64,000 nucleotides of DNA from Hydnum rufescens UP504 (Eukaryota > Basidiomycota > Agaricomycetes > Cantharellales > Hydnaceae), in the NCBI GenBank assembly GCA_014904985.1, contig MU129052.1:79800-143799 (forward strand), read 5' to 3'. The position numbers and the translations under genes are program-made. A model generated the notes under the pieces. It had not been told where the DNA came from, made no database searches, and was given only the letters and a program-made list of their open reading frames with translations. This document shows, piece by piece, positions 1 to 64,000 of the stretch (positions are counted from its first letter, which is position 1; the number at the start of each line of letters is the position of its first letter).

Positions 1-1534
1 AAAAAAAAAAAAAAAACAAAAAAAAGAGGAGACGATCATTTTAAAAAGGACTTATGGAATGATGGCAAATTTGATCCACAATTTTTAATGACTTTTATAT
101 CCAGTTGTTTGGCTCTGGCACATGATCAAATTTGCCAATTTCACATCCCCCTTTCCTTTTATGGTGTTCTCATTTATCTGAGTGTTTTTCATAAAAATTT
201 CATTTGAACTTTTATAGAGATGGTTTGAACAATGATGAGGGTTTATTCAGGTGGATGGTGGGTGAACATAGGAAAATAGATCACTTCTCTATCAACATTA
301 TCGATACACAATCAACCTTATCTGCACCCTTACATGGAAATCAGGGCCATCAGAGTGGTCTCAAGTTACACAGTATGACTCAATGCAAGCAATTGTATAT
401 GTTTGGATTGTAGTTGTTGTGTTCAGGCAGAAGTTACCCATTTGTCCAATGTTGAGATTCAAGATAGGATTGTCTCAATCCCTGACATGCTGTGCAAATT
501 GTACAAAGTGCTGCCTTGTTTCATCTGGGATGTGTACATCATTGAGGTTGGATGTGAGCTTGCTATGGGTTTCAGGGAAACTGTTGGTAAGCACATTGCT
601 AGGCATGATGGACAATGTTCTACCCTTTTTAGGTAAAGCCTTGTGTCAGTTGTAGATTTTTCATTGACATACATTTACAGTTGTGTAGATGGGATAAGGG
701 AGGAAGCTTTCTGTTCATTGGAGATGTTCCTATAAGTCAGATTGGATTTCTAGGTTTGGGTTCAGATTTGGTGTGTTTTTAATAGATTAATTGTTAATTT
801 GTTGAGTTGCAGGTTTGTTTTTGCTATTTATAGACTTATAGTTTTGATGTTGGTGTGGCTTTTTATGGGTTTGATATGGGCTGTATGGGCTATAACTTTG
901 TCAGGTTATGACTTTGGCTGATTTGCTTTGGTTGATTGAAAAAAAAATTTTCTTTTTGATTAGTTCAAAGTGACTTGGGTGAGGCTGAACATATTTTTAA
1001 AGGAAGGACAAGAAATCAGGTTCTTACTAGTAGGAGTTTTAGGTGAACTCAGACAATTTTTAAAATTTTTAAAACAGAGACCTTAGAGAAAAAAAAGATA
1101 AAGGTTTTCTTGGCTAATAGGCAACATGTTTGGTATATTTGGAACTTGAAGCATATGTGGGAGAGGGGATATTTGAGGCACAAGACACATAGTTAAGAAA
1201 GGTAATAGCAAGGGAAGAAAGACAGAAAAGAAAAGAAAGGGGAAAGGTCACTGCATGTTTGACAAGAGGAAGGGAGGTGGATGACTATGAAGCACCACAA
1301 GGTTATGAGATGCAAGGGCCCTATGAGATGCAAGGTATGAGATGTGAACCTATGAGATGTGAGGTATGAGGTTGCCATTCATTTAAGTTGATGTTGGGCT
1401 CTTCTGGATCTGATACAGAGCTCATGAGTTGCTATTGTGAAGAAAGCAAAAGGGAGGATAGGTATGCTGGGCTACCACCCATTTGAATCAATGTCAGAGT
1501 CTTCAGTTGCTGGATTAGACAGGAGGTCTGCAAG
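1..1534. other. AT-rich stretch without recognisable gene
   Basis: The window opens with a poly(A) run (about 1-25) and continues AT-rich. Open frames are short (at most 90 codons), overlap each other in several frames and match no family I recognise. I see no coding gene. The sequence may be old transposon debris. Confidence 0.5.
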
Positions 1535-1561
1535 CAACTCAGTCAGCCACAAATGTAGGTC
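1535..1561 (+). repeat. Fragment of KDZ-type terminal repeat
   Basis: These 27 bases begin CAACTCAGTCAGCC and match the outer end of the KDZ terminal inverted repeat at 20,284, then diverge abruptly. No partner end or target duplication was found nearby, so this is an isolated end fragment. Confidence 0.5.
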
Positions 1562-1624
1562 AGCCTTGGGCAACTAGTATGACCCTTGAAGGTCCAATTT
1601 TAATGTATGAAACCCCCCTTGAAG

Positions 1625-1920
1625 GGTATCTTGGTAGCAGGTTATCACCTGCTATTCCTGGATGCTACAGAATGACATCCTGTGCCACCTGCTATGGTAG
1701 ATGACTAGTACCTACTATGGAATCCACATCACCTACTAATAACTGGATATCACCTACTCACCTACTATGGAATCCATATCACCTGTGATGGAATCCATCT
1801 CACCTACTATGGAATGCAGATCACCTGCTATGGAATCTATATCACCTACTATGAAATCCATATCACCTTCTATGGAATCCATATCACCTACTATGACTGC
1901 ATATCACCTACTACAGACAT
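1625..1920. repeat. Minisatellite, about 21-bp unit
   Basis: About ten degenerate direct copies of a unit near ATCACCTACTATGGAATCC. Unit length varies through small indels. Noncoding in appearance. Confidence 0.85.
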
Positions 1921-1984
1921 GATATATCCTTACCAGCGCTTTGTAATCATTCCTAATATGGCACACAATTACATAATATACTCC

Positions 1985-2115
1985 ATTATATAAGCATTAC
2001 CTCATCCAGCAATTACCTAATCTAGCTATTACCTAATTTGGTGATTACCTAATTTGGCTATTACCTAACCTGGCTATTACCTAATCTGGCTACTCCCTAA
2101 TCTGGCTATTACCTA
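1985..2115. repeat. Minisatellite, about 15-bp unit
   Basis: About eight direct copies of a unit near ATTACCTAATCTGGC, next to the 21-bp minisatellite and possibly related to it through the shared CACCTA/TACCTA core. Confidence 0.85.
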
Positions 2116-2119
2116 ATCT

Positions 2120-4690
2120 GGGTCTTACCTAATTATGCAATTTAATAATTAGGTAATCTTACTTTTAGTTGCCTGGCACTTTCAGCCCAGTTATCCACAG
2201 GGAAGAAGGGGGGGGCTAGCTTTGAAGTTGAGGGGGGGACCTGAGGGGGCACTATGAGGGTGAGGAGGCAGCTAGGAGTCCAGTGGGGGCTGTATTGGGG
2301 AGACAACAGTTACTAAAAAAATCAAGAGTCATCCAAAATCTGGCTGCTCTTTTTGCACCAAGAAATCATAACATACCTTATCACCACACCCCAGTAGAGA
2401 CTGGGGTGGGGTGGCTTCTCCTGGGCTCTCAGTAGGGGATGAGGGTGGAGTCAAGTTGATAAAAAAAAACTTCTGGCTGTTGCTGGCAAATTGAATCTGC
2501 AACTCAACACTGGCAATTGCCTGGTTCCAACAGCATATGATGTGTGGGTCAATACCACATAGCACAATGCAGTAAATAAATATATAAAACAGTATAGATA
2601 TTATATAGTGTATGCTTAGGGATGAAAACTAAAGAAAAAGAGGCTGGTTGGTGTGCATGTCAGGTGATTTGAGAGAAAAATGCACATAATGTGAGAAGGA
2701 AGATATACAGTACATTGAAACTGAGTTTATGGACAGAGAAGATCAAGATGGATTGAATAGTGGTGCCTCCACTGCAATCTGTGGAGAATTGATGGCAGGA
2801 GGTTGGTCAGGATGCTAAAACAGGAAATGTTAGGCAGCTCCACATTGGAGGCACCAAACTAATCATCCTCAGAGATGAGGAGAGAGCTAAATGAGATGAA
2901 TCTAATGGTACAAAAACAAAGGAAATTGGTGCAAAAATGGGGGAGATATGGGTGCCAGCTCATCAAGGAAAAAAATGCACATAAAAGATGAACCACTGCT
3001 CCAATTTCATTATAACCAGGACCATTGGAAAGGGGGAATCAAGGCCTTTCATGCCTTTCATTTAAGCCCAGTATAGAAGAGACCTAATGGGCTTTATTTG
3101 TTTTAATCAGTGGAAATGTTATGAGATGTTTGTTTATATTGTTTTTAGATGAGGACAGATCAGTTTTGATGGGTTATGCACCACTCAGCTGTTATTTTGT
3201 ATCAGTTTGGTTGTTGGTTTGACTCTAGACCTAGAACACTAAACTCCAAGATAGATGCTTAGGACAAGATTTGAACACAGGACCTTCAGATACTCCAGAA
3301 CATGGATACAAAGACACCAAGATTCAAACACAAGACCTTAAGACTTCCAAGACACTTCAAGATACAACTGCAAGACTCAAGGTTCAAACACACAACTTCA
3401 AGAATGGATGTCTAGCAACTCCTACTCTGAGGGTTCTACAACTATCCACTATACTTCACATGACTAAGCAAGACTGACACACTCTGATTCTCTTCTTCCC
3501 TTTTATACTCTTCCCCTTGTTTGAAATACTATTATTCTCTCTACTAATGGGTACTTGGATACTAGGGTACTGTGATCCTCAGGGGGCACCTTCTTGGGTT
3601 TGATCCTTGGAGGGATGATTTTCTACACTAAATCCCCACTCTCTTTATACCTTTCTGAACCCTCCACATGACTCATCCACTTACTAATCCCCTTACTCAT
3701 CCTTTAGTCATGCTCACTAATCACCTTACCCATCCATTTCTAATGCCTTACTAATTGTCTTACTCATCTCCCTCCTTACTTACCTCTTACTAGATCACCT
3801 GCCCTTAAGTCAGGTGCCAAAATGCGGACTTCCTTAGTGTAAGTGGTTATACCTCTCTTTTAGAGTTCAACACTGGTAAGACACAGATTTTTCTTGAAGA
3901 GCTTGAACTAAGGGGTTTTTTTGAGGCTTGAACTTTTTCTCTTCTACAGGTGGTGAACACTTTTCAATTGCAGTCCCTTGCAATCTCCCTACATCATAGC
4001 CTGCAGATTCCTCCTGCTCACCCAACCAAAATACCACCACTTCCATCCCTCTATCCACCATGAAAAGTTACTGACAGCCTTTGTCCTCTCCATATAAAGT
4101 CACTAACAGTCAGATAAAAGGCTTATTTCCATTTTTTTATCAGCCTTCATTTACACTTCTATTATTGCCTTTTTAGGCTTACCCTGCAATTTGTCTGTGA
4201 TCACCAGGTACAAGCAACTTGTGGCAAAGGTTCACAAAGGTACAACATCATTTTCCACTACTCACAATAGCCCAATGAACTCAATTTCAATGTCTTGATG
4301 GTGATAGGGGACATAGCTCCATAGTATAGGTATGTCATAAATCATCCATTTTGTTTCTTTTGACATGAGTATTCCTTCATAACATGTGTGAGGAGTTGGG
4401 CAATATTGAATGAATGCTGAAGGTCGCAAAGAGTGAAATGGTTCTGGTCCATGATAATTGAATGCTCAGTAAAGTAGATGGGTAACTTGGAGAGGCAGAG
4501 AAATGACTTGATCACTTTTGATTGATGAAGGCATAAGTTCAATCTGCCTTTATACCCATTCTTGTTTCTCTTATCTTCCATGACAGCTTATTAGAACTTT
4601 GACTTCTCTTTGTGCTTTTATTGATCCCACCAGATTTGTTGATACCAATGACTTTTTGGGAAGCTAATTAACTGCACCTTAGTTGTTCAG
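2120..4690. other. No gene recognised; old repeat debris
   Basis: Only short open frames (at most 89 codons) with no recognisable motif. Positions 3,405-3,447 are about 90 percent similar (inverted) to the sequence flanking the KDZ insertion at 20,275/35,951 and look like an unoccupied target. Confidence 0.5.
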
Positions 4691-4698
4691 GCAATAAC

Positions 4699-4830
4699 CT
4701 AGAATAGTAAATGTGTTAGTTAAAAAAACTAAAAGTAGCACAAAAAGAGCAGCAGATGCTGCTCTTTTGGTGCTGTTGGGGGTGCACTTACCTTATAGAG
4801 GCACATACCCACTGCACCAGGTGTGTGGCT
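4699..4830 (-). repeat. Hairpin-intron unit 1, leftward
   Basis: Minus-strand intron-like unit: donor GTAAGT at 4,791, HP-A stem-loop 4,738-4,775, branch-like TTAACTAAC, acceptor TTCTAG ending at 4,699 (93 nt). HP-B upstream of the donor (4,798-4,830) is degenerate. Confidence 0.7.
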
Positions 4831-4996
4831 TGTGTGGCCACTGCTTACATTTTCATTTGGTATTGTTTCATTGGGTTGGGTGTCATTTTGTTTGGCTTTG
4901 TTTCATTTCACATGGTTTTGGTTCATGTATTTCTGCTGGAGCCCTGGCTGATCAGGCCTCATCATTTGGGGGCTTCATTTGATTCCATGCCATGAC

Positions 4997-5120
4997 CTAG
5001 AATGGAAGGGGGTCAGTAAATAAATTGGAAGTAGTGCAAAAAGAGCAGCTTTTGCTGCTCTTTTTGCACTGTTGGGTATATAACTTACATAGAACCAGAC
5101 ACCCACCATGGTGGGTGTCT
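4997..5120 (-). repeat. Hairpin-intron unit 2, leftward
   Basis: Donor GTAAGT at 5,088, acceptor at 4,997 (92 nt). HP-A 5,033-5,070 is a perfect 17-bp stem with a 4-nt loop. HP-B 5,097-5,120 is a perfect 24-bp palindrome. Confidence 0.75.
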
Positions 5121-5341
5121 AGTTTGGGCAGTTCTTAACTTCTGGCAATTGCTGGTGTTGAGTTTGCATCTCCTTCCACATCTCTGCAACCACAACAGGC
5201 AATCACCTGGAAAGGCAAATGCATGACAACATGACATGGCAACATGCCAAAAATGCACCAAATCTCAATGTGCCAAATGAGGACATGACCCATGGCAACA
5301 CACCAAACAAGGACATGACTGCGCCAAATGAGGCCCCAGGA

Positions 5342-5484
5342 ACCACACACCTGCCACAGTGGGTGTGTGGTACTATATAATGTGAGTCCCCCCCCCAGTA
5401 ACTACAGTCACACAAAAAGAGCAGTGAAAGCTGCTCTTTTGCATGGTCTTTAACTCTTAACTACCATATAATCTTATATTCTAG
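5342..5484 (+). repeat. Hairpin-intron unit 3
   Basis: HP-B 5,342-5,371 (ACCACACACC class), donor GTGAGT 5,382, HP-A 5,412-5,442 with one arm shortened, acceptor TTCTAG ending 5,484 (103 nt). Confidence 0.7.
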
Positions 5485-5601
5485 GTCACCACTTCCCATG
5501 CAAACAAATACCCATGTGAGAACCCCTGCACCCCCACCCATTGACACCCAAATGACAGGGCCTGTACAAACCACCACATGTACAAGCTAGAGTGCATCTC
5601 C

Positions 5602-5716
5602 AGTACCCCACACCCATGGCACTGGGTATGGGGTACTACAAGGTAAGGTTTCTTTTCATTTTTTACTCTTTTTGCAGTGCTTTGGAATTTTTTTTTACTG
5701 ATGTGCATTATTCTAG
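5602..5716 (+). repeat. Hairpin-intron unit 4, HP-A arm lost
   Basis: HP-B 5,602-5,637 (AGTACCCCACACC class), donor GTAAGG 5,643, acceptor TTCTAG ending 5,716 (74 nt). Only the right arm of HP-A remains, so the unit is about 40 nt short. Confidence 0.65.
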
Positions 5717-5900
5717 ATTGGGGCCCATCTAACATAGGACAATAACCCATGAAATGACAAGAGACCAAACAGTGACATGCCACACAGCACTGCAATACAT
5801 GGCAACATGGTACACCAAACCTGACACAGCAATGCACCAATGACATGCCTGTGCTGAATGAAGACAAAGACCATGGCAATGCACCAAATGAGGGCCTGGA

Positions 5901-6771
5901 ATCACACACCCACCCCAGAGGGTGTGTGGTTCTATATATGGTTGCCAAAGTCAGGTTCAGGTCAGGTTTTGCCCCATTTGGGCAAAACCTGAACTTAACC
6001 AAAACCTGAATCTTCTCAATTGGCAAAACCTGAACCTAACCTGAAGAAAACCTATCTCAGGTTAGGTTCAGGTTAGGTTCAGGTTTAACCAAGGTTCAAA
6101 CCTGAAATCATGAGCCCCTTCAGACATGAGAAATATCTGAGCTTAACACTGATTTTAACCATAATCCAGAATGAGTCATCAATTCTGGCAAGTTCCAGAA
6201 TTATGTAAGCAGGTTCCTTGGTGGAGAAATATGTTACTTTGAAGTGAAGTTATACATAAAACCTCATGAACAGTTTATATTGACTATACATAGTCTATGT
6301 ATAGTCAATGTAAACTTTGTATGAGGTTTTATGTTTAACTTCAGTTCAAAGTAACCTATTTCTCCACCAAAAACCCTGCTTACATAATTCTGGAACTTGC
6401 CAGAATTAATGACTCATTCTGGATTATGGTTAAAATCAGTGTTGAGCTCAGATATTTCTCATGTCTGAAGGGGCTCATGATTTCAGGTTTGAACCTGGGT
6501 TAAACCTGAACCTGAAAACATGGGGGCCCAAAACCTGAACCTGACCTGAGGAAAATTACATGAAACCTGACCCCAATGGAACCTGACTTGGGTCAGGTTC
6601 AGGTTTGAACTCAGGTTTTCCAGGTTTGTAACCTAACTTCAGCAACCATAGTTCTATATCAGGTAAGCCCCTGCCCCCCTCAGTACCTACAGCCATGCAA
6701 AAAGAGCAGTGAAAGCTGCTCTTTTTGTGTGGTTTTTGATTCTTAACTAATTAAAAAAATTTATCTCTCAG
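5901..6771 (+). repeat. Hairpin-intron unit 5, split by hAT-like insertion
   Basis: HP-B 5,901-5,932. A 714-bp foldback element sits just before the donor. Donor GTAAGC 6,663, HP-A 6,694-6,731, ACTAAT branch motif, acceptor CTCAG ending 6,771 (109 nt). Confidence 0.7.
5937..6650. mobile_element. hAT-like palindromic (foldback) MITE
   Basis: Ends are TATGGTTGC and GCAACCATA. An exact 8-bp duplication GTTCTATA flanks them (5,929-5,936 and 6,651-6,658), the target size typical of hAT transposons. The body is an inverted repeat folding about 6,293-6,294, with arms rich in CAGGTT(T/C)AGGT motifs. No coding capacity. It interrupts hairpin-intron unit 5, so it arrived after the array. Confidence 0.85.
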
Positions 6772-6869
6772 GTCTCAATGCCCCCACAAAACAAATACTG
6801 ACACAAAACCCCCATGCCCCCACATATCGACACCTGAATGATGGACACCCATATGAAGCACTGTATGTC

Positions 6870-7025
6870 AGTACCCCACACCACTGCAGCAGGTGTGGGG
6901 TACTATGAGGTATGTTTTATTTGTATTTTTATTTAGATTTCTTCTTGTGGTGCAAAAAGAGCAGCATAAGCTGCTCTTTTTGCATTGCTTTGATTTTTAT
7001 ACTAATGATTTGTTTATTATTCTAG
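6870..7025 (+). repeat. Hairpin-intron unit 6
   Basis: HP-B 6,870-6,904 (AGTACCCCACACC class), donor GTATGT 6,910, HP-A 6,950-6,984, ACTAAT branch motif, acceptor TTCTAG ending 7,025 (116 nt). Confidence 0.75.
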
Positions 7026-7148
7026 GTTGACTTGTCCAAGGCATGACAGAAACCCACAAAACAATGAGGGACCAAATGGCAATGCAATGCATGGTAATGT
7101 TACACATGCCAATGCAACATGCACCAATGTGCCAAATGAGGACCCCAG

Positions 7149-7294
7149 GTACCACACCTGCCACAGTGGGTGTGTGGTACAATTTAATGTGAGTCCCCAC
7201 CTCCCAGTAGCTACACCCATGCAAAAAAAGCAGCAAAGCTGCTCTTTTTGCATGGTTTTTAATTCTTAACTAATTTAAATGTTTTATCCTGTAG
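7149..7294 (+). repeat. Hairpin-intron unit 7
   Basis: HP-B 7,149-7,180 (GTACCACACC class), donor GTGAGT 7,189, HP-A 7,219-7,254, TAACTAAT branch motif, acceptor TGTAG ending 7,294 (106 nt). Confidence 0.75.
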
Positions 7295-7403
7295 GTTTCA
7301 GTGTCCCTTGCAAACAAATACTGATCCAAACCCCCCCATAACCCCCCTTATCGACACCTGAATGTACAAACTGCCATACATATGAGCTGGAGCACATGGC
7401 CCC

Positions 7404-7561
7404 AGTACCCCACACCACTGCAGCAGGTGTGGGGTACTACAACAAGGTATGTTTTTGCTTTTATTTTTATTTCTTATTCTTGTGGTGCAAAAAGAGCAGC
7501 ATAAGCTGCTCTTTTTGCACTGCATTAATGTTCAGCTAACATTTCCTTCTTATTTCTCTAG
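7404..7561 (+). repeat. Hairpin-intron unit 8
   Basis: HP-B 7,404-7,438, donor GTATGT 7,447, HP-A 7,485-7,520 (perfect stem), GCTAAC branch motif, acceptor CTCTAG ending 7,561 (115 nt). A degenerate HP-B and GTATGT follow at 7,684-7,725, with no HP-A after them, marking the array end. Confidence 0.75.
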
Positions 7562-7784
7562 ACCCTGGACCACAATCTGCACAAACCCCCAAATACAAAC
7601 CCACCAAACAACACACTGTGAATGAAAACCTGCTCCCTCAAGGGAGCACCAGGTGGAACCAGCCCCTGACCAGAGCATATGGATCCCACCTGCTACAGTG
7701 GGCATGGTGGGTATATGCAGGTATGTGACCTGCATGAACCATCCCCCCCTGTGGTGGCAGACCCTGGGGGGATAATATGTATAT

Positions 7785-7832
7785 AATAATAGTAATAATA
7801 ATAATAATAAATAGTAAACAAATAATAATACA
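7785..7832. repeat. AAT-type microsatellite
   Basis: Simple AAT/ATA repeat with interruptions, just outside the last hairpin unit. Confidence 0.8.
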
Positions 7833-7918
7833 TAAGGATATAATCTGGCACAGCCATGGATTGGCCAATAGATGGCCAAAAAACTGAATGGGAATTGCCT
7901 GATTTCAGCCATAAGGTC

Positions 7919-7978
7919 TGGGGGACCTATTAGGTACCATTTTCTGCCCTGAAAGTGGTACCTAAATTGAGTCCCCCA
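7919..7978. repeat. Inverted repeat with 26-bp arms
   Basis: Arms begin TGGGGGACC and end GTCCCCCA, each containing GGTACC. It lies just inside ACTGACCAGCCT (7,984-7,995), which resembles the KDZ terminus, so it may be a subterminal structure of the array element. Confidence 0.6.
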
Positions 7979-8099
7979 TGTGACTGACCAGCCTGAATGA
8001 ACTTGGGATTGAACCAGAGGACATCCTCCAATATGTGTACCAAGTATGAATCTCACTGCAATAACAAATGGTGCATCTGGCAGCACCTTTATGGTGCAG

Positions 8100-10140
8100 A
8101 GAATCCTGGCCATGGTAACAGTTTATTTTGTGTGTTATTTGGGTGAATACTAATATTCTAATTCTAGGCCTCAGCTCAAAAGAGCTCTCTACTCTCTATA
8201 AGCAGGAAAAGGCCCAGGTCACCAAGAAAGGCAAGGAATGCCTTGAAGAATGGTTCCACCAGAACTTGCACAAGCTTGAGGAGATTGAATGTGCTGTTGT
8301 GTGGAATTCAATGTCAGCATTGAGTCATTCCAAAATGATGGCAAAAACTGTGACAGATATGAGCAAGAAGGTAAGTATTTCTTTGCATCTCCCTTATTTG
8401 TCATTAACCAACCCTTTCCTTAGTCATGAGTCATTCTCCAGAACTTCCAATATGAGCTGTTTGGATTCATTATGAACAGGGAGGTCTTGAATGGGAAAGC
8501 AATGGCAAATGCCTACATCTTCTCAAGCCCAAAAGCTACCACCAGAATCTTGGATAAGCACATCTGGAGTAACATGGAGCTTTGCAAGAAGCTCCAGCTT
8601 GATTTAATGTATGCCAATTTCCACTCTAGCCTTTTCATTGCTGACAATCACATGGCTGCAGAAACATCAAAGAGACCCCTGGGGATGATGACAAGCCCCC
8701 CATGCTTGAGATGTGGGAAGAATATAGCAAGACACTTGCCACTGCTTCCAAGACACAACAGCCAGGCTTGAATGAGGTCAGGGCCACCGTATCCACAAAA
8801 ATGATGCACTGCCTCAGTAAGTGAATAATGCAACATGCTCATTCTGCCGACTGGAGTATTTTCTGGTTCATAGGGTCCATTTTTGAACAACAGGGTGCTG
8901 AAGTCCAACTGTCTCAGGGCTTCCCATGGAACAACCTCACCAACTTCATCTACATGAATTGTCCAAGTTTTACAATATGCAACTGGCCATCCACTGTGCT
9001 GTACTCATGGGTAGGAGAACTCAAGACAGGCATGGCTTCTCTTACAGAGCCTTGTCGTTGGATCCATCTATGAAGAAAAGAACTCTGATGAGAGGATCCT
9101 CAAGCCTAATTCTTGCATTGTATTTGAGCCATTCAATCCTAGTAAGATAAGAATCCCCCAAGAGTCCAATCCAACTTGCATACTGATCTTGTGAGCTTCA
9201 TGCTAGGTAATGAGGATTGTAAATCTCCCAATTTTCAGAATGTCATGCTGATATCAGATGAGAAAGGTTGTCTGGTTAGGCGAATCCATGACAGCTCAAA
9301 ATGGCAAAGTCACAAGGCCCTCAAAGCTGTCAGTCATGAGAAAGGGAGCATTGAATCTTGTGGGTGCAGGCATGCTGATGTAGGTGCATGTCTGGGGGCC
9401 ATTGCACAAGATGGGACCTATGGGCTAAGCAGAGGTTTCTGTTCCCAGAGGTGAACAGGCTCTCTCACAATAATGACTGCATCAATGACAGTGAGGAGGA
9501 TGACCATCCCCAGAAAGTCCATGCCACAAAAGCTCACTCTGCCATGAAGGTCTGCACCTCCATGAAAGTTCATGTTGCCACAAAAGTGCCATTGAACAAG
9601 ATGAAGGATGCTTGGTCTACCAAATGTGAGTACTGTCTTCATGGATGCCTGAGAAGCATTGCTAAGGGTTTCCTTCCAAGCTCACTATCATTCTGCTAGT
9701 GAAGACAGGGAAAATGATAGCAGTGATGATGACAAATACGATAATGGCAATGATAGCAAAGCCCAGCCAATCCACTCTAAATGTGGCTCAATCAAAGAGC
9801 ACATCTCCAGAAGGGACTCAGATAGGAGGGCCTCAAAGATCAAAGGGAAGGAGCTCAAGGTGCACTCCCAGAAAGGTCAGTCAACTGATGAGACTGAAGA
9901 AGAGGCTGTTTCCAAAGCAAAGGCCAAGGGTAAACATGAATTTATCATGTTGGATAATGTGACTAATGCTTCTATTCTCAAGGACATTACAATCTGCACA
10001 CTGATGACAGCAGTGAGGAAGAAGAAGGAAATGAAGATGAGGACAATGAAGATGAAGAAGTCAAAGCAGTTGTGGGGATTAGGAAGCCATTGCCCAAGAA
10101 GGTCATGAAGAGTTCAAAGGGTGCTTCATGAAAGTGTGAG
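8100..10140 (+). pseudogene. Decayed multi-exon gene, transposon-associated family
   Basis: Coding-like segments follow plausible splice sites: acceptor ATTCTAG at 8,167, an exon to 8,370, donor GTAAGTATT at 8,371, then an acceptor near 8,423-8,436 and an open segment to about 8,770. Later segments (8,700-9,640) shift frame repeatedly. Peptides include KKGKECLEEWFHQNLHKLEE, FPWNNLTNFIYMN and a lysine/acid-rich tail (9,480-10,130). Parts resemble the KDZ cargo protein at 20,658-24,050 in order and spacing (a PW..L segment, then a V(P/M)L(V/I)..D.(D/E)G segment), so this may be an older copy of that family. Frame breaks and TGA codons rule out an intact product. Function unknown. Confidence 0.45.
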
Positions 10141-11098
10141 TGTTGTGTCTAATCTATGAGAGTATCATTGGATTAACCCTTCCCCTTTTTCAGAGCTTAT
10201 GATGTTCTTCCTCAGGCTATCCAGCCAGCAAAGGACCACAGAGCAAAATTAATGGGTAAATGTCCCACTGATGAGTCAACAACCCACCATGAGATGGAAT
10301 GTAAACAGGTGCACAATGAATGGAAGAAGGTTGGGTCCTCTCATGAGTTGCCTCAAGCATCGCCCAGTCCCAAGGTGAACTCTCAGGCTTGTGAGGTTGA
10401 CAAGGTGCCCTCCACAAGGGTTTAAAAAATCAGCCCAGGTGCCTACAAAAGAGAAATCCACCATTACTGGCAAAGATGTTAAGAAATGTCACATTGATGG
10501 TAGGTGTAATTCCAATGAACTCATGGCTTTATGCACTCAGCAAAAATACAGACTGCATTCCTTCAAGCCCGACAATGGAGAAGTCTGCTATCACTCGAAA
10601 AGATGTCAAGAAACATCATATTGACAGTAGGTGTCATCCCAATTGACTCATGGCTTCATCCTCAACAAAAATCCAGATTGTGTACTGAGCCTGACAACCA
10701 AGAAGTCTCCCATCACTCAAAAAGATGCCAAGAAACAGCCTGTTGAAGGTACACATCTTTCCAGTGAGGCCAATGTCTTTTGTACTGAGTTGGAACTATT
10801 GGGGTTAGGCAAAAGTGAGGGACATAGTGCCAAGCATCAGAGAAGTAATCTGAATTGTCCCGGACAACTCTACCCATGGATTCTCACATACTTTTTTTTT
10901 TATTAAAGTAATGGCTCATCTCACCCATTCTCTCCTTGCTTTTGGCCCACATCCTCACTCCATACTCTGATTTCTTGCATGTTCCTCCCTTCTTTTTTGA
11001 TTCCCTATGCTTGCAATCACCAACCACTCTAAAGGTAAAGCCTTACTTAGTGTTATGGTGTTACATCAGACCACTCTTGACCATTGCCACCCATGCGG
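10141..11098. other. No intact gene recognised
   Basis: Contains short repeated coding-like segments, such as CATCACTCAAAAAGATGCCAAGAA variants at about 10,460, 10,590 and 10,710 (about 125-bp spacing). These may be a tandemly duplicated tail of the upstream relic. Confidence 0.4.
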
Positions 11099-12480
11099 TG
11101 TAAGCAGGATGGTTATCAACCAATCCAACTATTGTCTGCGAGGTTGAGCTGGGGATGAAGGAGGGAATCACAGAACTAATCCAGATGTTCAGGTCTGAGT
11201 GGAGGAAGGTCTTTTGAACAGGGGAAATTGCAGTGAGCCAGCAAAGCCCAAGCAATTAAGGGAGAATGTGTGTTTCAGTCAAATTACCACACCCTAAGAA
11301 TCCCTTCTTGAAACCTTAGTCAAAGTGTAGTTAGAACTCGCTTTTTGTAGTGAGAAATCACCCAGGGACCAGCAGCTGTTCAAGAAGCTTCAAACTGGAG
11401 GGAGGGGGAGAACTAATGAATTTGTGTGCTAGCTGCACCTAATATACAATCTGGACTTCAACTCAATAGAAAGTGAAAAAGTCGGACTTAAGGGACACAC
11501 AGGGAAAAAGAAATGAAGTTAAAATCTTCAAAACTGATGGAGATATTCCAATTTCAAGATAAAAGGGGAGATTGACACATTACATGCTATTCCTCCTTCA
11601 AACCTGGACACATTCCCTTAAGGAAAAGTGGAATAGGTCGCCCTGAGGATCTTCTCCATCGGACATAAGAGGGCCAGAAGTAATTCGCTATTTTGAATGG
11701 TGGAGCAAAGGGGGAGTCATGGGGAGGGAGTTGTCTTGTGAAAAATGGAGTTCACATCCGCTCATTTTGCCCTTCATACCATTCGATGCGCATTTTCAAC
11801 AGCTTTCAGGGAATGGTACTTGCAAACAAATCCAATAAGAATTGGCTTCAAAAATCAAGACATACTCCTTCAGAGTATGAATCATGGAAAGATATTGTTA
11901 CAGGGACCGCATTTTTCATCCGTTTGTTTTTTGTTTGGTACCCTTCGATAGGTACAATTCGTATCTTTCTGGGCATGGTCGTTTCGAGTTGATCCGATCA
12001 AAAATGATGGATAAATTCAAGAAATACTCCTTCAGAGTAGTGCAGCCCCTATCTGGATCATGTGATGAATCTGCAAGTCCAGAATCGGAACTAGGCCCAG
12101 TCTGCATTGTTACATAATCACAATCCATCACCCTTAAGGCAGTAGGATGACTTGGAAGAGCAGGCAAGTCATCCAGTCTTGAAGAAAGATGGCAAGTTGA
12201 ATTGCCTTGTCCACAGAAAATGGACTTGATGTAAGGCATAAACTGCCCCTTTTTGATGAGGACTGTTGAAGTCTGATGGATAGTCAATAAATTGACTGGT
12301 GGACATGGTAAAGGAATGAGGCGATATTATGAGTTGGAAAGGGGTGGGAATCCAATTGATTTCTTGAATAAATGAATAACAATAAATTTAAATGAGCGCA
12401 ATGACATGTAATTGTTTCAGTCATAAGGAAAATGGGCCTTGGATGAGGATTCTATGGTGTAGGGATTTATCCCTCCAACA
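11099..12480 (-). mobile_element. LTR-B copy (long terminal repeat)
   Basis: Read on the minus strand it starts TGTTGGAGGGAT at 12,480 and ends CTGCTTACA at 11,099, the same ends as the LTR-B copy at 15,151-16,514. Contains the ACCATTCGATGCG and GATCAAAACTGA modules. I see no matching short target duplication at its edges, so it may be an LTR of a larger, rearranged element rather than a clean solo LTR. Confidence 0.7.
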
Positions 12481-12561
12481 TATTAGGCCTCAGCTAAGTC
12501 GTGGTCCCTTGTGACAGGCATCCAAAAATACATTCTCGTTGTACAATACGCCATCATGTGA

Positions 12562-13493
12562 CTAAAGCTCTGACGGGGCATTGCCAATGACAATAGGTTT
12601 GCTTCGTTCTTGTTCTTGTTTGTTTGACTGGGAAGATGGCTCTTCAACTAAGACCTCTGGTTGTTTAAACACAAGTGGCATAGGTCTATTTGCCAAATCT
12701 GGGTCCTCCCACAGTTCCTTCTTCTTCTGGCTGATGATATTCACTATTTTGGCCATCCAAATGGCGTGACTCAGCATAGTTGGAACTATTGAGTTCCATT
12801 GGTGAAAAACACTCTGGACCTCAGCCTTCAAAGCCAGGAACCTTGGGTCCTCATTGTTGACTTTAACAGACATCGAAGTGAGTGCTCTGCGGGATAACTC
12901 ATTGATCGCAAGGTAATAATCCTCCATCGAAAAGGAATCAGTGTGAATCCTTAATAGGAGGTCTTTTAATGCATGAGTCGTCTTGACTGCATGCATTTGC
13001 TGAATGCTAATAGAATCAAATCATTTGTACAATGCAGATGTTGTCCTTTTGAAGTCCTTGATTAGGTCCTCCATTTGTTTCGTAAGAACATCTGCCGCAT
13101 CATGCAGATGCAGAAGTTCTTGGTTCAGGATCTCCAATGCATCTTTGGATGTTTCCTGGAGATTGTGACATTCCTTCTCATAGAATGCCAATTGAGAACC
13201 CACAATTCTGATGTTTTTCAAGACTTGGTCGGATATGCTAATAAAGGGGTCACATTTAACAATTTGAACTGAGACTCCATGGACTCACATGGGGAGTGAG
13301 GGAATGACAGGTGCTGACAAGGGTGCCAATGCTGCCACTGGTTGACTACCCAGCCCATAGCCTGCTGGCCAAGGCCCAATAGAATGAGGGCAATAATAAT
13401 AAGAGAAATGCCAATAATGGCAAGGATGACAATAACCCCCTTAGTGAATGGAGGGAGAGAGGAGATGAGAGCATTTGAGGAAGTAGGTGCCAT
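12562..13493 (-). CDS. Small membrane/coiled-coil protein, disrupted
   Basis: Minus-strand gene with ATG at 13,493 (MAPTSSNALISS). Residues about 19-42 form one strongly hydrophobic membrane segment (VIVILAIIGISLIIIALILL). The continuation, in another frame from about 13,270 down, contains a heptad-like helical region (LQETSKDALEILNQELLHLH) and a hydrophilic tail ending NAPSEL at 12,562. An intron or frameshift must lie near 13,260-13,300. A single in-frame TGA (13,018-13,020) is best explained as a former CGA. Together this suggests a membrane-anchored coiled-coil protein of about 300 residues. No known domain is recognised and function is unknown. It is the one coding region here that is not obviously part of a transposon. 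Confidence 0.45.
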
Positions 13494-13573
13494 ATGATAG
13501 AGTCGATGAAGAATGATACTCCAATGGGTAAGTCTTTAAGTGGAAGCAAATGTCAATTTGATCCTGACACTCT

Positions 13574-14612
13574 GATAATTGTCAAATCAAACTCTGGTTC
13601 AGCCAGTGTGTAGATGGGAGACTGTATTTCTGTTATTATTTGATGGGCTGGTTTGCTCTGATGGTTGATCACTCTCTAACAAATTGTGTATGGTGTTCAG
13701 TGAGGGATAATATTGTGTATGGACTAGCTATAGTCAATGATATATTGTGAGATGCTTATGAAAGGCTTATACGTGTTGTGTTAGACTGTTTACTGATATT
13801 TGTGTGTATCTATTTGTGTCCTCCTAGTCAAAATGCGGATTCTAAAGAGAGTTCTAGACTAGTTTAAGCTTGATTCAGTGTGTTAATGTGTTTCTTTCTT
13901 CTTCTGACTTGACTTCATTATTACTCACCTTTCCTTGGATGTCCAGCAACTCTAACCTTAGGTCCTGCAACTCTCCTTGGCTTAGTATTTCATGTAGAGG
14001 GCTTCCAGTGACTTAATTTCAACAACCTTGTATATGACTTAGCTCCAGATGGCTTTAGATCAGTACTCTCTTCAGATTCAAGCAGATTTGTAGACAGTAG
14101 TATATTCCCAGTAGTGAGGAGATGGGGGGATACAGGAAAATCTACCAGCTTTTATACCTTTCCTAGGTGGCTGTATTTGGAGAGAAATGACTCACTCATA
14201 TGTGAGTCATATGTAAGAACAATAAGGTTGCTAAGATGGGTGAGTCATTCATAAACAGAACAATAGGGTTGCTAAGAAGGTGTTATATTTCATAAAGTGG
14301 TTGCAAGGAAGGTGAGTCATTCATAAACAGAACAATAGGGTTGTCAAGGAGGTGTTATCTCATAAAGTGGTTGCAAGGAAGGTGAGTTATTCATAAACAG
14401 AACAATAGGGTTGTCAAGGAGGTGCTATCTTTCATGTCTGTGAAGTTCTAGAAGTTATTTGTGGCAATGGGAGATGAAATCAAAGGATATTTTCAAGTTC
14501 TTGGAGATTAATTTGTTTGAAGTCCAGTGGTTAAGATGTTTTTGTTACTGGTTAATAATAGGAACAAGTGCATGGGGTAAGATTCAATGCAGAGACAGCA
14601 GTTTGTATCTGG
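13574..14612 (-). mobile_element. Outer LTR-A, left part
   Basis: Matches 61,985-62,985 along its length (TCTGGTTCAGCCAGTGTG near 13,591). It is interrupted at 14,612/17,704 by a second LTR-A in the opposite orientation, flanked by the 4-bp duplication CTGG. It contains a three-copy tandem repeat of about 70 bp (14,225-14,430, GAGTCATTCATAAACAGAAC). Confidence 0.75.
14225..14430. repeat. Tandem repeat, about 70-bp unit, 3 copies
   Basis: Direct copies of a unit containing TTCATAAACAGAACAATAGG and CATAAAGTGGTTGCAAGGA inside LTR-A. The 62.6-62.8 kb LTR-A copy carries the same array. Confidence 0.8.
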
Positions 14613-15150
14613 TGTGGAAGGTAAAAACATCCAGTATCAGAAAACGCGAAATCACACCACTCCCAGCCTTTGGATGATCACATGACCAATTATGAAATTA
14701 ATTACGGCTACATGCAGAGATTGAATTTGTTCTACAACTCCCTCAGTTTTGATTGGAGAGGTACACCCATATAACGCTCAGAAAGCTACGATTCACACCT
14801 TTTGAACGGTACCAAACACAAGTTGAACAGACCAAAACTACACTCTCCAGGCCAATTTGACTATCAAAATCTGGGATTTCCAGTAAAAAACAAATTTCTC
14901 TGTCAGTTCGCATTCAATCCTCTCAGAGCAACTGCGCCTGGAAAGATATAAAACATCCACATCCAACGGTACTGAGCACATGAAGAACAGATTAAAACCG
15001 AACTCTACAGAATGATATTACTATCAGAATCACCACCCATCAGTATTTTATGAATTTCTCTGTCAGTTCACATCCAATTTGCTCAGAATTACTACACCCA
15101 GAAAGCTGTTAAAAATCTGCATCGAATGATACCAAGAGCATCTATTACAG

Positions 15151-16514
15151 TGTAAGCAGGAATCTCCTAAGAGACTATGCCACAGCCCAAGATTGTTGAA
15201 TCGAGGACGAAAGGAGAGGGCCATGGAGTCAATCCATAGGTTAAGGTCCGATTGAATGAAAGGCCTTGAGGTTGAGAATTTGTCTTGCTAGGGCGGGCTT
15301 GCTCTAACAATGAATGAATGGAGGATTTAATTCAGAAATCACACTGATGGCTCTCCTCTTGAGGGCCTATCCAAAGCGTGAACAATACTAGATGTATTCT
15401 GGAAGTCACCCTGATGCCAACAGCTGTCCTTCAAGACTTTAGAGACTGAGGGTGAGGGGGAAATCAATCAAAATTCGCATCCCCTGCACTTAATATACAT
15501 CTTGGAATAATGCCATGGTAACCGGCAGAAAGGTGGTGTTAAGGCAAAAATGATGAAAAAGAGATTGAGTCAAAAGCTTCAAAACTGAAGGAGATATTCA
15601 ATTAACACATCAGAATAGGGGAATATGGCTTAACCAAGGTATTCCTCCTCTCCTACTGAACAGAATCCCTTGGGGAAAGGTGGAACTGGTCGCCCTAGAC
15701 GTACCCTCCATCAGACATAGGGTGCCGGAACCATAATTGCCTTAGTAATCAGAAAAAGCAGAGGTAAAAGTGAAATGAGACATGAGACTAAATTACAGAA
15801 AGCCAAGTTCTAATCCGCTCGTTTTGCCCCTGGTACCATTCAATGTGGATTTTTAGCGTCTTTCCAGGGGTGGTTGTTACTAACGAATCGGATCAAAACT
15901 GGTGGAGATATTTGCGAAATACTGAAGGATAGTGTGGAGCATAAGGTAAAATCGACCTGGAGGATGTAGTTCGCATCCGATAAATACGTATGTGGTACCG
16001 TTGGATAAGTATTGATCGTAGCTTTCTGGGCGCTATCTTGCCGAGTTGATCTGATCAAAAATGAGGGAGATATTCGTGAAATACTCCTTGAGAGTATGGG
16101 AATAGCCCCTATTTAACATGTGACTAATCTGCAAGTTGGATCCAAAGGATTAGGCAATCTTGATTATATAATTGGGACTCATATATCCCTGCCGAGGTAA
16201 TGAGCAATGCATAATGGATTGAGTACCAAACAAACAGGGCAAGTTGAATTGCCTGAGCCACAGTTGGCTGGGCTTGAAGTAACTACAATTTGAGGTAGTC
16301 TGTTGAAGACTTGGAGATGGACAAATAAATGTCTCATGTACAAGGTGGAGGAAAGAGAAACAAAATGGGTCTTGGAGAATTGAAATCCACATCATATGGC
16401 AATCAAAGGAATGATAGGTATTTGAAGGATTGGAATTGAATAAATTGAATTCATTTGAGGAGGTAGATGGGTCCTGAAGTGGAATCTATGTAGTAGGGTT
16501 TTATCCCTCCAACA
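15151..16514 (-). mobile_element. Solo LTR-B, 1,364 bp
   Basis: Minus orientation, starting TGTTGGAGGGATAAAACCC at 16,514 and ending CTTACA at 15,151. Flanked by the exact 4-bp duplication ACAG (15,147-15,150; 16,515-16,518). The equivalent point in the 62.98 kb LTR-A is uninterrupted, which confirms the insertion. Contains modules TACCATTCAATGTGG, GATCAAAACTG and AATACTCCTTGAGAG. Confidence 0.85.
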
Positions 16515-17329
16515 ACAGATGCAAACTGCTGTTTCTGCATTGAATCCCATCCCATGCACTTGTCCCCATTATCAACCAGCAACAAAACACCTTAACCATT
16601 GGACTATGCTCAAATTAATCACCAAAACCCGGAGATATCCTTTCATTTCCCCTCCCAGAATGCTCCACATGGTCAGTGACCTCATGCTCCAAGCATTCCA
16701 CATGCTCAGCAAATTGGTGACATCACCCCTTCTATGATTTCTTTTGTTCTCTTATGCATGACTCACCTATGACACATCTATGACATCATCCTTCTATGAT
16801 TTCTTTTGTTCTCTTTATGCATGACTCACCTATGACTCATATCTTCACTTTTCTTTTGTTCTCATCTATGACTCACATATGACTCACCCATGAGGGAGTC
16901 ATTTTCTTTAAACACAGCCACCTCCAGAAAGGTATAAAAGCTGGTAGATTTCCTGTATCCCCACACAATCATCTCCTCTCTGGAAATCATCACTGTCAAC
17001 TTTTCTGCTTGCCTCTAAAGAACAGTCTATCTATAAGCCATCTGGAGCTAAGTCATCTTCAAGGTTGTTGAGACAAAGCCACTGGAAACCTTCTATGTGA
17101 ATCACTAAAGCCAAGGATAGTTGCAGGACCTAAGGTTAGAGTTGCTGGACATCCAAGGAAAAGTAAGCATAACAAAATACAAATCAGGTTTTGAGGAGAG
17201 AAGGAAGAAAGACACTAACAAGACTAACCAAGCACTGACCAGTCTGTAGCCCACAGATATCTGCATTTTGACCAGGAGAATGTAAACAAGAATACACAAA
17301 TATCAGTAAACAAACCAACACAACATGAA

Positions 17330-17525
17330 CAATGTATAAGCCTTTCCACAAGCATCCCAGATGTATAAGCCTTTCCATAAGCATCCCACATGATGTATAA
17401 GCCTTTCCACAAGCATCCCCTACATATAAGCCTTTCTACAAGCATCCCACACAACATATAAGCCTTTCTACAAGCATCCCACATGATGTATAAGCCTTTC
17501 TACAAGCATCCCCTATGATATATCA
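17330..17525. repeat. Minisatellite, about 28-bp unit, 6-7 copies
   Basis: Direct copies of TATAAGCCTTTCCACAAGCA plus a short spacer. The other LTR-A copies (13,745-13,780; 62,160-62,195) carry one unit, so this is an expansion private to this copy. Confidence 0.85.
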
Positions 17526-17703
17526 TTGACTACAGCTAGTCCCTGTTCTCCACTGAACACCATACACATCTTGCAGAGTGTGATCAACCATTGAAGCAAA
17601 CCAACCCAACAAATAACAACAGAAATACAGTCTCCCATCTACACACTGGCTGAACCAGATTTTGATTTGACAGTCATCAGAGCTCCCAACCCTTCTTCTA
17701 TAC

Positions 17704-18241
17704 TGGAATAGGTGTGCTTGGTACCATTCAACATGGATTTTCAATAGCTTTCTGGTCACAGTGTTTTTGAGAAGATCAGATGTGAACTGACAGAGAAATT
17801 CATAAAATACTGATGGGTGTTGATTCTGATAGTAATATTGTTCTGTAGAGTGCAGTTTTGATCTGTTCTTCACATTGCTGGTACCATCAGATGCGGATTT
17901 TCAACATCTTTCTAGGTGTGGTAATTTCGAGAGGATTGGATGTGAACTGACAGAGAAATTCATTTTATACTGGAAATTCTGGATTTTGATAGTAAAATCA
18001 GTCTGGAGAGTGCAGTTGTGGTCCATTCAACTTGTGTTTGGTACCATTAGAAAGGTGTGAATTGGAGCTTTCTAAGTGTTATATGGGTGTATGTTTCTGA
18101 TCAAAACTGATGGATTAATCGGATAAATTCTGTTTTCATGCATAGCCATAATTAATTTTGTAATAGGTCACATGATTGTCCCATAGGCTGGAAGTGGTGT
18201 GATTTTGCATTTTCTGATACTGGATGTTTTTATCTTCCACA
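17704..18241 (-). mobile_element. Outer LTR-A, right part
   Basis: Continues the copy begun at 13,574 and ends ATCTTCCACA at 18,241, the inverse of the TGTGGAAGAT terminus. Contains three successive degenerate modules of about 150 bp (TGGTACCATT..GATG..GGATTTT..). Confidence 0.75.
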
Positions 18242-18658
18242 GTGGCATTCAGTGGTTAGGTGGGGGCTGGCACAGTGGCCACAGGACTTCTGGGCCAAAC
18301 ACCAAGCTGCAGTATGGCTGAAGTGTTGGCAGTTGTGACACTGGAGGACTGAGTGACATGATTTCTTCATGGCTAGAAGGGTGCCATTGAAAGAGATGGA
18401 ATTGATTATCACATTGTTGGTGTTGCAGGGGTTGTGGAGGTGGAGGACCAGTGAGGAGAACTTCTTGTTGGTGTCTAAGTTGGGGTGAGCCCATATGACA
18501 CAGGCTAGGCTGTCCAGTATGCCTGGGTTGCTGGATTTAAGGTCCTTGAAGTCATCTTTTGACATAGGGTCAAAGGAGGTGGGAATGTGGTGTGCTATAA
18601 TGGCAAAGACTGGTTGGCAGAGTGTGAGCTCTTTACTGAGGAGAGGGACCCAGCTAAT
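18242..18658 (-). pseudogene. LINE-type ORF1 (Gag-like) with zinc knuckles, C-terminal part
   Basis: Minus-strand frame open from about 18,650 to 18,242. Near its C-terminus are two cysteine clusters, QCHNCQHFSHTAAWC and CGHCASPHLTTEC, the CX2CX4HX4C-type knuckles of non-LTR retrotransposon ORF1 proteins (Tad/Jockey-like), which bind the element's RNA. LTR-A truncates it at 18,242. The upstream part continues beyond the solo LTR at 18,664-19,201. No reverse transcriptase is adjacent, so this is a fragment. A Gag of another retroelement class cannot be fully excluded. Confidence 0.6.
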
Positions 18659-18663
18659 GTTAG

Positions 18664-19201
18664 TGTAATGAAGTGCCTCCCAGATTCAGGAGGGCACTCA
18701 TTATCATACTTGGACAAAGCAAGTCAACAGGGGAGAGTACGATAAGGGAGAATAGGAGGAGAAAGGGTAATCACACTGCCCTCAGCACTAGCTTTGGACA
18801 GAGGAGCTGGACACAGAGCTAAGCACTGGCTTTGCTCTGAGTCCAGGGGGAAAGAGTGTGAGGGAGTGGGAGGAATGGTGAAAGGATATAAAGTAGTGAC
18901 TGGCCAGGTGGCACAGTCACTAAGGAGAGAGTGGGGGGTCAGTGAGAGGAATGGACTATCCTACTCACTGCTTTCCCAGCTAGGGTCCCAAGGCACAAGT
19001 CTGAGCCAGGGAAAGGGGTAGTATTGATGGCTACTAGGGGCCAACTAGATAGCAAGATAGATGCAGAGACAGAGGCAGAGATTCATGGTTTCTCACTAGG
19101 TGATGAAGATCCAGGCAAAGGTTACTTATTAATTCTGTGGAATCTGCCATATATACATGGCTTTTGAGTCCTAACTTAATTATGTAATACACTATATTAC
19201 A
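18664..19201 (-). mobile_element. Solo LTR of the chromovirus family, 538 bp
   Basis: Ends TGTAATG..ATATTACA with an exact 5-bp duplication GTTAG (18,659-18,663; 19,202-19,206). The interior (GCACTAGCTTTGGACAGAGG, GCTAAGCACTGGCTTTGC) is a degenerate version of the LTR at 52,232-52,811. Inserted into the LINE ORF1. Confidence 0.85.
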
Positions 19202-19206
19202 GTTAG

Positions 19207-19386
19207 AGCAGAGGTGGTCAGTGTCAGTGACAGAATTCATAGTGATAATGATGTCCTTCATGGCATGGTGCAAGACTGTGTGTACTTTCAGGGGTTTTCC
19301 ATTTGAGTTGACAATGCTAGCAGATTCAATGGTGGTGTCAGCCAGCTGTTTGAGCTCTGGGAAGAGGGTGGTGGGGTAAGCTGGTG
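19207..19386 (-). pseudogene. LINE-type ORF1, N-ward part
   Basis: Minus-strand frame (TLFPELKQLADTTIES, HHAMKDIIITMNSVTDTDHL) that the solo LTR separates from the zinc-knuckle part. The same reading sense continues across the LTR once one copy of GTTAG is removed. Confidence 0.5.
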
Positions 19387-19800
19387 TTGGAGGGATAAAA
19401 CCCTATTATGTACATACCTCATTCAGGCCCAACTACCTCCTCAAACAGATCCATATTTTTACATTTCCCTTGTATCCATACTCATCATTCCTTTGGCCAT
19501 CATATAGCATGGATTCCACATCCCTGGAACCATGGTCCTTTTACTTTTCCTCTACCCTATATATGAGACAATTACTTGTCTGTCCATGGCACTTCAATAG
19601 GCCATCCAAAACTGTACTTATTCCAAGCCAGTTTAACAAGGCTACAGCAATTCAACTTGCTTACTTTTGCCCACCTATTGTATCACTATCAGTGTATCCA
19701 ATTGCCTCAAGGGTGGTATTTGACCTTGGATTATGTAACACAACTCTCACTTCAACTTGTGGTGTGGAAGGAATAACTGTCTGGTATCTGAAAATGTGAG
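19387..19800 (+). mobile_element. LTR-B fragment
   Basis: Starts TGTTGGAGGGATAAAACCC at about 19,387 and shows the LTR-B order (CCTCCTCAAACAGATCC, GCAATTCAACTTGC) before ending near 19,800. 3' truncated. Confidence 0.7.
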
Positions 19801-20274
19801 TTTGGAAGTGCTCTGACCTTAGACCTTGATCAATGATCTGTTGGAGTGTTTAGGACAACCTCATGTTGCTACTGCCCAAAGATATTGAGGAAACTCAGTT
19901 GAAATGTCTCCATTTGACAAACAAAATAAAAAGTTTTCTACCTGTCAAAAAAATGCTTATGCCAAGATTTGTAATCAAAAACCCAGACTCAAAAGTATGA
20001 CTAAGCAATTCATATGACTCAGCCTGATTAGTCATCCAAATGTCCCACAACTGCACCATTCCAAACATCACACAGACTTTGATGCAGAAAAGTACACAGA
20101 CATCCAAAAATACATATAAGGAATCAAGTTTTGTAGTTTTAGGTAGCTTTTAGATAAGACTCCCCATGAAATAAAGCAGTTACAGACAAGAAATTCAATT
20201 GGCCCAGTGACTGAAAGGCATACTCAGAGCAACAATGAGAAGTTGTAGATAGTTGTAGGACCCTCAGTGTAGGT
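19801..20274. other. No gene recognised
   Basis: Degenerate repeat sequence leading into the KDZ target site. The last 45 bases resemble 3,405-3,447 (inverted). Confidence 0.5.
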
Positions 20275-20283
20275 GTTGCTAGA

Positions 20284-20470
20284 CAACTCAGTCAGCCACA
20301 AATGTAGGTCTAGTTAGATATTATGAGCCTTGCATTTATATAGTCTAACTAGAGGTTTTGATGCTGGGGCCCCTGGGGCCAGCTAACCTGATTTCCGTGG
20401 TTCAGGCAGGGGCCCCCAGGGGCCCCTGTGTGGGACTTCACATATCAAACCAAGCTCCAACTTATAGATC
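20284..20470 (+). repeat. KDZ left TIR and subterminal GGGGCCCC region
   Basis: Begins CAACTCAGTCAGCC, continues through GCATTTATATAGTCTAACTA to GGGGCCCCTGGGGCC and GGGGGCCCCCAGGGG-like blocks. Nearly identical for about 185 bp to the right end (inverted) of the 5.0 kb hairpin-intron element (61,038-61,222). Confidence 0.85.
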
Positions 20471-20657
20471 TCAACTAGGACTCTCTCCCATACCACTGTA
20501 GTAGAACCAACTTCTATTATGAGGTGTATGTACAAACTATGGACACAGAGGAGTATTTATACACAGGAGTGGGATTAGAAAACTATAAGACATGATGTAG
20601 TTATACACAGGGGTGGAATTAGAAGAGTATAAGTCGTGAGATGAGGTCACTGGGACA

Positions 20658-23600
20658 TTAGAAGAGATTATGGTTATTTGTGTCTTGTGGAAAAAGAAGA
20701 GAAGTCCATAGATCAAACTGAATGGGAGATAGTGACACAGAGCTGGTCATTGAGGTTGGATTGGTAGGATAGACAGGCACACCAGAATATGTCGCTGTGG
20801 GCACTGTGTTACTGAAGGTCAATGTTGATGGTCCATACAGGTTTGGATTAGAACCCAGACCCATTGTACTTAAGCCTAAATCGACACCGAGGCCTGAACC
20901 TGAACCATCAGAGTTCCAAACACCACCTGGACCAACACCAGGGTGCATCATGGCCACAGGATTTGAACTCGATGTCGCCAAATGATCCAAATTTGAAGTC
21001 ACTGAAGGTTCCAAATTCGAAGCCATTGAATGGTCCAAATTCAAAGTTCCCAAATAATTCAAACTTGAACTCGCTGGAGGCTCCAATCTTGAACTTGCTG
21101 GAGGATCCAATCTCGAACCTGCTGGAGGACCTGATCTTGAACTTGCTGGAGGATCCAATCTCGAACCTGCTGGAGGACCTGATCTTGAACTTGCTGGAGG
21201 ATCCAATCTCAAACCTGCTGGAGGACCGATCTTGAACTCGCTGGAGGATCCAATCTCGAACCTGCTGGAGGACCCAATCTCAAAGTCACTGAATGACTTG
21301 AAGTTGTGGGAGAATTTGATGCCAAAGCCATTGGGTTATCAAAGTACAGAGAATCAGAGTCAGATTCATCAATGAAGGGCTTTGATTGAATGCAAGTAGA
21401 CCTTGCAATGCCCTTGGACTTCACAGCAGAAGCTGGGGCTTTCTGAGATTTCCATGAGGTCAGTTTGGGCTGCCTTGTTGAAGTCGTGGTTGACTCGGAT
21501 CCAAAGTCTAGCCCTGCATCTTGGACACAGCAGACTGCATTACCATCCCTGTCAATGACCAATGGGACAGCAGTGTCATCATCAGCATCATCCTCGCCCC
21601 ATCTTTCAAGCTTAATGGGGCAGCTATTCCCCTTTTGGAACTCGGAAACAAGGAATCTCCACTGTCCACTTTCCCAGCTCTTGTTGGTGTGGCTTGGATG
21701 TGGAGCAGGGCATTCTTCTTCAAGCAGCCACCCAACGAAGCGAATACGATGCCGGCGAAGCAATGCAAGTAATCGGACCCAAGGAACAGAAACCGGAAAC
21801 CAGGCATGGCCATTGGAGATGAACAAGTTCCTCAAATACTTTGAGGTCGCAGAGTAGGCCGAGTCTCTGGTCTTAAGTTCATGTTCTCGCTGTACTTTTT
21901 CTGCCTCTTCATGCCACTTCGAAATTCCAGTAGCATCCAGCCACTCATTCATGAGTTTAACGAACAGCTCCTCAAGAGACTTCTTCAGATTAAACTGCTT
22001 CTTGGCAAGCTGTTGGATTTCTGAAGATCCAAAAAGGATGGCATTCTGTGCATGGGCAGCATATGCATCAGGCCGAGAGCAAACAACAAATGCAACAACA
22101 TGGGCATCAAAAGTGGCCATGTGCTGAATTTTGCCCATGAGAAGCTTCTTTTTCTGATGGATGTATTTGGCGAGCTTGGTGCCACTTGTGACTTGGACAT
22201 CCTTATCCACCTTCGATTGTTGGGTGAGTGATCGCAGGTCATCTAGCCATGCCTCTAGGCCGTCGGCGTCCCCATTGAACCGTTCTTTCTCCTTGGCATA
22301 TTTGAGTTGAAGTCCACCTGGAGACACTAAAAAGTGGAAGGGGTTTATCAGCATCAACTAAACCATCACAATAAACACGGAGGACTAACGTTTGGGAAGA
22401 CCAGCAAGTTTCCATTTTCAACTATATCCATTGAATGGATTAGGCAGCCACTTGGAGTGGAAAGAGTCACCAAGATTTGCCAGTCGGAGGACTTGATGCA
22501 GTGAGCAGTTATATTTTTTGGCCATGGCTTCCAAAGTGTGATGAAAGGCCTCAGTAACCCCATGCACTTCATCCACCAGTGCAGTAGGAAAGGGACCCCT
22601 ATTGTACTGTGGTTGGTGAGGCTGGCCTTCTCCATCACTGCTCAATCAGGTGTCATTGATGTCATTGTCATCTTCGATGTCGCTAACACCTGCTTCGATA
22701 TCTGAGCCCAGATCAGCATCTCACGACTCCACTTCATCCTCCGAAATTGCTTCCACTCCCTTGCCCTTGCCATAGGGGACCTTGAAGGGTACACGAAGTT
22801 GTTTTCTTCGAGTGGACTTCAAAGTTGGCAAGGTGTGTGCATCAGTCACTGGGAGTTGGATTGATGGCAACACTTGATCCTTGGGATGACGAATGGGCAG
22901 CACAGGAACCGGTGCAGAAGGGCGAGTGCTTGTTATAGCAGGATTCACAGAGGGGCGACTCCCTGACAATGGCAATACGGACAGTTGGGACTCTGGATTG
23001 CTTAGGAGGAAGAAGTTAGATCATACATGAAGAACTGAAACCCAATCAAACATACCTTGACTTCTTAAGAGCCTTCACCAACTTCAGGATTTTGATCTCA
23101 AATTGTTCCAGCTTGAGACCGCGAGTGTTGGCAAAGAAGGCCAATCCTTCAACAATGCCAAGAGTGCCACATGGACCCTGCCTCATCTCTTTAGCAAGAC
23201 AAGATACATTTACACCTTGAAAGATGTGATTAAGAGTGTGATCAATGAACTCGCAGTCTTCACTGGGATCTGCCCCTTGGTCAGGGAGGGACCAGAGTAG
23301 GGTGTCGACCTGGGTAGCATCCCAGACATAGAGAAGATCCCCTGGGCGTGCTTCTGGAATGCTAGTAGGCAGATTAAGTGCCAATGTCCATGTGTCATTG
23401 AGCAATTTGCGAGGGTCACCAATTTGTTGTGCTTCGTCCAACAGCTGGTCAGGCATATCAGATTCTGGCATAGACCCTCCATCATCAGAGGAAATGTCCA
23501 TGACTGAGGATGGTCTGACATGACTGCCAGACAGAAGCACTGTGGGTTCTTCATTGTACCCAAACGTTGAAGATGCACATTTGGGTTCAGAGCTTTGGAC

Positions 23601-24050
23601 GGGTAGGAGAGGAGGATCATTGGGGTAGTCTACCTGACTGGAAGTAGGAGTTCTATTCAGAAGTGATGCCGATCTCCGAGACTCATGCTGATATTCGACT
23701 TTGGGGATTTTAGGGTGAGATTTGAGTTGGATATATGCCCGATTCTTAGGGGGTTGTGAGGGGGTTGATGCGATGATGCGAAACTTCTTGTTCCTCTGGT
23801 TGCCTCCAGGTGGACCCAATTTTTCCTGCTGTAGACATCATGTAAGAACAGGAGCAGGGATTCTAAGTAGAGGCGTACATACCATGTTGGCAGTTTCGTC
23901 ATTGACTTCGTCATTGACTTCGTCATTAGCTTCGTCATCTACCTTGCGCCTGCCAATATTGATCTGAGGATACGACAGTTCCTGAGACATTGCATTCTGT
24001 TGCGAATAATAGGTGAGCTTGAACTTGCAAGACAAGAAATCAGGAGACAT
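20658..24050 (-). pseudogene. KDZ cargo gene 1, large uncharacterised protein
   Basis: Minus-strand multi-exon gene. ATG at about 23,985-24,050 (MSQELSYPQINIGRRK). A 55-nt intron with GTATGT..CTACAG lies near 23,830-23,885 and another (GTATGT..CTAAG) near 22,985-23,050. The exon 23,046-23,819 encodes a Ser/Pro-rich N-terminal part and an acidic region (SSDDGGSMPESD). The 21,209-22,357 exon is helical and well ordered, and the tail is made of PPASSR(S/L)GPPAGSR repeats ending at 20,658. Two in-frame TGA codons near 22,645 and 22,720 fit former CGA arginine codons. No catalytic motif is recognised. It resembles transposon-borne agaric proteins of unknown function. Confidence 0.55.
21055..21290. 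repeat. Coding minisatellite, 24/48-bp unit
   Basis: About ten copies of CTTGCTGGAGGATCCAATCT-like units in frame with cargo gene 1, encoding alternating PPASSRSG and PPAGSRLD octapeptides. No frame-disrupting unit lengths are seen. Confidence 0.85.
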
Positions 24051-25099
24051 ACAATTTTGGATGACTCCTGTGCACCTGAGGATGATGGTTCCTCAGATGG
24101 GTCATCGAAGGCTTTGTGTTTGGGGACTCACAGTTGTGATTTTCGGTATGTGACAACTTGGCGCATTGCGAAAACACCCTTCACAAATTTTCTGGCCGGG
24201 TTGTTGAAGAAATAGTTCTAAAACTCCCCAAGCTCGAAAATAACATTTCAGGGTGATATTGGGCAACACTTCCAGTCGGAGACCCAGTGTATGGTGAGAT
24301 GGGGACAAGGAGAGTGTAATAGAATTGTAAAGAGAGTGAGCAATGTCTTGGTCTTGAGTCGGAGAAAAACAATGGTGAAGCAAATGCCACCCCCCGCAGT
24401 AACAGTTCCCACTACTCTATCCAGGAGATTCAAGAAAATATTCAGGAATTTCCCAAGACCAAGCTGTCTGGAATGTGCTGGCTTGTGGTTCAGAGGTGCG
24501 ACAAATTTAATATGATGGTCCCAAAGGAGAGTGGATGATACGCAAATGATCCACCTCTCCAGCTGAGATGCTCAAGAGATAACTCAGGAGCCTCTCAAGC
24601 AGAGTGGTTGGTGCGTTTTTGGTGCATAGTGAGAACATCTCACTTGGTATTTGCCGATCTATTCAATGCCTCAACAGAATACCGATAAATGCCATTCCCA
24701 TATGTAGATATACATACATCCATACATACATGCAGGATTAAAAAAAATGAGGTGATGGGACAGGGTAGAAGAACAATGAGAGAATAGCAAAAATATTAAT
24801 CATCTCCCTCTGCTACAAATGACCTCATTGGGCTTCAGAAAGAGGGTCAGTGCTGAACATGAAGAATCCCACTGGATGAACCATTCTTGGGACTCCGTGG
24901 ACCCAATGGCTCATATGCATTGCGAGGGGCGAGAATACCTGATGGACGCATCTCCCAGAGCAGCCGAATCTTTTGCCTTCTGGGCAAGCTCACGAACCAA
25001 AATATCGTACAGTCCTCCAGTAATGTAGAGAGGGACCCAGAATGGCACGATATTGTGGTTAAACCGATCCATGTGGGAATTCACAATCATCACTAAATG
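24051..25099. other. Spacer between cargo genes, no gene recognised
   Basis: Short frames only. Probably promoter/5' region of cargo gene 1 and 3' region of cargo gene 2, since both run leftward. Confidence 0.4.
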
Positions 25100-28000
25100 T
25101 CACTGTACCGCATGATCAACCTCATCCAGAGCTTCCAACAGCCACTTTGTGCTGAAATCCACTCGATCCATAACCTGTGGTGGAGGATAATCACAATCAT
25201 GTACAACTGGAGGATAGCGATAGAAGTCCAGGAAGCGATAGTGAATGTAATGCCGTTAAGGAGGCATCTGTGCCAGGAGGTGGAGGAAAGAGGTGTAACT
25301 CCTGTAGGTCGCCAATCTCTCGATGGGGAGGCACATGCTCCAGTAGGGTGGCAAGATCACTCAGGGATGTCTGGTATGAAAAGGACATCTTCGACGTAAT
25401 CAGGATCCAGCACATATCAAAAGGAAAAAATGGCTTCATGCCAACTGACAGGCACTGAAACAGCCTGTTCAAATTCCCACAGCAAATAATGACCTGAGAC
25501 AAATCAGTCAAGAATGAGGTCCCACCTCCGCTGGGATTTAAAGGCCAGCAACACTTTTTGCTTCTTGCATGCTGGGCCTTTTGCTGTTTTGTTCTTATGA
25601 ACACGAACCCCGAGAAGGCCATCATGCATCAGCAATTGGAAAATTGCCTTGATGTCTACATCGGCAGTGACACCAAAGAATTCGATGCGATACCAATTGC
25701 CAACAACAACAAGTGGATTGAGGTCTTCCACCATTTCCCCAGAAGGCTCAAGACCGACTTCATTTGTACCCCCTTGCTCATCACAAGGCGAAAGTGGTGG
25801 AGCGATTGGCAATGCTGCTTGAAAGGGGGGATCCACTGGCATATGGTCCTGAGGAGGGGGTACAGCTTGCTGCACATCCTGCATTTCGGAATTGCCAGGG
25901 TCAGGGGGAGACACCACAGGACACACAGGTGTCTCCTGCTCTTGATGGTTGATTTCCATCTCTGGCCCATATTGCTGATTGGGGGGGGAATGAGGAGGGG
26001 AATGGCGAGGAGGGGATCGGTGAGGGGATCAGCGAGGAGGGGATCAGCAGGAGGGGATCAGCGAGGAGGGGATCGCAGAGGGGATCGGCGAGGAGGGGAT
26101 CGGTGAGGGGATGGTGAGGAGGGGATCGGCGAGGAGGGGATCGGCGAGAAGGGGAATAGCGAGAAGGGGAATGGCGAGAAGGGGAATAGCAGAAGGGGAA
26201 TGGTGAGAAGGGGAATGGAAGCGATGAGGAGAACGGAAGCGGGAAGGAGGCAAGCGACGCGAGGGGGAACGAGAACGAGACCGACGGGAAGGGCGACGAG
26301 GAGATGCCGAACGATGGGGGGAGTAACATGAAGCGATGGCGGTAATCACCCTGAGAATATCGTTGCGAACCACACTCACCACTGGGTAAGCGACGGCCAG
26401 TAACTCGAGGTCGATTATTCTTACGTGGGCGTGCTGGCCTTGGATTCGAGCATGGCTGGGACCATCTCTGAAGCACATAAGTCTCCAGGGTGGTGCAGTA
26501 CACCTTATGCTTGCTCTGAGCGGCCAGGACCATCAGAAGGATGCGCTCGTGGGCATCTGCATTTCCTGCCAATGCCAGACCCAGGTCCACAGTGACCTGT
26601 GCCCACAGGGGATCTTCATTCCGGGCCTTCTCAATCTGGGCCACAATGCGCACCTTTGCAGCGATCTCCATGTCATTCAAACGTGGCTCCTCATCATCTT
26701 CAACAGACAGATCGGAATCCAAATCGTTCCACTCTGGAAGATTGGTCGTGGGATCGACCCAAGGGGTTAGATCCTCATGGTCTAGATTGGGGGGGGTAGG
26801 CTCTTCGTCGAGATCGATCTCAGCATCAATAGCAACGAGTTCGCCTTTTCCTTCCGGTGGCGAGGTCTTACGAGATGGCAGTGGCACCACATGGCAAAGG
26901 GTGACTGATGAAGGACCGAGGAGATTAGTGAGTGTTGCAGCCATAGCACTGTCCACTTCGCGAAGGCTGGCGCCAAACAAACCGTTGAAGATGGACCATA
27001 TAGACTGATTATTATCAGACATGAAGATCGGATACTGGATGTACCAAGGTGATGGATGCTTGACCTCTGCTGCTCGAGACATCTTCCAAATTTCCACAAA
27101 ATCCCCATGCGGCTCAGTATGTTCAGTGACACGTTCAGCAGCCTCCTGGGTCTCCAGGTTGGAAATGGAACTGAAGGAATCTAGAGGATGGACCTCCCTC
27201 TCCTCCAAAACCCGAATCCCATGCAAGGGAACACCGTGGCGCTCCAACTCGGTGACTGGGACATCCACATTATCCATGATGAAGAAACAACCAATCAATG
27301 AGTGATTGACTCCAAAACAAGGCGGCTCCAAACCACAGACAAAGGCTATATGATCGAGGGTGTGATGCATGAGAAGTCGTGTGGTTGCAAGCATCTCCGC
27401 TTCAGTGTCCTCAATGGCCACAACCTCCTTAGTAATTGCATGCTTAGAGTAGGATGCCTGGGCAGCTTCCGGTAGTTCTCGATCCCTACTCTCGACCAGA
27501 AGCATCACCAAGTCAGAGTGGTGGTTGGGTTGGAAGAGTGGCACGTTGTTGAGGTCCAAAAGGAAAAACTGCGCAGCCTCCAACCACCAGCAGTAACAGT
27601 CAACATGCGAATATAAGCTTCCCGCACATTTCACTGATCCAGCAGTTATTGAGGTACCAATCGTGTGTGAGGCGAACTTTGCCGAATGGTAAGAACAGTG
27701 TGGTTCAGTGCTGGAGGAGATAGGGATGATGCAGGGCATTGCAATTGTAAATGTGCCTCACACACAGCTTGTCAATGAATGACCAGGCCGAATGTGGTTG
27801 CTGCCAGGATCGAACATCGCAGGGAGACTCGGGCCAATGTCTATGCAGGGTTTCTCCAGGTAGCATAGAGTTAAGGCCAGAAAACAACAGGTTGAAAGGG
27901 GGACGTGCTGGAACGGCGCCGGGGTTCTCCAACAGTCCCAATAGTTCCTCAGACATATCCTTCTCCCAAAGGGTATTGGTGTATTTGAGCACCCAGCCTT

Positions 28001-28459
28001 GGATACTGACAAAACGGTCGTCAGAGATAGGCCGTTCACCGATGGCATCTTTGAAGACCAAGTTAGTCTTTGGGAACTCCTGATATGAAATTTATATAAA
28101 TGCACCACGTCGCTTCTGCTTGAAGTGACAGAAGTACCGCTCGCAGACCTCTCCGTATGACTCGAGAATTGAAACGACAACTGGGCTTCATGGGGGTGAG
28201 AGGTTCGCCCAACCGCCATTGCAACGGCCTGGAATTGTCCAAGGTGTCCACGGGTAAAGACTTCTCGGGTTTCGACTGTAGAGCTGGTGGTAGAGGCGGG
28301 TGTCGAAGTGTTAACTTTCTTTTGGAACTTGGGGAACACCTTCTGTGAGCTGCCAGACGATGACGCTGCAGGGGTAGGAGATGCCAGCGTCGAAGAATGT
28401 TCGGTCGTTTGACTCGGTTTCTTGCTCGAGGTCGGTCTTTTTGATGTAGTTCTCACCAT
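25100..28459 (-). pseudogene. KDZ cargo gene 2, large uncharacterised protein
   Basis: Minus-strand gene beginning MVRTTSKRPTSSKKPS at 28,459 with a Ser/Thr-rich N-terminus. It then has a globular region (WVLKYTNTLWEKDMSEELLG; WWLEAAQFFLLDLNNVPLFQ; HHTLDHIAFVCGLEPPCFG), an acidic segment (27,000-26,650), a G/C-rich repetitive stretch (25,981-26,340) and a C-terminal part (25,504-25,959) with an RRM-like IEFFGV..AIFQLL fold pattern. Final codons lie near 25,100 (MDRVDFSTKWLLEALDEVDH). Several frame changes between 28,250 and 27,560 indicate unplaced introns or indels. Layout resembles other transposon-borne agaric proteins. Function unknown. Confidence 0.5.
25981..26220. repeat. G-rich minisatellite, about 15-bp unit
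   Basis: About 15 copies of (A/C)GAGGAGGGGATCGG-like units drifting to GAGAAGGGGAATGGC. Four-G runs every 11-12 nt on the plus strand. Lies within the region of cargo gene 2. Confidence 0.9.
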
Positions 28460-29077
28460 CTCTCTAACAGACCCGTACGACCCCAGAGCAGACTAACCAC
28501 TCCAAAGTGCAAAGATAAGTTTGAGGGATAACTGAGACTCTGAGAGGTCGGAAGGAGAGTTAAAGTTGAGAAGATTTGCATCTGCACATTCGATTGAGGA
28601 TGCCGAATATTTGTGCCAAACGTTACGGGACTTGATACTATTAGCCACATTAAAAAGGATACATTGTAATATTATTCCTAAGGCATTATCTATGAGTCTA
28701 CAGCTGGAGTTGATTGAACTCACTTGAGCCACTTCTGAAAACTAACGTGGCTCTTCGGGCGATATAGTGTACTTATGGCAGACTAGATAATACGTGTTTT
28801 CAGTATTCCATTTAAATCATATACATGTGCCAGTCCCACACGAATCCGTGATGCGATTCGAACTCTGTATCTAAAATGCAACAGTCCATTTCCATATATA
28901 TATATGTTCACATGACTCCGTGACACGATTCGAACGCCGTATCCAAAATTCCTTAAAATAACAAGCGAGCAGTGACTCGGGACGCGGCATCATACTGATA
29001 TAATGAGTTCCTGAGTTCTTGGCGAATATCGCTCCAGGACGAGGGCATCCCATTCATTTTGGAGTGTGTGAAGGATG

Positions 29078-29564
29078 ACCGGGATTGAGGTCAGAGTCGC
29101 TGGACATGGGGACGCAGTCTGAGAATCTATCCGTCCGGCAATATAAGCCTGACCAGTTTGAAGAGATGAGTCCACTGAAGGCTTACTGGTTTTTATTTGG
29201 ATTAAATCCTCTTCTGTGAGTCTTCCCCAGTGATTGGATTCGGTTCCATTTTCCAAGATATATTTCTCTATCAAGTGACGCTCGTAAAGGTGTCCTAATT
29301 TCGAAGATACAATGGGGATTTGGGGGGGATAACCGGGATTGAGGTGAGAGTGGCTGGGCATTGGGGCACAGTCTGAGAATCTATCCATGCTGGCAATATG
29401 AGCCTGGCCAGTTTGAGGAGATCAGTCCACTGAAGGCTTACTGGTTTTGATTGGGATTAAATCCTCTTCCATGGGCCTTTCCCCAGTCATTGGATCGGTT
29501 CCATTTTCCGAGACATAGTTCTCTATGAAGTGATGCTTGTAAAGGTGTTCTGATTTCGAAGACA
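29078..29564. repeat. Tandem duplication, 254-bp period
   Basis: The segment from ACCGGGATTGAGG (29,078) to TCGAAGATAC (29,310) recurs from 29,332 to 29,564 with roughly 85-90 percent identity. Confidence 0.85.
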
Positions 29565-30566
29565 CTGGGCACGTCCCCAGACAATGCCATTGTTGTTAAC
29601 TGGAAACAGCCACAGCGTTATGACTCATGTCGAAATAGTCACAATAATCGAGCGTCACGTCACACGATTCAACTTAGGGGCTATACGAGTTGCAGTCCAA
29701 GTCTGTATCGGGTACACCTCTTGGATCTATGTGGACAGGTGTATTGACTGCGGTGTGAATATTTGAAAATATATTGGTCAAAGTCTGACTTGACAAAACA
29801 ACTGCAAGAGCTCAAGACAGAGCTTCTTAGCCTGAGCCTGCGTGTGCAAAAGATTGCCTCTCCGTTGGCATCCAAGCTCTCCCAAATGTGTGTTGCACAT
29901 AGTGATTTTCTCCACTAACAAATGAACACGCCTGTTTCTCCTACACCTTTAGCTCCACCATTCGCAAATCTATCACCTGTGTTCTGACTGTCACCAACCA
30001 AAAAGCATGCCAGAATCTGTGAGAATATTACAAGAACAAGAAGTACCTTCCTCTGGATGGACCTGCACATAAAGAAAACCCATGCCATCCGCCATCGATT
30101 GACAAGGGTGGGTTACCCCCTTCTTGCTATTCCCCTATTGACGCCCAATGCGCCTAATTCTTTTTTCTGGCACCAGCAATCAGGGAAGACAGAAAAGCAA
30201 CACAAACAGGACATTCACTTCCCTACCAGGAAATACACTCTTAAGGCATGAGGGAGCAAAGTGAAAATCACTCATCAGCTTCGACCTCACTGTCATGTAT
30301 GTGGAAGAATTTTTGACTTGGAGGTCAGGAAACACTGTTGTATGAGCGAAAGTGGCCAGTATTGATCAGGCGAGGGTGCAGTTGATATAGCTAGTCTTAG
30401 AACATTATTTGATTTTTGATTCGTGAACAAATTCGAATTTACTTTGAGGTGCATGTCTCTTGCTGGGGTGTTGAATCGCTGGTTTTCCAGTTTGCATCCG
30501 GAAAGTTCATTTTGACACTGCTTGTAGCCTTATTGCTTGGAATTGTGATCATAAAATCTGTGGACG

Positions 30567-31050
30567 GGCATTCTACCCAGTCTGTGTGTCCCAGGCTTAC
30601 ACAATCCAGTTTGACAGACAGAGTCATCGCTCGTGAACAAACATTCTACCCAGTCTGGGTTTACGCAACCTGGTTCGACAGTACTGATTACTGCCACGTA
30701 TTGGGTCCACCATTCTGATTGGCATCACACTTGTTGCTCTGTAAAATCCGTGAACAAGCATTCTACCCAGTCTGCATGTTCCGTCACACCACTGCTTGTA
30801 GCCTTATCACCTGGAATTGTGATCATAAAATCTGTGGATGGGCATTCTACCCAGTCTGCATGTCCCAGGCTTACGTGATCCAGTTCAACAGCTACTGTCA
30901 GAGTCATCACTCATGAACGAACATTCTACCCAGTCTCAACCCGGTTCGACATTACTGATTACTGCCCACGTATTGGGTCCACTGTTCTGGCTGGTGTCAC
31001 TCTCATCCTCGTAAAATCCATGAACAAGCATTCTACCCAGTCTGTGTGTT
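30567..31050 (+). repeat. Six-copy CATTCTACCCAGTCT motif array
   Basis: Copies at about 30,569, 30,645, 30,759, 30,842, 30,922 and 31,030, each preceded by (G/A)(A/G)(G/A)CA or GGG and set in longer partial repeats (GTATTGGGTCCAC; TTGTGATCATAAAATCTGT). Starts about 200-670 bp upstream of the transposase ATG. Confidence 0.8.
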
Positions 31051-31242
31051 CTGTGTTTAGGCGGTTCATGTGAGTGACACTTGATTATCTTCCTGGCTCC
31101 TACTATTGGTGAGTACAATTCTGTTACTCAGGCCATTGCCCACTAATGCTGATATGTTGGCCATAAGGGTTGTGATTAATTCATCCATAGAATTTGCATA
31201 TGACTGTCCCACCAAACCAACAAGCACCACTGCCCATTCACC

Positions 31243-34200
31243 ATGCCTCCCAAACCCTCCAATGTCAACATTCCAATTGATGAGAGCAACCCACAATCCT
31301 CTCGTAAGCGTAAATGTCCCTCCAGCAGGCTACAAACCCATCCCTCCCCACCAACATCTGCTGCATACTTGAGTGCATATGAAGATAGTATGAGAATGTT
31401 CCAAGCTGTGACCAATTCCATAACTAAATGGAATCCCGCCCATGGGGCATCAAAGAGTATGACCCCCACTGTGAACCTGGGGCCCACATTGGCATCGATG
31501 TTTAGAGTGACACCACTCCCCCAATCCAGTACCAAGCATGTATCCACCATGCAAGGTACGGCTTGGAAACTCAATCCCAATAGCAATACATTTGTGGCAG
31601 TTGTACCAACGAATCGAGGCACTAAGGTGCAACGACCGACTCCCCAAGCCAATATATCTAGGCCTCGCTATCACCAAAATGCACCGTCTTCCGAGCCATC
31701 CCATCTTCCTGATCCTGGTGGTCCATCTATGTTTTCTGGTGACATCGAAGAGGAATTGGCAGCAGGTGGCAGCAATGTTTCTTCTTTAACCTCACCCAAG
31801 GCAGTCAAGGAGCCCTTTGTCATTCAATACCCGCTGTATGCCAGAGATCTTGACCGGATATCTGTGGAGCAGAAACTGTCTCAACATGTGCGTCGACAGG
31901 CTGTTGCAGTGCAATGTTGGAATTGTGATGTCATACCTGGCTTAATTCATCCATATATGGAGCACATGCATGAATCACAGTGAGGCCAGCTGCCTACAAG
32001 CCCTGTGCCACACACGTGCTCTTGCGATGGCATTGGGGTAATGAAGCAGGTGACTGCGGTATACATGGATCATGAGTACATGCTTGGTTTGATCTTGGTC
32101 CAGAAACTGGTAATTGTCCATCTAGGCCTCAACTATGTGCAACTATGCATATGTCCATGTGCCCCTGCACCTGTCCAATTGGTAAAGCGGGGTTTGTTCC
32201 CCTGCTTGCCAGTGTATCCAGCTCTTGCTGTCAGCCTCGACATGCTGGAGTTTGTGTCCATGTTGTTTGTACACTTGGCTCCAAATGAGACAGCATGGGC
32301 AGATGCCCTGACCTCATTTTTGGCAAGGTGAGGCCATGTATTCGAAGCACAGGACTTGCTCTGCTGACGATTTGCGTCTGCCTTAGGCCAATACCAGGTC
32401 CTGGTATGCATTGTTACTGCCGAGATGGATAAACAGATCAGTGTGGCATGGCATGTAGTCCTCTCGCAAGACCCTGCTGATAGGGGTGATATTCCTCCAG
32501 AAACAATAATGTTACCCATAATCGATGACTCCACCCCTATAATGAATTGTTTGTACATCAGTGTGCTGAGTCCCGACGGTTGGTCTGTTCGCCAGCCCTC
32601 TACTTCCACCACAGAGAATTCTTCTCAGTCTCATTGCAATTGCTCCACCTGTGCCCAACCCAACCTCCATACTCATTCTAACACCCATTCTGTACCGTCT
32701 GATTACCTTCGTTCTTGGTGTCTGTTGTGCTTCGGAGGTGATGTATCAGGAGGGGGTAAACTGTGAGTATTTTGCAATTTATCCTCATGTCTCTTGCTAA
32801 TTTAGTGACGTCTTTTGCAGGCCCGACTTTTTCTTATGCCTTGATGCCTGCTTCGCCATCAGGAGGAACAAAGACTATGATCAGCGGCCAGGCCACAAAA
32901 AGCAACTGGGCATTCAGGACCCTTGCATTGTTCCACCTGGAACCCACAAATTGCCCTGAAGTTTCCTGGAGATCTGGAAAGCAAGGGTTGAAGAAGCCCA
33001 TCCTGGCAATCCAGCTAGGTGAATGTTGAAGAAGGGAGAATATGCCCTGGACAGCCCAGATGCTGATGATGACATTATCGAGGCTGGGCTACATGTCCCA
33101 AATTCGTCGCTAAATATCTGTGGTGAATCCTTTGTTGCTGCAGATGGTGACAGGGTAAAGACTCCTGGAGAGCACTTCTCAGACACTGGTGTGATGGCAG
33201 GTGTATGTCGTCATGATCATGTGGTCATGTGGGTGAATATGTGGACTCCCGGTGAACAGCAATTCTATGCATTGGCTCTCATTGACGCGATCATGGCCGA
33301 GCTTCCCACGCACTGGCGAGTTGGTATCCTGTATGATATCAGCTGCCAGATTCATCACAGCATACTTAAGTGGAATCTGTTGCCTCGGTGGATACCCCGG
33401 ATTGTGTTTGGAATAAGTGTGTTTCATGCATATTGCCATCAATGGGTGTGCCAGCTATGGTACCATCCTCGGAAGGGGGGTGTCTGGGGCCTCACTGATG
33501 GAGAGGTTGCAAACACCTTTGGAATGATCTTCGGTGCCTCATTCCAAATCTCTGTGTAACCAGATTCCATTGACGTTTGTTTGTTTTGGATCTCCAAATT
33601 GAACATCTGGACCACTTGAAGATGCAACAGGCAGGTGTCTGGTTGGAGAAGCGTGTGAAAGCTATGAAGGCTCGCCTCATAATTGCTCAGGAGAAGAGAG
33701 CCAGAATCCCACTCAGCAATGAGTTCCTGCAGTCTCAATTTGAAGAACAGTGAGCCTACCAGAGCCGACCTCTCGAGCAACAATCAAAGAAAAAGGGATT
33801 CCTTGCTGTTGAGAAGATCCTGGCTGTCCGTCAATGCCTTGATGCAGCTTGGGATCTTGTTGAGGCCCTCCAGAAGCAACTCATTGCCATACCAGTGTCT
33901 GACACCATTGCAACTCAGAATGAGGTTGGGGAGATTACATCTGCCCTTGCTGAACAAGAGAAAGTTGTCTCATGCTTGTCGAAGCAAGAGGATGATTTAA
34001 CTGCCATCCTCAAGCTTGGAGACCTGGTGTCATATGACAACCTCAAGAAAATGAAGGATCACCCATGGTTTGAACACCAACTTAATATGCGTGCACTTAA
34101 AGCACACATTCTTGCCAAGGCATGCCAGAGGAATTTCAAGGCACATAATCTCACTGGTGCTTTCAGGAGCAAAGCCTTAGGCAAGTTATTCATAGTTGGA

Positions 34201-35656
34201 GTTTAACTTGTATTATATTGTATTAACATTATTATCCTTGATGATAGATCACAGTACTGCGGAACACATGAATAAAGCATTGAAATGGTGGTATTGGTCA
34301 ATCAAGAACCTTGTTATGGACTACAATAAGCACCGACTCAGTATGATCAAGCTTCGCAGATGGCGTGGGATTCCCCATAATGCAGTCATCCCTCCTCCCA
34401 TTGAGATGAAGGGTCTTTTTAGTCTTGATGTGTACAATGATATCTGGCAAGATATTGGACTTGCCAATGATGAATTTGGCAGACAGGTCCCTCCTTGGCT
34501 AGGGGATGAGGATGTCCAAAATGGGATCCAAATTGTTCAAGAAATTATGAATTGCTGTGATGAACTATATCTCTGTGAATGTGAACGGTCCTCTTTGCAG
34601 CATTGGTTCAATGATGAATCGGCTGCATTGATCGCCGTTTTACAGGCTTCCAAAGGTAAGGGGGTGATATCTGGCAGAAGGGTGTGCTAATTTAGTCTAC
34701 CTGCAGAGGATGCTGACCTCCAGTTCTTCTTGTGGGAACATGCTCAGTGGCTTATAGATTTGGGCAAGAGGTGGGGATGCTCCATTGATGCATTAGCCCC
34801 CAATGTTGCTCAGTCCGAGGTCAGTCAATCCGAGGTCGGTCAATCTGAGGTTGGTCAATCCAACGTTGGTCAATCCGGGGTTGGTCAATCTGGGGTTGGT
34901 CAATCCGAGGTTGGTCAATCTGGGGTTGGTCAATCCGAGGTTGGTCAATCTGAGGTTGGTCAATCCAAGGTCACTCAATCCGAGGTCACTCAATCCAAGG
35001 TCACTCAATCCGAGGTCACTCAATCCGAGGTCGCTCCATACAAGGTCACTCAATCCAAGGTCGCTCAATCCGAGGTCACTCAATCCAAGGTCGCTCAATC
35101 CGAGGTTGGTCAATACAAGGTCACTCAATCCGAGGTCGCTCAATCCAAGGTCGCTCAATCCAAGGTCACTCAATCCGAGGTCGCTCAATCCAAGGTCGCT
35201 CAATCCAAGGTCGCTCAATCCGAGGTCGCTCAATCCAAGGTCGCTCAATCCAAGGTCGCTCAATCCGAGGTCGGTCAATACAAGGTCGCTCAATCCGAGG
35301 TCGCTCAATCTGACATGCCTCAATCTGGCATCTCTTGGGCTGATTTCCCTCAACAAGGTGGCAGAACCTTGACTAGTGAGACCAGGGCTCTGCTTGATTG
35401 CAGGGTGCCCCTCCCACCCCTGTCCAAGTTGGCAGGGTCCTTAGCTGAACAAGCAGCAATCCCAAAGTTGCCAAGGTCAGACAAATGGACAGTGGGCCCT
35501 GGAGAAGGGGAGGTGGATAGCTCAGATGATGATGAAGAATTTGAGCCAGAGCCTCGGCCAGTTATTGCTGACCCAGTCCTACTCACAGCTACAGACCTCC
35601 TTCATGAGGGTCATTTGGATGATATGGGAAGTGAGACTAGTAGTGATGAAGAATAA
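31243..35656 (+). pseudogene. KDZ transposase (CxC-type), inactivated
   Basis: Multi-exon, ATG at 31,243 (MPPKPSNVNIPIDESN). N-terminal CxC region: WNCDVIPGLIHPYMEH, then TCSCDGIG and CICPCAP. Then PSDYLRSWCLLCFGG, an intron (32,763-32,820), the catalytic block FFLCLDACFAIRRNKDYDQR, GVCRHDHVVMWVNMW, GILYDISCQIH, FHAYCHQWVCQLWYHPRKGG and GLTDGE at about 33,490-33,510. A 1-nt deletion just after GLTDGE shifts the frame. The shifted frame continues GCKHLWNDLR and then meets a TGA where arginine is expected. The C-terminal part resumes to 34,690, has an intron (34,656-34,706) and a pentapeptide repeat, and ends MGSETSSDEE at 35,656. The family name rests on motif recognition. Confidence 0.85.
34803..35330 (+). 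repeat. 15-bp coding minisatellite (QSEVx repeats)
   Basis: About 35 in-frame copies of CAATCCGAGGTCGCT-like units encoding QS(E/K)V(A/G/T) near the C-terminus of the transposase. Two other frames are also open across the array because the period is a multiple of three. Confidence 0.9.
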
Positions 35657-35709
35657 GTCCATGTTATCTACATATGTACTTAGCAAAAATAATACAGAAA
35701 CTGAAACCA

Positions 35710-35950
35710 TTCAGTTAATTGTGGGGGGCCCCTAGCTGAACTTAGAAAATACTCGGGTTTGAAATGAGGCCTTTGGAGGCAGTGCTGAGGGGCCCCTGGG
35801 GCCCCTGGATCAGTACTTGAGCCCCCCTGAGCCCATCCAAGTTAGCCCACAGGGGCCACCAGGGGCCCCATGGGCTGTATATCTAATTAGAGCATATAAA
35901 TGCAACCCTCAAAGTATCTAATTAGATACTGATAATTGGCTGACCAGCCT
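35710..35950 (-). repeat. KDZ right TIR and subterminal region
   Basis: Inverse of the left end in order: GGGGCCCC blocks (35,727-35,870), GCATATAAATGCAACCCTC, TATCTAATTAGATACTGATA and GGCTGACCAGCCT. Matches the left end of the 5.0 kb element at 56,227 (inverted). Confidence 0.85.
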
Positions 35951-35959
35951 GTTGCTAGA

Positions 35960-36235
35960 TGTCTAAGCCCTGAATCATATGATAATAAGTTCAAGCCCAT
36001 AAAAGTTTGAAATCAGAAATAGCCTCTAAGTTTCAATTTCACAATTGTGATACAAGTAGTCCAGCTAGAGTCAGAAACATTACATCATATCTGAGTCATC
36101 CATATCATTTCTATAACTAGTAAGTCAGTCAATTCATTGAGGCTAACCTGAGCCCTCCCATACCTTTTCATTCCCAATCCCTATAACCTCAGCCAACATC
36201 TGGTGGTGTTAGTAATTTCTGCAGAGCTATAAAGC
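35960..36235. other. No gene recognised
   Basis: Flank of the KDZ insertion; degenerate repeat sequence. Confidence 0.4.
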
Positions 36236-37228
36236 ATCTTCTACAGCAGACCTGTCACATGTTAAATAGGGGTTATTGCAACACTCTCAAGGAGTAAATG
36301 TGGACTATCTCCCTCAGTTTTGTTCAGATCACCTCAGAAAAATAGCTCCTGGAAAGCTATGATCAATACCTATCCAACAATACCAAATATGCACTTATCA
36401 GATGCACACTGCATCCTCCAGGTCGATTTTACCTCATGCTCCACACTGTTCTTCAGTATTTCATGAATATCTCCACCAGTTTTGATCTGATTTGTTAGAA
36501 AAGACCACCCCTAGAAAGACACTGAAAATCCGCATTGAATGGTACAAAGGTAAAGACTAATGGATTAGATCTTGGCTTCCTGTAATTTAGTCTCCCCATG
36601 TCTCATTTGATCTTTACCTCCACTTTTATGATTACTAAAGGCAATTATGATTCCAGAACCCTATGTCCGATGGAGGGTACGTCTAGGGCGATCGGTTCCA
36701 CCTTTCCCCAAGGGATCTTGTTCAGTAGAAGAGGAGGAATACCTTGGTTAAGCCATATTTCCCTATTCTGACTTGATATTGGAATATCTCCTTCATTTTT
36801 GAAGCTTTTGACTTGATTTCTTTTTCATAATTTTTTCCTTAACCCACCTTTCCACTGGTCACCATAGTATTTTTATGTGATGTATATTAAGTGCAGGAGA
36901 TGTGAATTTCTATCATCTTTCCCCCCATCCCCAGTTGAAAAGCTAGTTGAACTACTGCTGGTGTCAGGGTAAATTCCACAACTCAACCCTCACTAATAAC
37001 ACTTTTGATAGGCTCTCAAGAGGAGGACCTAGAGTGTGATTCCCTGATTTAACACCCCCTTCATTTATTGTCTGGATAGGTTCTGTCTATACAGGACAAT
37101 TTCACCTGTCCAAAGACCTCTCCTCCCCTTGGACCTGAACATTTGGATTGACCCTGTGATCCCCTCTCTTCATCCTCATTTCCATTTCATGGACTGTGGT
37201 TGGATTTGACTTCCGTTTCCTGCTTACA
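36236..37228 (+). mobile_element. LTR-B, 5' truncated
   Basis: From CACATGTTAAATAGGGG through GGAGGGTACGTCTAGGGCGA to CTGCTTACA at 37,228, in the order of the LTR-B at 15,151-16,514. The 5' third is missing. Confidence 0.8.
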
Positions 37229-37690
37229 CTGGATTGTTGGGATGGGACTGGATCAGCATGAGATCTAGTTTGGGTTGTGGACACAGGTGGAGGTAGCAGG
37301 GGGGGCCACCTTTGGGCAGCCAGTAGCAGTGGAGGACTTGTCCAAGGTGAGGGCTTGGCTATAGGAGGTGGGCTGGGAAGAGGCCAGGACAGAGGAGAGA
37401 GCAGATACATCCTGCTCAAGTTTGTCAAAGCAGTTGTGGATATCTTCAGTGAGGATGGCAAGTTGGGCAGCAATCCAGTTACCTGCCTCCATGTTGCATT
37501 TATTCTGCCATGCCAGATCCAGGATACCCTTGAAGTCCTCCACTGGGATGGAGAAGGTCTTGGGTTCTTTGGCCTGGGAGCATTGTGATGCTGTTTTCTT
37601 GGCTGAGATCTGCTCAAGGAGTTTAGTGGCACAAGCACTCTGGTCTTTGTAGCCATGCTCAAGGGCCTCTTGAGAGGCCCACCACACCTT
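37229..37690 (-). pseudogene. LINE ORF1-like N-terminal fragment
   Basis: Minus-strand frame open for about 140 codons, with a helical segment (FDKLEQDVSALSSVLASSQ) followed by TSYSQAL and a Pro-rich linker, an order seen before the zinc knuckles of fungal LINE ORF1 proteins. No knuckle is present. LTR-B cuts it at 37,229. The family assignment is inference; it could be part of the same element family as 18,242-19,386. Confidence 0.35.
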
Positions 37691-38054
37691 GGTAGCCTAC
37701 CAGGGATGGTTCCAGATGTGGCCTGTAGAACAACCAGAGTCTCCCCTAAAGGTCTTCACACCTTTTGGTGCTACTCTGGTCACCAAAGCTGCCTATAGGG
37801 TGCACAGAGGGATCTCACCAACTGTCATGCTGGTCCTGTAGGTCTTCTCCCAAAATCTTATGTGTGCAAGGGAATCAACTCAAGCATTCTGGGCATTTAC
37901 CACCTGGAATCTATAACAGAATGGACTTAGGTTGACAATTACCTCATCTTCAGAGTTTTAACTTTGCTTAGCTCATCTGTGAAGTTTGACTCCAGCAGTG
38001 GTTTCACACATGTGATCTGTGATGAGAGCCAAGGTGCCAAAAATTAGTGGTGTC

Positions 38055-38136
38055 ACTCAGGTTTGAACCTCCAACCTCTTAATGCCATTACAGCAACAGT
38101 GCATATTAGACAGTTAAGTCAACACAACTGTGCTAA
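38055..38136 (-). ncRNA. tRNA-derived SINE-like promoter region
   Basis: On the minus strand TAGCACAGTTG (A-box-like) is followed about 60 nt later by GGTTCAAACC (matching the B-box consensus at nearly all positions). No clear acceptor stem, so it is not a functional tRNA gene. Most likely a SINE head. Confidence 0.4.
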
Positions 38137-38300
38137 AATAAGAAAATTAGAAGACTATGTACTGGCCCTTCTGAGTTCCAAGTGCCAAATAGACTTTTCC
38201 CTCTCACTCACAGGGTGGGTTGATCAAACATGGTGTTCTCCATCATCATATATATAAATGGTGAAGATTCCAAGTTAAGTTAGTCAATCCAAAAGCACAG

Positions 38301-40732
38301 TGTAAGCAGGAGAAAAAGGGGGAATCTCTGCTACACTCCGTGATATGGAATCAAGAATGAAGAATGGGGGCCACCAAAATAATCCCAATATTTAAGTCTG
38401 AGTGTAGGAGGGTCTTTAGGATAGAAGATAATCTGCTGTCAGCAGTAGTTGCCCAAGCAGATGAATAAAGAGGAAATTATGCCACAAATACCACACTCCA
38501 AGGTTCTAGTCTTGTGGCCTTAGACAAAGTGTAGTAGTAGCAGTGTCCTCAGATGGAATTCACCCAGAAATCCAGCAGCAATATTTCAGTGCTTCAGACT
38601 GGGGAGGGGGAAGACAATGGAATTTTCAACACAATTTGCTTAATATACAACCCAGCTATGATATCAAATATCCGACAGAAGCAGGGGGATAGGGGAAATA
38701 TGTAGAAAAAGGAATCAAGTCAAAAGCTTCAAAACTGACAGAGATATTCAATTTACAAGGCTGGGGATAGGATAAAGCATAAAATGACTATTTCTCCTTC
38801 CCTTTTGGACAGATCCCCTTGAGGAATGGTGAAATGAGTCATCCTGGACATCCTATCCTTCGGATATAAGGCTGCTGGACAATATTCAATATTTGAAAAT
38901 TGGAAGGAGGAATGATGTTCTCCTGAGACATAGGGGGAAATTTGTATGCAGAACACTGAGTTCTTCTTCGCTCGCAACTCCTTTTATTCCGTTGGATGGT
39001 AATTTTCAATACCTTTCTAGGCGCAGTTGTTTCATGAAAATCTGATCAAAACTGAGGGAGAAATTTGAAATATACACCTTCTGATTATGAATGAGCAGGT
39101 GGAATCATTCCAGAAGCTTCAGTTTTGATCTGATGAACATGTAATTGGTATCATTCGATAGGTATTGATCACAGATTTCAGGGCGCTACTGTTTGTTACC
39201 AGTCACATTGCCGTACCCTAGTAATTGCCGTTTTCTTCCTAGATCCCTCAATTCTCCTCCTTTGGTGTCCAAATTCATGTCATGGGTGTGTTCAGAGTGT
39301 ATCTAGGATCCTGTGCAAAAAACACCCAGAAATAGTTGAATTGCACCCTAACAAGGCAAATTGTTTGTGGGATATTGTCAAATTCACATATTTTTTAGGC
39401 TTAAAAAAGGATTTATGATTTTTATGGCCTCTCTGTGAGTACAGAATTACTTGGGATGTGTAGGGAAGGATATTGGCTATCTCTGGGAAGAGTCTGGGCT
39501 TTCCCTGAGTCACAGCTTACCAGAAAAGGGACAATGCAAGTGAGCCAGGCACACCTTCAACTTCAATATCTTCCCCCAAGCAGCATCAGTCCACATTTCC
39601 CCAACACCAGATAGATAATTCATCGAACAGACCTCATCACTGTCATCTGCAACCTCACCCAGCATGGATTGGGGCACCTGGGGATGCCCAGTTGAACTCT
39701 TGGACTGAAACTGCAGCAGTCCAGTCAGATTAGGGTATGTGGACAAACCCGTGCCTGGAACTTATCCAGGCCCACCCCCACCACCTGTCACACAATAAGC
39801 AGGTCAGAAAAGTCCAGCAGAGGGGTTCTTTTGCTGGATCAACACTTGCAGCAAGTTCTAGGGTACAGCAACAACTGAAGCAAAATCGGGACCCCAACAC
39901 AGATTCCACCTCCTGCCCCCAATTTTTCATATAATTGTCTATAATTTTGCTGAACTGTAGATACTGTTATTCTCTATGTATGTGCCAAATTTGAGCCCTA
40001 TTTGAGAAGTTTAACATGGTTAAAAGCATGGATCTCTCATAATGTGGCAATTAACCAGTAACAAACAGTATATTTTCAAATTGACCAGATACAAATTGAC
40101 TTTGAAAAGTGAAAAATACTCCTTGAGAGCATGGATTCCATAGTAAAATAGTTCTAGAGCATGCAGTTTTAATCAGATTGACCTGTACTTGGTATCATTG
40201 GATAGGTGTGAATCATATCTTTCCAGACACTATTTTTTGGGCTGATTCAATCAAAACTGACAGAGAAATCCGATGAATACTCCTTGAGAGTGCCACATTT
40301 GCCCCTATTTGATTATGTAATGCATCCCCAAGTAGGAATGAAGGCCCGGGTGTGTAATCCATTGTATTACATAATACCAATTCATTAGGGTCGCCCTTAA
40401 GGCAGCAGGATTGATTTGAAGGGATTGAAGGAGAATTCAAGATGATATACAGAAGGGCAAGTTGAATTGCCGGGTCCACCATATCATGGCTTATGGTAGG
40501 GCATAGATGAATACAGTCCCTGTGGCCTGTTGAAGACCCCAGGAGATTGACTCATGTACAAGAAGAATGAGCATTCCATTTACATGTTTTCAAGCATATG
40601 GAATTCAGGCTCATTCTTGGACAAATGAAAGAATTGTTATTCGGACAACATATTGGTACATTTTTAATTCATTCATTGGAAAATTCAACACTGAAAGGGA
40701 ACTCTATGTGGTAGGGATTTTTCCCTCCAACA
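38301..40732 (-). mobile_element. LTR-B copy with internal insertion
   Basis: Ends TGTAAGCAGG (38,301) and CCCTCCAACA (40,732) are those of LTR-B, but the span is 2.4 kb instead of about 1.4 kb. The extra material (about 39,230-40,010) is unrelated sequence with short frames. No exact target duplication is seen at the outer edges. Confidence 0.7.
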
Positions 40733-40914
40733 ATGGGAATAGTGAATTTTCATTCCTAACATAAACAAGTCAATTGTGGACAGCCTCTTGCATGCCTTTT
40801 CTGTGGTAGATTCAGATTCCCACTCCCAGTCTACTTTTCCTATCATGGGGGGAAAAATATAAGAGAATGTAAGTCTAATTTACCTTAACTTCAACAACTT
40901 TTTACTGACTGTCT

Positions 40915-41275
40915 TGGTTGATTTCATTGACTTTTGGGGGTGTTTTTTATTGACTTCCAGGGGTGTTTGATTGACTTCTGGGGGGTATTTTTATTGACTT
41001 TGGGGGGTGTTTTATTGACTTCTGGGGGTTATTTTTATTGATTTCTGGGGGGTGTTTTTATTAACTCTTGGGGTATTTTTGTTGACTTTGGGGGGGAAAA
41101 GAATGTGAGTCTGATTTACATTAATTTCAACAGCTTTTACTGACTTTCTTAATGACTTCTGTTCATTTTGGTGGTTGACTTGGGGTGGCCATTTCATCAA
41201 CTCTGGGGGCTATTTTGGTCAACTCTGGGGGCTATTTTGATTAACCCTGGGGGTGATTTTGTTAACTGTTGATGG
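40915..41275 (+). repeat. G-run minisatellite
   Basis: About 14 degenerate copies of TTGACTTCTGGGGGTGTTTT-like units. Plus-strand G runs of 4-7 are separated by about 20 nt. Confidence 0.85.
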
Positions 41276-41399
41276 TGGTTGTTCAATGTTGGGGAATTAA
41301 GGTCATCCCTGGAACCCCAAGGGACACCCAGCCCTGACCACACTAAAAATCAAAGCTGTAGCAGAGAAAGACAGGAGAGAGAACTCCACTCCCCTGTGA

Positions 41400-44300
41400 A
41401 GGAAAGATCTACTCCACAACCCAACAACATCAAATCAGCCAATTACAAGCACAGGCTGATGTATTGCCACCTCTTCAGGCAAAACACATTTATCATTGTG
41501 CTGTCAACCAGCCACAGGGACCATCCCAAGCTGGACCATCTCAGGTCCCTGTGCCAAATCCACACATTCCACCACACATTCCACAACACAATTTCCCACT
41601 ATAACCACCATTTGAATTAAATCAGCAGCATCAGCAGCAGTCACCAATGCCACAAACCCACACTTCACAATCTGAAACAGTAACATCATCATCATCTGCA
41701 TTGGATGAAAATATGGGTTCTGGGGATGATTATGAACCATCAACACAATCATCACCTGAAATTGAGGATGATGAGGCTGATGACTTTCTTGATACACCAC
41801 CCTCTGCCTGGCCTTGCCAAAATGCATGGAGGCCTCAATGATATGAACAACTTCCTGATTGTCAAGTTCACCATGCACCTCAAATACTACAAACACCAGA
41901 GCATGTTCCACCTCCCCCACATGGCCATAATCAAGGCCAACTTGGAAGACATCTTCATGGTCATAGCTATAGAATTCCCATGCAAGGCCATGGCCAAGGT
42001 GCTGGGGCACCTGCTGGAGGTGGTGGCCCTGGGGATTCAGACAGTGATGGTGATGGGGTTAATGATGACCATGCACAAGGACAGGGTGCTCCAAGAGAAC
42101 CCCATGGCCATGGCCAAGGTTGAGGAGAGGGTTGAGGTTGAGGTCAAGGGGAGGGTCAAGGTCAAGGGGAGGGTCAAGGTCAAGGAGAGGGTTGAGGTTG
42201 AGGTCAAGGTCAAGGTTGAGGTCAATGGCCCATATGCATTCAGGATCCATGGGCAACTCTCACATCTTCATGGAGCACTTCTACCAGAGGTGCAGCTTAT
42301 TTACACCAGTATGATGATGCATTACTGAAAAATACTTCTCTTTTCAGGCTGGACATGATATCAGCTATGCACAGATGTATATCCATAACACTCAGGAGGC
42401 ACTTGCACATGCCCATCAACAGTGGGTGGCCCACAACCAAGGCACTACACCTGAAATTATGCTTGAGCTTCAGGATATGATGCATGCCAATAATCCCTAC
42501 ATTCCCATGTACAGAACTGCTCATGAGATTTTGCTTGCTCTTCCAGTAGCTCAGTGTAATGTTGAGTGTTGCATTCATCTGGATGAAAGTGCAGATCAGC
42601 ACCATTACAATCTCCCCCAAGCTGACCAGATTGCAGCAATTCTCCCAGGGGATGGAGAAAATGCTACCCATGGTCAGGACATTGTCTTACATCTCCAGCA
42701 AGGGGAAAATGGCTTGCAGCATATTTATGAGGACAGCCCAACCTATACTCCACTGCTGTATGTCCTATTGTTTCCATATGGGGAGACTGGGTTTTGCCAT
42801 GGTATCCCATTGGTTGGAGAAGATGAGCCTGATGAAGACAGTGAGATTATTCTATGGCTGAATTAAACCTATTTCTGAATTATGACTTCTTTATAGATGC
42901 TGAAGGGAATAATAGCATGGTGTCATACACATGCTTTTGGGCATACCGTCTTCATAACCGCATGCTCCCTGCACATGGTGCACACCCAGCTCAGATGGAA
43001 CCCACAACCATCTTCCACAGTGGCTGTCTCTCTCATCAACTTATTGTTGATGTTTGGGCATGTGTGGAACAGCTGAATCTCTGCTGGATTAGGCAGAATC
43101 AGGCTACTATTCGTTCTGAACTCTATGGTGGCTTGGTTGATGCCATGAATGGGAATCAAAATGCTAATGCTGCTGCACTGGGACAGCAAATTATCCTGCC
43201 TTCATCCCATATTGGAAGTCCTCAGCACATGATGCAGCTATACCAAGACACCATGGCAGCTGCATGGTTCTATGGACCTGCAACCTACTTCATCACTGTC
43301 ACTGCAAATCCTAACTGGCCTGAGATCCTTGGGGCTATACTTCCAGGCCAAGTTCCAGCAGATCAGCCTGATTTAGTGGATCGTGTCTTTTATGAGAAGC
43401 TCAGTCTTCTATTCAAGACACTTGCTGTGGTGTTTGGAAAACAATTGGCATGTGTACATGTCATTGAATTCCAGAAACGTGGCCTACCCCATGCCCATCT
43501 TCTATTATGGATTGACTGGGAGGATAAACCTCAAACTTCAGAAGATCTTGACAAGGTCAGCTGGACTGTCATCACCTTATGCTCTCAACTGAGATATTGA
43601 CTTAAATAACAGGTCATTTGGTCTCACCTACCAGATCCTGAGACACAACCAAGGCTCTATGCACAAGTGACATCAACCATGATCCATTCCTGTAAAGTTG
43701 GCAGATGTCGTGATGTGGAGGATGGAAGATGCACCAAAGGCTTTCCAAAAGAATTCCGTGATGAAACATCCATGGATGGGAAAGGATTTCCATTATATGC
43801 TCGCCCTGACAATGGCCAGACCTGGGTCAGCCATGGAAAGACATATCACAATGGCCATGTTGTTCCCTATAATCCACACTTGCTTATGCTCCTTGGATGT
43901 CATGTCAATGTTGAATTCTGTGCTAACATGCACAGTAGCACAAAGTACATCCACAAATACATCACCAAAGGTCCAGATCGAGCCACACTTGAGATGAGAC
44001 GTGATGAAATCAAGGAGTACATTGATGCATGATACATTGGAGTACCAGAGGCCTGCTGGCGCATTTTCCATTATGAGCTCCATGAGCAAATCCCAAACAT
44101 TGTCTGATTGCCCTTCCATCTCCCAGGTCAACATTTGGTCCACTTCAATCCTGAAGATACCCTTGCCAATATAGTGGAGGACAATGCAAATAATGAGAGT
44201 ATGCTTACTCAATTCTTCAAGGTGGGAAACAACAGGATTGATCATCACAGAAAATTTAGCACTCACTTTCTTGCCTCACCTGCAGACTAACCAAAACAAT

Positions 44301-46437
44301 GTTCCAGGAGCATGAGCTCTCACATATCAGGAGTTTCCTCAGCATTTTGTCTGGGCAAGAAAGGTCTGGAAGCCACGAGAGAGGGGCTTTGCAATTGGTC
44401 GCATGTATGGTGCATTCCCATCTGCAGGAGATCGATTCTATCTCCGCACTCTCCTCACAATTGTGAGGGGTCCACAATCATTCGAAGATCTGCACACTGT
44501 GGATGGATCCTTCATGGGACCTATAGACAAGCCTGTTTGGCCATGGGATTGCTTGAAGATGATGGTGAATGGCGGCTCTGTCTTCAAGAAGCTTCCATCA
44601 TGCAGACTGGATACACTCTTCGATCCCTATTCTCAACTATCCTCCTCCACAATAATCCATCACGTCCAGACCTCCTTTGGAATGAATTCAGGCAGTTCAT
44701 ATGTGATGATCTTCACCACCAACTGCAACAACCTCCACATAACATCCCTGCACCTACAAATGATCAGATCTATGATTATGGACTCTTCCTCCTTTGTGAA
44801 AGATTGGCTCAGGCAGGTCAGAGGATGGAAGTAATTGCTCCAGGCATGCCACAGGTTGAAGGCCATTGGGTAGATCAAAATGCAAATCCACTCATTGAGC
44901 GCCAGCGAGCACACAATTATAATGAGCTCCAGGATCAAGTTGAGAGGGACCTCCCCCTTCTTAACAATGAACAAATGATGGCATACACTGCAATTTGTGC
45001 AGCATATCAATCTGGAGATGGGGGTACATTCTTCATCCATGGTCCTGGGGGGTGTGGCAAAACCTTCCTCTACAATGTTGTTACTCGAACTGCACGAAGT
45101 CAGGGGAAGATTGTCCTCTGTGTTGCATCCTCTGGCATTGCATCAATGTTGCTTCTCCTGGGTGCAACTGCACATTCTACCTTCAAGATTCCTATTCCCC
45201 TCATGGAGGATGGTGCATGCCGAATTGAGAAGCAGGGGTTTGTGCAGATCTCATGCGGGAAACCACCCTGATCATCTGGGATGAAGCTGGAATGATGCAC
45301 CGAAATGGTCCAGAAGCAGTAGATCGCATGCTGAGAGATATCCGGGATGATGATAGGCCATTTGGGGGTGTGACTACTGTTTTTGGTGGAGACTTCCAAC
45401 AAGTCCTTCCTGTCATTCCAAAAGGGTCTCGGGAACAGATTGTCCATGCCTGTCTCCACAAATCCCTACTGTGGCGTAACACTCACATCTTCTTCCTCAC
45501 CAAAAACATGCGACTTGAGAACAACAATGATCCTGCTACAGTCAACTTTGCCAACTGGCTCCTTGATGTTGGACATGGATGGCTTCAGGGCAATTCTGCA
45601 TCAATCCACCTTCCCAATCACATGAAGGCTGGAGGAGAAGGAAAACTCCCAGATCTGATTGATGCTATTTACCCAAACATCAACCAGCCCTTGGCCGAAC
45701 CACGCCCTGACACCTACTTCCTTGACCGGGTTATATTATCACCACGAAATGATGATGTCCATCACATTAATTCAAAAATAATTGATAAATTCCCTGGCGA
45801 AGAGAAGGTCTACCACTCTGCAGACAGCATACTTCCAGAGGATGGAGTTGATGATCCAATCCATAATCTTCCCCTCGAATACCTCAATTCTCTCAATGCA
45901 TCTGGCCTCCCCATTTCACACCTCACTCTCAAAGTTGGTGCTCCATTGCTCATCCTTCAGAATCTATCAGTCCAGGATGGTGTCTGTAATGGTACCCATG
46001 CTGTGATTCTGGAATTGAACAATCATGTTATAAAAGCTCGGATTCTGGGTGGATCACATGCTGGGAATATCATCTTGATTCCACGTCTAAATCTGACACC
46101 TTCAGAAACAGGTACAGTGGCTTTGGAGTCTCAAATTCCATTCTAACATCAATTTTCTCTTCACAGGTGAATTTCCATTCAAAATGCTCCATCGCCAATT
46201 CCCTGTGGCTCTTGCATTTGCAATGACCATAAACAAGGCCCAAGGCCAATCAGTTAAATTTGTTGGCCTTGATCTTCAGGTTCCTTGCTTTGGCCATGGA
46301 CAACTATATGTTGCACTTTCCTGAGTGACTTCCCCTCAAGGGCTGAAGGTCATCTTCCCAACAGAAGAGCCTGTCACTGTAAATGTTGTATATAAAGATG
46401 CTTTGTTGCTTCCTGCTGTACACAATATTATTCCCTG
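41400..46437 (+). pseudogene. Helitron Rep/Pif1 helicase gene, inactivated
   Basis: Read in order: a Gln/Pro-rich N-terminus (from about 41,400), an RG/QG-rich stretch (42,100-42,230), then the Rep (HUH) nuclease with ITVTANPNWPEI (about 43,300) and the two-histidine motif in EFQKRGLPHAHLLLW (43,465-43,510), and the tyrosine region KYIHKYITKG (about 43,945-43,975). The Pif1 helicase follows with Walker A GPGGCGKT (about 45,045), Walker B IIWDEA (45,275), FGGDFQQVLPV (45,385) and TINKAQGQS (46,230). Introns 43,556-43,612 and 46,112-46,166. Broken by TGA at 44,030, 44,104 and 46,321, further TGAs in the RG region, and frameshifts near 44,300, 44,540 and 45,240. Ends HNIIP at 46,437. Rolling-circle termini were not located. 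Confidence 0.9.
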
Positions 46438-47180
46438 ATGAAATGCATTTCAATTTTGGTATAATCAATATAGCTATCTGAATATAAGGAATTGAGTCAA
46501 ATAGAATTTTAGTGCAGGTACAGTATATACAGACATTATTATGGTAGGCTCAAAGCAGCCACCTACTGCAAGAGTACCAGCCATGTATGGACAAAGCAGC
46601 CACTAAGGCAAGAGTACAAGCTGGCATGCACAGGTGACAGCCTTTACTCATACTGACAGTGGATTTAGTACTCTCAGGCCAGACAAAGGATGCTAACCCT
46701 TGCTGCCACAGTCTGGTGAGGTGTAAGCCAACCAAGGTTATAATGGGACTAGGTCCCTGTTCACTTTCCCATTCCAGGGCAGGTGCTTCACTGATGCCAG
46801 AGGTGCAGATCTGCACCTGTCCCCAGTCACTGTCTCACCCACCCAGACTGGAGCTGAGTGGACTAACCACCTAATGCTGCAGGCTCCTCCTGAGCTAGTA
46901 GGTGCATGGTGGCCTGTCATCTGAAGATGTTGGCTGGTTATTACAACCCATTCTGTGACTTATAAGGCCCCTATCTCTAGACAGCTGAATATCATCATTG
47001 AGACCCTTCCAGGATTTGGGGTGTAGAGACCAAGATAGTCTCCCCTCTATGGACCCTTCCAGGCATAGGGAGGCATCAAATTTGTAGACAGAGGCAGCAT
47101 AAGCTATGCTAACTGGCCTTAAACCAGACCTTGGCTTAGGCAGTTCAGGTAGGCATTTACACTGCATATGCAAAAGAGGG
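46438..47180. other. No gene recognised
   Basis: Sequence 3' of the Helitron; short frames only. Contains a local duplication around 46,552-46,620 (GCAGCCAC..AGAGTAC). Confidence 0.4.
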
Positions 47181-47610
47181 AGGTGTCACCATCATGATTT
47201 AATTTGCTTTACCAAGGCAGAACCTCTGTACATGGCATCCTGAGAGTAGATAGTGGGGGCTGGGCTTTTCAGTGCTCTTTTCACCCACTTTGTCAAGGTG
47301 GTGCCTAGCACACCCATCTAGTCTCAGGTGCAAGTGTAAATAGCCACATACCATATGTGTCATGCAAACAAGGTGTTGCTATTATGATTTAACCAACTTA
47401 ACCAAGGCTGGGCCTTCAGTGTGTGGCAGCCATGTTTCCCACCTGTGAGCAGTGGCATCACTATTGCTTTTTAACTGGCTTAACCAAGGCCAGACCATGC
47501 ACACAGGACCCATAAATGAAGGCTTATCATGGCTGATGAGTGGCCACCCATAGAGGCACAATGGGGCATTGCTATTGTGCTTTAGCCCACTTTACCAAGG
47601 CAGGACCCCA
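47181..47610. repeat. Degenerate tandem repeat, about 100-bp unit, 4 copies
   Basis: Units at about 47,181, 47,372, 47,449 and 47,563 share TTGCTATTATGATTTAACC..CTTAACCAAGGC(C/T)(A/G)G(A/G)CC. Spacing is irregular. Confidence 0.6.
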
Positions 47611-47734
47611 TGCATTGCTTGTACACTGGCCCAGTTATTCAGCAGGGCAGTTTACCAACCTACCCAGGTCCTGAACTTCAGCTGGAATCAGTTGACATTT
47701 AATTTGGCTGGGGAGCATGGGAAGAGAATCAATG

Positions 47735-48190
47735 ATCCATGTCTAGGCATGTCTAGGTGTGTCTAGGTTGTTCTAGGTGTGTCTAGGTGTGTTCTAGGTG
47801 TGTCTAGGTGTGTTAGGTGTGCTAGGTGTGTTAGGTGTGTCTAGGTGTGTCTAGGTGTGTCTAGGTGTGTCTAGGTGTGTCTAGGTTTGTCTAGGTGTGT
47901 CTAGGTGTGTCTAGTGTGTGTCTAGGTGTGTCTAGGTGTGTCTAGGTGTTGTTAGGTGTGTCTGGTTTTCTGGGTGTGTCTGGGTGTGTCTGGGTGTGTC
48001 TGGGTGTTCTGGGTGTGTCTGGGTATGTCTGGGTGTGTCTGGGTGTGTCTGGGTATGTCTATGGGTGTTCTAGGTGTGTCTAGGAGTGTCTAGGAGTGTC
48101 TAGGACATGTCTAGGACATGTCTAGGTTATGTCTAGGTATGTTCATAGGCATGCCTAGGACATGTCTAGACACATCTAAGCATGTCTAGA
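47735..48190. repeat. Minisatellite, 10-bp unit TCTAGGTGTG
   Basis: About 40 copies, with a block switching to TCTGGGTGTG (47,960-48,050), then TCTAGGACATG variants. Not telomeric (TTAGGG is absent). Confidence 0.95.
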
Positions 48191-49060
48191 CCTATATTGT
48201 ATGTGCCTAGACACATACTCACTGGTATGTACTGCACCACAATACTCTTAATGATGAGTTCCTCTGTTGTATCAAGGGATTGTGTGTCCACATGCCTAGA
48301 CATGCATAGACACATATTTAGATCAGTTTGAGAATATCTAGGCATGCCTATGCATGATACTGCAAAGGATCATATGAGGGAGCCCCTATTGAAATGCTGG
48401 GTTGTGGATTAATTCCCCCCCTGCATCAGGAAAATCATTTACTCTCTGAAGATGGGATGTATCTCTGAAGACTCTGAAGACTCTAAAGCTGTGGAAGAGG
48501 GTGTAGTTAGAATAGGCTGAAGAGAAAAATGACTCAAACATCCCACAACCAAGATTCAAACTTTGCACACAAACCTCATATATACCTCAAGGTTGTTTCA
48601 ATAAAATTCCCCCCATACATATTGCCTGGTGCCTATGTATATAGGAATTATGTAACATCTCTCTACATGGTAGCTTAGGTAACATAATGATTATGTAATA
48701 TCTCCAATATAATGATTGTGTAATATTTTCAATATAATGATTATGTAATATTACCATATATGGCAGCTTATGTAATTCATCTTCCAGTACTTCCAGTACT
48801 TTAGAAGGCTGGAAGAAGGCCTCTTCACAGACTCTGAAGAAGGGACTTACTGTTAGGCCCTTCCCACCTTCAGAGTCTTTGAAGTGGCTTTTGATTTTCC
48901 TGATGCTGGTACCCCAATAGAAACTCCCCAATGAGAAAGGGGGGGAGGGGGGGGCCAATGGTTAGACTGAATCTGTGTTCAAGTCCAAGTTCTTCCATGA
49001 TTTTCTCACAAACACTCTGGCAGCACCTGGGTTATTCATCTAGAGACCATTTGGACCCTA
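48191..49060. other. No gene recognised; short AT-rich repeats
   Basis: Includes three copies of an about 30-bp unit ATAATGATTATGTAATAT (48,680-48,760) and a CTGAAGACTCTGAAGACTC run near 48,460. Confidence 0.5.
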
Positions 49061-50050
49061 CCTAGGGCACCTGAACAAGCACCTTTGGGTCAGAGATTAG
49101 TAGTAGACAGATCCACAGGAGCAAAAACAACTATTTTGACAGCATTGGACTCCATGAAGCACCTAATGATGTCATCCAAGCAATTGCCTTTGTTTTGATT
49201 TGGACACTAGTAGACACACATCTGCAATGGTCCCACAATTATTGATCTAGACACCATTAGACATCTCTTAGTACTGCCACCGGAGCAGGTGCCATTATGT
49301 CAAAATGTTTGATTTAGACACCATTAGACACCACCTAATGATGTCACCTGAGTAGGTGCCCTTATGTCAAAAAGTTTGATTTAGACATTACTAGGCAGGC
49401 ATCCACAAGAGTCCCACAATTTAGGGATCTAGACACCATTAGACACCTCTTAGTAATGCCACTTGAGCAGGTGCCTTGGTGCCAAAATGTTTGATTTAGA
49501 CACCCATAGGCATGCATCCACAAGTGCTGACTTAGACATTAGACACCATGAGACACCACCTAATGATGTCCCCTGAGCTGATGCTTTTATTTCAATTTAG
49601 ACACTAGTAGACATGCATCTGCAATAGTACCATGATTATTGATCTAGACACCATTAGACCCCCACCAGTACCACCACCCAAGCAGGGCCCTAGGAAGATG
49701 TTTGACCTAGACACTATTAGACACCATGAGATGCCTTTGTTTGAATTTAGACACTAGTAGACACCATTAGACACTTATTAGGACTGCCACTGGGGGCCTT
49801 GGGCTCAAAATGTTTGATTTAGACACCAGTAAGCACACAGTACAGATGATAGACACCTCTAAGGCTCCAGAAAATATCTTATTAGACATGCCTAAATTAG
49901 AACACTCTGACTGGGGAACAAACCCTCCCAGGTGGCACCTGTGGCAGGCTATTTTAGACATGTCTATATAGTGAACTTGGAAAAAATTCCCTAAAAATAC
50001 TCCTCAGGCATGTCTTAGACACACCTATACTGAGAACACCTCTTAGGTGG
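49061..50050. repeat. Degenerate interspersed TAGACACCATTAGACACC repeat field
   Basis: A word near TTTAGACACCATTAGACACC recurs about every 60-120 bp, with TAATG(A/C)(T/C)(G)TCACC(T)GAGCAGGTGCC between copies. Continues the TCTAGACA vocabulary of the upstream minisatellite, so the two may share an origin. Confidence 0.75.
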
Positions 50051-50406
50051 TTTCCAGATGCAAACTCAAACCACCCCAGAGGTACTGTTTTGAGGGTGCA
50101 TTAGGTGGAGACAGGTGGTCCCCCACCCTTGACATATTTACAAATAAACCATACCTCCCTCCTGTAGCCCCAAGACATCCCTCCCCACTCCCTAAAAAGG
50201 AGAAAGGAAAAGGTGACTGCCTAGATAGATTAAAATGATATTCCATCTTTCATTTCTTGCACATGTAGTACCAGTATAACACCTTTGCACAAATGCTGAT
50301 TCTTCATACCCACAATGCCCAGGCTTCTGCAGCACACCCAAGGTCATTTCCACATAGCCAGCCCCCTCCCAAGTTTGTATTAGCACTGCCTGCCTTTACT
50401 GGATGA

Positions 50407-51470
50407 TTGGCCCTCCAGAAATACCCAGTCCTTGACTGCATTGAGGACTGCCCACAAATCTATGCCAGACCCTCTTCCCAGCCTACAACAATGCCCAGCA
50501 TTAAGATTTACCTACCTTCTCCTTCAACTCAGGAGTGGATCATGGCCCTTTCTATCCCACACTCCAAAGCTCAGTGGCTGTCTCACTGCCCTCTTAAGTG
50601 GCTGAGATATGTCATGTTTGCCATATGTGGGGCAAAAGGTGACCTCTGCACTGATAAAGAGGGAAACCTTGTTGATTACAACTTTAGTTTGGATGACCCA
50701 CTTGCTGAGCATTACTATTACCTTCCCAATGGTAAAATTCCTTGTTCAAGCTCTGCCTTCTGCTGAATCTCAACCAATTCCTAGGAGCCTCTGCCATCTC
50801 ATTGATCCCAGCATTTTCAATGGACACATCACCACCACTGCTAAAATGCCACATTGCTCTGATTTCCACAAAGACATCATCAAATGTGATGGCAACAATT
50901 GTGTCATCACAGGATGGTTGGATGGCAAGGCCACCCACATCTTCCCCTTATGCAAGGGTGAAATGGTGCTGTACATCCCTTTCTTTGGTTTTACAATGCA
51001 TTGATTTGCTTCTAGTCATTTCAGGTTGTTGGTGAAGGACATGGAGGATTCTATGAGTCTGAGCATGCCCTCCATATCAACTTGGTGCAAAATGGGCTTT
51101 TTATTAGTGATAGTCTTCACAAGTAGTGTGGCAAAGCTCATTTGGGATTCCTTCATGTATGTCCTGCTATCTCATTGGGAAAGTAATCCTGCTAAGGACT
51201 GATCTTTAGACTCCCAACTTTGCCATGGACATCAGAGATGTGCCTGATTTGAACAATGGCTTGATACCACAAGAACATCTGACCATGCAGTTTATTGGAC
51301 CACATCTCCCTTCCAGAAACAGTCCAATACCTGAAAATGACATTAAAATAGGGGACTCATGCACAGAGCTCCACCTTCACCCATGCTCCTCAACTTCATG
51401 TACAGCACTGCTGTCTACTGCCACTGGGGGGAAGGATGGGTTTTAAGAAGTTGGTGAATGAGTACTCTCC
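50407..51470 (+). pseudogene. HNH nuclease-domain protein, decayed
   Basis: Conceptual reading: an N-terminal part (PSIKIYLPSPSTQEWIMALS; CGAKGDLCTDKEGNLVDY), an intron 50,732-50,784 (GTAAAA..CCTAG), then FHKDIIKCDGNNCVITGW and KATHIFPLCKG, which match the HNH pattern F..D...RDG..C..TG...-(A)AH..P..KG found in large agaric families. The C-terminal order (LPTLPWTSE/NFAMDIRDVPDLNNG, then LLNFMYSTAVYCHW) also fits that family. Frame changes after 50,995 and a TAG near 51,125 show it is dead. CpG is nearly absent. Confidence 0.6.
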
Positions 51471-51589
51471 AGCATTGGCACTGCCTCCCCCCACTCCACA
51501 ACAACCTTTGCCTGGTAGCACAGAATCTGATGATTTGACCAATAAAGACTGGATCCCCTAGATAGATATTATAGATATTCTATCCAACT

Positions 51590-52160
51590 AGGTGCCAAAG
51601 TATGGCTGCCTAAGGTGTGCTGGAGTTCATTGAGCTTTGTGTATGGATTAGGAGAGTGTGGGTAATTGTATATGCAGCAACCATTTTTGTTGCACTGACT
51701 GTATGAAGAACCATCAAGGTGGGTTGAGCTGTGTACCATGTGAGTAAGAACCAAGTCTCATAGGTGACCAGTGGATAGGGGGACATGAGCAGAAATAATG
51801 GGATTGATATTACCCATTCTGTAACTGTCCATTAAATGTGTTAGGAAGAAGGGAAGAGAGGACATGAAAAGATAAGACACACCTTGACAATAATGTGTGC
51901 ATGGGGCAGGCCTCACTTCTGGAATTCAATGATGTACACATGATATTGTAGGTGGAGGAGTGTCTTGATCTTGGCCAGCAGTATTTGCAAATGTGTCTAT
52001 CAATGTAAAGGGATCATCAAAAGAGAACAAAAGTATAAAAGTTATAGGAGCCAGACCTTGAACACATGGTTTGTGATGTGGGAGAGTTCTATTGCAGACT
52101 GATCTTAGGTGGCTTTTTATCTCAGGCCAGTTTGGATTGCATGTAGCAGTAATCATGAGA
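51590..52160 (-). pseudogene. Second Helitron Rep relic
   Basis: Minus strand: ITATCNPNWPEIKSHL at about 52,150, then IIEFQK-stop-GLPHAHIIV at 51,905-51,940 (HUH histidines intact; the TGA stands where the family has arginine), a probable intron, and CNKNGCCIYNYPHSPNPYT near 51,650. The helicase part is absent. Distinct from the 41.4-46.4 kb copy and in the opposite orientation. Confidence 0.75.
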
Positions 52161-52231
52161 TCAGGTTTTCCTTTGTGGCATACAAGAGCAAGGGCATCAG
52201 CTACCTTGTCAGAGTAGTACTTTGGAGACCC

Positions 52232-52811
52232 TGTAATATCGCATTATTCGACTTCGAATATACGCGGGAGTCATCATTAGATGAGGCAGAGTCGACATTC
52301 CTGTAAACAGAGGAGAGAGGGTAATCCTCCCGCTCTAGGCACTGGCTTCGAGCAGACGGGCCATGCACGAGGCTAAGCACTGGCTTCACCTTGTACGTGG
52401 GAGAAGCGGAGGGAGAGGGGAAAGGAATAAGGGAAGTGTGGTAGTTGCTGGCTAAGGGGCCAGACTACTATCTAAGGAGGCGAGGGAGTGGTCAGCTAGT
52501 AGGTCAGAGAAAGGACTCACTTAGTAGAGTCACGCTTGTATGCGACTCTCCCTTATCCTTCACAGCACTGTGCTCTATGGCGATGGTTCAGGTAGCTTAA
52601 TCAAGCGGGTCATAATGTGACTCAGTCACATGGCTGCATAGTTTCACAGGTCTCGCGAGAGCGAAGATGTCTGGGCAAAAAGATGAATTTGATTCTGCTG
52701 CGTTAGCGACTTAGAATCATCGTGGCCATGCTATTACATAATAGTACAGACGAAGCGACGGACATAGGGGATGACTGCTATGTACATACAAACCATGAGC
52801 ACTATATTACA
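52232..52811 (-). mobile_element. 3' LTR of the chromovirus, 580 bp
   Basis: Minus orientation, TGTAATATAGTGC at 52,811 to GCGATATTACA at 52,232. Preceded (on the minus strand) by a purine tract GCTGGGGGGCTC at 52,812-52,823, a good polypurine primer. CpG-rich, with TCGAAGTCGAATAATGCG near the end. The candidate target duplication is GACCC at 52,227-52,231; its partner is outside the window or lost. Confidence 0.85.
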
Positions 52812-52830
52812 GAGCCCCCCAGCGTGGACA

Positions 52831-55595
52831 CTACGATTCTTGTTCCAGGAGGCCGAGGTCTTCGATACCTAGGTCATCTAACGTAATCTCATACCTTTCG
52901 AACCACCCGTTCCATCTGAAGTGTTCACCGGTGTACATGCCATGGGCCCCAATAGAGGTGGGGTCGACTTCCAGGATGGCGTGGGCTAGCCATACGAGGA
53001 CGTCATGGTGGGGACCTAGGAACAGGATTTGCACGTTGAATTTGATGGGATCTTTGTATGATAGATGTCTTTCGAGTACCCCTAATACCTCATTCGTGGC
53101 CTTAATGATCTGGGTGGTGAATGGATGTTCAATAGGTTTGAGATGATTCACCCTCTGCTTAAGATATCGGATTGCAATTAGGGGTGAGATCAAGTATTGC
53201 AACATGAGGCTTTGGGAGGTCCCGAAAATCTGAGGGGGGCCTTGGGGGTAGAGAACCCACATGAGGTTGGCCGATTTGAACGTCATGCTGGGGGGGCAAG
53301 CTGGGCTACTGCTTACAAGAACCATTTCTGGGATAGGACATTCGTTTTTATGCCCCATGCGGCATATCTTGACAGTCTCCAAAATCTGGTTTTGGACTTC
53401 CCCACTCCACGTACAATATTTTCCTTCCTTGTATGGCCGGGCGCATGCTGAGGGCTCTGAAGGGTAGAACTTCGCTGCCCCCTTTTGGCTCTCTAGGGCT
53501 CTGCAGGCATGGTCTCGATGCATAAAGACCAGGATGAGTTGGGGTTCTTCATAGAGCCATTCTTTGACCCCAGAACCGTAGCATTCAACTAGTTCCTCCT
53601 CCAATTGTGCTGGGGAGTTCAAGTACACGAATGGGGATAATTCCACTGGGAACCTCTTCATTCGCGCCTCGGTTTCTCCCCAGATTTCATCAGGGTCGGT
53701 CATAGGGGGCACGTTCCCTGATGCCTTGGTGGGGGACTCATCAGACAGGAGAGAAGCCCCTTCTGGCAGGGTGAAATCATTATCCTCCTGAGATGCAAAG
53801 TCCTTGTAAGGTTTGAGTTCTTCCTCAGGATAGGAGGGAGCATCCTGTTGCTGGCATACTCATCTCTCCTCTGGCGATTCCACACAGGACCTTCTTGCTG
53901 CACCTCGAGTGGAGGGGTAACAGGGGTCTATGTCGTCGAGGCGCTCCAGCAGGGCGGGGGGAGTGCCATGGGTGCAGGCGGAGGGTTGATTAGGCGCGCT
54001 GCCAACTCAGTCCGTAAGGCGGGTTTGGGGAAAGGTTCAGGCTCACGCCATTCATGTCCTTTGCGTTCCATCCATTCATGACACATCGGATAATTCTGAT
54101 GGAGGAAGGCTGGGGGGGGAGGAGAGAATTCATGATTGGCCCACTTGGTCAGAGGCAACATCGCCTCCCCCAGGCATTCCTGCAGCTGCTTCAGTACTGG
54201 CAGATAGTTGCCTTCCTGGATTTGCGACAGCCATCGGAGCAGCCCCTCCAGGTAGACTTCACTGGGTGGGCCCTTGGCTTTGCGGAAGTAGGCTGGATGA
54301 TGCCGGTAGTAAGGGCCAGTGTGCCTCGTTTCCTGCAGGTGGTTTTTCTTCATCACCCATGCATATTCGGGTGGGCTCACCAAACGTTGAGAGAACTGCC
54401 CTCGGACGTTCTGCTTGAATTTCTCCTGAACAACCTTGCGGGGGTATGAGTCCGTCATTCTCCAGGAGGGGTGCTTTTCACGTATCTCCCGTTCAGCCGA
54501 AATCCACAAGGGTGAGTTCTGAGTCATCCCCCTGGGAAGAAGCTCGAGGGGAGGGTTCTCGTTCTCGATTTCCATCACCCATACTGGGACTCCTAATTGC
54601 ACGAGCCCCTCACTGATGAGTCGGGAGTGGGCATCCTGTTTCAATATGATGAGCCCCACAAGACGTATGGTCGTCCAGAACTGTGGAGGGTGGAGCCGTT
54701 CCTTGAAGCAGATGAGGTATAATATGATGCGGAAGGCCATATTGGCGAACCCTGTCGCATCAAGTACTCTCCTTCGAATCTCCTGGGTGACGTGGATGGC
54801 TTTCCAAGCTGGGGCCGGGGTTGATCCCTGCTGTAGGAGATACATCCATGTAGAGCCGAAATGCCAGTCCTGATTGTAGGCAGAGGGAAGAAGGATGTGA
54901 AATTGGTTCATAATCTGGTCTATACGTCTAATACAGCGCAGCATCGCATGGCTAGCGTCCTGGGCATCATTCAGGAATTTGATCAACAGGGAGCGAAGTT
55001 GAGGGTTTGGCCCCCGTGCTTGGAGGAGGTGGACATGAGGGTCAAAGTCGAACTGGCTGACATCAAAGGGAATGAAGGCATGGTGCAATGGGAAGGGGAA
55101 GTTCTTAGGAAGCAACTGGGTGCAATACATCCATTTGAACTTTCCCAGCCGTCCCCATTCGTCCAAGTGCTCCCATCTGTAGCTGTAGGGATCTTTAGCG
55201 GATGGAGCTTGGCCCTGGACTCGAGGAAAGGCCCCAGCGAGGTTCAGAGTAGTTAGGCTGTAGACATAAAAATATCCGCAGCTCTCAAGCGATAGGTATT
55301 CGGCAGGGCGCCTTTCGGGGTTATCCTCTTCGTCTCTGTATTGGGCATAGTAGGGATCCGAGGGATCCGTACCCTCCCCAGGCATGGCGTAGTGGCGACC
55401 TTGCCTGATGCCCTTATGTCTTCTGGGGCCTGGATGCTGCATAAGTACTGTTGGTGGGGTTAGCTGCTGGTAGAGGGAGGACTGGGAAAGGGAGTAAGCG
55501 AGAACATGGGAGAGAGGCAAATAGGAAGTGGGGAAGAGGAGATCAAGGGAGCCAGGGGCTTTTAAGTTGCAGAGATGGGGGTAGGGGAGCTCCAC
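52831..55595 (-). CDS. Accessory ORF of the chromovirus, between integrase and 3' LTR
   Basis: Two long minus-strand frames, 55,595-53,928 (555 codons; the MPGEGTDPSDPYYAQY start near 55,388 is also plausible) and 53,712-52,831 (293 codons). The second frame stays open upstream to about 53,935 apart from one TGA, so one frameshift near 53,935 probably splits an original protein of about 850-900 residues. It is rich in Pro, Trp and aromatic residues (RWEHLDEWGRLGKFKWMYC; HQNYPMCHEWMERKGHEW). No signal peptide, membrane segment, protease, RT or zinc-knuckle motif is seen. The stop at 52,831 lies only about 20 bp before the LTR, in the slot where some retroelements carry env-like or antisense extras. 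Function unknown. Confidence 0.6.
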
Positions 55596-55639
55596 AGCTG
55601 CCTCGTGGGGTCCGCAAGTACTCTAGGCATGCTCCTCCA

Positions 55640-56217
55640 GGGTCCTGCAATACTCCCTGAGCCTGGAGAAAGCATTCCACAGCCTGGGTTCTGACTCGAA
55701 GGTATCGTGCTCCGGCCCATAGCCCTTCCATCTTACGAGATACTCTCTTCTTCATTTCTGTGGATTGTATCAATGCCCAACTATTCTTTCTACTTCATAC
55801 TCTTCTTCTGTGGCTAATTCTCTCATTTCTGGGAGCTTCGCTTGTTCTTCTGCCTGGTCATTGCGGTAGTATTTCATTAGATGTTGTATATTTATAACAG
55901 GGTGCATCTTATACTCAGGCAGTATCTGGAGGCGATATACTACTGGGTTGATCTTTTCTGAGACCAGGAAAGGGCCTATGCGACATTGTACTAGCTTTCT
56001 CCCTGTCCCTTGTATGTCCACTAGCTCCAAGGAATGAGGGTTCACTAGAACCTCATCCCCTTCTTCAAATTCCTCATCGCGTCATTTAAGATCGTAGGCT
56101 TTGGCTTGCCTGGCTTGGGCTTGTACTAAAGCATCCCTTGCTCGGGATCGGTGCACCTCAAGCTTGTTGATAAAGGCTGTTGCTGCTATGCCATTGGGCT
56201 CAAGCCAGGCGATTCCT
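55640..56217 (-). pseudogene. Chromovirus integrase C-terminus and chromodomain
   Basis: Minus strand: LEVHRSRARDALVQAQARQA, then the GPF module (VQCRIGPFLVSEKINPVVYR; HPVINIQHLMKYY). EEEYEVERIVGH begins a chromodomain, continued in another frame by LVRWKGYGPEHDTFESE and NAFSRLREY (about 55,735-55,650). The chromodomain directs integration toward marked chromatin in chromoviruses. A TGA after VERIVGH sits where arginine is usual. The 5.0 kb element (56,227-61,222) separates this part from the catalytic core. Confidence 0.85.
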
Positions 56218-56226
56218 CTCTTTACC
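56218..56226. repeat. 9-bp target duplication (left)
   Basis: CTCTTTACC, repeated exactly at 61,223-61,231; identity extends two more bases (AG), so 9-11 bp. Nine is preferred because it gives matching element ends (AGSCTGGTCAGCC) here and in the 20,284-35,950 element. Confidence 0.9.
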
Positions 56227-56385
56227 AGCCTGGTCAGCCAATTATCGGTATCTAATTAGATATTTCAAAGGTTGCATTTATATACTCTAACTAGATATCA
56301 GACCCAGGGGGCCCCCAGGGGCCCCTGCAATTCAGTCGAGGGGGCAGGTCAAGCAGCCCAGGGGCCCCTGGGGCCCCTAGCCATT
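56227..56385 (+). repeat. Left TIR and subterminal region of the 5.0 kb element
   Basis: AGCCTGGTCAGCCAATTATC, TATCTAATTAGATATTTC, GCATTTATATACTCTAACTA, then GGGGCCCC blocks to 56,385. Inverse counterpart of 35,710-35,950. Confidence 0.85.
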
Positions 56386-56445
56386 AGGATTATTTATTAT
56401 TTATGATTTATTATTTATTTATTTGTTTATTATTATTATATACAC

Positions 56446-56549
56446 TAGGCTCGCCCAGTGGGGCTCACCCATGCACTCAAGAAGAGCAGCCAGAGGCTGC
56501 TCTTCTTGCGCAATGTAGCCAAGGAAAATACATACTGGGGGGGACTCAC
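56446..56549 (-). repeat. Left-arm unit L5 (outermost)
   Basis: Donor GTGAGT at 56,549, HP-A 56,478-56,508 with a compensated variant stem (CAAGAAGAGC/GCTCTTCTTG), acceptor CTAG near 56,446 (about 104 nt). No HP-B before the donor. Confidence 0.65.
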
Positions 56550-56706
56550 CATATATAGGGCCACTCGTTGGGCGCGTTCGGTTCTCGTTTGGTGCATTGC
56601 CGTTCGTCGCGTCACCGTTCGTTGCGTCGCCATTCGTCATGTCGCCATTTGGTGTGTTGCCGTTCGGGCCCTTGTTGGTTTCGCGGGTTTTCGTTGTGGC
56701 CACAAT

Positions 56707-56853
56707 CTAGAGTAATAAAAGATATATTAGTACAAATATTCAAACCAGCGCAAAAAGAGCAGCTTTCACTGCTCTTTTTGCACGGGTGTAGCTACTGGGG
56801 GGCGGGAAACTCACCTTATATAGTACCACACACCCGCCGTGGCGGGTGTGTGG
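56707..56853 (-). repeat. Left-arm unit L4
   Basis: HP-B 56,826-56,853 (13-bp stem), donor GTGAGT 56,814, HP-A 56,748-56,783, TACTAAT branch motif, acceptor CTCTAG ending 56,707 (108 nt). Confidence 0.8.
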
Positions 56854-57957
56854 TTCCTCAGGCCCTCCTTTGACATGGTCACACCCTTGTTTTGTGCGTT
56901 GCTGTATGTCGCATTGCGGTGTGGCGCATCTTCGTTTGGTGCGTTGCTGTGTGTCGCGTTGCGTGCCTTGGAGGTCTCAATCTAGAATAATAACAACACG
57001 TTAGTAACAAAATCCAAAGCAGCGCAAAAAGAGCAGCTTTCGCTGCTCTTTTTGCGCCATTGTGTCTACTAAATATAAATAAAACATACCTTGCAGTACC
57101 CCACACCCGCTGCGGCGGTGTGGGGTACTGGGGCTGTGTACTGTGGCTCGTACGTACGGCGGTTCGTACGGGCACCCGTCGTTTGGGTGGCGATAAGGGG
57201 GTTATGGGGGTTCTGCCCCAGTACGTTTGGGACGTCGAGACCTACAAGATAAGACTTTAAATTAGTTAAGAATTAAAAACCATGCAAAAAGAGCAGCTTT
57301 CACTGCTCTTTTTGCATGGCTGTTGCTACTGAGGGGGGCGGGGACTTACCTTACATAGAACCACACACCCGCTGTGGCGGGTGTGTGGGTCCGGGGCCTC
57401 ATTTGGCGTGGTGCCGTATGTCGCATCATTGGCGCAGGGCCATGTCACGTCGTTGGCGTGTGGCTGGGTTGTGTTGTTGGCGCATTGCCGTGTATCGCTT
57501 TGCCGTGCGCCGCATTGCCGTGTCACGTCGTTGGCGCGTTGCCATGTCACATTGTTGGCACATTGTCATGTATCGCTTTGTCGCGTCGCATTGCTGTGTG
57601 TCGCGTTGCCGTGTGCTGCACTGCTGTTTGGGCTCTCGTCGTTTTGCGGGTTATCATGGTGCGTTGGACGGGCCCAATCTACAAAAAGGCGCATCAGTAA
57701 AAAACATTCCAAAGCAGTGCAAAAAGAGCAGCTTTCGCTGCTCTTTTTGCGCCATTGTATCTACTAAAACAATACTCACCTTGTGACCACACACCCGCAA
57801 CGGTGGGTGTGTGGTCGGGTGCTTGCCTTTTCAGGCGGTTGTTTATTGTGGTTCGGAGATGGGGAGTAAGATGTAGATTCAACGCCAGCAAGTGCCAATA
57901 CTCAAGAAGTGCCCAAGCGCTGGCACTACACGCACAATACACATTAATAGCAAGCAT
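56815..57957 (-). CDS. Candidate spliced ORF of left arm
   Basis: If L1-L4 are spliced, an ATG at 57,957 (MLAINVYCACSASAWALLEY) runs into exon 2 (57,678-57,350), exon 3 (57,241-57,090) and exon 4 (56,981-56,815), open except for one TGA in exon 2 (a likely former CGA) and one near 56,890. The product would be basic, rich in His/Thr/Arg/Asn, low complexity, with no recognisable domain. The exons contain very little T on the coding strand, so stops are rare by chance and the open frame is weak evidence for a protein. Intron phases differ (1, 0, 2). Confidence 0.25.
56982..57129 (-). repeat. Left-arm unit L3
   Basis: HP-B 57,095-57,129 (AGTACCCCACACC class), donor GTATGT 57,089, HP-A 57,022-57,057 (perfect 16-bp stem, 4-nt loop), ACTAAC branch motif, acceptor TTCTAG ending 56,982 (108 nt). 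Confidence 0.8.
57242..57388 (-). repeat. Left-arm unit L2
   Basis: HP-B 57,361-57,388, donor GTAAGT 57,349, HP-A 57,280-57,319 (stem CCATGCAAAAAGAGCAG), TAACTAAT branch motif, acceptor CTTGTAG ending 57,242 (108 nt). Confidence 0.8.
57679..57816 (-). repeat. Left-arm unit L1 (innermost)
   Basis: HP-B 57,785-57,816 (GACCACACACCC), donor GTGAGT 57,779, HP-A 57,717-57,752, TTACTGATG branch-like motif, acceptor TTTGTAG ending 57,679 (101 nt). Confidence 0.8.
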
Positions 57958-58510
57958 GTAAATGTGTAATAAATACTATATAATAAATATTTGTCCAAAA
58001 AAAAGGAAGAAGACGATAATAGTAAGGCAGAGTTCAATAAGACATGATATGGCTAATTGGATTGGACCACTTCTACACATCAGAATAGGCCCAAATTTAA
58101 ATATAGTAATGGTATGTATACACCCTACATGGGCGGCTAATTATATTGGACGGTTCTCACATTTTTCAAGTTTTCACGCCTTCAATTCCCTAAATAGGGA
58201 ATTGAAGGTGTGAAAACTTGAAAAATGTGAGAACCGTCCAATATAATTAGCCGCCCATGTAGGGTGTATACATACCATTACTATATTTAAATTTGGGCCT
58301 ATTCTGATGTGTAGAAGTGGTCCAATCCAATTAGCCATATCATGTCTTATTGAACTCTGCCTTACTATTATCGTCTTCTTCCTTTTTTTTGGACAAATAT
58401 TTATTATATAGTATTTATTACACATTTACATGCTTGCTATTAATGTGTATTGTGCGTGTAGCACCAGTGCTTGGGTGCTTCTTGAGTATCGGCACTTGCT
58501 GGCATTGAAT
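57877..58510. repeat. 634-bp central palindrome with symmetric TATA-like motifs
   Basis: Arms are nearly identical for about 250 bp on either side of 58,193/58,194 and then diverge slowly. TTATTATATAGTATT occurs at 58,401-58,415 pointing right and its mirror at 57,972-57,986 pointing left. First donors lie at 58,602 and 57,779, about equal distances from these motifs. The centre is TTCCCTAAATAGGGAA. A divergent promoter is inferred. Confidence 0.8.
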
Positions 58511-58511
58511 T

Positions 58512-59115
58512 GTGCAACTATGCAGCCACACCCAGCAACAGCCCAGACAGGCGAGCACACGACCACACACCCACTGCGGCAGGTGTGTGGTACTATTTAA
58601 GGTGAGTTCCCTTCCCCCAATGATACTGTGGCGCAAAAAGAGCAGTGAAAGCTGCTCTTTTTGCGCTGCATCGAATTTCTTTACTAACTTAGTTATTATT
58701 CTAGGTCCTGGCCTGGTCCCAGGTGCCAAACAACGAAATCCAACCGGCCAGGCCCCCACGGCAACACGCCAAACGAAACCACACGAAACGAAAGGAAACA
58801 ACGCCAAACGAAAGCACGAGAGGTGGCAACGCGAACCACACACCCGCTGCGGCGGGTGTGTGGTTCTATATAAGGTAAGTATGCTTATACACCCACAACG
58901 GCATGAAAGAGCAGCAGATGCCGCTCTTTTGCGCCGATTTTAGTTCTTAACTAATACAGTATTTATTATTCTAGGTTATCGACCAGAAGCAGCAAAATGA
59001 CGATCCGCCGAACGAACCACCCAGAAATGATGATGCGACCTGCCAATGACGGCTGGCCAGACAAAACCCTGATGGAACCACACATCCGCTTCGGCGGGTG
59101 TGTGGTAAATTTAAG
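58512..59115 (+). CDS. Candidate spliced ORF of right arm
   Basis: ATG at 58,512, just outside the palindrome (MQLCSHTQQQPRQASTRPHT). Splicing R1 (58,602-58,704) and R2 (58,875-58,974) keeps one frame open for 133 codons through exon 2 (QVPNNEIQPARPPRQHAKRN) and exon 3 (MEPHIRFGGCVVNL) to the R3 donor. R3 has a mutated acceptor, so the frame cannot be followed. Basic, low complexity, no known domain. The T-poor composition makes open frames likely by chance. Confidence 0.25.
58563..58704 (+). repeat. Right-arm unit R1 (innermost)
   Basis: HP-B 58,563-58,590, donor GTGAGT 58,602, HP-A 58,631-58,666, TTACTAAC branch motif, acceptor TTCTAG ending 58,704 (103 nt). Confidence 0.8.
58836..58974 (+). 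repeat. Right-arm unit R2
   Basis: HP-B 58,836-58,863 (CCACACACCCGCTGCGGCGG), donor GTAAGT 58,875, HP-A about 58,901-58,934 with a few mismatches, TTAACTAAT branch motif, acceptor TTCTAG ending 58,974 (100 nt). Confidence 0.8.
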
Positions 59116-59216
59116 GTAAGCATCTGTACAACCATGCAAAAGGAGCAGCATATGCTGCTCCTTTTGCGTGGCTTTTCTTTTTTTTCTTTTTCACTAACTA
59201 TTATTTTTTATTCCAT
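59078..59216 (+). repeat. Right-arm unit R3, acceptor lost
   Basis: HP-B 59,078-59,105, donor GTAAGC 59,116, HP-A 59,134-59,169 (GGAGC/GCTCC variant), CACTAAC branch motif. The expected TTCTAG reads TTCCAT, so the 3' splice site is destroyed while the hairpin remains. Confidence 0.7.
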
Positions 59217-59366
59217 ATTGTCATTTGAACACACAACAAAGCCCCCCACCAAACGAAAGCTACGAACGTAACCCGCCAAAACCCCAACCAAACAAAACCC
59301 GCGGCCCACCAGACGAACCCGGGACCGGAAACCCACGATGCGAGACCACAGAAAACACAGACAGAA

Positions 59367-59512
59367 CCACACACCCACTTCGGCGGGCGTGTGGTCATGT
59401 CAAGTAAGCATATGTACAACCGCGCAAAAGGAGCAGCATACGCTGCTCCTCTTGCGTGGCTTTTTTCTTTTTTTTTTTTCTTTTTCACTAATGTATTATT
59501 TATTTATTTTAG
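59367..59512 (+). repeat. Right-arm unit R4
   Basis: HP-B 59,367-59,394, donor GTAAGC 59,404, HP-A 59,421-59,457 (GGAGC/GCTCC variant), CACTAATG branch motif after a long T tract, acceptor TTTTAG ending 59,512 (109 nt). Confidence 0.8.
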
Positions 59513-59627
59513 GTTGTTATCGGAACCCACAATGAAGCCCCCCGCCAAAACCCCAACCAAACGAAACCCCCCACGATCAGCTAACCAGACGAAACCCGCA
59601 ACGCGAGACCACAAAGCGCAGACGGAA

Positions 59628-59835
59628 CCACACACCCACTTCGGCGGGTGTGTGGTAATCACAAAACCAAGGAGAAGAACAGCAGGAACATAGAGTGCCA
59701 CACACCTGCTGTGGTGGGTGTGTGGCATATTTGGTAAGTCTTCTTTTAATAGCTACAAATGCGCAAAAAGGGCAGCAGTTGCTGCTCTTTTTGCGCAGTT
59801 GTTACTCTTCAACTGACACTTTATTTTTATTCTAG
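59628..59835 (+). repeat. Right-arm unit R5 with two HP-B copies
   Basis: HP-B at 59,628-59,655 and again at 59,697-59,726, donor GTAAGT 59,734, HP-A 59,761-59,796, AACTGAC branch motif, acceptor TTCTAG ending 59,835 (102 nt). The first HP-B probably belonged to a lost unit. Confidence 0.75.
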
Positions 59836-60042
59836 CCTAAGATGTCCTACCTAAACCCGCAAAACCACACAGCCACAAACGCAAACCCGCAACGACGAAT
59901 GCAACGCAGAAGCCCCAAATGCCACCTCGTGACCATGCGAATAGGACCCACGCAAAGGGGCAACCAAAGGCCCACCATACCCCCTACGAATGCATGACGG
60001 CAAACGACGCCCCGTGCCAACGCATGATACCGAAATGAGCCA

Positions 60043-60186
60043 GACCACATACCTGCTGCAGCGGGTGTGTGGTCACCTAAGATGAGTTCCTTTCCCCCGT
60101 AGATACAGCAGCGCAAAAAGAGCAGCGAAGGCTGCTCTTTTTGCATCGCCTTTAACTATTTACTAACCTAACTTTTTTTATTCTGG
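60043..60186 (+). repeat. Right-arm unit R6, both splice sites lost
   Basis: HP-B 60,043-60,074. The donor position reads ATGAGT (60,082) and the acceptor TTCTGG (60,186), G-to-A and A-to-G changes from the norm. HP-A 60,111-60,145 and TTACTAAC remain. Confidence 0.7.
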
Positions 60187-60261
60187 ATCTTGCTCCCCCA
60201 AAAACCCCCGAACCCACGTGAGCTCCATACAAAAAACCGAGAGTGGAAGCGGTACGAACGA

Positions 60262-60406
60262 GTACCCCCACCCGCTTCGGCAGGTGGGTGGTACCATGGT
60301 TTTTTTTTTAAATTTTATTTTATTTCTATGCATACAGTGATGCAAAAGGAGCAGCACAAGCTGCTCCTTTTGCATTGCTTTTGAATTTTTTACTAATGTA
60401 TTCTAG
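60262..60406 (+). repeat. Right-arm unit R7
   Basis: HP-B 60,262-60,294 (GTACCCCCACCCGC), weak donor GTTTTT 60,299, HP-A 60,340-60,375 (GGAGC/GCTCC variant), TTACTAATG branch motif, acceptor TTCTAG ending 60,406 (108 nt). Confidence 0.7.
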
Positions 60407-60480
60407 GATCCGAACCGAAACCCGCAAAACACACCACCCGCCCCCATATGCAAACTACACGACAGGGGGCCAAAATGAGT

Positions 60481-60628
60481 ACCACACCCGCCTCGGCGGG
60501 CGGGTGTATGGTACCATAAGGTATTTTTTTAAAATTTTCTATACGTACAGTGACGCAAAAGGAGCAGCACAAGCTGCTCCTTTTGCGTCACTTCAAATTT
60601 TTTTTACTAATGTCCACTATTATTCTAG
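60481..60628 (+). repeat. Right-arm unit R8
   Basis: HP-B about 60,481-60,512, donor GTATTT 60,521, HP-A 60,551-60,590 (18-bp stem TGACGCAAAAGGAGCAGC), TTACTAATG branch motif, acceptor TTCTAG ending 60,628 (108 nt). An orphan HP-B at 60,785-60,810 ends the arm. Confidence 0.8.
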
Positions 60629-61037
60629 GATCAAATCCAAAGCTCCAAAACGACAACCCACCCCCAACGGACATGCGTGGCCAGTCGAAACAATCCGTGC
60701 AATGGTGGACCGCCGAGCCCCCCAAATGGCCACCGATGAGCCGGTCGAACCCCCACCCAACCCCCCAAGGGAGAATTGGCTGGTACCACACCCGCTGAGG
60801 GGGGTGTGGTATGTTTTTTTTTAAATTGAATTTTTAAATAAATAAATAAATAAAGAAGTAAATAGGAATGGAACCTACCACCCATGACCGGGTGGTGTAA
60901 TGATAATAAATAATAATTATAGACGAAACATCACCCCAGAGGGGGTATAATATAATAATAAATAATTGTGATCATCCCCAATAAGCCCATATGGCCCACT
61001 GTGCAAGTCTGAGCTTAGGTGACTGACCAATGCCTAA

Positions 61038-61222
61038 CCCAATATATTGAAGTTCTGTGGCCAGTCTAAGTCCCACACAGGGGCCCCTGGGGGCCCCTGC
61101 TTGAATCACAGAAATCAGGTTAGCCGGCCCCAGGGGCCCCAGCATCAAAACCTCTAGTTAGACTATATAAATGCAAGGCTCATAATATCTAACTAGACCT
61201 ACATTTGTGGCTGACTGAGTTG
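61038..61222 (-). repeat. Right TIR and subterminal region of the 5.0 kb element
   Basis: Inverse of 20,284-20,470 with near identity: GGGGCCCC blocks, TAGTTAGACTATATAAATGC, then GGCTGACTGAGTTG at the edge. Confidence 0.9.
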
Positions 61223-61231
61223 CTCTTTACC
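61223..61231. repeat. 9-bp target duplication (right)
   Basis: CTCTTTACC, partner of 56,218-56,226. Confidence 0.9.
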
Positions 61232-61961
61232 AGGTCTATTGCCACTGCTTTCGTCTGTGGTGCATACCCATGCAATAGGAAGAAGGGTGAATAGCCCGTG
61301 GAGGAGTGTGGCGTAGCATTGTGGGCCATCGCTAGCGTCCCTAGCCACTGGGCCCAGGAGCTACAATTGCCCACAGTATACACTTGTAATGCTACCTCTA
61401 GCGTGTCATTAGCCTTTTCGGTCTGCCTGTCCATTTGGGGGTGATGTGAAGTCGAGAGCAGTAGGCCCAGGTCTAAGTGCTTGGCCACCGACACCCAGAA
61501 AGACTTGGCCCATCTGGCGTCTCGATCAGCGATCATTTGGTGGGGGATACCATATTTCAGAACCAGGTGTTGCACGAATAGCTTCGCGAACCCCTCCTGC
61601 TTTAGGTTGGAAGTAGTGGGGATGTACTGGACAAACTTTGTAAGCTTGTCTATGATCACTAATACTGCGTTGAACCCCTCTGACTTCAGGAGGCCCATAA
61701 TCAGATCTAGCGTAACTACTTCGAATGGAAGCAGCGGGATCGCATGGGGGCGTAGCTTTCCTGCAGGGCCACGTTTGTCTGACTTGGTCTTTTGGCAGAC
61801 GTCGCATGTTCTTGTAAATTCTATGATGTCAGCCCACATTCTGGGCCAGTAAAATCTCACGGCTAGCTTGTGAAACAGCCTGGAGGACCCTGCATGTGCT
61901 GCTTCCCAGGGGGACTCATGAGAATCTTGGATTATTTTCCTCACCTCCAACTTGGGTATGC
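61223..61961 (-). pseudogene. Chromovirus integrase, zinc-binding and catalytic core
   Basis: Minus strand from 61,961. HHCC zinc-binding region: DSHESPWEAAHAG then CDVCQKTK. Catalytic D,D,E: first Asp in VVTLDLIMG, second in MIADRDARW, Glu in DRQTEKANDTLE. Frame is open to the insertion point after AIDLVK. Removing the 5.0 kb element and one duplication restores the same frame with the 56,217-55,640 segment. Upstream RT/RNase H is cut off at 61,961 by LTR-A. Confidence 0.9.
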
Positions 61962-63518
61962 TATAGAAGAAGGATTAGGAGCTCCGATGACTGTTAAATC
62001 AAACTCTGGTTCAGCCAGTGTGTAGATGGGAGACTGTATTTCTGTTTTTATTCAATGGGCTGGTTCACTCTGATGGTTGATCACTCTCTAACAAGTTAGG
62101 TATGGTATTCAGTGGAGGATAAGATTGTGGTATGGACTAGCTATAGTCAATGATATATCGTGGGATGCTTGTGAAAGGCTTATACGTGTTGTATTGAACT
62201 GTTTACTGCTATTTGTGGGTACCTATTTGTGTCCTCCTGGTCAAAATGCGGATTCTAAAGAGGGTTCTAGACTAGTTTAAGCTTGATTTAGTATGTCAAT
62301 GTGTTTCTTTCTTCTTCTGACTTTGTTTTTACTCACCTTTCCTTGGATGTCCAGCAACTCTAACCTTAGGTCCTGCAACTATCCTTGGCTCAGTATTTCA
62401 CATAGAGGGCTTCCAGTGACTTAGTCTTAACAACCTTGTATATGACTTAGCTTCAGATGGCTTTAGATCAGTACTCTCTTAAGATGCAAGCAGATTTGTA
62501 GACAGTAGTATATTCCAGTAGTGAGAAGATGATGGGGGGATACAGGAAAATCTACCAGCTTTTATACCTTTCTGAAGGTGGCTGTGTTTAAAGAATATGA
62601 CTCACTCCTAGGTGAGTCATATGTGAGAACAATAGGGTTGTCAAGGAGGGTGAGTCATTCATAAAGCGGTTGCATGATAGGTGAGTCATTCATAAACAGA
62701 ACAAAAGGGTTGCTAAGAAGGTGTTATCTTTCATAAAGTGGTTGCAAGGAGGGCGAGTCATTCATAAACAGAACAAAAGGGTAGTCAAGGGAGTGTTATC
62801 TTTCTTATCTGTGAGGTTCTAGAAGTTATTTGTGGCAATGGGAGATGAAATCAAAGGATATTTCCGAGTTCTTGGAGATTAATTTGTTTGTAGTCCAGTG
62901 GTTAAGATGTTTTTGTTGCTGGTTGATAATGGGGACAAGTGCATGGGATGGGATTTGATGCAGAAACAACAGTTTCCATCCGTAATAGACGTTCTTGGTA
63001 TCATTCGATGTGGATTTTTAACAGCTTTCTGGGCGCGGTGGTTCCGAGCAGATCCGGTGTAAACTGACAGAGAAATTCGTTTTTTACTGATGGGTGTTTA
63101 TTCTGATAGTAATATCGTTCTGTAGAGTTCAGTTTTGATCTGTTCTTTGCGTGCTCAGTACCGTTGGATGCGAATTTTTTATATCTTTCCAGGCGTGGTT
63201 GTTCCGAGAGGATTGAATGTGAACTGATGGAGAAATTCGTTTTTTACTGAAAATCCTGGATTTTGACAGTAATATTGGTCTGGAGAGTGCATTTCTGGTC
63301 CGTTCGACTTGTGTTTGGTACCATTCGAAAGGTATGAATTGTGGCTTTCCGAGAGTTATATGGGCGTACCTCTCCGATCAAAACTGACGGAGTTATAGAA
63401 TGAATTCGATTTCTGCGTGTAGCTGTAATTGATTTCATAATAGGTCACATGATCATTCCAATGGCGGGGATCAATGGATATTCACATTTTCTGATACTGG
63501 ATGTTTTTATCTTCTACA
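61962..63518 (-). mobile_element. LTR-A, 1,557 bp, inserted in the chromovirus pol
   Basis: Minus orientation: TGTAGAAGATAAAAACATCC at 63,518 to CCTTCTTCTATA at 61,962, flanked by ATGC (61,958-61,961; 63,519-63,522). Shows the uninterrupted site (62,972-62,990) that in the 13.6-18.2 kb copies is filled by LTR-B or LTR-A. Carries three ~150-bp modules at about 63,000, 63,150 and 63,310. Confidence 0.85.
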
Positions 63519-63522
63519 ATGC

Positions 63523-64000
63523 TGTGGAAGATAAAAACATCCAGTATCAGAAAAAGCGAAATTACACAACTTCCAGCCATTGGACGATCACATGACCGAT
63601 TATGAGATTAATTACGGCTACGTGCAGAAACGAAATTCGTTTTATAACTCTGTCAGTTTTGATCGGAGAGGTACGCCCATATAACGCTTAGAAAGCTACG
63701 ATTCACACCTTTCGAATGGTACCAAACACAAGTTGAACGGACCAAAACTGCACTCTCCAGGCTAATTTTATTATTAAAATCCAGGATTTCCAGTAAAAAA
63801 CGAATACCTCCGTCAGTTCGCATTCAATCATCTCGGAACAACTGCGCCTAGAAAGATATAAAAATCCGCATCCAACGGTACTGAGCACATGAAGAACAGA
63901 TTAAAACTGAACTCTACAGAACAATATTACTATCAGAATTAACACCCATCAGTAAAAAATGAATTTCTCCGTCAGTTTACACCAGATCTGCTCGGAACCA
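63523..64000 (+). mobile_element. LTR-A, partial, head to head with the previous copy
   Basis: Starts TGTGGAAGATAAAAACATCC at 63,523, four bases after the 5' end of the opposite copy, and runs off the window. With the previous LTR it forms an inverted repeat of at least 0.95 kb. Confidence 0.85.

Follow-up and report, generated by a model that had tools for sequence, protein, structure and literature searches.

Transposons that encode no protein are expected to be free to lose everything except their ends. The question raised by the locus described here, which lies in a 64,000-nt stretch of Hydnum rufescens UP504 (GCA_014904985.1, contig MU129052.1, positions 79,800 to 143,799, forward strand; this whole stretch is called the window), is what such an element might gain from an interior made of hairpin-bearing modules that look like introns. 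If the interior splice signals are under purifying selection, the RNA and its splicing must aid the spread of the element. Based on the analysis below, the most probable interpretation is that this element belongs to a large, non-autonomous family of KDZ-type DNA transposons and that it keeps a divergent pair of transcription units whose transcripts are spliced but do not code for protein.

Ends and affiliation of the element

The element extends from 56226 to 61222 (4,997 bp) and has imperfect inverted termini, with the left terminus (56226-56295, plus strand, beginning CAGCCTGGTCAGCC) matching the right terminus (61068-61222, plus strand) over 45 bp at 82%, which bears out the terminal inverted repeats reported in a preliminary description of this DNA. 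The 9-bp target duplication reported there proved to be 8 bp long, with CTCTTTAC at 56218-56225 and again at 61223-61230; the C-A-G that follows matches by chance. The left end recurs at 40 or more places in the genome (40 candidates were scored), and the imperfect inverted termini are common to many other copies. An exact 8-bp duplication flanks 9 of 11 end pairs; L037 matches at 7 of 8 positions and L035 has none.

A candidate autonomous partner of 15.7 kb is located in the same window (20284-35951, minus strand), with matching ends and an 8-bp duplication, TTGCTAGA. The ends of the two elements align over 102 bp at 86% and over 155 bp at 97%, the latter being the entire right terminus of the smaller element. 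Of eight open frames in the 15.7-kb element that were searched against Pfam, only one matched a family; it lies at 33023-33556 on the plus strand and contains a KDZ transposase domain (PF18758, E 8.1e-35). Because its termini and 8-bp duplication are those of a KDZ-domain element, we assign the element at 56226-61222 to the non-autonomous KDZ elements, as had been proposed, and resident KDZ elements with these ends would presumably supply the transposase that moves it.

Fungal KDZ (Kyakuja-Dileera-Zisupton) elements with transposase and TET/JBP genes are the subject of PMC12730594. According to the part of that work drawn on here, Zisupton and Dileera have target duplications of 8 bp, as the present element does, and Kyakuja has 7-bp duplications and CA..TG ends without inverted repeats. 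The CA..TG ends of the present element are like those of Kyakuja, but its 8-bp duplications and imperfect inverted ends are not, and it does not match the Kyakuja lineage in particular. Unlike the elements described in that part of the work, the present one is non-autonomous, with imperfectly inverted ends and an interior composed of intron modules.

Divergent arrays of hairpin modules

At the centre of the element is the palindrome previously described, near-perfect and 634 bp long (57877-58510), the two arms of which (57877-58192 and 58195-58510, 316 nt each) are complementary at 308 of 316 positions. It contains TATA-like blocks that mirror each other (57968-57991 and 58396-58419) and is a putative divergent promoter, in which transcription of both units would begin. 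Around it are arranged 13 copies of a hairpin that we call HP-A, five leftward and eight rightward, in the number and place originally given. The loci read contain 18 palindrome centres, and of the 150 modules close to these, 146 point outward; the number of units differs from copy to copy. This outward direction, together with the selective conservation of splice signals described below, supports the earlier proposal of a divergent pair of intron-rich units.

All 13 modules had been taken for complete introns of 100-109 nt, a description that holds for nine of them (L1-L4, R1, R2, R4, R5, and R8), in which donor, hairpin, branch site, and acceptor are all present, and fails for L5, R3, R6, and R7. 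The complete introns of the leftward arm, all on the minus strand, are L4 (56707-56814, 108 nt, HP-A at 56744-56787), L3 (56982-57089, 108 nt, HP-A at 57022-57057), L2 (57242-57349, 108 nt, HP-A at 57275-57324), and L1 (57679-57779, 101 nt, HP-A at 57717-57752). Those of the rightward arm, on the plus strand, are R1 (58602-58704, 103 nt, HP-A at 58627-58670), R2 (58875-58974, 100 nt, with one stem mismatch in the HP-A core at 58907-58930), R4 (59404-59512, 109 nt, HP-A at 59420-59459), R5 (59734-59835, 102 nt, HP-A at 59755-59802), and R8 (60521-60628, 108 nt, HP-A at 60546-60595, with the weak donor GTATTT). The automatic intron caller did not detect R2, which was read by hand; together with its HP-B, this intron has a predicted folding energy of -58.3 kcal/mol (z -7.4).

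The incomplete modules differ in what they have lost. L5 (56476-56549, minus strand) has a donor at 56549 and HP-A at 56476-56510, with no branch site or acceptor found, and the hairpin in this position is without branch and acceptor in most copies read. On the plus strand, R3 (59116-59173) has a donor at 59116, HP-A at 59130-59173, and a branch motif, and has lost the acceptor AG; R6 (60113-60144) has HP-A with AT in place of the donor GT and TGG at the acceptor; and R7 (60336-60406) has HP-A, branch, and acceptor without a good donor. That 4 of the 13 modules in the window copy are broken counts against a reading in which splicing has been kept. A second hairpin, HP-B, is exonic and occurs in 14 copies of about 30 nt each between 56825 and 60812, most of them directly upstream of a donor.

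Each unit would be a chain of exon-intron modules, in which a T-poor, apparently non-coding exon ends in HP-B and is followed, about 8 nt on, by a consensus 5' splice site, the intronic HP-A, a CTAAC-type branch site, and a TTCTAG acceptor. Folding of HP-A in the pre-mRNA would most likely loop about 36 nt out of an intron of about 107 nt, and the spliceosome would then meet an intron of the normal short fungal kind.

Conservation of splice signals and competing readings

The exact HP-A pattern has 1,920 matches in the genome and none when read backwards, and the HP-B pattern has 1,799. In 824 matches HP-A is followed by ACTAAC at a distance of 6-35 nt, compared with 12 for the reversed letters. 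Our hairpin collection (223) required a GCAG...CTGC core and therefore lacks hairpins with changed cores, such as R2 and the L045/L046 variant. In 99 non-redundant modules, the sense strand has a donor in 83, a branch site plus acceptor in 79, and all three in 70, against 2.2 in shuffled sequence, although module counts are not independent events because the copies are related. Donor, branch, and acceptor on one strand at intron spacing are what is predicted for spliceosomal introns.

Mean pairwise identity among the 99 modules was 0.88 for the HP-A stem, 0.81 for the acceptor, and 0.77 for the branch site, falling to 0.44-0.56 in the intron spacers and 0.35-0.40 in the exons; a shift of one column in the alignment left the aligned GT pair in just 42 of 85. 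Within nine orthologous module groups, splice columns varied at 0.3% (107 non-CpG columns, a value biased somewhat downward since the group references had called splice sites), as compared to 3.5% in intron spacers (464 columns) and 6.1% in exons (882 columns; permutation p 1e-4). GT was intact in 69 and AG in 74 of the 76 sequences; one orthologous group had GT in 2 of 8. The column test gave the same order in a repeat restricted to modules whose splice sites had been called beforehand, but it is circular for the splice columns there, and that result was set aside. The enrichment of splice signals, the module identities, and the low variation of splice columns contradict the view that the modules are ordinary satellite repeats lacking any conservation of splice motifs. 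Splice signals that stayed constant while the rest drifted suggest that the RNA of the element is spliced for the element's own benefit, and the introns very probably are spliced now or were during the spread of the family. From the sequence we infer promoter activity, transcription, and splicing, as well as an advantage of splicing.

The exons look non-coding, since their indels ignore the reading frame: only 157 of 1,181 pairwise gap runs (74 exons, 8 groups) were in multiples of three, and for this reason a pair of protein-coding genes was rejected. It is also unlikely that the arms are remains of two divergent copies of an intron-rich protein gene that a KDZ element formerly contained, with splice signals left over and now unselected. 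Such a relic would fit with the repeats of 15-, 24-, or 78-nt period in some exons and with the open frames found in 68 of 135 exons, where shuffles give 50.2. Open exons are, however, more numerous on the antisense strand (98 of 135), as predicted by a T-poor make-up (12% T in exons, 36% in introns), and the frame-breaking indels and the tenfold lower variation of splice columns relative to spacers among close copies likewise argue against it.

The upkeep of the stems speaks for the spliced units but also bears on a different reading, in which HP-A and HP-B function as DNA hairpins or as binding sites, for the transposase or in recombination, and their resemblance to introns is secondary. At a paired stem position in the 1,920 hairpins we counted 1,490 A-T, 407 G-C, and only 23 mixed combinations, about 655 of the last being expected under independence. 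The mixed hairpins (7 G-U, 10 A-C, and 6 unassigned) show no sense-strand preference for G-U, so upkeep of the stem need not mean RNA and could be due to hairpin-templated DNA repair. Unit number also varies among copies as in recombining arrays. What a DNA-level function leaves unexplained is the conservation of donor, branch, and acceptor on one strand at the right spacing and the outward direction of the modules; furthermore, HP-A and HP-B are both absent from the 15.7-kb KDZ-domain element that shares the ends, and GNRA loops are commoner in sense (26 of 91) than in antisense (3 of 91). We consider this reading unlikely. The UNCG loops of HP-B in non-redundant modules (17 of 68 sense, 3 of 68 antisense) are suggestive only. 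As for the small RNAs that the preliminary description named as a possible product, the HP-A stems, of about 14-22 bp, seem rather short to be Dicer substrates.

Introner-like elements, reportedly treated by van der Burgt in 2012, bring up a further alternative, that the HP-B/intron unit is a mobile intron multiplying within the element and into host genes. The 1,920 near-identical hairpin cores and the varying unit number are compatible with this, and the preliminary description had likewise suggested a source of new host introns. That suggestion was not supported: all three stand-apart matches from the first 50 listed belonged to additional arrays like this one (L047-L049) and none was in a host gene. 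A comparison of 174 joined junctions with the loci read, yielding 106 junction-spanning BLAST rows, found no precise loss or gain of the unit at its splice sites; precise loss had been sought as a trace left by splicing. L045/L046, the most promising candidate for such a loss, turned out on alignment to have kept its module, with a compensatory change in the stem, and the other rows were set aside on coordinates, weak identity, or HP-B self-similarity, not on individual alignment. Judging from these matches and junctions, a mobile intron seems very unlikely.

Possible benefit of splicing and known systems

Returning to the divergent spliced units, it is possible, and we propose it tentatively, that the payload is splicing itself: structured divergent non-coding RNAs in which splicing efficiency, and not a protein, was selected during spread, probably against RNA surveillance. 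The nature of the benefit is a more doubtful matter; as the likeliest of the possibilities, efficient splicing may keep the transcripts from feeding spliceosome-coupled RNAi, or spliced transcription may keep the copy open to transposase. Piwi-domain regions are present in the genome. If the splice signals are indeed kept by purifying selection, the evolution of good introns by transposons to escape spliceosome-coupled silencing becomes a directly testable idea, for which the large natural set of copies with intact or broken splice signals would serve. The family would then also offer a natural collection of hairpin introns in which the influence of intron folding on the choice of splice sites could be studied.

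No report of such an element was found in the titles and abstract openings listed by searches of the open-licence PMC literature, the subscription literature being mostly outside this scope. Foldback-type elements are likewise non-autonomous and have inverted arrays of repeated modules; in the present element, by contrast, these arrays lie in the interior, between true ends that are short, and splice signals give the modules a direction. Introners, as presented in the part of PMC9860276 used here, are transposons that form introns in host genes, many with features of non-autonomous DNA transposons. The present element shares with them the repeated introns of spliceosomal type, but differs in having many introns inside one transposon with its own exons and none seen in a host gene. 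In Aspergillus, hairpin-containing host introns average 183 nt and the hairpin has been proposed to shorten their effective length (PMC2467506, in the portion considered). The introns described here similarly contain a hairpin within a longer-than-usual fungal intron, but they are about 107 nt long, repeated, with near-perfect hairpins, and located in a transposon. Finally, in the spliceosome-coupled RNAi of Cryptococcus (SCANR), the splicing quality of transposon transcripts decides silencing, and the portion of PMC5851062 relied on here presents this as a means by which the host defends itself against transcripts that are poorly spliced. Unlike the SCANR targets described there, the present transposon seems to have retained splice signals of good quality, and its splicing may be linked to escape from RNAi of this type.

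Ends, duplications and a candidate partner

The element runs from window position 56226 (CAGCCTGG) to 61222 (GAGTTG) and is flanked on both sides by CTCTTTAC. Its target-site duplication is 8 bp long, a length found exactly in 9 of 11 comparable end pairs with a different sequence each time, and the ninth base counted in the preliminary description proved to be a chance match. The duplication of a further locus, L037, matches at 7 of 8 positions, and the end pair of L035, which looks like a composite of copies, has no matching duplication. By eye, the flanks (55800-56225 and 61231-61700) look like parts of one retrotransposon polyprotein gene with the insertion between them.

The same ends, with an 8-bp duplication of TTGCTAGA, delimit a 15.7-kb candidate autonomous partner at 20284-35951, in which an open frame at 33023-33556 carries a KDZ transposase domain (E 8.1e-35); seven other long open frames of this partner matched no Pfam family. 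The two elements have only the outer 102 bp and 155 bp in common, and neither HP-A, the hairpin inside each intron-like module, nor HP-B, the exonic hairpin just upstream of the donor, was found in the partner with the patterns tried. Given the shared ends and duplication, the KDZ domain in the partner and the unshared interior, the element is most plausibly a non-autonomous derivative of KDZ transposons, its interior being foreign to that partner, and as regards the non-autonomous, KDZ-ended character the preliminary description holds. KDZ matches number at least 154 in the genome (150 of 584 candidates scored). An isolated 27-bp stretch at 1535-1561, identical to the right terminus, is perhaps a broken or solo end.

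Interior organisation and the wider family

At the centre of the element lies a palindrome with 316-nt arms, complementary at 308 of 316 positions. It contains mirror-image TATA-like blocks, also seen in part of the other copies, and two module arrays lead outward from it. The consensus of 99 modules, no pair of which aligns at 80% identity over 190 nt, reads exon, HP-B (ACCACACACCCGC-loop-GCGGGTGTGTGGT), about 8 nt, GTAAGT, about 25 nt, HP-A (GCGCAAAAAGAGCAGC-loop-GCTGCTCTTTTTGCGC), a T-rich spacer, TACTAAC, TTATTCTAG and the next exon. All 13 HP-A hairpins previously described in the element are present, but the full set of splice signals was found in 9 of the 13 modules rather than in all. 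For HP-B together with the intron of the second rightward module, R2, the folding energy is -58.3 kcal/mol (z -7.4 relative to shuffled sequences).

The outermost left-arm hairpin, L5 (56476-56510), has in most copies a donor without branch site or acceptor; its equivalents score 1/3 for splice signals in most copies and 3/3 in L035 and L038, and L5 may mark the transcript end. The two arms of a palindrome match each other at 93-97% in some copies and at about 79-88% in others (L043, L046, L047 and, on contig C480, the second palindrome), a difference suggesting that re-formation or conversion of arms may occur occasionally.

Similarity searches of the genome (63.2 Mb, 539 contigs), whose counts are lower bounds, returned at least 40 matching stretches for each end, the window copy included (40 candidates scored each). 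The exact HP-A pattern is present at 1,920 places and an HP-B pattern at 1,799. From this larger family we examined 20 stretches, none longer than 10 kb, picked from these matches, which with the window gave 223 hairpins. At 15 loci with 18 palindrome centres in all, 150 modules lie no more than 2.6 kb from a centre; 146 of them point outward and four do not. The window also holds a similarly built but older array (4650-7993), with HP-A modules around a different palindrome centred near 6294; hairpin and splice motifs are still present in several of them.

Splice signals, hairpin pairing and exons

Among the 99 non-redundant modules, 83 have the donor, 79 the branch site and acceptor, and 70 all three, compared with 2 in antisense (a figure lowered by choosing module strand on splice score) and 2.2 in dinucleotide-shuffled sequence, which that choice does not affect. 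Mean pairwise identity in this set is 0.81 at the acceptor and 0.77 at the branch, but falls to 0.44-0.56 for intron spacers and 0.35-0.40 for exons. The AG is intact in the alignment in 84 of 98 modules; the corresponding figure for GT is no more than 42 of 85, which a one-column shift, seen in the column counts, accounts for. Nine ortholog groups (76 sequences) were each assembled around a single reference on overall similarity; these references had called splice sites, which is a mild bias, and a three-sequence group was kept outside the column averages. In these, non-CpG splice columns vary by 0.3%, spacers by 3.5% and exons by 6.1% (permutation p 1e-4), values at odds with the ordinary satellite lacking conserved splice motifs that the preliminary description had posed against its own reading; GT is preserved in 69 of the 76 sequences and AG in 74, with six of the seven missing GTs in one group. 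Genome-wide, ACTAAC lies 6-35 nt downstream of HP-A 824 times, against 12 for the reversed letters. At the level of sequence, these four tests agree on the reality of the splice signals.

At one variable HP-A stem position we counted 1,490 A-T, 407 G-C and 23 mixed pairs where independence predicts about 655 mixed, a description rather than a probability since the copies are related. HP-A pairs in the 99 modules are canonical in 95% of cases in register (a figure affected by a detector that favoured paired stems) versus 34-50% after a shift of one or two columns, and a double stem change from A-T to T-A occurs in L045 and L046. These patterns argue that the HP-A hairpins are indeed kept as pairs. 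Whether RNA or DNA pairing is the thing kept is less clear, as two observations pull apart: GNRA loops occur in 26 of 91 hairpins in sense versus 3 of 91 in antisense, yet the mixed pairs, assigned to the sense strand from their loops, comprise 7 G-U and 10 A-C (6 of 23 unassigned) and show no G-U preference.

The exons are probably non-coding. Of the 1,181 gap runs in pairwise comparisons of 74 exons from eight ortholog groups, only 157 have a length divisible by three. Among 135 exons, 68 have an open frame (50.2 in shuffled sequence) and 98 have one when read in antisense, numbers explained by the low T content of exons (12% with HP-B removed, versus 36% in introns). The third left-arm exon varies in length among L029-L039 by steps of about 14 nt (222, 236, 250, 264 and 292 in five copies); the steps come from a small repeat inside the exon, which disrupts any reading frame.

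Possible advantage and comparison with known systems

HP-A sits between donor and branch, and its looping out would reduce an intron of median length 107 nt to about 70 nt. The same looping-out idea has been proposed for hairpin introns in Aspergillus, a fungus in which intron length peaks near 65 bp (PMC2467506). We therefore read each arm as most likely a series of introns that would be efficiently spliced out of a non-coding transcript. The advantage we favour is that element transcripts would thereby avoid spliceosome-coupled RNAi, by analogy with Cryptococcus, where siRNA is made from poorly spliced transposon transcripts (PMC5851062); the H. rufescens genome has Piwi-domain regions, with at least 8 matches on 3 contigs. 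Alternatively, spliced transcription would keep a copy unmethylated and accessible to transposase. The CpG observed/expected ratio is in line with this, at 0.83 in the window copy versus 0.02 in the array at 4650-7993, where near-loss fits methylation-linked decay as expected, and 0.32 in the whole window, but the high value of the window copy could be explained by its youth alone.

Judged by title or abstract start, no transposon of such build appeared among the papers listed in literature searches that covered mainly open-licence papers. By its ends, duplications and partner, the element is a KDZ element: it resembles Zisupton and Dileera in its 8-bp duplication and Kyakuja in its CA..TG ends, as these groups are described in PMC12730594. 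On present evidence it does not look like an introner: introners are transposons that sit in host genes and serve as their introns (PMC9860276), whereas here three hairpins standing apart among the first 50 listed all lie inside element arrays of the same kind.
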